DNA of 36,700 nt from Ignavibacteriae bacterium HGW-Ignavibacteriae-2 (GTDB lineage: Bacteria; Bacteroidota; Ignavibacteria; Ignavibacteriales; Melioribacteraceae), in assembly GCA_002839805.1 (NCBI GenBank), contig PGYT01000049.1, positions 1 through 36,700 of the forward strand, written 5' to 3'. The first letter of the stretch is position 1. Each line of letters begins with the position of its first letter. The notes under the pieces are model-generated. The model was given only the letters and a program-made list of their open reading frames with translations, was not told the DNA's origin and ran no database searches. Below are positions 1 through 36,700 of this stretch, piece by piece. A program made the position numbers and the translations under genes.

Positions 1-1
1 G

Positions 2-2164
2 ATAGTTTTTGACGGTAAAAACATTACTAACTATCCTCCTTTCTACTGGATAGTAAAATCTGATCAAGCTCTTAACCCATCATATAAATATGATATGGAA
101 TTAGGCGCTCAAGGATATAATGATTATATAGCTGATCAAATCCAAAATGTAGCTTTAATTAGAAGAGACTCAGGTAGTGTTGCTAATCCTTGGTATGTTC
201 AAGGTGCTAACTGGGCAAGCTATTCAAACTATACATTGTCTACAAGTTACCCAGTAATTAAAGTTATTGACGCTCAAGGCGGAATTATTAGTGGTAACGG
301 ATCTAAATTCTCATTCAGTCAGTTAAACAAAGCTCCTGTATTGTCTGCTCCTGCAGATCTTTCAGTTGCTGAAAACGCAGCCGCTGCAATTACATGGGTT
401 GCTACTGATCCTGACATTGATCAAACTCCAACTATGACTGGTGTTGCATGGACAGCTGTTCCTCCTGCTGTAGTTCCTACTGCGGGTACAGGCGCTGGTC
501 AATATCAGTTTAACGCTTCAACAGGAGTTTTATCATGGACTCCTTCATTTACACAAGCTGGTGTTTATACGGTTACAGTAAGTGCTACAGACGGTATTAT
601 TACTACACCTACAACTGATGTTGTTACGATCACAGTAACTGACGCAGACGCTCCAGTAGTATTTACCGCTCCTACAGCTGGTGTTGCTTCAGCAATGACT
701 GTTGTTGAAGGATCGAGTACTGTAGTTGACTTTACAGCAACTGGTGAAGGTACAGTTACTTTAGCACTAGTTGGTCAAACTCCTGCAGCTCCTGTTGTTG
801 GAACATTTGACGCTCTTACAAATAAGTTAACTTTAGCTCCTAGCTTTACTGCAGCAATTGCAGAAGCCAATACTGACTATGTATTTGTAGTTAAAGGTAC
901 AAGTCAATATGGTAAAACAACTGATTATACTTTAACTGTTACCGTTACTAACGCTAATCAGAGTCCAGTTGTTACTACAACTGACGCTACTGCTACTGTA
1001 AATTACGGTACACCTAAAGTTATAACATTTACAGCTACAGACGCAGACGGTACAGTTCCTACATTTAACGCATTTACAGTTGCTCCGGCTTTATCAGGAA
1101 CAGCAGTAGCGGCAGTTAATGCAGGTACATATACAATTACAATTACTCCTACAACTGCAGATATAAATAACTCATATACGTTCAGTGTTTCAGCGACAGA
1201 CGGCGCGGCTACTTCACCTGTAGTTACTTCTGTTGTTGCTGTTCAATCTGACTTAGTTGGAACTCCTCCTGCACCACGACAAAAAGGTGACGTACAGGGC
1301 GACGGCGACGTTGCAGCATTTGACGCTGTTCCAATACTTCAATATGCAGTTGGTTTAGAAACAGGCTTTACTTGGATTAACGGAAGTGCAATTAACTTCT
1401 GGGCGGCTGATGTTAGCGGTGGTACACCAAGCGGTGCAGACGGCTCGGTTACAGCTTATGACGCAGCTTCTATTCTTTATAGCGCAGTAAATAGCGGTGT
1501 ATTCTTACCGAAAAAAGGCGCTACTTTAGCAGAAGTTACATATGGTAAATTAACTGGTTCTGAAGATATTATGAGAGTTCCAATTCAAATATCAAATACA
1601 AGTAATGTTGTATCAGCAGAAATGACTTATGAATTTGACGCTAACGTAGCTGAAGTTGTTGGTGTTCATACAAACGCTCCTAACGGTTGGTTAGCTTACA
1701 GTAATGTAACCGACGGTAAAGTAAAAGTAGTTATGGCTGGTCTCGAAGCTTTAACAGACGGTAATATTTTAGTACTTGACGTTAAAATGAAAGATAAAGA
1801 AGCAAGCTTTGTACTTAAAGGCGGCGTTCAGTTAAATGCTGATCTTAACTTAACAATGGAAAGTGTATCAATTAGACAAATCCCAACTTCGTTTGAAGTT
1901 AGTCAGAACTATCCTAACCCATTCAACCCGACTACAGAAATCAAATATCAGATTTCTGAGAATACAAAAGTTATGTTGAAAGTATACAATACTTTAGGTC
2001 AGGAAGTAGCTACTATCGTTAACGAAATAGCTGAAGCTGGTTATTACACAGCAAGATGGGATGGAACAAATAACTACGGTCAAAGAGTAACTTCTGGTGT
2101 GTATATCTATAGATTACAAGCTGGTGACTTTATTGCAACTAAGAAGATGAACTTAATTAAGTAA
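2..2164 (+). CDS. Secreted Ig-like/dockerin/cohesin protein with T9SS sorting domain (5' partial)
   Basis: The frame is open from base 2, so the gene begins upstream of the window; the first internal ATG (95) is not a credible start. In order: the tail of an unidentified domain (to about 325), three Ig/cadherin-like repeats (about 326-643, 643-958, 959-1250), a dockerin-like module (about 1280-1500), a cohesin-like beta sandwich (about 1510-1880) and a T9SS type A sorting domain (about 1885-2161) with NYPNPFNPTTEI and a terminal KKMNLIK. The first dockerin loop, DVQGDGDVAAFD, fits the calcium-loop pattern DxNxDGxxxxxD. The second loop has an insertion between DVS and DGSVTAYD. The protein is inferred to be exported across the outer membrane and kept at the surface or released. 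No catalytic domain is visible, so a structural or adhesive role is likeliest. Codon use is strongly skewed (GCT, GTT, ACA), which suggests high expression. Confidence 0.85.
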   Translation: MVFDGKNITNYPPFYWIVKSDQALNPSYKYDMELGAQGYNDYIADQIQNVALIRRDSGSVANPWYVQGANWASYSNYTLSTSYPVIKVIDAQGGIISGNGSKFSFSQLNKAPVLSAPADLSVAENAAAAITWVATDPDIDQTPTMTGVAWTAVPPAVVPTAGTGAGQYQFNASTGVLSWTPSFTQAGVYTVTVSATDGIITTPTTDVVTITVTDADAPVVFTAPTAGVASAMTVVEGSSTVVDFTATGEGTVTLALVGQTPAAPVVGTFDALTNKLTLAPSFTAAIAEANTDYVFVVKGTSQYGKTTDYTLTVTVTNANQSPVVTTTDATATVNYGTPKVITFTATDADGTVPTFNAFTVAPALSGTAVAAVNAGTYTITITPTTADINNSYTFSVSATDGAATSPVVTSVVAVQSDLVGTPPAPRQKGDVQGDGDVAAFDAVPILQYAVGLETGFTWINGSAINFWAADVSGGTPSGADGSVTAYDAASILYSAVNSGVFLPKKGATLAEVTYGKLTGSEDIMRVPIQISNTSNVVSAEMTYEFDANVAEVVGVHTNAPNGWLAYSNVTDGKVKVVMAGLEALTDGNILVLDVKMKDKEASFVLKGGVQLNADLNLTMESVSIRQIPTSFEVSQNYPNPFNPTTEIKYQISENTKVMLKVYNTLGQEVATIVNEIAEAGYYTARWDGTNNYGQRVTSGVYIYRLQAGDFIATKKMNLIK

Positions 2165-2172
2165 TCCTATTT

Positions 2173-2202
2173 TTGAGGGGCGCAAGAGCGCCCCTCAATT
2201 TC
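2173..2202 (+). terminator. Intrinsic terminator after the first surface-protein gene
   Basis: An 11-bp perfect GC-rich stem (2173-2183 with 2188-2198) closes an AAGA tetraloop 8 bases after the stop codon. The T tract after it is short. It separates this gene from the next one at 2247. Confidence 0.8.
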
Positions 2203-2246
2203 ATTCCCTCGTCTTCTTTTCGGAATAAAAAAAATTGAGGTTATAA

Positions 2247-4265
2247 ATGAGAAAAAATAAAATAAGTGTTATGAAGCTGCTACTCTTTGGCTTTCTCTTA
2301 TTGGGTTTTACGAGCTTAAACGCGCAGGTTGCTGTAAGCATGCCGACGGTTAACGCTCAGATGGGAGCCACTGGTTCCTTTAGTTTAACCTCAGGAGATT
2401 TGACAAGTCAGGGTGCATATTCATTTGAATTTACTTTAACATATGACAAAAGTATTGTAAAAATTACTGGAGTTGAAAAAGGAACTATTCCTACAAATAC
2501 TCCTGTGTTTACAGATTTAACGACGGCCAATACAAATGGCAGTCTAAAAGTGGTTTATGCTGCGGCTACTCCACTTGCAGGCACTGGATCATTAATTAAA
2601 TTTAATTACGAAATTCTTGCTGTTGGTACTTCACCTTTAGCATTAACAGGTTTTAAGTTTAATAACGGTACACCAGCTGCTACACCAACAAACGGCAGTG
2701 TAATAGTTCCCGCGATATCCATAACAATTGGAGACGCAACTGGTTTTGTTGGCGATACTTTGATGATACCTGTTTCTACATCTAACTTAACAGGTTATTC
2801 AATTTATTCATTTAATTTTAACTATGGTTTCGATAAAACTAAATTAGAAGTATTAGGACATTCACAAGTTGGAACTCTTTCAGCTGGTAATGAAGCTCTT
2901 TCTAATCCTAATAACACTGCTGGAACTGGAGCACTTGCTTATGCTGCAGGTTCTACATTACCAGCTCAGGCTGGTGTTTTAGTTTATATTAAAGCAAAAG
3001 TTATCGGTGCCGGTACTTCTAGCTTCACGGTATCTAACTTTAAGTATAATAACGGTACTCCAGCAGCTGGTGTAATTAACGTTGGTGTTATAACAACAGC
3101 TATTATTCCTAATTTCAAAGTTGAAGGTACTGTTAAATATAGAAATTCTTCATTAACTCCTTTATCAAATGTTGTTGTTAATAAAGACGGTGTTCTTGCT
3201 GCAACTACAGCTGCTCCTGGTACTTATTCTGTTACAGGTTTGTTGGCTGGTACTTATACATTCAGTTTCAGCAAAACAGGCGCTTGGGGCGGAGTTTTAG
3301 CTTCAGATGCTTTAAAAGCCGCTCTTTATTATGTTGACCCAGTTGCTAATCCTTTGGATGCTGTTCAAGTTATGGCTGCTGACGTTAATGATGACGGCGT
3401 GGTTTTAATGAGCGACGCTCAGATGATATTAAATAGAGTAGTTGGTAAAATTTCCGCTTTTACAAAAGCTGATTGGGTATTAAGCCCAAGCAGCAAAACT
3501 CTTACATTAAGTGCCAACGAGGTAATTGATGTATTAGCTTTAGCTACAGGCGATGTTAACGGAAGTTATTCTCCTTCTTTAGCAAAAGAAACTGTTGCAT
3601 ATACAGTTGATGAAGTTATTAATGTTAAGAAAAGTTCAGTTTTCGAATTCCCAATTAAAGTTAAAAACGCGTCTGAAATTGGCGCTTTTACTTTAAGATT
3701 ATCATATCCTATGGATAAAGTTGAATTTGTTTCAGCTAGCAGTTCTGTATCAGTAATTTCAAGCACAGAAAAAGGTATTGTTACTTTAGCCTGGGCTGAT
3801 CTTTCTACAAAAAACAGTATGAAAGTTGCTGAAAACGGCGCTTTAGTTGTTCTTAAATTCAGAACTTCGGAAGCATTGAATATTTCTGATATTATAGAAG
3901 TTAAATTAGAATCTGGTTCTGAATTGGTTGATAGATTAGGTAAAGATTTATCTGCCGGTTTATCATTAAGCAGAATTGCTAATTCTGTTCCAGAAAGTTT
4001 TGAGTTAGGTCAAAACTATCCAAACCCATTTAATCCATCTACAACTATTTCATATGCAATTCCGCAAGATGGAAAAGTTAATGTAGTTGTTTATAATGCT
4101 ATTGGACAAATTGTTGCTACTTTAGTAAATCAAGTACAAGAAGCTGGTAGTTATAAGTATGAATGGAATGCCGGACAATTAACGAGTGGAATTTATTTCT
4201 ACAGAATTTCTGTTGAAGGCGCAAAGAATTTTGTTCAGACAAAGAAAATGCTCTTACTAAAGTAA
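2247..4265 (+). CDS. Secreted three-cohesin, dockerin-like protein with T9SS sorting domain
   Basis: The 672-residue protein starts with a signal peptide (residues 1-27, ending LNAQ). GAGG at 2237-2240 lies a few bases upstream of the ATG and supports this start. Cohesin-like domains lie at about 28-152 and 153-288; they share the string NNGTPAA, pointing to internal duplication. A carboxypeptidase-regulatory-like beta domain follows (about 289-350). Next comes a dockerin-like stretch (about 350-445) with one good calcium loop (DVNDDGVVLMSD) and a degenerate partner (GDVNGSYSPS). A third cohesin-like domain (about 450-578) and a T9SS type A domain (about 581-672, NYPNPFNPSTTI, end KKMLLLK) complete it. 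It is probably a surface scaffold or adhesin, with cohesin and dockerin in one chain. No enzyme domain was recognised. Domain names rest on sequence pattern and fold features, not a profile search. Confidence 0.85.
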   Translation: MRKNKISVMKLLLFGFLLLGFTSLNAQVAVSMPTVNAQMGATGSFSLTSGDLTSQGAYSFEFTLTYDKSIVKITGVEKGTIPTNTPVFTDLTTANTNGSLKVVYAAATPLAGTGSLIKFNYEILAVGTSPLALTGFKFNNGTPAATPTNGSVIVPAISITIGDATGFVGDTLMIPVSTSNLTGYSIYSFNFNYGFDKTKLEVLGHSQVGTLSAGNEALSNPNNTAGTGALAYAAGSTLPAQAGVLVYIKAKVIGAGTSSFTVSNFKYNNGTPAAGVINVGVITTAIIPNFKVEGTVKYRNSSLTPLSNVVVNKDGVLAATTAAPGTYSVTGLLAGTYTFSFSKTGAWGGVLASDALKAALYYVDPVANPLDAVQVMAADVNDDGVVLMSDAQMILNRVVGKISAFTKADWVLSPSSKTLTLSANEVIDVLALATGDVNGSYSPSLAKETVAYTVDEVINVKKSSVFEFPIKVKNASEIGAFTLRLSYPMDKVEFVSASSSVSVISSTEKGIVTLAWADLSTKNSMKVAENGALVVLKFRTSEALNISDIIEVKLESGSELVDRLGKDLSAGLSLSRIANSVPESFELGQNYPNPFNPSTTISYAIPQDGKVNVVVYNAIGQIVATLVNQVQEAGSYKYEWNAGQLTSGIYFYRISVEGAKNFVQTKKMLLLK

Positions 4266-4277
4266 ATAATTGTTTAT

Positions 4278-4336
4278 AAAAACAGGCATAGGAGAGCTAC
4301 CAGTTATTATGACTTTTCCTATGCCTGTTTTTTTTG
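4278..4336 (+). terminator. Intrinsic terminator after the three-cohesin gene
   Basis: A 15-bp stem (4279-4293 with 4317-4331) with a 23-base loop runs into an uninterrupted T tract. The stem sequence aacaggcatagga reads back as tcctatgcctgtt. Confidence 0.85.
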
Positions 4337-4363
4337 AATCGTAATTCATAGAGTGAGGAAAAT

Positions 4364-7300
4364 ATGAAAAAATACATTTTCTCTGTTATTGCTGCTATTT
4401 TCATCTTCACTTGTGCAACGTACGCTCAAACCACTGTATCTATATCTGAAGTAAAATCCTTTGAGAATATGGATGTTCTTGTTCCTATTACTTCCGATAA
4501 ACCGTTGTCTGGCATTGGCTCATTAACTTTTAAGATACAATATGATGAATCGGTGCTCGACTTTAACGATGAAATTATCAATAATGCATTAAGTGGCGAA
4601 GGCACATTCTTGATCGACCATAATAACGGAGAAATTTCGATTGGTTGGTTCAGCGCAGTCCCTGTCAGCATAACTGATACTATTATGGTACTGAAGTTTG
4701 GGTACAAATCCGGCACTAGTGATTTAAGTCTTCTTCAAAAGGAGATTACAGACAAAGATGGAGTGCAGCTTCCTAATTTAAGTTTTGTAGATGGTAAAGT
4801 TAAGCCATACGATATAGAGTTTAAACTTGGAACAGTTGTTTCTACAATTGGCGATACTGTTTCCGTTTCTTTATCCGCGGTTAATCTCCAGAATATCGGA
4901 GCTATGACTTTATACGTAAATTATGATAACACGAAAGTTGACTTTATAGGTTTAGGTAACGACGTAGTTGGTTTTACAGCGAACGCAAATAATAATACTG
5001 TTACACTGGGATGGTTTGATGCTGTTAATCCCCTTAGTGTTAATATGGGTCAGTTAACAGATCTAAAGTTTGTAATTAAAGGCGGACTATCAAATCTAAC
5101 ATTTGGCGCTTCATCTGAAGTAGTGAACTTAGCGGGTACTGTGCTAAGTCCTATTTACACAAGCGGTCTTGTTAGTGATTTAAATAGTCAACCTGCAGTT
5201 TTATCTATTTCTAACGTACGATGGACAGCTGGACAAAAAGTAGCTGTTAGTGTTATTGGAAAAGGAATTAATAATTTAGGTTCCGCAACATTAAAAATAA
5301 CTTATAATCCCGCGGTATTACAATTTGATAATTATGATAATCTCGCGTCCGGTCAACTTACAGCTAATTCGGCGGCAGGGGTATTAACTCTTGGTTACTT
5401 TAACACAGCCGGTTTAACTGTAGGCGATGGTAAAATTGTTGATTTAGTTTTTGATTACGTTAACGGAAATTCCGCAATTGTTTGGGATAAAGTTTTCGGG
5501 GAAATTACAAAAGTTGATGGAAGTCCATTAACAGTTGCTTTATCCGACGGCTCAATATCTCCTAACGCTTTGCCTAATTTAGTTTTAGTTAGTTCAGTTA
5601 GTGTTAACGAAGGATCATTATTGACCATTGGCGTAAAAGCCACTGATGCTAATAATGACGTTTTAACATATTCAGCTACTGGTTTACCCTCAGGCGCTGT
5701 ATTTGTTAACGACACATTAAAATGGACTCCAACTTTTGCTCAGGCAAATGTTTATACAGTTAAATTTACTGCAGCTGATAACTATGGCGGTATTGACAGC
5801 GCAAATGTAGTTATTACTGTAAACGACATAAACGTTGTTCCTCAATTTGTTAATGTATTACAAGATACAACAATAAATGAAGGGCAGTCTCTTGAATTCC
5901 AATATACAGGATCCGATTTTGATAATGATACATTAAAATTTGCTTTAGTAGGCGGTCCAACGGGCGCTATGATGAGCGAAAGTGGATTATTTAAATGGAC
6001 TCCTGATTTCGATCAAGCCGGCGTTTATGATTTAATAGTAGCATCGTTAACTGACAAAGCTGTTTCAGTTTATGATACCGCTAAAATTACTGTTACTAAT
6101 GTAAACAGAGTTCCTGGTTTTGTAAAAGTTCTGCCTGATACTTTAGTTAAAGGTGGTACGACTCTGGCGTTTACTTACACTGCAACCGATCCTGATAATG
6201 ACGCGGTTATTTTCGCGAAAGTATCTGGTCCTGATGATTTAACTGTAAGTGCTGCTGGTGTATTAAGCTGGGTTATCCCTATTTCTACAAGCGGTGTTTA
6301 CACCGTTGTAACATCGGTTAGTGACGGTGTTGCCACTGTATTAGATACAGCGGTTGTTACAGTTCAGATAGGTGCTTATGAAGTTACTATTAAACAGATT
6401 CAGCAGCCTACTGACACAACGGACGTTTCACCTTATAATGGTAAGATTGTTAAAACAACCGGTATTGTAACTGCTATTGATTCAGTTGCGAGCGGCGGAA
6501 TGGGTTATTATATACAGGATGGCGCTGGCGCATGGAACGGTATATTTGTTTTTACAAATAAAGTAAAACCTACCGTTAAACAAGGCGATAAAGTTACTGT
6601 TACTACTTTAGTAAAAGAGTATTTTAATTTTACTGAGCTTGATTACAGCACTCAGCCTCTTGGACTTGTTATAGTAAGTTCTAAAAATGTTTTACCGGCT
6701 GTTACTAAAATTAAAACCGGTGACGACAAAGAACCTTACGAAGGCGTATTAGTTAAATATTCCTTAGCCGAAGTAACTAATAGCGATATTGGTTTTGGCG
6801 AATGGGAAATTAACGATGGTTCCGGAGTTGCAGTAGCTGACGATCAGATGTTTGTTTATAAACCTGTTCTTGGTGAAAAATTAGAAATAACCGGTGTTAT
6901 CAATTATACTTTTGGTCTTTACGCTATTGAACCTCGATTTGCAAAAGACATTACAGCTTCTCCTGAAGAATTGATTACATGGTTTGATTTGGAAGCCGGA
7001 TCAGCAAAATATTTTAACGCTACTGATGTAAATACACGTGGTATGGCTTATAATCCTACCACTGGACACGTACTTGTAGCTTCAAGAACCGGTGTTCCTA
7101 GAATATATGTATTGGATGGAATTACAGGCGCTTATCTTGATACTTTAGACGCAACAGGTCTCGCAGATCATGGTCAGTATAAAGTTAATCAGGTTGTAGT
7201 TGCCGATGACGGCGCAATTTATTCCTGCGCTATGGTTGCCTTCAGTTTTGCCGCCAATGAATTCAGAGTTCACAGATGGGCAGATGAAGACGCTGTACCT

Positions 7301-9079
7301 ACAATAGCTTATACTGCTGTTGGAACTACTAGAAACGGCGACGTACTGTCAGTTTCAGGCAGCGGTGTTAATACAATACTTTATTCAAGCGGTTCAGGAT
7401 CACTTGAATTAAGGAAATATACTACAACAGATGGTATAACATTCAATTTAGCTAATACAATAACACTCGCCGCTGCATATGCGGGCGGTGGTATTTCTCC
7501 GGTTTCATCATCGGCTAATGCGAATCTATGGGTAACAAGCGGCGGTCAATCAGTTAGATTGATTGATCAGACCGGCGCGGTGCTGGCAACTATTGACGGT
7601 ACAATGATACCTACTTATTTCTGGGATGTTGATTATGTGAAATTGGCGAACGGTAAAGAATTATTAGCTGTTGCCGGTGGTAACTCTAATCCTGGAAGTA
7701 TGGATATGCAGGTTTGGGATGTAACTAATTTGAACAACCCAACTCAAGTATATTATGCGGTTAAAGGCGGTACATTTAACACTAACGCAAACGCTACTGG
7801 TGTTGCGGATATCGTTGAATTGGCCGATAACCAATTTAGAGTATATCATTTACTAACAAACAACGGTTTGGCTTTATACGCTAACTACGAAGCTCCTACT
7901 TACGATATGGAATTAGCGTCATTGGATCATAAAGGCGGCGATTTAACCGTTACTATGTTCAACGATGGTAATATTGGATATCACGATTCCGGTATTGGTA
8001 AAGGAATTGAGTGGAAAGGTGTTAACGGTTTGTGGAAAGGTTCAATTGTTTATGGAAGAACTTCAGCAAAATATGCTGTTGGTGACGCTCATAACGCAGT
8101 TGGATTTAATGATATAGTGAATGTTGAAAGTTATTTCAATAAAGGATTTACAACCTGGGGTGAATTTGATCAGGTTACTTATCCTGTATTATTGAGTGAC
8201 GCAGATGCAGCAAAACCATATGGAATTCCTGTAATTCAACAGTCATTCTCAAAAACTGATGAAAATGCCGTATTTATAAAATATTCATTTGTAAATAACA
8301 CTGCTTCGGCTATCACCGATCTTTATGCGGGTATGTTCCTCGATATTGATGTTGGTGCTGGTAGTGCTTACAAAACAAATATTGGCGGCTATTCAGCGGC
8401 TGAGAAATTAGCTTACGAATATCATGACGCAAACAACGCTTATTATGGCGCGGTTGCTATTACTGATGGTGCCTGGGGCGCTAGAGTTACTGCTTCGTCT
8501 TTGGATGATTTAGATAAATTCCGTGAAGCGGCTCTTACTTATATTTCTGAATTACCAGCAACATTTGATGATTCTCCAGCCGGCGATCAAAGAACATGGA
8601 TCGGTTCACCGGTTAGAAACAGTAACGGTTCAACCAGCATTGCTGTTGGTGATACAGGTTACGTTGTTTTCGCTCTTGTTGCAGGAGATAATAAGAATAA
8701 TATAAGATTAAACGCAGATATGGCTTTCCGAAGAGCTGCAAAAACTCCAGGTTGGTCTACATTTGTTACCGATGTAAATGAAAATATAAATGTTCCTTCT
8801 GAATTTACATTATCACAGAACTATCCTAATCCGTTCAATCCTTCAACTACTATTAAGTTCGGATTACCTTCTGCTAGTCAGGTTAAAGTTAGAGTATTCA
8901 ACATACTTGGCGAAACAGTTGATGTTCTTGTTAATCAGGATATGTCCGCAGGGTTCCATTCTATAAATTGGAACGCGACAAATCTTTCTTCTGGAATTTA
9001 CTTCTATTCAATAGAAGCAAAATCTAATGAAGGTGGTAAAAGCTTTAGCATAACCAAAAAAATGATGCTGCTTAAGTAA
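4364..9079 (+). CDS. Large secreted multidomain cohesin/Ig-like/beta-propeller-like protein with T9SS sorting domain
   Basis: This 1571-residue protein has a signal peptide (1-22, ending TYAQ) and a ribosome-binding site (AGGA just upstream). Three cohesin-like domains come first (about 23-146, 147-275, 276-400). Three Ig/cadherin-like repeats follow (about 403-492, 492-582, 583-670), each with the D-x-D/N calcium-type signature and WTP-type strands. An OB-fold-like region (about 671-864, YNGKIVKTTGIVTAIDS) resembles the DUF5689-type segments of Bacteroidota surface proteins. Then come a DUF4623/propeller-like region (about 865-1176), an unassigned beta-rich region (about 1179-1470) and the T9SS domain (about 1475-1571, NYPNPFNPSTTIKF, end KKMMLLK). 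No catalytic motif was found. A cell-surface or matrix role is inferred. The OB and propeller assignments are tentative. Confidence 0.85.
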   Translation: MKKYIFSVIAAIFIFTCATYAQTTVSISEVKSFENMDVLVPITSDKPLSGIGSLTFKIQYDESVLDFNDEIINNALSGEGTFLIDHNNGEISIGWFSAVPVSITDTIMVLKFGYKSGTSDLSLLQKEITDKDGVQLPNLSFVDGKVKPYDIEFKLGTVVSTIGDTVSVSLSAVNLQNIGAMTLYVNYDNTKVDFIGLGNDVVGFTANANNNTVTLGWFDAVNPLSVNMGQLTDLKFVIKGGLSNLTFGASSEVVNLAGTVLSPIYTSGLVSDLNSQPAVLSISNVRWTAGQKVAVSVIGKGINNLGSATLKITYNPAVLQFDNYDNLASGQLTANSAAGVLTLGYFNTAGLTVGDGKIVDLVFDYVNGNSAIVWDKVFGEITKVDGSPLTVALSDGSISPNALPNLVLVSSVSVNEGSLLTIGVKATDANNDVLTYSATGLPSGAVFVNDTLKWTPTFAQANVYTVKFTAADNYGGIDSANVVITVNDINVVPQFVNVLQDTTINEGQSLEFQYTGSDFDNDTLKFALVGGPTGAMMSESGLFKWTPDFDQAGVYDLIVASLTDKAVSVYDTAKITVTNVNRVPGFVKVLPDTLVKGGTTLAFTYTATDPDNDAVIFAKVSGPDDLTVSAAGVLSWVIPISTSGVYTVVTSVSDGVATVLDTAVVTVQIGAYEVTIKQIQQPTDTTDVSPYNGKIVKTTGIVTAIDSVASGGMGYYIQDGAGAWNGIFVFTNKVKPTVKQGDKVTVTTLVKEYFNFTELDYSTQPLGLVIVSSKNVLPAVTKIKTGDDKEPYEGVLVKYSLAEVTNSDIGFGEWEINDGSGVAVADDQMFVYKPVLGEKLEITGVINYTFGLYAIEPRFAKDITASPEELITWFDLEAGSAKYFNATDVNTRGMAYNPTTGHVLVASRTGVPRIYVLDGITGAYLDTLDATGLADHGQYKVNQVVVADDGAIYSCAMVAFSFAANEFRVHRWADEDAVPTIAYTAVGTTRNGDVLSVSGSGVNTILYSSGSGSLELRKYTTTDGITFNLANTITLAAAYAGGGISPVSSSANANLWVTSGGQSVRLIDQTGAVLATIDGTMIPTYFWDVDYVKLANGKELLAVAGGNSNPGSMDMQVWDVTNLNNPTQVYYAVKGGTFNTNANATGVADIVELADNQFRVYHLLTNNGLALYANYEAPTYDMELASLDHKGGDLTVTMFNDGNIGYHDSGIGKGIEWKGVNGLWKGSIVYGRTSAKYAVGDAHNAVGFNDIVNVESYFNKGFTTWGEFDQVTYPVLLSDADAAKPYGIPVIQQSFSKTDENAVFIKYSFVNNTASAITDLYAGMFLDIDVGAGSAYKTNIGGYSAAEKLAYEYHDANNAYYGAVAITDGAWGARVTASSLDDLDKFREAALTYISELPATFDDSPAGDQRTWIGSPVRNSNGSTSIAVGDTGYVVFALVAGDNKNNIRLNADMAFRRAAKTPGWSTFVTDVNENINVPSEFTLSQNYPNPFNPSTTIKFGLPSASQVKVRVFNILGETVDVLVNQDMSAGFHSINWNATNLSSGIYFYSIEAKSNEGGKSFSITKKMMLLK

Positions 9080-9099
9080 TTATCATGTAAATATATTTA

Positions 9100-9137
9100 A
9101 TGGAAAAAGCCGCTTAATAGCGGCTTTTTCCATTTTA
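9100..9137 (+). terminator. Intrinsic terminator after the large cohesin protein
   Basis: A 14-bp perfect stem (9100-9113 with 9120-9133) with a six-base TTAATA loop lies 20 bases after the stop. The A-rich 5' arm and T-rich 3' arm would also let it act on the opposite strand. Confidence 0.88.
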
Positions 9138-9166
9138 AAACATCTATAGAACAAGTTTAACAATAT

Positions 9167-9288
9167 TCACTTCCTTCAGGTTATCAGCTGATATTAAAAC
9201 TGAGTGTTTCACTCGAAGTATTTCACTCGAAGTATTTCATACGAAGTATTTCATACGAAGTATTTCACAAGGAGCGTAGCGGAAGTGA
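9167..9288. repeat. 14-bp tandem repeat between 8-bp inverted repeats
   Basis: Four units of a 14-base repeat run head to tail at 9206-9219, 9220-9233, 9234-9247 and 9248-9261. They read (a/g)tttca(c/t)(t/a)cgaagt, and a diverged fifth unit lies at 9262-9275. The block lies between TCACTTCC (9167-9174) and its exact reverse complement GGAAGTGA (9281-9288). There is no open reading frame and no spacer, so this is not CRISPR. It looks like a small non-coding intergenic element, possibly MITE- or REP-like. A related fragment is at 10624-10650. Confidence 0.7.
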
Positions 9289-9364
9289 TAAAATAGTATA
9301 AATATTTCTCCATATCATCGCTAATAAATAATTATTTTTACACGGTATTAATCAAAATGAAATT

Positions 9365-10516
9365 ATGCGCAAACTGCTTTTACTTATAATAATATTTACC
9401 AACTCTGCTTTCGGGCAGGTTAGTGTTAATCTTTCCGATTTAACCGTGCTAGATTATAATCCTAATATAATTTCTGTATCCATCACAAATCTTAATACAG
9501 ATAATATAAGAGCAATCGATTGTATGTTATACTACGATACAGATTTGTTGAAGTCCATTGCAGTCGAGAGAAATGAAAACTCTGTTATAAAAGGCAGAGG
9601 ATTTTTTATAAGTAAAATAGATACGATAAATGGATTTATAGATATAGCATGGGCAGATGCGATTCCAATTGAGAGAATAGGTAATTTATTCAACATTTAT
9701 TTTACTGCAAAAAAACCAGGAAATACGAAAATAACATCCAAAGACCCTTTAACAAGGAAAGAGATGTTCATTTTTAATAATGGGAATCCATCCGCAATTG
9801 TTGATAACGCTGAAATAGAAATTAAAACACCATATGTAAAATTTGTAAATTATAATTTTATTGGCAATCAGGTTGAACTGGAACTTAGATTTATAAATAT
9901 GTTAAATGTCGGGTCTTTTTCGTTCAGGATATTTCATGATCAATCGAATGTTACAATGACAGGTATAGATAACATATATAAAAACATAAGCCTTATTTCG
10001 AATAGTAATAACGGAGTTATAAATCTTGGATGGTACGACGCAACAGCTTTTAATCCGTTAAATATTATTGACGGAAAAATATGTACTATCAAGTTTATTG
10101 TTAACAATTTGTCAGGAAGTTTAAGATTCGATTCAATATCTGAAGCAACAAACGATTTGGGAAAGAAACTTCCTTTGAAATTTGAGAGCTTTAATTTCTC
10201 TTCAGTAACCGATGTGAATAAAGATTATCTTTTACGCGATTACGAATTGCGTCAAAATTATCCCAATCCATTTAATCCTCTTACGACAATAAAATATAGT
10301 ACACCAAATAAGGGAAACGTAAAAGTGTCAGTTTTTAATCTTATTGGTGAAGAAATAGAAATTTTAATGAATGAAGAATTGCCGGCGGGGGAGCATACGA
10401 TACAATGGAACGCCGCTAACTTATCATCCGGAGTTTATTTCTATTCAATTAAAGCGGAATCTTCGCTTGGCAAAACTAAATATTCTGCAATAAAAAAAAT
10501 GTTGTTGTTGAAATAA
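9365..10516 (+). CDS. Secreted two-cohesin protein with T9SS sorting domain
   Basis: The 383-residue protein is a short paralogue of the three upstream genes. It has a signal peptide (1-18, MRKLLLL...AFGQ), two cohesin-like domains (about 19-150 and 155-270) and a T9SS type A domain (about 285-383, NYPNPFNPLTTIKY, end KKMLLLK). The string NNGVINLGWYDA in the second domain mirrors NNTVTLGWFDA in the 4364-9079 protein, which supports common descent. No dockerin loop or Ig repeat is present. There is no clear Shine-Dalgarno sequence; an ATG at 9357 is out of frame and stops after 10 codons. It is probably exported to the surface and could serve as a minimal binding module. Codon use is less biased than in the first gene, suggesting lower expression. 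Confidence 0.85.
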   Translation: MRKLLLLIIIFTNSAFGQVSVNLSDLTVLDYNPNIISVSITNLNTDNIRAIDCMLYYDTDLLKSIAVERNENSVIKGRGFFISKIDTINGFIDIAWADAIPIERIGNLFNIYFTAKKPGNTKITSKDPLTRKEMFIFNNGNPSAIVDNAEIEIKTPYVKFVNYNFIGNQVELELRFINMLNVGSFSFRIFHDQSNVTMTGIDNIYKNISLISNSNNGVINLGWYDATAFNPLNIIDGKICTIKFIVNNLSGSLRFDSISEATNDLGKKLPLKFESFNFSSVTDVNKDYLLRDYELRQNYPNPFNPLTTIKYSTPNKGNVKVSVFNLIGEEIEILMNEELPAGEHTIQWNAANLSSGVYFYSIKAESSLGKTKYSAIKKMLLLK

Positions 10517-10998
10517 ATATTTTTACTGCACACTCTACCATATCAACAAGCCCCATAAACAAAGCCGGGGTGTGCTAAATACAATAAACCAAATATGATT
10601 AACTTCTTATTGCTGAACTAACAGTATTTCACGTCGAGCGGAATAAAAGTGTGAGAAGACATTCAGCAGTCGTAACTCAGATATCTCTTTACGACCAGAC
10701 TGCTATATCAAAATCGATTAAAAAAACTCAAAAATATTTTTAATGAAAGGGAAACAATGAGATAACTAATTTGTAAAAAGTATTGATTTTAGTTCAATTA
10801 TCTAGTTGTAATATTATGTATAGCATATATTGAATGATAAAAGAAAAACACTTTATTAATTATCCACTATGGTTGATAAACAACAAAGAACTTAATAATT
10901 TATATCCACTCATTTATTTAAATAGATCAATAAAACTAAAATGAAACGAAGAACCTAATGATTATAATAATGTCCGTTAAAAAGGAAATTATAAGCAG
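10517..10998. other. AT-rich intergenic region before gldA
   Basis: No open reading frame of note was seen here. The segment at 10624-10650 (gtatttcacgtcgagcgg) resembles the repeat element at 9206-9288. An interrupted dyad lies at about 10670-10708, with gtcgtaa facing ttacgac across a 13-base loop. The last 250 bases are very AT-rich and presumably hold the gldA promoter, but I could not settle on -35/-10 or Bacteroidota-type -33/-7 boxes. Confidence 0.6.
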
Positions 10999-11931
10999 AT
11001 GAACATTCGAGTAACAAACCTCACAAAAAAATACGGTACACAAAGGGCAGTAGATAATATTTCATTCGAGGTTAAAACGGGTGAAATTCTTGGTTTTTTA
11101 GGTCCAAACGGTGCCGGTAAAACAACTACAATGAAAATCCTTACCTGTTACATGGCGCCTTCCGATGGCACTGTAATGGTTGGGGACTATTCAATTCATG
11201 AAAATGCAGACGAGATAAAACGAAACATCGGGTATTTGCCCGAAAATAATCCGTTGTACCATGATATGCTTATGCTGGAGTACTTAGAATTTGTGGCCAA
11301 ACTTCATGGTGTTCCTAAAGAAAAAATTCCTAACAGAATAGCTGAAATGGTTGCTGTTTGTGGTTTAAATGTGGAGAAACATAAATCAATCGGTGAGTTA
11401 TCAAAAGGATACAGACAAAGAGTGGGTCTCGCCCAGGCGCTAATACACGATCCACAAATTCTGATATTGGATGAACCTACTACAGGTTTGGATCCCAATC
11501 AGATTGTTGAAATAAGAAAACTTATTAGAGAAATAGGGAAGGAAAAAACTGTAATTCTAAGCACTCATATTCTTCCTGAAGTTGAAGCTACTTGCGACAG
11601 AATACTTATTATAAACAACGGCAAAATTGTAGCTGACGGAACTTCAGAAATTCTACGTAAACAGGCCCAGGGACAGGAAATGTTAAAAATAGAGATTACC
11701 GACGCCGCCGATAAAGGAGAAGTTATTGAAGCGCTTCAGTCGTTGGAGACAGTAGCTATGGTTGATCCTTTTGAAGAAAATGATAAGGCTTTTATTATAA
11801 ACAGTAAACTGGATATGTCATCTAAACGAAACATTTTTAATCTATGTGTGGAGAAAAAATGGTTGCTTAGTGAAATGACTCCAATTGAAACAAAATTAGA
11901 AGATGTTTTTAGAGAATTAACAACAAACTGA
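10999..11931 (+). CDS. gldA: ABC transporter ATP-binding protein, GldA type
   Basis: The 310-residue protein is an ABC ATPase that would power the inner-membrane GldF permease. Visible motifs are Walker A GPNGAGKTT (35-43), a Q-loop region with LPENNPLY (80-87), where E82 stands in the glutamine region as in GldA-like ATPases, signature LSKGYRQR (134-141), Walker B ILILDEP (154-160), D-loop GLDP (163-166) and the switch histidine H190. A C-terminal extension of about 90 residues is typical of the ABC-2/GldA subgroup. In gliding Bacteroidota GldA, GldF and GldG form one transporter required for motility in some species; in non-gliders the role is unclear. It is first in an apparent operon, ending 6 bases before gldF. 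AGGA lies upstream of the ATG at a longish spacing. Confidence 0.9.
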   Translation: MNIRVTNLTKKYGTQRAVDNISFEVKTGEILGFLGPNGAGKTTTMKILTCYMAPSDGTVMVGDYSIHENADEIKRNIGYLPENNPLYHDMLMLEYLEFVAKLHGVPKEKIPNRIAEMVAVCGLNVEKHKSIGELSKGYRQRVGLAQALIHDPQILILDEPTTGLDPNQIVEIRKLIREIGKEKTVILSTHILPEVEATCDRILIINNGKIVADGTSEILRKQAQGQEMLKIEITDAADKGEVIEALQSLETVAMVDPFEENDKAFIINSKLDMSSKRNIFNLCVEKKWLLSEMTPIETKLEDVFRELTTN

Positions 11932-11937
11932 TAAATT

Positions 11938-12476
11938 ATGAAAGAGATTATAATTATAGCGCATAAAGAATTAAAAACATTTTTCGATTCTTTGATTGCT
12001 TACATACTGATAACAATATTTTTGGGTATCAGCGGATTTTTTACATGGTTGTTCGGCTCGGATATATTTATGATCGGACAAGCTACATTACAGCCTTTCT
12101 TTTCTATAGCGTATTGGACTTTGTTCTTTTTTATCCCCGCGCTTACAATGAAAATGTTGTCGGAGGAACGTAGAAGCGGCACAATGGAGTTGTTATTGAC
12201 AAAACCAGTTACGGACTGGCAGGTTATTTTAGGAAAGTTTTTGGCTTGTGTGGAACTTATCTCGGAGTGTTTTTTATAATAATATTCGATGTATTGGCGA
12301 ACAGTTTTTTAGGATCGTTCGGACAATTTTTAAGCTTTTTAAGTATATCAACACATTACGAATCAATTTCGCGCGGTGTGATAGATTCGCGCGATATAAT
12401 TTATTTTGTATCAATTTCTTATTTGGGGTTATTCCTCGCAGAAACTGTACTTTCAAAAAGAAACCTTGTTGAATAG
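11938..12476 (+). pseudogene. gldF: gldF permease, broken by internal deletion(s) and a frameshift
   Basis: The N-terminal part (11938 to about 12247) is a good GldF/ABC-2 permease start, with two membrane segments and the conserved SGTMELLLTKPVTDWQVILG stretch. That frame ends at 12279 after an unrelated tail. The C-terminal part continues in another frame from about 12249 to the stop at 12476, with FDVLANSF and YESISRGVIDSRDIIYF. GldF proteins are usually about 240 residues; here about 180 remain, so some 60 residues (the middle membrane segments) are missing. The remnant GTYLG normally sits between the missing segments, which suggests two deletions on either side of it. A functional permease cannot be made from this DNA as written. 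The cause is either true decay or an assembly/sequencing error, because gldA and gldG look intact. Confidence 0.8.
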
Positions 12477-12486
12477 CGGTGTAACT

Positions 12487-14013
12487 ATGCTCACAAAAAG
12501 AAAAGTTCAAACAGCAGTAATATTAATAATCGGTATCATCATTTTAGTAAATGTACTTGGCGATAAGTTGTTTTTCAGGCTCGATTTCACTGCCGATCAA
12601 AGATACAGCTTAAGTAAAGCTACTACTGATGTTTTGGAAGAGTTATCGGAACCTGTAACGGTAACCGCATATTTCTCGGAAAATCTTCCGCCAGATGTAG
12701 CGCGAGTAACGACAGATTTTAAGGATTTATTAAAAGAATACGCTAGCAGGTCGAACGGACAAATCGTTTATGAATTTATAAATCCCAACGCCGATGAAGA
12801 AACTGAAATGAAAGCGCAGCAAAACGGGATTCGTCCTATTATGATAAACGTCAGGGAACGGGATCAGGTTAAACAGCAGCGGGCGTATCTCGGAGCAATA
12901 ATTCAGCTTGGCGAAAAGAAAGAAGTGATACCTTTCATTCAGCCCGGTTCTGCTATGGAATACGCTCTATCGACCAACATTAAAAAATTATCGCTGAAAG
13001 AAAAACATAAAGTAGCTTTTTTGCAAGGGCATGGCGAACCTTCGCTTGGAGCATTTCAGCAATTAAATATGTCGTTAAGCGTAATGTATGATGTTGATAC
13101 CGTTACTGTTAATCCTTCGAGAGGAATACCCACTGAAATAAATACATTGGTTATTGTAGCGCCGAAAGATACAATTCCCGATTTTGTTTATACGCACTTA
13201 AACGATTTTATTAATAGAAAAGGAAAACTCTTGATTGCTCTTAACAGAGTTGAGGGTAACCTTAGTAACGGAAGCGGTGAAAAAGTTGATACAGGTCTGG
13301 AAAATTGGCTTAAAACAAAAGGTGTTGAAGTTGAGGCAAATTTTCTTATTGATATAAATTGCAGTAATGTTATGGTTCGTCAGCAGGAAGGATATTTTGT
13401 TATGAATACTCCCGTCAGCTTTCCATACATACCAATAATATCTAACTTTGCAGATCACCCTATCACAAAAGGATTGGAATCTGTTGTTTTGCCGTTTGCG
13501 AGTCCCATTAAAATTATTCCAACGGACACCTCTTTAATTTATATTCCAATAGCACTTAGTTCGGAAAAAACAGGTATTAATAATCCCCCACTTAGGTTTG
13601 ATATAACTAAACAATGGACCCCGAGTGACTTTAATCTTTCTTCAGTACCTGTGGCTGTAGCTGTTGAAGGCAAAAATGCCCAATCAACACTTAATAGAAT
13701 GGTCGTGTTTAGTGACGGAGATTTTTCAGTTAACGGGGAAGGACAACAAGGACAGCAGCTGCAGCCGGATAACGTTAACCTGATGGTGAATTCGATCGAC
13801 TGGCTTTCGGATGACACAGGCCTTATTGAGCTACGAACAAAAGAAGTTACATCTCGTCCTTTCGATTCTCAGTTGGACGATGGAACCAAAACGTTAGTAA
13901 AGTATCTGAACTTTTTATTGCCCATTATTCTAATAGTTATTTACGGTGTATTTCGTTTTCAAACAAAAAGAAACCTTCGTAACAAATTAAAGTCAATAGA
14001 TTATGTCAAATAG
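12487..14013 (+). CDS. gldG: Gliding-type ABC transporter auxiliary protein GldG
   Basis: I chose the ATG at 12487, 10 bases after the gldF stop, giving 508 residues. A longer frame from 12406 would overlap gldF coding sequence. A membrane anchor lies near the N terminus (about 10-28, AVILIIGIIILVNVLGD), followed by the conserved FRLDFTADQRYSLS motif at its outer face. A large periplasmic domain of the ABC auxiliary (PF09822-like) family follows, including HKVAFLQGHGEPSL. A second membrane segment sits at the C terminus (FLLPIILIVIYGVF). GldG is thought to pair with GldF and GldA. It overlaps the next gene by 11 bases, which indicates co-transcription and translational coupling. Confidence 0.88.
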   Translation: MLTKRKVQTAVILIIGIIILVNVLGDKLFFRLDFTADQRYSLSKATTDVLEELSEPVTVTAYFSENLPPDVARVTTDFKDLLKEYASRSNGQIVYEFINPNADEETEMKAQQNGIRPIMINVRERDQVKQQRAYLGAIIQLGEKKEVIPFIQPGSAMEYALSTNIKKLSLKEKHKVAFLQGHGEPSLGAFQQLNMSLSVMYDVDTVTVNPSRGIPTEINTLVIVAPKDTIPDFVYTHLNDFINRKGKLLIALNRVEGNLSNGSGEKVDTGLENWLKTKGVEVEANFLIDINCSNVMVRQQEGYFVMNTPVSFPYIPIISNFADHPITKGLESVVLPFASPIKIIPTDTSLIYIPIALSSEKTGINNPPLRFDITKQWTPSDFNLSSVPVAVAVEGKNAQSTLNRMVVFSDGDFSVNGEGQQGQQLQPDNVNLMVNSIDWLSDDTGLIELRTKEVTSRPFDSQLDDGTKTLVKYLNFLLPIILIVIYGVFRFQTKRNLRNKLKSIDYVK

Positions 14014-14941
14014 ATTATCAAATAAAAAACTTGCAATAATATTTATAGTTTTATCGGTTGCTGTAGCCCTGATTTATTTTAGCGAAGGAGCGGGCGAAAG
14101 ATCATTCAGAACTGAATTGGTGGATATAGATACATCGTCGGTTTCAGAAATATTGATTAATCCCAGGGGTGCTGAAGAAGACAAAATAAAACTGACCAAG
14201 GAAGGAGAAAATTGGAAAATATTATTGCCGAGTGGAGAACAGGTAAATTCTCCGAAATCTAAAATTGATAATTTATTTAAAACTATAGTTAATATAAAAC
14301 CTAATAGATTAGCCGCCCGCGGTCAAGAAAAATGGCAGGAATTTGAGGTCGATTCCGCAGCTACGAGAGTAAGAGTTTTTGAGAGTGGAAAAGTAACCCT
14401 GGACTTGATGATTGGCAGGTTCGCTTTCCAACAGCCCAGAACAATGAATACATATGTTAGATTATATAATGATAACGACGTTTACGAAGTTGAAGGATTT
14501 CTTTCAGCAATATTTAATCAAAGTGTAAACAATTATAGAAACACCGAAATAATAAAAAGTGACGAAGAACTTTGGAGCAATTTGAATTTCAGTTATCCTG
14601 CGGATTCGTCGTATGTTTTAACGCAGTTGAACGGAAAATGGTTCGCGGCGGATGAACTTACGGATTCCAGCGCCGCAGTAAATTATTTGCGATCAATTTC
14701 ACGATTATCTAATTCAAATTTCGTCGATAAGTTCGATAAATCAATTTTGAATTCGCCTGAATATAAACTTACAATTCAAATGCACGATTCCAATAAGATT
14801 ACTGTTACCGGTTTCGTTAAGGATTCTTTGCTGCTTATTAATTCTTCTGAAAATCCCGAAAGCTATTTTGATGGAAACAAAGATGGTCTTGCGAAGAAAA
14901 TATTTATAGGAATGAAGAATCTTGTAAATAATCATCATTAA
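14003..14941 (+). CDS. DUF4340-family membrane-anchored protein of the gldAFG operon
   Basis: The 312-residue protein has one N-terminal membrane segment (about 9-25, LAIIFIVLSVAVALIYF). The rest is a presumably periplasmic region of the DUF4340 type, with repeated beta/alpha units, KLTKEGENWKILLP and a later GRFAF. Proteins of this family are often encoded directly after ABC auxiliary genes like gldG, and the 11-base overlap here fits that. Function is unknown; a stabilising or accessory role for the transporter is inferred. It converges with the gene at 14965 with only 23 bases between them. Confidence 0.75.
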   Translation: MSNRLSNKKLAIIFIVLSVAVALIYFSEGAGERSFRTELVDIDTSSVSEILINPRGAEEDKIKLTKEGENWKILLPSGEQVNSPKSKIDNLFKTIVNIKPNRLAARGQEKWQEFEVDSAATRVRVFESGKVTLDLMIGRFAFQQPRTMNTYVRLYNDNDVYEVEGFLSAIFNQSVNNYRNTEIIKSDEELWSNLNFSYPADSSYVLTQLNGKWFAADELTDSSAAVNYLRSISRLSNSNFVDKFDKSILNSPEYKLTIQMHDSNKITVTGFVKDSLLLINSSENPESYFDGNKDGLAKKIFIGMKNLVNNHH

Positions 14942-14964
14942 CTTGCTTTGTAGCAAATGTGCTT

Positions 14965-17082
14965 TTATAAATTGAAAAGTTTATTCTTTTTCAGCATCTC
15001 AAATAATTTTTCGGATGTTGTAACGGGTAAACCGCATTCATAATCGCGGCATACGTAAACAGTAAATTTATTTTCAACTGTTTTATAAGATTTTAAGTAC
15101 CCTGCGGTCTCTAGCATTGGATTGTTTGTTAAGTCCTCATTTACAAAAATGGTAATACAGTTTGGTATAAATGTTTTATTAATATCATTTATTAAACTGT
15201 TAAATTTATCATCCTCTTTATTACCGACAAAAATAATTTCTGTTGAAGGTCCAAAATCGAAGTCCAACGCATTTAAAAACATTGTTGATCCCGGAAGTGA
15301 TTCTTTAACTCTGGAAGAAAAGGCTTTATTCAGTTTTTTAGAATACTCATTAAAATGGTTTTCAGCCGTAATTTTTGCGAGTCGTATTAAATTCAGGTAT
15401 GAAACCGAGTTGCCAGATGGGATAGCTCCGTCATAAACATCCTTGTTGCGCACTATTAATTTTTCACCGTCTTTTGATGAAAAAAAGAAGCCGCCGAGAG
15501 ACTCATCCCAAAATAATTCTATTTGTTTATTCTGCAGTTCAATTGCTTTTAATAAAAAAGAGGATTCAAAAGTGGACTCGTATAATTCGATTAGTCCCCA
15601 AATAAAAAAAGCATAATCGTCCAGGTGAGCTTGTATTTCCGAAGAACCGTTTCGGTATCTGTGTAAAAGTTTGCCGTCGGGTAATTGCAGATTGTCGCAA
15701 ATAAATTTTGTTGCTTTCTGCGCGGCATTGGTATAAACCGGTTTATCGAGAACTCTGCCGGCCTTTGCCAGTGCGGCTATCATTAAACCGTTCCAATCCG
15801 TTAATATTTTATCATCCTTTAACGGATGTATTCTTTTTTTACGAACTTCAAATAATTTATTACGCATTTGGAGCAATTGTTTTTTTAACTCTAATGAATC
15901 AACACCCATTTCGTATGCAGCATTATTCAGATCATTTTTTACGTGTAAAATATTGCTTCCTGTATTACCACCGGTAGCTTCATCGGCAAAATTACCATCC
16001 GCCTCAAGATTGTACATCTTAATGAAAACGTCAGCCGAATCATTGTCAAGTATCGATTTAACTTCATCAATTGACCACACATAAAATTTCCCTTCTTCAC
16101 CCTCGCTATCCGCATCTTCGGCCGAATAAAATCCTCCTTCATCGTTTGTCATATCTCTAAGAATATATTCAAAAATATGTTCCGCGGTTTCAGAGAAAAA
16201 AACATCTCCGGTTACCTGATATGTCTCAATATAGGCGAAGGACAACATTGCCTGATCATAAAGCATCTTTTCGAAGTGGGGTAATAACCATTTCTTATCG
16301 GTGGAATATCTATGAAAACCGTATCCAATATGATCAAAAATACCGCCGTTCCTCATCTCAGTAAGAGTTTTGATCACTATTTTTAATGCTTTCTCTTCTC
16401 CGGTTCTTTTCCAGTACCTTAGAAGAAATAATAAATTGTGCGGTGAAGGAAACTTCGGTGAACTTCCGAATCCTCCGTGTTTAGTGTCGAACCTGTCATC
16501 AAAATATTTAAATGTCTCAGTAAAATCTGATTCGGAAAACTCAACTTCTTCTGTTTCGTAGGATACATACTCAGTTAAAGATGCCGTAAGTTGATCGGCG
16601 CTCGCGAGTATTTCGCTTCGTTTGTTTTTCCATACGGAGTTAACCCTTTCTATTAAATCAATTAGACCAATACGCCCCTGTCTGGATTCCTTAGAAAAAT
16701 ATGTGCCCGCGAAGAATGGTTTTTTATCGGGTGTCATAAATATTGTGAGCGGCCACCCGCCTCGTCCGGTTGTCATTTGGCAAACAGTCATATAAATGCT
16801 GTCTATATCGGGTCTTTCCTCGCGGTCTACTTTTATGGGAATAAAAACTTTGTTCAACAACTCGGCAACAATACTATCCTCAAAAGATTCTTTTTCCATT
16901 ACGTGGCACCAATGGCAAGTAGAATAACCTATCGACAAAAAAATCGGCTTATTTTCGGCAGCGGCTTTTTCGAATGCTTCATCGCACCAGGGGAACCACT
17001 CTACGGGATTATAAGCGTGTTGTAAAAGATAAGGGCTTTTCTCATTTATCAATCTGTTAGTTTTATCGGAGGTTATACTCAT
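14965..17082 (-). CDS. Thioredoxin-fold and (alpha/alpha)6-barrel protein, YyaL/SSP411 family
   Basis: The 705-residue protein matches the usual length of the DUF255/spermatogenesis-associated protein 20 family. The N-terminal thioredoxin-like domain (about 1-170) begins with the family hallmark [18 protein letters not shown]. It carries a CHWC active-site motif (56-59) followed by [10 protein letters not shown] and [12 protein letters not shown]. The remainder (about 190-650) is a helical toroid like those of N-acylglucosamine epimerases and glycosidases, with [14 protein letters not shown] and [11 protein letters not shown]. It is probably cytoplasmic, since no signal peptide is seen. The biochemical role is not established for the family. 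GGGAG just upstream of the ATG supports the start. It follows the SirB1-like gene on the same strand after 82 bases. Confidence 0.9.
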
Positions 17083-17164
17083 TTAACTCCCTTTTTTTGC
17101 ATTGGCTAGATTTGTTATATACCAAATAGATTGGTTTTCAAATATAAAAAATAGAATGTCAAAA

Positions 17165-17989
17165 TTAATCTGAAGGTGTCGATTCAAATAAATCGGAAAA
17201 CAAAAATCTGTTTAATTGATCATTAGTTTCCTTATAAGCAGTTATTAAATTTTGAACTACACGTTTTATTATTGTGTTCGTGGTTGGTACAACATGAAGA
17301 TAATTAAATAATGATTCATAGGAATCTTTTAATACCTCTTTAATCTGATCATCATAAATAATTTTCCCTTTGTTAAAACAATCCACAAAAAACACCTTAT
17401 CATCTTTCCGAACCCTCGTTAAAAAATGTCCCGGGAAATTGCACCCCTCTATGTTAAATCCTAAACGTTTACCTACAAGCATATAAACAGCTGCAAGAGT
17501 TATGGGCAGACCTTTCTTTTCTATTAAGACGTAAAGTATATTACTATTCAATGGATTATAAAAATCCTGCTTCTCACCGGTAATATTTTCCCCGTTAAAT
17601 AAAAAATGAGCTAATGTTACCTCATTACCGTGGGGATGAAATTGAATAAACTTTTCCGACAGTTCGTTAAGTTTATCGCTCAATTTAATATTGTATGTAA
17701 GTCCGTATTGGAAACGTGCGATTAGTCCCAGAGCCACTTCCAACCTTGTATACTCATCTTCAATGGATTGCCACTTAATCCATTTTTCTCTCAACCAAGT
17801 TCTTCTGCTCGATTCGATTATCGGGTAAATTAAATCAATTTTATTGGGCTCAAGTATATCCGAAAAATCTTTTAGATCCTCCTCCAACGCAGAGCCGTAA
17901 TTTGTAAGTTCTTTTAATACTTCATCCCTGACCTCAGAAAGTTCGTCATCGACCAGGCTAACTAAATATGGCAATTGGTTTTTATTCAT
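17165..17989 (-). CDS. SirB1/transglutaminase-like family protein
   Basis: The 274-residue cytoplasmic protein has an N-terminal helical part (about 1-100). A SirB1-type transglutaminase-like domain (PF13369) follows, recognised by NPLNSNILYVLIEKKGLPIT, then LAAVYMLVGKRLGFNIEG and NFPGHFLTR, the strongest family signature. The Cys-His-Asp triad of true transglutaminases is not all evident; the family is usually regarded as non-catalytic or of unknown activity. The C-terminal tail carries the TPR-like helix region often seen in this family. No partner function can be read from the context. Confidence 0.82.
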   Translation of the reverse strand: MNKNQLPYLVSLVDDELSEVRDEVLKELTNYGSALEEDLKDFSDILEPNKIDLIYPIIESSRRTWLREKWIKWQSIEDEYTRLEVALGLIARFQYGLTYNIKLSDKLNELSEKFIQFHPHGNEVTLAHFLFNGENITGEKQDFYNPLNSNILYVLIEKKGLPITLAAVYMLVGKRLGFNIEGCNFPGHFLTRVRKDDKVFFVDCFNKGKIIYDDQIKEVLKDSYESLFNYLHVVPTTNTIIKRVVQNLITAYKETNDQLNRFLFSDLFESTPSD

Positions 17990-18224
17990 TTGTTCGCTCT
18001 TATTTCTTATAATTACCCGCAGGGATAAATATATTTATGGCAATGGTTTGCGAGGTTTTTAAAAATAATTTGTTTATTTCCGTCTAAACAACTCTCGACC
18101 GAAAATAATTCAATTTATCGTGTAAATCAGACATTATGTAAAGTATAAGCAATATAGATGTTTTATCAAAGTGTTTTTATATTTCAGTAGTTAAAACGGT
18201 TTACTGCCGGAAGAAAATGAATAC

Positions 18225-18869
18225 ATGACAGAATTTAATTTTAAAAAGAAAGTATTATTAGTTTTGTCCATATGCTTAACACTCGGCATTGGAAATTATT
18301 CTATTGCTCAGCCCGAATACAGAAGTATATATCTTATTAAAATGGATTGGCACGTTGGTCTAATGATCCCCGTAGATTCGATTACTATCTCTAAAATACC
18401 TGTTTTAGAAAATTTCTCCAGATTTAATTATGTGGATATAGGATGGGGAGATGAGGACTTTTATATGGATCCAGAAATTGATTATCTGAAAGCATTCAAA
18501 GCAATAGCTTTTCCGACTAGCAGCGTAGTTAAAATTACTGGACATTCCGCGGATTTAAAATTAATCGTAAAATTTTCCGAACTATTTGTGAAAATAAATA
18601 CTGATTCGGTGCGTTATAACTTATTGTTGAATTTTATAAATAATTCATTCTCTATCGATAAAGCTAATTACCAAATTAAAATATCTAGAGCAGATGGAGC
18701 AATAATATTTTACAAATCCCAATTAAAATATTCGTTGTTATATACCTGTAATACTTGGATTGCAGATGGACTAAAATATGCTAAATTTGACATCGAGCCG
18801 AATGAAATTATAACGTCGGACCAACTATTTAACCAAGTATTTAGATTTGGAGAAATTATTCACAAATGA
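18225..18869 (+). CDS. DUF2459-family exported protein
   Basis: The 214-residue protein has a signal peptide or N-terminal anchor (about 8-29, KVLLVLSICLTLGIGNYSIAQ). The body matches the DUF2459 pattern: MDWHVGLMIP near the start, DIGWGDEDFYM, then a central ALKA/PTSSV-like stretch (AFKAIAFPTSSVVKI), and LLYTCNTWIADGLKYA near the end. The conserved His, WGD and CNTW residues could form a cysteine-peptidase-like site, but no activity has been established to my knowledge. The ATG at 18217 is out of frame and stops after three codons. It is a single gene with no clear operon partner. Confidence 0.75.
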   Translation: MTEFNFKKKVLLVLSICLTLGIGNYSIAQPEYRSIYLIKMDWHVGLMIPVDSITISKIPVLENFSRFNYVDIGWGDEDFYMDPEIDYLKAFKAIAFPTSSVVKITGHSADLKLIVKFSELFVKINTDSVRYNLLLNFINNSFSIDKANYQIKISRADGAIIFYKSQLKYSLLYTCNTWIADGLKYAKFDIEPNEIITSDQLFNQVFRFGEIIHK

Positions 18870-18928
18870 TATTAATTGTTTGGCAGAGTGATAAAAAGAT
18901 TTCTAAATTAATTGCCCATTTAAAATAA

Positions 18929-18956
18929 TGATCCCCCGCTAAAAAGAGGGGGATCA
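18929..18956. repeat. GC-rich hairpin after the DUF2459 gene
   Basis: A 9-bp perfect inverted repeat (TGATCCCCC at 18929-18937, GGGGGATCA at 18948-18956) has a 10-base A-rich loop. It is 60 bases past the stop codon. It lacks a following T tract, so it may be a factor-assisted terminator or 3'-end stabiliser rather than a classic intrinsic terminator. Confidence 0.5.
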
Positions 18957-19052
18957 GCAAGTAGTGTGGAATAAATATAATAATTGTTAGTTAACACTCA
19001 ATTATATTATTTTTTTTAATAAATGTAAAACAACTTTTTAACAGAGTGAGTT

Positions 19053-19235
19053 TTGAATAAAAATATTCCCATAGCTCCAAAAATAAACTGCAGGCTGTGT
19101 AAATATTTTTATATAACCTGGGAGAAGAAATATCCATATGGTTGCAGGGGGTATGAATTTAAAACATCACAAATGCCGTCCGTAAAGGTAAAGTCGTTCA
19201 GCGGAATAGAATGTTTAAAATATCAGCCAAAGTAA
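19053..19235 (+). CDS. Small four-cysteine protein of unknown function
   Basis: The 60-residue frame opens with TTG preceded by GAGTGAG at a good distance, so a TTG start is credible. Cysteines lie at 13, 16, 31 and 54: CRLCKYFYITW, then YPYGCRGYEFKT, and finally SGIECLKYQ. The spacing (C-x2-C-x14-C-x22-C) suggests a metal-binding or small redox fold. This looks like a widespread short bacterial family that is sometimes labelled uracil-DNA glycosylase by automatic annotation; nothing in the sequence supports a glycosylase. There is no signal peptide. Similar compact proteins in other lineages share the CxxC-KxFY-W and GC-xxFxFK motifs, from memory and not from a search. Confidence 0.7.
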   Translation: MNKNIPIAPKINCRLCKYFYITWEKKYPYGCRGYEFKTSQMPSVKVKSFSGIECLKYQPK

Positions 19236-19506
19236 TAACCCGTGTATAAATTATTATAGTACTTTGGCTCAGTAGAAATTCAGTCGGCCGGATTATACTT
19301 TTCATTCCTTATAAAATTATTAAATCAAAAAATTATAGTTTATTAAATTTTTAATTTCTACAAATTGTAAAAATTGCTATTGAATAAACAAATTCATATT
19401 AATAAAACAAAAAATTAATTTACTGGTTTTCCCGTAAAAAGATTCGTTTTCTTATTTAGTTGATCGTAAATTAGATTCGGATACCGAATTAAAAAGAGGT
19501 TGTATT
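19236..19506. other. Intergenic leader region of the twelve-PAS kinase
   Basis: This 271-base AT-rich stretch has no reading frame of note. A 15-base dyad, ATTCGG-ATA-CCGAAT, lies at 19475-19489. AGAGG at 19495-19499 is a well-placed ribosome-binding site for the ATG at 19507. The dyad is close to the start, so it may be an operator or a small 5'-UTR hairpin. Confidence 0.5.
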
Positions 19507-22500
19507 ATGTCAACCAGCGATAAAAAATTTGAAGTTAAAAGTAACCGGCGGTCGTTAAAAATAGCGTTGCTCTATTTATTCTTTGGTGTTATCTGGATCT
19601 CCGTCAGCGATACTCTTCTGTTCTCAATTGTACAGGACTCCGAGTTATTAAGCCGTTTACAATCATATAAGGGCTGGTTTTTTATTCTTATTACAACAAT
19701 TCTATTATACTACTTCTTAAAACGTGAATTTAACATACTTGCCGATAACCGAATCGCTTTGCAGCAGAGTGAAGATAGATACAGAAAATTAGTTGAAAAT
19801 ATGCCGGAGGTAGTTGGAGTAGAGCAAAATGGTTTGTTAAAATATATTAATCCCGAGGGTTTAAGAATATTTGGATATGATTCATTAAATGAGATTGAGG
19901 GAAAACCTAATGAATTATTTATTCACGAATCATCCATTGAAAAAATAAATTCAATGATTTTTAACGAACCGAATGTAGTTATTGATAAACCAATTGAATT
20001 AAAATGTGTTAGAAAAGACGGAACTGTTTTTCTCGTTGAATCCCAGTACTTTCCTACTGTTTACAAAGGGGCCCACGCTGTTCAATTTATTTTCCGTGAT
20101 ATTACCGAAATAAAAGAAAAAGAGAATGAATTAAAACAAAATCAAATGAAATACTCAACTGTTTTTAATGAATCAAATGACGGTATTGTATTAATTGATT
20201 CTATGGACGGTTCGATTCTTGAGTGTAACAAAGCATTTAAAAATATGCTTGGAAAAGACTATGAACAATTATTATTAATGAAAATATGGGAGATACGTCC
20301 GCAAAACGATCAAGCTGCGGGGAAAAAATATTTTGAAAAAATTGGGGATAATGGATTCGGGAAAATTTCTAATGTAACTATAGAAACTAACTATTCAGCC
20401 ATTCGATATATGGATATAGTTTCTAAAGTATTGTTTTTAGAAAACAAAAAAATAATTTATTCAATTTTAAGGGATGTTACGGATACAAAAACCGCTCAGG
20501 AAGCTCTGATTAAAAGTGAAAAACAATTCAGACAAATTATTGAAACCGCTGGTGAAGGAATATGGATAATTGATAATGAAACCCGAACTACTTTTGTAAA
20601 CAGAAAAATGTGCTTAATGCTGGGATACAGCTGCGGTGAAATATTAGGCGAATCTTTATTTCATTTTATTGATCCTGAATGGAGTAAAAATTCCGAATTA
20701 AATATTGACAAAACAAAAAAACATGTTAGCAAGCAGCATGAAATTAAATTTACGACAAAGAAAGGTGATGAGTTATGGGCATTGTTAAATACTTCTCCTC
20801 TAATTTCCGAAGAGGGAGAGTATATCGGTTTGTTGGCAATGGTCAGCGATATTACAGCTAGGAAATCAATAGAACAGGCATTGCTTCTTTCTGAGTTAAA
20901 ATTCCGCGCGGTTGTGGAGCAATCAATAACAGGAATTTATATCTTCGATGAAAAATATTTTTTATATGTAAATCAGCGATTGTGCGATATTTTCGGATAT
21001 TCATCAAAAGAGTTGTTGTTCCATATGGGCCCGCTTGAATTGATATCTGTAGGAGACAGAGAAACAGTAATTGAGAACATTAAAAAACGAATTGAAGGAA
21101 AAGTACAAAGTCTGCACTATATAGCCAGAGGTTTAAGAAAAGACAACTCTTTTATCTGGGTAGAAATACACGGCAGCAGGATGATTCTTGACGGTAAACC
21201 GGTAATTACAGGCACCTTACTGGATATTACGGAAAGGAAAAAAAATGAAGAAGTTATACTAAACTCGGAAGCGAAATTCCGCGCTGTTGTTGAACAATCT
21301 ATAACCGGCATATATGTATTCGACGAAAACGGTTTCTTATACGCCAACAATCATTTTTGTGAAATGCTTGGTTATTCCGAAGAAGAAGTATTGACGGAGC
21401 TTCAACCGCTCGACATTATAGCCGAGGTTGATAGAGAAATGGTTGAAACCCAAATTCAAGATAGATTTACCGGCAAAACAAAAAGCGCGCATTACATTGT
21501 AAGAGGCGTTCGCAAAGATGGGTCAATCCTGTGGGTTGAGCTGCACAGTAAATTAATACTTTATAACGGTAAACCCGCGATAACGGGTACTGTCTTAAAT
21601 ATAAGCGAAAGAAAAATTGCTGAGCTAGAAAGAGACAAATTAATTGAAGAGTTGTCTATTCTTAAACTAGAAGCTGAAACCTCAAGGGATCAGCTGGCAA
21701 ATGTTTTTGATAGAATGAATGACGGTATTGTAGCACTGGATAAAGACTGGAACTATATTTACGTTAATAATAAAGCCGCTAAATTTCTACAGAGAGAAAA
21801 ACCGGAAGATTTAATCGGTAAACATATTTGGACTGAATATCCGGAAGGAATTGATCAACCATTCTATAAAGCTTATATAAGAGCTATGGAAACTCAGGAA
21901 TCTGCTTATTATGTTGATCATTATCAGCCTTGGGATCGTTGGTTCGAAAATAGGATTTACCCGAGTCCCGAAGGTCTTACAATTTATTTCACGGAAATAT
22001 CTGAACGCAAAAGAGCTGAAGAATTAGCTAAAGAATCCGAACGCCGTTTTAGAGTTATGCTCGAAACTGTTAATCTTGTCTCCGTTATTTTAGATGAAAG
22101 CGGCATGATTACATTCTGTAACGACTATTTTCTTAAACTTACCGGCTATAACCTTGATGAGGTTCTTAATAAAAACTGGTTTAATTTATTTATTCCGGAA
22201 GATATACTGGACGAAATAAAACAAGTTTTTTTTACGAATCTTCCATTTGGGAAGATCCCCTCACACTATGAAAACAGTATTTTGAGTAAAAATGGCGATA
22301 AGATTTTGATCTCATGGACTAATACAATATTGAAGGACATAAACAAAAATATTTTAGGCGTAGCTTCAATTGGAGAGGATATTACGTTACGCAGAAAAAT
22401 TGAAGAGGCACTGCATAATAGCGAAACCAGATTCAGAAGCCTAACAGAAAATTTGCCTGATATGATAGCTCAATTAGATGAGAATAATAGAATCCTTTAT

Positions 22501-24990
22501 GTAAATCCGACAATGATAACAACACTCGGTATTGTTCAGGATAATATAATAGGCAAAACAATTGAACAATTGGATTTGAAGTTTGATGAAATTGAAAATT
22601 GGAATAATATTTTAAGAAATGTTATGGAATCTGGTAAAGAATACCAATTTGAATATAAATTTTTAGTTAATAATGAGGAGCATTTCTTTGAATCGAGGCT
22701 AGTTCCCGAATTAAATGATGAGGGAGATTATGATACAATTCTAATGATCAGCCGTGATATAACATTCCGGAAAAAGGCCGAAGAGGTAATAAAAGAGCGT
22801 GAAAAATTATTATCAGTAATTTATAATAATGTTTCCGATGTGCTCTTCCTTCTCTCGGTTGAACCCGGAGATAAATATAAGTTTATTTCTGTTAATAAAT
22901 TATTTTACGAATCTACTGGTCTTAATCAAAAACAAATAATTGGTAAAGATATTAGGGATGTTATACCCGAAAGCACTCATTCTTTAGTTTTAAAGAATTA
23001 TCGTCAGGCTATAGACACCGGTAAAACAACCACTTGGGAAGAAGTAACTAATTACCCTAGCGGACTTAAATACGGACTGGTTAGCGTAGCCCCAATATTT
23101 AACGAAAATAATATCTGCACAAACCTTGTGGGAACTGTACATGATATAACTGATTTACGTGAAATAGATTTAAAAATAAGGAAAAGTGAACAAAGATTAC
23201 GCATAGCTCTGAAAGAAACAAATATTGGACTTTGGGATTGGGACCTTGATAAAGATGTTTGGTTTGCCACTCCTGTATATTTTACAATGTTGGGTTATGA
23301 ACCTATTAGTGAACTTCAAAAAGGAGAGTTACTCGGCCAATACTTGCATCCTCAGGACCAAGAGCTTGTTATGAATAAATTGTATGAAATTAAATCAAGA
23401 AAATCACGTGGCTTTGATCTCGAGTTTCGCCTGCAGCATTCGGACGGTTCTTACAGGTGGATAAATTGTATAGCTCGGGCGATTGAATCGTTTGATAATG
23501 AACAACTTATAAGGGTTATCGGGCTTCAGATTGATATTACAAACAGGAAAGAAGCCGAAGAAAAATTGGAACAAAGCGAACTTTTACTCAAAGAAATGGG
23601 CAAAATCGCAAAAATTGGCGGATGGGAGTTCGACGTAAAAACTATGGAAGGAACATGGACTGAAGAAGTTGCTCTGATTCACGAAATGGATCCTTCGGAA
23701 GAAACTAATGTTGAGTTGGCGTTAGGTTTTTATGAGCCAAAATCACGTAAAATAATAGAAAGGGCTATTCAGGAAGCGATTGAATTCGGAAAACCCTATG
23801 ACGTAGAGTTACAGATGATTTCAAAAAAGGGAATTGTTAAATGGGTAAGGTCTATCGGCACTCCGGTATTGGAAAATAACAAAACCATTAAGGTTCGTGG
23901 TTCCTTTCAGGATATCACTTTCCGAAAAATTGCCATGGAAGCCATCAAAAGCAGTGAAGAAAAATTGCGTGCGCTTTTTGAATCAGATATTATTGGAACA
24001 GTTACAGCGGATATTTACGGGAATATAGATTCCGCAAATGATGAATTTTTGAGAATAATTGGATACGGAAGAGAGGATTTGATAAATGGCAAATTGAGAT
24101 GGGACAACATTACTCCGGTAGAATGGTTTGAAGCGGATAAAGAAGGAATCGCTGAAGCGCAAGAGAAAGGATCTTGTTCTCCTTATGAAAAGCAGTATAT
24201 CAAAAAAGACGGCTCACTGGTTTGGATATTAATTGGTTTTGTGCTGTTCGGGAAAAATAGGGAAAAGGCAATTGCTTTTGTTTTGGACTTAACTCCAATT
24301 AAAGAAAAGGAGAATGAACTTCAAGAATCGCGTGATCAGTTGCGCAGATTACATAATAGTATTGAAACTTCGCGAGAGGAGGAAAGGTCAGCTATAGCAC
24401 GCGAAATTCACGATGAAATAGGTCAGGTACTGAGCTCACTCAAAATGAATTTTGTTTTGATTTCTAAACAATACTTGGGCGCAAAAACAATCAATAAGAA
24501 AAAACTGGAAACTGAAATTAAATCCATGATGAATATTTTGGACACAACTGTTATACAAATGAGAAAACTGATCTCCACTCTCAGACCCGATGTTCTTGAT
24601 AAATTAGGATTAATTCCTGCTTTGGAGTATCAGTACGATGAATTCAGCAAAACATTCGCTGGAAATTGTTTGTTTAACAACAAAGTCGGTTCAATTAAAC
24701 TTGAGGGTAAAAGTGAGATAACTATTTTCCGAATTTTTCAGGAAGCTTTGACCAATATAAATAAACACGCAGAAGCAAAAAATGTGGTAATTGAATTGAA
24801 AAAAAGCTCAAAAAAATTGGTTCTATCAATTCAGGATGATGGAAAAGGTTTTAATAATAATGAGATGGAATTGAGGAATTCCTTTGGATTGGTCGGTATG
24901 AAAGAGAGGGCACAAATGATTAACAGTAATCTGAAAATTATTTCGAAAAAAGGAGGCGGAAGTAAAATAACATTATCTATCCCTTTTTAA
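19507..24990 (+). CDS. Membrane-anchored multi-PAS sensor histidine kinase, NarL/DesK type
   Basis: The 1827-residue kinase has an N-terminal hairpin of two membrane segments (about 19-38 and 56-73). About twelve PAS domains follow at nearly regular 125-residue spacing, starting near residues 88, 210, 337, 461, 587, 724, 843, 972, 1097, 1227, 1357 and 1482. Most end with a PAC-like DIT(E/x)RK motif. PAS domains 4 and 5 are close copies (both open with KFRAVVEQSITGIY). The transmitter is HisKA_3 type: AREIHDEIGQ with phospho-acceptor H1635, N-box with ALTNINKHA (N1750) and G-box DDGKGF (D1778-F1782). This class usually pairs with NarL/LuxR regulators, and such a regulator starts 56 bases downstream. 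The ligands of the PAS domains are unknown. It has no receiver domain of its own. Confidence 0.93.
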   Translation: MSTSDKKFEVKSNRRSLKIALLYLFFGVIWISVSDTLLFSIVQDSELLSRLQSYKGWFFILITTILLYYFLKREFNILADNRIALQQSEDRYRKLVENMPEVVGVEQNGLLKYINPEGLRIFGYDSLNEIEGKPNELFIHESSIEKINSMIFNEPNVVIDKPIELKCVRKDGTVFLVESQYFPTVYKGAHAVQFIFRDITEIKEKENELKQNQMKYSTVFNESNDGIVLIDSMDGSILECNKAFKNMLGKDYEQLLLMKIWEIRPQNDQAAGKKYFEKIGDNGFGKISNVTIETNYSAIRYMDIVSKVLFLENKKIIYSILRDVTDTKTAQEALIKSEKQFRQIIETAGEGIWIIDNETRTTFVNRKMCLMLGYSCGEILGESLFHFIDPEWSKNSELNIDKTKKHVSKQHEIKFTTKKGDELWALLNTSPLISEEGEYIGLLAMVSDITARKSIEQALLLSELKFRAVVEQSITGIYIFDEKYFLYVNQRLCDIFGYSSKELLFHMGPLELISVGDRETVIENIKKRIEGKVQSLHYIARGLRKDNSFIWVEIHGSRMILDGKPVITGTLLDITERKKNEEVILNSEAKFRAVVEQSITGIYVFDENGFLYANNHFCEMLGYSEEEVLTELQPLDIIAEVDREMVETQIQDRFTGKTKSAHYIVRGVRKDGSILWVELHSKLILYNGKPAITGTVLNISERKIAELERDKLIEELSILKLEAETSRDQLANVFDRMNDGIVALDKDWNYIYVNNKAAKFLQREKPEDLIGKHIWTEYPEGIDQPFYKAYIRAMETQESAYYVDHYQPWDRWFENRIYPSPEGLTIYFTEISERKRAEELAKESERRFRVMLETVNLVSVILDESGMITFCNDYFLKLTGYNLDEVLNKNWFNLFIPEDILDEIKQVFFTNLPFGKIPSHYENSILSKNGDKILISWTNTILKDINKNILGVASIGEDITLRRKIEEALHNSETRFRSLTENLPDMIAQLDENNRILYVNPTMITTLGIVQDNIIGKTIEQLDLKFDEIENWNNILRNVMESGKEYQFEYKFLVNNEEHFFESRLVPELNDEGDYDTILMISRDITFRKKAEEVIKEREKLLSVIYNNVSDVLFLLSVEPGDKYKFISVNKLFYESTGLNQKQIIGKDIRDVIPESTHSLVLKNYRQAIDTGKTTTWEEVTNYPSGLKYGLVSVAPIFNENNICTNLVGTVHDITDLREIDLKIRKSEQRLRIALKETNIGLWDWDLDKDVWFATPVYFTMLGYEPISELQKGELLGQYLHPQDQELVMNKLYEIKSRKSRGFDLEFRLQHSDGSYRWINCIARAIESFDNEQLIRVIGLQIDITNRKEAEEKLEQSELLLKEMGKIAKIGGWEFDVKTMEGTWTEEVALIHEMDPSEETNVELALGFYEPKSRKIIERAIQEAIEFGKPYDVELQMISKKGIVKWVRSIGTPVLENNKTIKVRGSFQDITFRKIAMEAIKSSEEKLRALFESDIIGTVTADIYGNIDSANDEFLRIIGYGREDLINGKLRWDNITPVEWFEADKEGIAEAQEKGSCSPYEKQYIKKDGSLVWILIGFVLFGKNREKAIAFVLDLTPIKEKENELQESRDQLRRLHNSIETSREEERSAIAREIHDEIGQVLSSLKMNFVLISKQYLGAKTINKKKLETEIKSMMNILDTTVIQMRKLISTLRPDVLDKLGLIPALEYQYDEFSKTFAGNCLFNNKVGSIKLEGKSEITIFRIFQEALTNINKHAEAKNVVIELKKSSKKLVLSIQDDGKGFNNNEMELRNSFGLVGMKERAQMINSNLKIISKKGGGSKITLSIPF

Positions 24991-25046
24991 TAGTTACTTA
25001 ATTTGAAAATTGTTACATTTAAAACAAAACAATAAGCAAAGTCATT

Positions 25047-25679
25047 ATGATAAAAATATTTATTTGTGATGATCATGCTCTTACTCGTGAGGGACTTTCT
25101 AGATTATTTAGTCTTGAAATTGATCTTGAATTGGTTGGAGAGTCATCGAATCCGAATGACTTACTCGACTTTATTCAAAATAATGAATGTGATGTGATAG
25201 TTCTAGATATTTCGTTCCCCGGTAAAAGCGGATTGGATGTTCTTAAAGACATTAAAGCTATTAAACCGGATGTAAAAGTATTGATTCTTAGTATGTATCC
25301 CGAAGAACAATTCGCGAAACGAACATTAAAATCAGGAGCAATGGGCTATTTAAATAAAGAAAGTGCTCCCGAAGAGATTATAAACGCCGTCCGCAAAATA
25401 GCAGGAGGAAGAAAATATATAAGCGAAAGTTTGGCTGAAAAACTGGCTTTCGATCTTGACGACAATTCGATTAAAAAACCTCACGAGTTATTATCCGACA
25501 GAGAGTTTCAGGTTTTGCAACTTATCTCAAGCGGTAAAATAGCTAAAGAAATAGCCGAAGAACTAAACCTTGGAATTACAACTGTAAGCACCTACAGATC
25601 CAGAATTCTGCAAAAACTGAATCTTAAATCTAATGCCGATATAATCCGATATGCATTCCTCAATAATTTAATTGAATAA
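25047..25679 (+). CDS. NarL/LuxR-type response regulator
   Basis: The 210-residue protein has a receiver domain with acidic residues D8 and D9, phospho-acceptor D54 (VIVLDISFPG), S82 and K104 (GYLNKES). A LuxR-type helix-turn-helix lies near the C terminus (about 143-205: LSDREFQVLQLISSGKIAKE, then TTVSTYRSRILQKL). All catalytic positions are present, so it should be phosphorylatable and bind DNA. It lies 56 bases after the NarL-type kinase, which is its likely cognate sensor. No clear Shine-Dalgarno sequence precedes the ATG; the two genes may be co-transcribed. Confidence 0.93.
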   Translation: MIKIFICDDHALTREGLSRLFSLEIDLELVGESSNPNDLLDFIQNNECDVIVLDISFPGKSGLDVLKDIKAIKPDVKVLILSMYPEEQFAKRTLKSGAMGYLNKESAPEEIINAVRKIAGGRKYISESLAEKLAFDLDDNSIKKPHELLSDREFQVLQLISSGKIAKEIAEELNLGITTVSTYRSRILQKLNLKSNADIIRYAFLNNLIE

Positions 25680-25697
25680 GACCCAGGCCTCTTGTAG

Positions 25698-25722
25698 TAA
25701 TTATTCTACAATAGAATAATTA
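25698..25722. repeat. AT-rich palindrome between the two receiver genes
   Basis: TAATTATTCTA (25698-25708) and its exact reverse complement TAGAATAATTA (25712-25722) flank a CAA centre. It lies 18 bases after the response-regulator stop and about 60 before the next ATG. It could be a weak terminator or, given its 25-base symmetry, an operator for a dimeric regulator such as the upstream LuxR protein. Confidence 0.5.
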
Positions 25723-25783
25723 TTAGAACCTCTCGTTTGCATAGTATTTAAAGTTATATTCACTTTCGTATTTATAGGTGAAT

Positions 25784-26143
25784 ATGAGCTCTATTTTAAT
25801 TATAGAAGATGCCCCTAATCTTGTAATTAACCTGAAAAAGTTAATTAAAGAAGTTGGAGGATTTAAACTTATACAGCAGGCATCTACTATTAATGAAGCG
25901 AAAGTTGTTCTTACATTTAGTGATCCGGAAATAGTTATTTTAGATTTAGATTTACCGGACGGTTCTGGTATGGATTTAATCCCGATAATAAAAAATCAGA
26001 CCAAAGCTATTGTGATAATTTTTACGAATCATAGCGATAAACTTTTTCAAAAAAACGCGTTTAATTTGGGTGTAGATCATTTTTTGGATAAAGTTAAAGA
26101 TGTTGATAAACTGTTAGATCTTCTTTCTGTTTACTCTTCATAA
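25784..26143 (+). CDS. Stand-alone receiver-domain protein (single-domain response regulator)
   Basis: I chose the ATG at 25784 because AGGTGA lies just before it; a GTG at 25778 in the same frame overlaps that site. The 119-residue product is only a CheY-like receiver with E8-D9, phospho-acceptor D54 (VILDLDLPDGSG), T81 and K103. There is no output domain, so it probably acts as a phosphate shuttle or a binding partner. It is placed between a NarL-type kinase system and a second large kinase, and could connect them. Confidence 0.88.
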   Translation: MSSILIIEDAPNLVINLKKLIKEVGGFKLIQQASTINEAKVVLTFSDPEIVILDLDLPDGSGMDLIPIIKNQTKAIVIIFTNHSDKLFQKNAFNLGVDHFLDKVKDVDKLLDLLSVYSS

Positions 26144-26312
26144 TTAAATTTAAGTGTAGAATTAATGCCACAAACTTGGTTGATTTAAAACTACATGTGG
26201 TTCATTCTTACAACTATTCTACCTTAGCTTCAGATCGGTTAAATTACACTAGTACTACACCAATATTTTTATATCTGCTTTTGTTTGTCTTTTGAAAATA
26301 TTAAGAATTAAA

Positions 26313-29300
26313 ATGAAAACAATGCTAAACAAATATATATATCATTCTCTATTCGATAAAATTTTTAGTTTATTAATTACAATCAATTTAATAGCGTGGG
26401 GTAATGAAGTTAATGAGAGTATTAGTATGGGAGGATTTAGCTCAAATGGGTTTATTTTCTCCAGTATTTCTTTAATTTTTACTTTATTCCAGTTTCAGCC
26501 ATCAAGCGTTTTAATTATTGTCTTAATTATGATTCTAATTATTACTTCTCTTTTAATATTTGCCGGTGTAGTAATTAAGTTCAAAAAATCCGACTCCTCG
26601 TACAAAGCTACACTCAAAAATCGTTATAATTTTGAAGAAACCTACAGTAAATTGAACGATATACAGTTTACATTGGATACCGAAAAAAGATTTGTTGGAG
26701 CATTTGGAACTTTGTTAGCCAAAATGGATTTATCCGATAATTTTTTTACAGGCAAAACTATTGATCAGGTATTTGGTTTAGAGGAGAGCGGAAAGCAAAT
26801 TGAAGAATATACAAAAGCGCTTAATGGTGAAGTCGGAAGGTATGATTGGATGTTAACATGGAATGGAAAAGATTATTATTTCCTAATTTCATTATCCCCG
26901 TTATATGATAATTTAAAAAATTCTGTTATTGGAGTTATAGGAACAGGACAGGATATCACAAAATTAAAATTATCAGAAATAAATGAACGCAGGCTGGAGA
27001 GAGCCTATAATTTAATTAGTGAATGTAATCATATAATATTTACACAAAAAAACGAAGAATTATTATATCAAAGTATTGTTGATCATATTGTTAATAAAGG
27101 CGGATATAAATTTGTTTGGATCGGTCTTTATGATGAATCGAATAAAAAAATTGTACCCGCGGCCCAGTGCGGTTTTGGTGGCGATTTCCTGAACTCAATA
27201 GAATTGGATGTTAACGGTTCCGCTGAAGATCATCCGGCTGTTAAAGCTCTCCTTTCAGGTAAAAGTTTTTATACAAATAATAATCCATTTGAAAATCTTT
27301 CAACTAATTGGCAAAAAGAGGTGGCAAAATACGGGTTTGTTTCTACATTGTCGCTGCCACTGATACTCGAAGATAAAAAACTCGGCATACTTACAATCGA
27401 TTCGGATAAAATTGACGCGTTTAACTCAGAGAAAGAAAGAGCAATTTTTCAGGAAATTGCCGATGATGTAGCCTACGCAGTGTTTAATTTAAAAATGTCC
27501 GGCGAAAAACAATTGATGAACTTGAGCTTGCGGGAAAAAGAAAAACAATTTCTTGGCGTATTTGAAAATTCACCAGTTAGTATGTGCTTAATACAAACCG
27601 ACGGACGATTTATAGCTGTAAATAGAGCAATGTGCAATATGTTAGAATATTCCGAAACTGAACTGTTAAACGACAGTATTAAGAACTATATGTTAAAAGA
27701 GGATTATAAATTTTTCACCTCTCAATTAGTAAAATTATTTAGAGGGAATGAGGAAGTAATTAAGTTCGAAAAAAGATTTGAGAAGAAGAACGGAACTGTA
27801 ATATGGGCAAGTGCAATTGCTTCCACGCTTAAAGACGATAACGGAGTTCCACAATTAATTATCGGTCAAGCTGAAGATATAACCGAAAGATTGCTGCTGA
27901 TGAAAAGAGTATCAGAAAGTGAACAGAAATACAAAAAATTATTTGACGAGGATTTAACGGGAAACTTTGTCAGCAATCCCGATGGAACGCTGGTTATGTG
28001 TAATAATGCGTTCGTTAATATTTTGGGTTATGATAGTGTTGAAGAAATTTTGCAGGTAAACTGCAGTGAGTTTTGGTATGATGCTTCCGAGAGAAATAAA
28101 GTTCATGCGGAATTGGCAAAATCAAAAAAACTATTAGATTTTGAAATGCGGCTCAAAAATAAAATGGGCGAAGTTGTTTTTGTTAAAGAAAATTTAATCG
28201 GTGTTTTTGATGATGATGGAAAACTAACTCAGATCTCCGGTTATATTTATGACGTTACCAAAAGAAAAGAAGCTGAAAAACAAATAATTTTAGATGAAGA
28301 AAGATTTGAAGCTTTGTTTAAATTAAGTCAAATGTGGAATAATTCTGAAAAAAAGGTCGTTGACTATGCGCTTCAGGAAATTATTAAACTTACAGGGAGC
28401 AAATCAGGATATTTTCACTTTGTAAACGAGGATAAAAATTCTATTAATACATTTCAGTGGATTAATATTTCCGCGGATCTCAAGTCGCATGGAACACACT
28501 CAATCCCGATAGATAAAACAGGCAGCTGGACAGATTCTGTAAGGCATCGGAAACCTGTTATCCATAATAGTTATTACAAAGAATTTTCTATTGAGAACCT
28601 TCCTTTTTTCCACCTCAATTTGCATAATCATATTAGCATACCGGTTTTTCAGGGAGACGCGATTGTTGCTATTGCCGGAGTAGGGAATAAATATTCAGCT
28701 TACAGTTATAAAGATGTTAGAGAATTGTCCTTATTTATGTCCGAAATCTGGAAAATAATTGAAAGGAGAAGGGCGGAACAAAGACTTGAAAAAAGTGAAA
28801 AAAGATATAGAAGTTTATTTGAGAACGCCACTGTTGGAATTTACAGGTCTACAATTGACGGTAAAATAATAATGGCTAATCCTGCATTATTATCAATGTT
28901 CGGTTACGATGACCTGGAAGACTTGAGCTCTATTGAGTTGGAGAGAGGATCGAAGTTTATTCCACTGGAAAGAAAAATATTTAAACAAAAAATCGCTAAA
29001 ACCGGAGTGTTAAAAGGACATGAAACGATTTGGTTAAAAAAAGATGGCACTCCTGTATACGTTAAAGAAAGCGCACGGGAAGTTAAAGATGAAAACGGTG
29101 AGCTTGCTTTTTATGAAGGTTACGCGGAAGATATAACTAATGAAGTCCAGAACAAATCGGAAATCAGAAAACTATCCGAAGCGGTGGAACAGAACTTTAC
29201 AATGGTAATGATAACCAACACTCAGGGAATAATTGAATACGTTAATCCCAGATTTACTGAAGTTACAGGGTATTCAGTTGAAGACGCGAAAGGGAAAAAA

Positions 29301-30260
29301 TCGAATATACTTAAATCGGGACACACTACTAAGGAAGAGTATAAAAAGTTATGGGAAACTATAAATTCAGGTGAGGTATGGCAGGGCGAATTTATAAATA
29401 AAAAGAAGAACGGACAACAGTACTGGGAGTCGGCAACTATTTCGCCTATCAAAGATAGCTTTGGAAAAATCACCCATTTTGTTGCAATTAAAAATGACAT
29501 CACAGAAGAAAAACAAATTCAATCCGAACTTGTCCAGGCGCGTATAAAAGCTGAAAGCGGTGAAAAAATGAAGGAGAATTTTTTATCGCAAATGTCTCAT
29601 GAAATTAGAACTCCTCTAAACGCATTATTAAGTTTTTCTGAATATATAAACTATGAATTAAAAAATATTGAACATAATAGTGAAATTGAAGAGAGCCTTA
29701 AAGGTATAGAAAGCGCTGGTCAAAGAATAATACGTACAATAGATTCTATAATAAATATGTCGGAGTTGCAATCGGGCACTTATGATAACACTGCTCGGAA
29801 TATGAATCTTAAAAAAGAAGTACTTGATAAGGTCTATAACGAATTTAAATCCTTAGCCCGCAACAGAAATATTAATTTTGTTTACGAATCCAATTTAATT
29901 GTTGAAAGTATATTATCCGATTCTTACGCTCTAAATCAGATACTTAACAATCTTGTTGATAACGCTATTAAATTTACAAATGAAGGGGAGGTGAAATTAA
30001 TAGCCTTTAATGATGCCAATTATATTATTGTGCAAGTCTCCGATACAGGTATTGGTATTGATGAAAAATATTTGACGGAGCTATTTACCGTTTTTAGCCA
30101 GGCTGAAAAAGGATATTCCCGCAGATATGATGGAAATGGATTAGGTTTGGCTCTTGTTAAGGGTTATTGTGATCTAAATAATATTTTAATTGACGTTAAA
30201 AGTAAATTGAACGTAGGTACAACAATTACATTAAAAATGGCGAGTAGTTCCTGTAAATAA
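26313..30260 (+). CDS. PAS/GAF sensor histidine kinase
   Basis: I start at the ATG at 26313 (1315 residues) rather than the TTG at 26292; the ATG at 26322 is also possible. Two hydrophobic segments sit near the N terminus (about 15-29 and 65-86). Next, in order: PAS (about 105-218), GAF (224-396), PAS (409-528), PAS (534-650), GAF (660-818, with SKSGYFHFVNED), PAS (825-943) and PAS (950-1070). The HisKA domain has SHEIRTPLN with phospho-acceptor H1096. The HATPase_c domain has NNLVDNAIKFT, DTGIGID and GLGLALV. This is a classical-type transmitter, unlike the NarL-type one at 19507. It has no receiver domain, so its partner could be the receiver protein at 25784. No clear ribosome-binding site precedes the start. 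Confidence 0.9.
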   Translation: MKTMLNKYIYHSLFDKIFSLLITINLIAWGNEVNESISMGGFSSNGFIFSSISLIFTLFQFQPSSVLIIVLIMILIITSLLIFAGVVIKFKKSDSSYKATLKNRYNFEETYSKLNDIQFTLDTEKRFVGAFGTLLAKMDLSDNFFTGKTIDQVFGLEESGKQIEEYTKALNGEVGRYDWMLTWNGKDYYFLISLSPLYDNLKNSVIGVIGTGQDITKLKLSEINERRLERAYNLISECNHIIFTQKNEELLYQSIVDHIVNKGGYKFVWIGLYDESNKKIVPAAQCGFGGDFLNSIELDVNGSAEDHPAVKALLSGKSFYTNNNPFENLSTNWQKEVAKYGFVSTLSLPLILEDKKLGILTIDSDKIDAFNSEKERAIFQEIADDVAYAVFNLKMSGEKQLMNLSLREKEKQFLGVFENSPVSMCLIQTDGRFIAVNRAMCNMLEYSETELLNDSIKNYMLKEDYKFFTSQLVKLFRGNEEVIKFEKRFEKKNGTVIWASAIASTLKDDNGVPQLIIGQAEDITERLLLMKRVSESEQKYKKLFDEDLTGNFVSNPDGTLVMCNNAFVNILGYDSVEEILQVNCSEFWYDASERNKVHAELAKSKKLLDFEMRLKNKMGEVVFVKENLIGVFDDDGKLTQISGYIYDVTKRKEAEKQIILDEERFEALFKLSQMWNNSEKKVVDYALQEIIKLTGSKSGYFHFVNEDKNSINTFQWINISADLKSHGTHSIPIDKTGSWTDSVRHRKPVIHNSYYKEFSIENLPFFHLNLHNHISIPVFQGDAIVAIAGVGNKYSAYSYKDVRELSLFMSEIWKIIERRRAEQRLEKSEKRYRSLFENATVGIYRSTIDGKIIMANPALLSMFGYDDLEDLSSIELERGSKFIPLERKIFKQKIAKTGVLKGHETIWLKKDGTPVYVKESAREVKDENGELAFYEGYAEDITNEVQNKSEIRKLSEAVEQNFTMVMITNTQGIIEYVNPRFTEVTGYSVEDAKGKKSNILKSGHTTKEEYKKLWETINSGEVWQGEFINKKKNGQQYWESATISPIKDSFGKITHFVAIKNDITEEKQIQSELVQARIKAESGEKMKENFLSQMSHEIRTPLNALLSFSEYINYELKNIEHNSEIEESLKGIESAGQRIIRTIDSIINMSELQSGTYDNTARNMNLKKEVLDKVYNEFKSLARNRNINFVYESNLIVESILSDSYALNQILNNLVDNAIKFTNEGEVKLIAFNDANYIIVQVSDTGIGIDEKYLTELFTVFSQAEKGYSRRYDGNGLGLALVKGYCDLNNILIDVKSKLNVGTTITLKMASSSCK

Positions 30261-30331
30261 AAGGGATGGACTCAGAGGATTTTAACCAATAGGCCTTCGG
30301 AATATTGAATGCCGGAGAAACAATTAAAACT

Positions 30332-31078
30332 ATGAAAACGAGAAAAAATTTAGTTACTCTCAATAAAATAAACAATGAAGTTCATCCGCCGCTTAAATCT
30401 ATTATTTCTGAATTGGAATTAATTGTTAATGATGCTTCAGCCAGCAATTCCGAAGAATTAAAAGTAATTACTCAAGCGATGCATAATTCGGCTTATTCCT
30501 TGCTTAATACTTTTGATAATTTTTTAGCTTTTTCAGGCATCAGAGCAGAAAACTTAAAATTAGAAAAACAATTATTCAGTATCTCTCAAGAGGTTGAAGA
30601 GTGCACAAATTTACTGAGTACTTCAGCTAAACAAAAAAATATTGAAATTAAATATTCCATTGGAAAAACAATTCCCCGATTAATTTGTGGCGATCAGAAA
30701 AAATATAAATTGATATTACGGAATTTATTATTGAACGCAGTTGAACTATCGAGCGGAGGCAGAATAAATCTTGAAATTGATTTATCTACTGGGAATCATG
30801 AGGAAGTAAAGATTATAACAAGTATTACCAACAGTGGATCTGGAATTTCGGATGAAAAAATCAATCAACTATTTAAACCATTTGAGTTGAATAATATCAA
30901 TTACAATAATTTTGTGAACGAAGGACTAGGCTTATTTATTGCGCGTGAATTATGCGACTTTTTGAAAGGAAAACTTATAATAAAAAGCGACATAAATGAG
31001 GGTTCTAATTTTACATATGTCCTGGACTTTGAAAGGTTTAGCCGGAATAAAGAAGTACCTGTTCACTTAGTAAGTTAA
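30332..31078 (+). CDS. Degenerate histidine-kinase-like protein (probable pseudokinase)
   Basis: The 248-residue frame (from ATG 30332; a TTG at 30305 would add 9 residues) has only a DHp-like helix pair and a HATPase_c domain. The DHp motif that should read H-E-x-R-T-P-L reads N-E-V-H-P-P-L, so asparagine (N15) replaces the phospho-acceptor histidine. The N-box is kept (NLLLNAVELS, N135). The G1 box that should be D-T-G-x-G reads N-S-G-S-G, with N167 in place of the nucleotide-binding aspartate. The G2 box (GLGLFIARELC) is intact. There is no sensor domain or membrane segment. It is probably cytoplasmic and inactive as a kinase, and may act by pairing with the kinase encoded 71 bases upstream or by binding a receiver. 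Confidence 0.8.
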   Translation: MKTRKNLVTLNKINNEVHPPLKSIISELELIVNDASASNSEELKVITQAMHNSAYSLLNTFDNFLAFSGIRAENLKLEKQLFSISQEVEECTNLLSTSAKQKNIEIKYSIGKTIPRLICGDQKKYKLILRNLLLNAVELSSGGRINLEIDLSTGNHEEVKIITSITNSGSGISDEKINQLFKPFELNNINYNNFVNEGLGLFIARELCDFLKGKLIIKSDINEGSNFTYVLDFERFSRNKEVPVHLVS

Positions 31079-31101
31079 AATATTAATCCTACATAAACCC
31101 C

Positions 31102-31172
31102 GCCCGGTGCGCCCTCGCCGGGCTCTATAAGGCACTATTAAATTCAAAATATCGAATTAATGGTGCCTTTCC
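31102..31172. terminator. Tandem hairpins between convergent genes
   Basis: Two hairpins fill the gap. The first pairs GCCCGG (31102-31107) with CCGGGC (31118-31123). The second pairs AAGGCAC (31129-31135) with GTGCCTT (31163-31169); inside it attaa..ttc faces gaattaat. A T/C-rich run follows on the + strand. They sit between the convergent kinase-like and efflux genes and probably terminate the + strand transcript and perhaps both. Confidence 0.6.
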
Positions 31173-31255
31173 CCTTTAATCCATAATAATTCTTCAATCA
31201 TCTATTCGATATTTCGCATATACCAGTTAAGGACATCCTTACCCGAATAAAAAAG

Positions 31256-34200
31256 CTAAACTTTATGATCAATCATATCCAATTCAAGTTCGTCTTGAAT
31301 TACTACATTGCTTACAATTTTTTGTTTTTCAGAAAGATAAGAATATATTGCCGGTATAACGAATAAAGTTAAAAATGTGGAAAATATTAATCCTCCAATA
31401 ACCGCAATACCCATAGAAACACGACTCTGCGATCCGGCACCAATAGCAAGAGCAATTGGTAATGTGCCGAGAATAGTTGAAAGACTTGTCATCAATATAG
31501 GTCGCAGACGAAGTGATGCTGCTACTTTTACAGCCTCTATAACTTGTAATCCGCTTGCCTTTTTCTGATTTGCGAACTCCACAATTAGTATACCATTTTT
31601 TGTAACCAGCCCAATTAACATTATCAATCCGATTTCGCTGAATATATTTAATGTTTGATTAAAATACCACAATGTTATAGCGGCGCCTCCAATTGCCAGA
31701 GGAACTGTGAACATTATAATAAACGGATCTCTGAAACTTTCAAACTGAGCCGCGAGAGTTAGATATATAAGAATCAAAGCCAGGATAAAAGTAAATGCGA
31801 GACTCGAAGAACTTTCCACGAAGTCTTGTGATGAGCCTGTAAGCGCCGTAGCAAAGGTTTTATCAAGTACTTTATCCGCGACATTATCCATAGCTTTTAT
31901 ACCATCGCCGATAGTTTTGCCCGGTGCCAGGCTCGCCGATACTGTAGCGCTCACATATCTATTAAATCTGTATAATTGGGGAGGACTGCTCCTTTCTTTT
32001 AAAGAAACTACATTATCAAGCTGTATTAACTCTCCTCTATTATTCCTCACAAATATCGAGGCAAGATCGAGCGGTTTATTTCTGTTTTCTCTGAAAACCT
32101 GCCCAATAACCTGATAAAGTTTTCCATTCATTACATAATAACCAAATCGTTGCCCGCTATAAGCCAGTTGAAGTGTTTGAGCTATATCAATGGCCGAAAT
32201 ACCAAGTTCGCGTGCTTTAGTTCTATCAATTTCAACAACAATTTCCGGTTTGTTAAATTTAAGATCCACGTCTACAACTGCAAATGTAGGATCTTGTCTT
32301 GCTTCGTCAAGAAATTTAGGAACAACTTCTCTAAGTTTTTCAAAATTAGGCGATTGTATAATATACTGAACGGGAAGCCCGCCTCTGCGAGTTGATATAG
32401 ATTGACTTTGTATTACAAATGATCGCGCGTCGCTTAGCCCGCCTAATGTACTAGTTATTTGTTCTGCAATATCCTGCTGAGATTTTTTTCTTGTGTCTGC
32501 GTCGGTTAATGTTAATCTTATAAAACCTGAATTTACAGAACCGGCCGAACCTGATGCTGTAACAGATATACTGGAAGCAATTTCTTTTATTGAATCCGTC
32601 AATAAATTGGACATGTTCAGCATATACCTATCCATCGCTTCAAAAGATGTTCCTTCGGGTGTAGTGGATTGAATGCGTAATTCCCCACGATCCTCAATAG
32701 GAGCCAATTCGCTTTGCAGATTTGTGCCAATAAGGTATGTGATTATAAACGCCCCTGCCAAAATGGGGAATACAAGCCAACGTTTTTCCATAAAAGCACT
32801 TAAATAATTTTTATAACTGCTTTCTATCCATTTAAAGAATGGTTCGGTTTTGTTATAAAACCAGCTGTGTTTCGATTTTGTTTTTAGAAGTCTGGAACTT
32901 AACATCGGCGTTAATGTTAGTGCCACAAATGAAGATATTATTACAGATCCCGCGATTACTACTCCAAATTCAACAAATAACCTGCCTGTAATACCTTTAA
33001 GAAACATTATGGGTAAAAACACAGCCGCAAGTGCGATTGTTGTTGAAATTACTGCAAAAAATATTTCGGAAGTTCCCTTAATTCCCGCTTCAAAGGGATT
33101 CATACCTCCTTCAATTTTTTTATAAATATTTTCCAACACAACAATAGCATCATCAACAACAATACCTATAGAAAGAACAATTCCCAAAAGTGTTAAAATG
33201 TTTATCGAAAAGTCAGCCAGATACATTATAAAAAATGATCCGATTAAAGATACGGGAATAGCTATTATTGGAATTAACGTCGTGCGCCAGTCCCTAAGAA
33301 AAAGAAATATAATCAGTATAACCAGACCGAAAGCTAAAAGAATTGTTTCCTTTACTTCAGAAATCGAATTGCGTATATATCTGGTGACATCGAAACCTAT
33401 CCCGAGTTCCAGATCCGGAGGTAAATCTTTTTTAATCTGCTCAATGCGACGGTAAAATTCATCGGCAATTTCTATATGATTTGCTCCGGGTTGGGGAACT
33501 AAAACTACTCCAACCATTGGTATCCCGTCTCGGCGCAGCATTGCCCTGTCATTTTCCGGATATAACTCCGCTGTTCCTAAATCTCTGAACCTTACAATTA
33601 TTCCATCCGCTTCTTTAATTATAAGATCGCTAAAATCCTCTACAGTACTCAATCTTCCCAATGTTCTAACCGTAAGTTCTGTATTATCTCCTTCAATTCT
33701 TCCTGAGGGCAGCTCTATATTTTCTTTATTTAATGCGGTGCGAATATCGAGAGGAGTAATATTATAAGCCGCAAGTTTGGCAGGATCCATCCAAAGCCGC
33801 ATCGAGTATTTTCTTTCTCCCCAAATAACAACCTGACTTACACCGGGAATAGTTTGGAGCCTCTCCTTAAAAATGTTCAAAGCGAAATCGGAGAGTTCAA
33901 GTAATGTACGTTTATCGCTTTTTACATTCAGAAATACGATCGGAGTGGCATCAGCATCAGCTTTGGAAACGGTAGGCGGATCAGAATCCTGCGGCAGTCT
34001 TGAGGTCGCTCTCGAAACCCTATCTCTCACATCGTTTGCAGCTGCTTCTAGATCAACTGATACATCAAACTCAACAGTTATATTGCTTCTGCCATCACGG
34101 CTTACAGAAGTTAAAGACCTTATTCCCGCGATTCCGTTTATCTGTTCTTCAAGAGGCTCGGTAATTTGTGCCTCTATAACATCCGCATTGGCTCCTGTAT

Positions 34201-34351
34201 AATTTGTTGAAACTGTTATAATAGGCGGATCTACACTGGGATACTCACGAACCCCCAAATATGTGTAACCAATTATTCCAAATAATATTATTGTAATGGA
34301 CATTACAATTGCCAAAACTGGACGACGAATACTAACTGATGATAAACTCAT
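31256..34351 (-). CDS. RND-family efflux pump, AcrB/MexB (HAE1)-like
   Basis: The 1031-residue protein is a full-length RND permease. It would trade proton entry for export of drugs or other hydrophobic compounds across the envelope. The N terminus is typical (SIRRPVLAIVMSITIILFG), the first periplasmic loop has EYPSVDPP, and the proton-relay motif in the fourth membrane segment reads GIVVDDAIVVLENI with D400-D401, matching the paired aspartates of AcrB. Twelve membrane segments split by two large periplasmic loops are consistent with the hydrophobic pattern, including FAFTFILALILIYLTLAAQF-like and RLRPILMTSLSTILGTLPIA-like segments. It is second in a two-gene operon, 97 bases (from the 35449 start) after the adaptor gene ends at 34385. 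No outer-membrane channel gene follows. Confidence 0.93.
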   Translation of the reverse strand: MSLSSVSIRRPVLAIVMSITIILFGIIGYTYLGVREYPSVDPPIITVSTNYTGANADVIEAQITEPLEEQINGIAGIRSLTSVSRDGRSNITVEFDVSVDLEAAANDVRDRVSRATSRLPQDSDPPTVSKADADATPIVFLNVKSDKRTLLELSDFALNIFKERLQTIPGVSQVVIWGERKYSMRLWMDPAKLAAYNITPLDIRTALNKENIELPSGRIEGDNTELTVRTLGRLSTVEDFSDLIIKEADGIIVRFRDLGTAELYPENDRAMLRRDGIPMVGVVLVPQPGANHIEIADEFYRRIEQIKKDLPPDLELGIGFDVTRYIRNSISEVKETILLAFGLVILIIFLFLRDWRTTLIPIIAIPVSLIGSFFIMYLADFSINILTLLGIVLSIGIVVDDAIVVLENIYKKIEGGMNPFEAGIKGTSEIFFAVISTTIALAAVFLPIMFLKGITGRLFVEFGVVIAGSVIISSFVALTLTPMLSSRLLKTKSKHSWFYNKTEPFFKWIESSYKNYLSAFMEKRWLVFPILAGAFIITYLIGTNLQSELAPIEDRGELRIQSTTPEGTSFEAMDRYMLNMSNLLTDSIKEIASSISVTASGSAGSVNSGFIRLTLTDADTRKKSQQDIAEQITSTLGGLSDARSFVIQSQSISTRRGGLPVQYIIQSPNFEKLREVVPKFLDEARQDPTFAVVDVDLKFNKPEIVVEIDRTKARELGISAIDIAQTLQLAYSGQRFGYYVMNGKLYQVIGQVFRENRNKPLDLASIFVRNNRGELIQLDNVVSLKERSSPPQLYRFNRYVSATVSASLAPGKTIGDGIKAMDNVADKVLDKTFATALTGSSQDFVESSSSLAFTFILALILIYLTLAAQFESFRDPFIIMFTVPLAIGGAAITLWYFNQTLNIFSEIGLIMLIGLVTKNGILIVEFANQKKASGLQVIEAVKVAASLRLRPILMTSLSTILGTLPIALAIGAGSQSRVSMGIAVIGGLIFSTFLTLFVIPAIYSYLSEKQKIVSNVVIQDELELDMIDHKV

Positions 34352-34384
34352 TTTACTCTGCTTACTTATTGAATGATATTCTTT

Positions 34385-35449
34385 TTAATTTATCGAGTTA
34401 AGTTTTACGGGAGTATTCGGACGCAGTTGAATTATGCCCGATGTAATTAGTGTATCGCCCTCTTTTAGGCCTGTTATTATTTGAACATCCTTTTCCGTTC
34501 GGATTCCGGTAGTAACAATCTGAGGTGCTGCAATACCGTTTTTATATAGAAATACTTTTTCGCCCTTAATATCAGGAACAATTGTCTCCGATGGAATAAG
34601 TAAAGCGTTATCGATTTCGTTTAAGATAATATTTACTTCCACATATGCGCCAGGCGATAATTCATTCCTGTCGTTATTAACAATTGCTCTGGCTTGAACC
34701 GATCTGGTGTTCTGATCGATTTTAGGTTCAACTGCGTAAATTTTCCCAGTATAGATCTTATCGGTATTCGGAAGACGCAGTAAAATTTGTTTCCCATTTT
34801 TAATTTCACCAAAATATTTTTGTGGGACCGCGAAATTGATTTTTACCGGATTCAGACTTTGCAGAGTAGCCACCTTTGTTGAGGGTGAAATATATGAGCC
34901 AACACTTACAGAACGTAATCCTATAACTCCGTCGAATGGAGCATGAATTTCGGTCTTATTAATTTGCGCTTGTGTATATTCAATATCCGCTCTTATTGTG
35001 TTAAGTTCATTAAGCAGTATATCATATTCAAGCTGGCTGGAAAGATTTTTCTCAAGCATTAACCGCATTCGATTTTCTTTTTCTTTGGCCAATTCTTCCC
35101 TTAATTTGTTTTTTTTCTGAATCGCTTGTAGTTCGGCGTCATTAGTTTTTAGAAGCAGCTCATCTTTTTTTACCCTTTTCCCCTCCTCAAAAAGAATAAC
35201 TGTAACTTTCCCTGAGGTTTCGCTGTGCAGCTCCACTTCTTCATTGCCGATTATTGTACCGTTTGTAAATATTTTATTCTTTAGCGGACTTGGTGTTATT
35301 ACTTTTCCTGTAACATTAACGGCAATTGTTTTGCTTTCATTTTTAGAGGGATCGTCTCCGCCCCCTTCAAAATTTATTTTAGGAATAAGGAGTAGAATAA
35401 TTATTACTGTAACTGATAGAATAACTGTAAGTTTCTTTTTGCTTTTCAT
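34385..35449 (-). CDS. RND periplasmic adaptor (membrane fusion protein)
   Basis: I start at the ATG at 35449 (354 residues); a TTG at 35482 would add 11. A single N-terminal membrane anchor (about 6-22) holds the protein in the inner membrane; no lipobox cysteine was seen. A barrel-sandwich (lipoyl-like) half with VELHSETSGKVTVILFEEGK precedes a coiled-coil hairpin (about 100-160, rich in K/E/L). The returning half reads IHAPFDGVIGLRSVSVGSYI. The beta-barrel and membrane-proximal parts follow, with NRTR-type segment NTRSVQARAIV and GAYVEV. It would link the RND pump to an outer-membrane channel. It is first in the operon with the pump gene. Confidence 0.92.
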   Translation of the reverse strand: MKSKKKLTVILSVTVIIILLLIPKINFEGGGDDPSKNESKTIAVNVTGKVITPSPLKNKIFTNGTIIGNEEVELHSETSGKVTVILFEEGKRVKKDELLLKTNDAELQAIQKKNKLREELAKEKENRMRLMLEKNLSSQLEYDILLNELNTIRADIEYTQAQINKTEIHAPFDGVIGLRSVSVGSYISPSTKVATLQSLNPVKINFAVPQKYFGEIKNGKQILLRLPNTDKIYTGKIYAVEPKIDQNTRSVQARAIVNNDRNELSPGAYVEVNIILNEIDNALLIPSETIVPDIKGEKVFLYKNGIAAPQIVTTGIRTEKDVQIITGLKEGDTLITSGIIQLRPNTPVKLNSIN

Positions 35450-35795
35450 GGTTTTCTCAATATGAATTGATTTCAACAACAAATAAAATAATTAAATTTC
35501 ACAAAGTTAAAAAAGAAGAAATTATAATAGTTGAGATAACAATAAACTATCCAGAAAGGTTTCAAGGAATTCGTATTGTAGAATCAGTTCAATGGAGAAT
35601 CTGAATAAACAATTTTTTCTGAATTAAGTATGTATGTGATAAAAAGTTATAAAAACAATTTTTCGGTGATATTAAATGGGAGCTTATAAATTTGGATTAT
35701 ATCAAATAATTGTCTTTTATTTCTGAAAAAGTATAACTAAAATTATTTTTACTAAATAGTGCAATCAAAATAAAATTACATGTGCAGATTAAAAT
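35450..35795. promoter_or_regulatory. Divergent promoter region between the efflux operon and the nuclease gene
   Basis: The 346-base AT-rich region has no gene. On the minus strand, TAACTTTG (reverse of 35502-35509) matches the Bacteroidota -7 motif TAnnTTTG, 53 bases upstream of the adaptor ATG, but no convincing -33 box is at the right distance. On the plus strand, TTGTCT (35710-35715) and TATAAC (35732-35737) have a 16-base spacer and lie about 60 bases before the ATG at 35796. Both are pattern matches only. No regulator gene is adjacent. Confidence 0.35.
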
Positions 35796-36700
35796 ATGTA
35801 TACTAAAAAGTTCTTTTTACCCTTAATAATTGCATTCTCTTTCTTATCCCTGGGTTGGGGGTATGTGGGTCATAGAATAATTAATGGCAATTCCGTGTTG
35901 TCCTTTTCGAAAGGAATTGAATTTATTAATTCATGGTCCGGATATTTGGCCGACCACGCATCGGACGCGGACAGACGTAAGAGCCAACAGCCCGAGGAAT
36001 CGCCTAAACATTATATAGACATAGACGCTTATACCGAGTTTCTTACCACAGGAAAAATAAATCAGAATTACGACTCGCTTTTATCGAAGTACGGTAAAAA
36101 TTTTGTGGAAGCTCAAGGTTCTCTCCCTTGGGCAATCCTTGATGCTGTTGATTCTCTCCAGAAATTATTTGAAAGGAATGATTGGGATAAAGCGAAATTA
36201 ATTGCCTCGGATTTGGGACATTATGTTGGTGATGCGCATATGCCTCTGCATCTTACAAAAAATTATAACGGGCAGTATTCCGGCACTTATGGCGTTCATT
36301 CCAGGTATGAATCCACTTTGATTGGAAAATACTCGGGACAAATTAAATATGACGGAGATAGTTTATTGTATATTAAAGACCGGTCTGATTACATATTTAA
36401 CTTTATATACGCAAATTATATATATGTGGATTCGGTAAATCGTGCCGATGAATACGCTTTAAGTATAGCCGGAAGTTATAATGAAGTTTATTATACAGAA
36501 CTCTGGAATCTTACCGGAAAATTTACCGTGAATCTTTTTGAAGACGCTTCCAATGTACTTGCTAATTTAATTTACACCGCTTGGATTGACTCTGGATCGC
36601 CAGTGATAACCGATCTGAAAGATAACGTTCAGACGCCCGGGAAATTTTTCTTGAAACAAAATTATCCCAACCCATTCAATCCGACAACAACAATTGAATA
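35796..36700 (+). CDS. Secreted S1/P1 nuclease- or zinc phospholipase C-like protein with T9SS tail (3' partial)
   Basis: The frame runs open to the window edge (301 codons seen). A signal peptide (about 1-20) precedes W21, and cleavage there would leave tryptophan as the mature N terminus, as in P1 nuclease. The zinc-ligand pattern of that family is traceable: W21, H26 (WGYVGH), D57, H72 (HYIDID), H142 and D146 and H152 (HYVGDAHMPLH), then H168 and E172 (HSRYE), where the usual aspartate is glutamate. Spacings W-x4-H, D-x14-H, H-x3-D-x5-H and H-x3-(D/E) agree with P1. The family cleaves single-stranded nucleic acids or phospholipids; the substrate here is uncertain. The last visible codons begin a T9SS domain (NYPNPFNPTTTIEY), so export and surface or extracellular location are expected. 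Confidence 0.82.
   Translation, partial: MYTKKFFLPLIIAFSFLSLGWGYVGHRIINGNSVLSFSKGIEFINSWSGYLADHASDADRRKSQQPEESPKHYIDIDAYTEFLTTGKINQNYDSLLSKYGKNFVEAQGSLPWAILDAVDSLQKLFERNDWDKAKLIASDLGHYVGDAHMPLHLTKNYNGQYSGTYGVHSRYESTLIGKYSGQIKYDGDSLLYIKDRSDYIFNFIYANYIYVDSVNRADEYALSIAGSYNEVYYTELWNLTGKFTVNLFEDASNVLANLIYTAWIDSGSPVITDLKDNVQTPGKFFLKQNYPNPFNPTTTIE

Follow-up and report, generated by a model that had tools for sequence, protein, structure and literature searches.

The closest described counterpart of the locus treated here is GldF (TIGR03518), the permease of the GldA-GldF-GldG ABC transporter of Bacteroidota gliding, and a structural model of a same-genus GldF has the ABC-2-like helical layout that is typical of ABC-2 permeases. 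According to passages of the two papers concerned, gliding of F. johnsoniae needs GldF, which is called essential (PMC9127263), and GldJ is unstable in F. johnsoniae gldF mutants (PMC9870892). A passage of a further paper names three gliding flavobacteria, Cellulophaga tyrosinoxydans, C. algicola and Maribacter sp. HTCC2170, as organisms without gldF and gldG (PMC7440613). The DNA analysed here, called the window below, is a stretch of 36,700 bases (bases 1-36700 of contig C29) from a draft genome of 4.16 Mb in 147 contigs that is listed as 99.92% complete. Its genes stand in the same order, gldA-gldF-gldG, as those of the described transporter, and the gene in the place of gldF lacks 187 bases.

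A permease gene read in two frames

Two fragments of the gene match the NCBIfam GldF profile TIGR03518, at profile positions 4-107 and 172-238 of 240, with scores of 114.8 and 52.8 bits, and two intact relatives reach 225.0 and 233.7 bits against a curated cut-off of 288.5. Both fragments and both intact relatives (4/4) match TIGR03518 better than any other NCBIfam profile, all of them under the cut-off, and since the two intact relatives also fall below it, the name gldF is to be taken as a best-match naming. The neighbours that a GldF gene should have are found, TIGR03522 and TIGR03521 being the top matches on either side, both under their own cut-offs; for these two profiles the comparison with the cut-off covers the window copies, and for GldF the two intact relatives as well. 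A continuous frame of some 240 residues is not found in the window gldF, where a stop follows after 113 codons.

The sequence-only reading took gldF to be broken by a frame change, and this is borne out. The frame from 11938 reads as GldF up to ...GKFLACVELI, with the codon of I108 at 12259-12261 and a TAA at 12277-12279, and the remaining GldF, GVFFIIIFDVLANSF to the stop at 12476, sits in a different frame, in which it continues from G172 without further stop or shift to a normal stop codon at 12474-12476. The same reading had proposed an alignment with the gldF of relatives, and when this was run, 12 relatives (the 13 relatives' loci minus L008, the start of which is cut off) were found to carry an intact gene of 726 bases, 241 codons in every case, whereas the window gene has 539 and differs by a single gap of 187 bases, a length that shifts the frame. 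When both sides of the gene were mapped onto the best 80 of 337 GTDB loci, that is, of 337 stretches encoding a relative in GTDB species genomes, the gap was likewise 187 bases in 80/80. In the model of the same-genus GldF (mean pLDDT 83.7) the lost stretch covers helices 116-125 and 130-157 entirely, together with the last part of helix 93-113 and the beginning of helix 161-185, and judged from its reading frames the gene as printed would be unable to encode an intact permease.

Table 1. The gldA-gldF-gldG region and its features, in coordinates of the window
Feature	Coordinates	Strand	Remarks
gldA-like ABC ATPase, 310 aa, intact	10999..11931	+	TIGR03522, 393.1 bits (cut-off 402.6)
gldF 5' fragment	11938..12279	+	Residues 1-108 (11938-12261) are homologous; 5 foreign codons and TAA follow; TIGR03518 profile 4-107
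GTYLG	12252..12266	+	3' frame read back across the junction, out of frame; only the last G is a GldF residue
gldF junction	12261..12262	+	187 bases of relatives absent here: codons 109-170 and the first base of codon 171
gldF 3' fragment	12262..12476	+	Residues 172-241 in full, other frame; TIGR03518 profile 172-238
T TTT TTA heptamer	12270..12276	+	Slippery phase, just before the TAA of the 5' fragment; after a -1 slip reading would continue in the 3' frame
gldG-like gene, 507 aa, intact	12490..14013	+	TIGR03521, 245.2 bits (cut-off 389.85); PF09822, PF23357
DUF4340 gene, intact	14003..14941	+	PF14238; next after gldG in 7/7 near relatives

Neighbouring genes, relatives and the family

No decay was seen elsewhere in the operon, gldA, gldG and the DUF4340 gene all being full length against near relatives. 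The gldA-like protein aligns over 306-310 aa with 7/7 near relatives compared, and the gldG-like protein over its whole length, likewise in 7/7. The expectation of the sequence-only reading that gldA and gldG would be orphaned thus holds only on condition that the loss is real, and the two genes themselves are full length and conserved. The 5' fragment is 86-87% and the 3' fragment 81-83% identical to two same-genus GldF, which are 89.8% (5' part) and 81.2% (3' part) identical to each other. In the tree of the 5' fragment the window branch, at 0.082, is longer than the same-genus branches of 0.036 and 0.052, and in that of the 3' fragment, at 0.108, it is not longer (same-genus 0.128 and 0.095). 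Synonymous sites are saturated between the compared gldF, too far for a dN/dS estimate. Taken together, identities, branches and full-length neighbours agree with a loss that is recent or never took place.

Among the best 80 of 337 GTDB loci, a stop is reached 238-242 codons from the aligned start in 79/80 relatives; the remaining one (L049) runs off its contig, and the first codons of another (L025) lie off the contig. Two MAGs with the name Melioribacteraceae are the closest named relatives by GldF among these best 80 of 337 loci, a set that may leave out records of the own genome. Neither these loci nor the 79 genomes of the family yielded a second genome of the species, the nearest being the two same-genus genomes. 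A search of the own genome gave neither a second gldF nor the missing piece in another place, and its other gldF matches are weak (24-33% identity, in open frames of 379-383 residues).

The family search covered 79 genomes, the own one included, with an intact relative as query and a threshold of E <= 1e-20 for gldG. In 33/79 the gldF match is full length, covering 238 or more of the 241 residues without a stop, and strong matches that are not full length occur in G094, as a piece at a contig start, and in the own genome, where the gene is broken. At this threshold gldG is present in exactly the 35/79 genomes with a strong gldF match, the gldG match of G089 covering residues 1-326 only, and the other 44/79 have no gldG and at most weak gldF matches (best E ~2e-8). 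Over the 79 genomes gldF and gldG hence co-occur (35 with gldG) or are absent together (44 without), and the gldF-gldG operon seems to be gained and lost as a whole. The sequence-only reading had held that a relative with the same short gldF would argue against recent decay; no such relative was found among the best 80 of 337 GTDB loci, and the family search gave a partial gldF (residues 117-241) in G091, where it adjoins gldG on contig C45 and a full-length gldF is present on another contig. This partial gene may have been cut by the end of a contig, or it may be broken in its turn. In the other 78 family genomes the search reported no gldF interrupted by stops or by a change of frame, the two partial genes being those of G094, at a contig start, and of G091.

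Elsewhere in the window a gene cluster with cohesin domains and type IX sorting tails is found at 2247-4265, 4364-9079 and 9365-10516, and more weakly at 95-2164. Since the first gene of the cluster has a sorting tail together with a dockerin match under the cut-off, these domain matches make it conceivable that type IX secretion exports a cohesin-dockerin system. The window also encodes two sensor kinases of very large size and rich in PAS domains, at 19507-24990 (10 PAS_9 stretches) and 26292-30260 (5), with a LuxR-type response regulator at 25047-25679 between them. The two kinases that lie within 26292-31078 were considered as a possible second break in the window, and this was rejected, as each of them is a gene of its own and has an ATPase domain.

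Assembly error or mutation

An assembly error, which the sequence-only reading had set beside a true loss as an alternative, comes out as slightly the likelier cause, with about an even chance of being correct, given the mis-sized gaps and the other split genes of the same assembly, and it would take the form of a local mis-join in the draft. Two contig ends would have been joined without the short piece between them, so that 187 bases are missing from gldF, and the living organism would have an ordinary gldA-gldF-gldG transporter. We infer an assembly error rather than a mutation at this place, in part because it is one clean gap, beyond which the 3' fragment keeps its frame, its stop and its 81-83% identity, but also because 79/80 relatives among the best 80 of 337 reach the normal stop, with one leaving its contig, and because gldF and gldG are strictly paired in the family (35/79).

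The draft itself was compared with that of a congener, by means of 60 stretches of the own genome (1,083,704 bases, plus the window) and 80 of the same-genus genome (1,456,443 bases), both samples including the sprA and gldF regions. Short N runs number 8 (3-63 N) in the own sample and 0 in that of the congener, a count that leaves out two long N runs in each genome. In L227 a gene is interrupted by a 3-N gap with ~30 bases missing beside it, in L228 by a 63-N gap that is ~30 too long, and a 32-N gap has an identical 15 bases on either side; on account of these three, the draft contains scaffold gaps, some of them wrongly sized. Furthermore, 5/217 non-redundant comparable genes are split between frames here and 0/216 in the reverse comparison, namely sprA, gldF, a gene in L204 and the two N-interrupted genes of L227 and L228, three of the five being without N. 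With gldF being the finding itself and the sprA contig deliberately chosen, the unbiased count is 3/215 against 0/216, which is a weak excess of split genes; rows that consist of one match with stops inside it, of which there were 3 and 11 in the two directions, do not enter this count. Queries taken from other relatives again gave sprA and gldF as the split ones among 33 own genes, and 0 split among 21 congener genes. In-frame gaps of at least 8 residues show no excess here, with 2 missing and 6 extra relative to the congener against 4 and 2 in the reverse comparison, and this speaks against a general loss of short pieces.

The break in sprA, which we take to be the type IX pore gene, lies in L111 (contig C49) near 15709-15714 and is free of N: after an open frame of 2125 residues, the last 152 residues follow in another frame, and the gene is 11 bases short relative to the congener. 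In 6/8 relatives searched sprA is found in one open frame of 2267-2375 residues, with 1787 in G002 and no match in G064. Either the assembly is at fault here a second time or the secretion system is dead, and the fact that sprA is broken even though 125/128 matches to the type IX sorting tail in the own genome pass the cut-off (150/161 candidates scored) favours the mis-join in gldF as well. A comparison of short frames that end in type IX sorting tails was dropped, since contig ends are not excludable and the congener also has short ones. At 13276-13284 of L204 the homologue of a congener protein of 320 residues is split between frames, apparently by one extra base; its cysteine-rich start resembles, by eye, a radical-SAM protein.

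The mis-join is disfavoured by the complete lack of N at the gldF junction and anywhere in the window, and by the size of the gap, 187 bases exceeding the other assembly errors seen, which range from 1 to ~47 bases. Moreover, no long repeat flanks the missing stretch in relatives, and a collapse at a repeat is not supported, since the longest shared word within 15 bases is only 3-9 nt among the best 80 of 337 loci. That 2/5 split genes were preselected and that in-frame gaps show no excess weighs the mis-join down further and a real loss up.

The notion of a real and recent null mutation, in which a single deletion in gldF would leave GldA and GldG without a permease as the first step of operon loss, comes just short of an even chance. 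A junction without N is in agreement with it, as is the window branch of the 5' fragment tree, which at 0.082 is longer than the 0.036 and 0.052 of its same-genus relatives; the 3' fragment tree does not repeat this. It is also in agreement with this notion that 44/79 family genomes manage without the operon, having no gldG at E <= 1e-20 and weak gldF at most, and that the three gliding flavobacteria are reported, in the passage of PMC7440613 that names them, without GldF and GldG. In addition, short imperfect repeats are present at the equivalent sites of some relatives, of up to 9 nt in the 189-base register and 0-4 nt in the 187-base register. A real deletion is however in poorer agreement with the rest of the operon being free of decay, with the other faults of the same assembly and with the lack of any reported gldF with stops or a frame break in the other 78 family genomes, where G094 has a partial gene at a contig start and G091 another. 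As to other gliding genes, a GldJ model had no match in the own genome, and no control passed the cut-off either; in a GldL search, likewise, no control matched. A real loss would be gene decay of an ordinary kind, with the gldA-gldF-gldG operon caught at a first step of it, in a family where 44/79 genomes lack gldG and a good gldF.

That the printed sequence is real and the gene working is very improbable. The heptamer U UUU UUA is shifty, and a -1 slip on it would fuse the two fragments; the product, of ~179 residues, would be a shortened GldF and a minimal permease with fewer membrane helices; the phase of the heptamer is right for this, and the slip does enter the correct 3' frame. Such sites are however expected by chance, since among 15597 equal-length coding stretches and phases in the window an X XXY YYZ of some kind occurs in 26%, and one of six strong forms in 11%. 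According to the model one helix would be missing entirely from the fusion, together with the end of the long helix before it and the start of the helix after it, and no short form was found among relatives, neither in the best 80 of 337 loci nor in the 79 family genomes. The heptamer derives from two Phe codons of a GVFF stretch, and TTTTTTA is present in the homologous 18 bases of 1/80 relatives (best 80 of 337 loci).

The proposal of the sequence-only reading that two separate deletions left a GTYLG remnant between them can practically be dismissed, for while GTYLG looks like the GYLG-like motif of relatives, it is read in the wrong frame across the junction, and one 187-base gap explains both sides in the 12-relative alignment as well as in 80/80 loci (best 80 of 337). 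The motif of relatives, GYLG, GYFG or GYIG at residues 136-139, falls within the missing 187 bases; GTYLG was probably mistaken for this GYLG-like motif inside the lost piece, the position of which probably also accounts for the two membrane segments that had been thought missing.

Comparison with known systems

Local misassembly and mis-sized scaffold gaps are a familiar kind of fault in draft genomes, and the assembly treated here has both short gaps of the wrong size and frame breaks without N. The gldF junction differs from the mis-sized gaps in having no N, and its error is larger than the others seen. With a local mis-join as the slightly favoured cause, the broken genes of this draft, sprA included, should not be taken as losses of function before the reads have been checked. 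The gliding flavobacteria of PMC7440613 are the other point of comparison, since, as that passage has it, the transporter can be missing from organisms that glide. The likeness is one of outcome, as in those flavobacteria the genes are reported as absent, whereas in the window a single gene of the three has a single internal gap.
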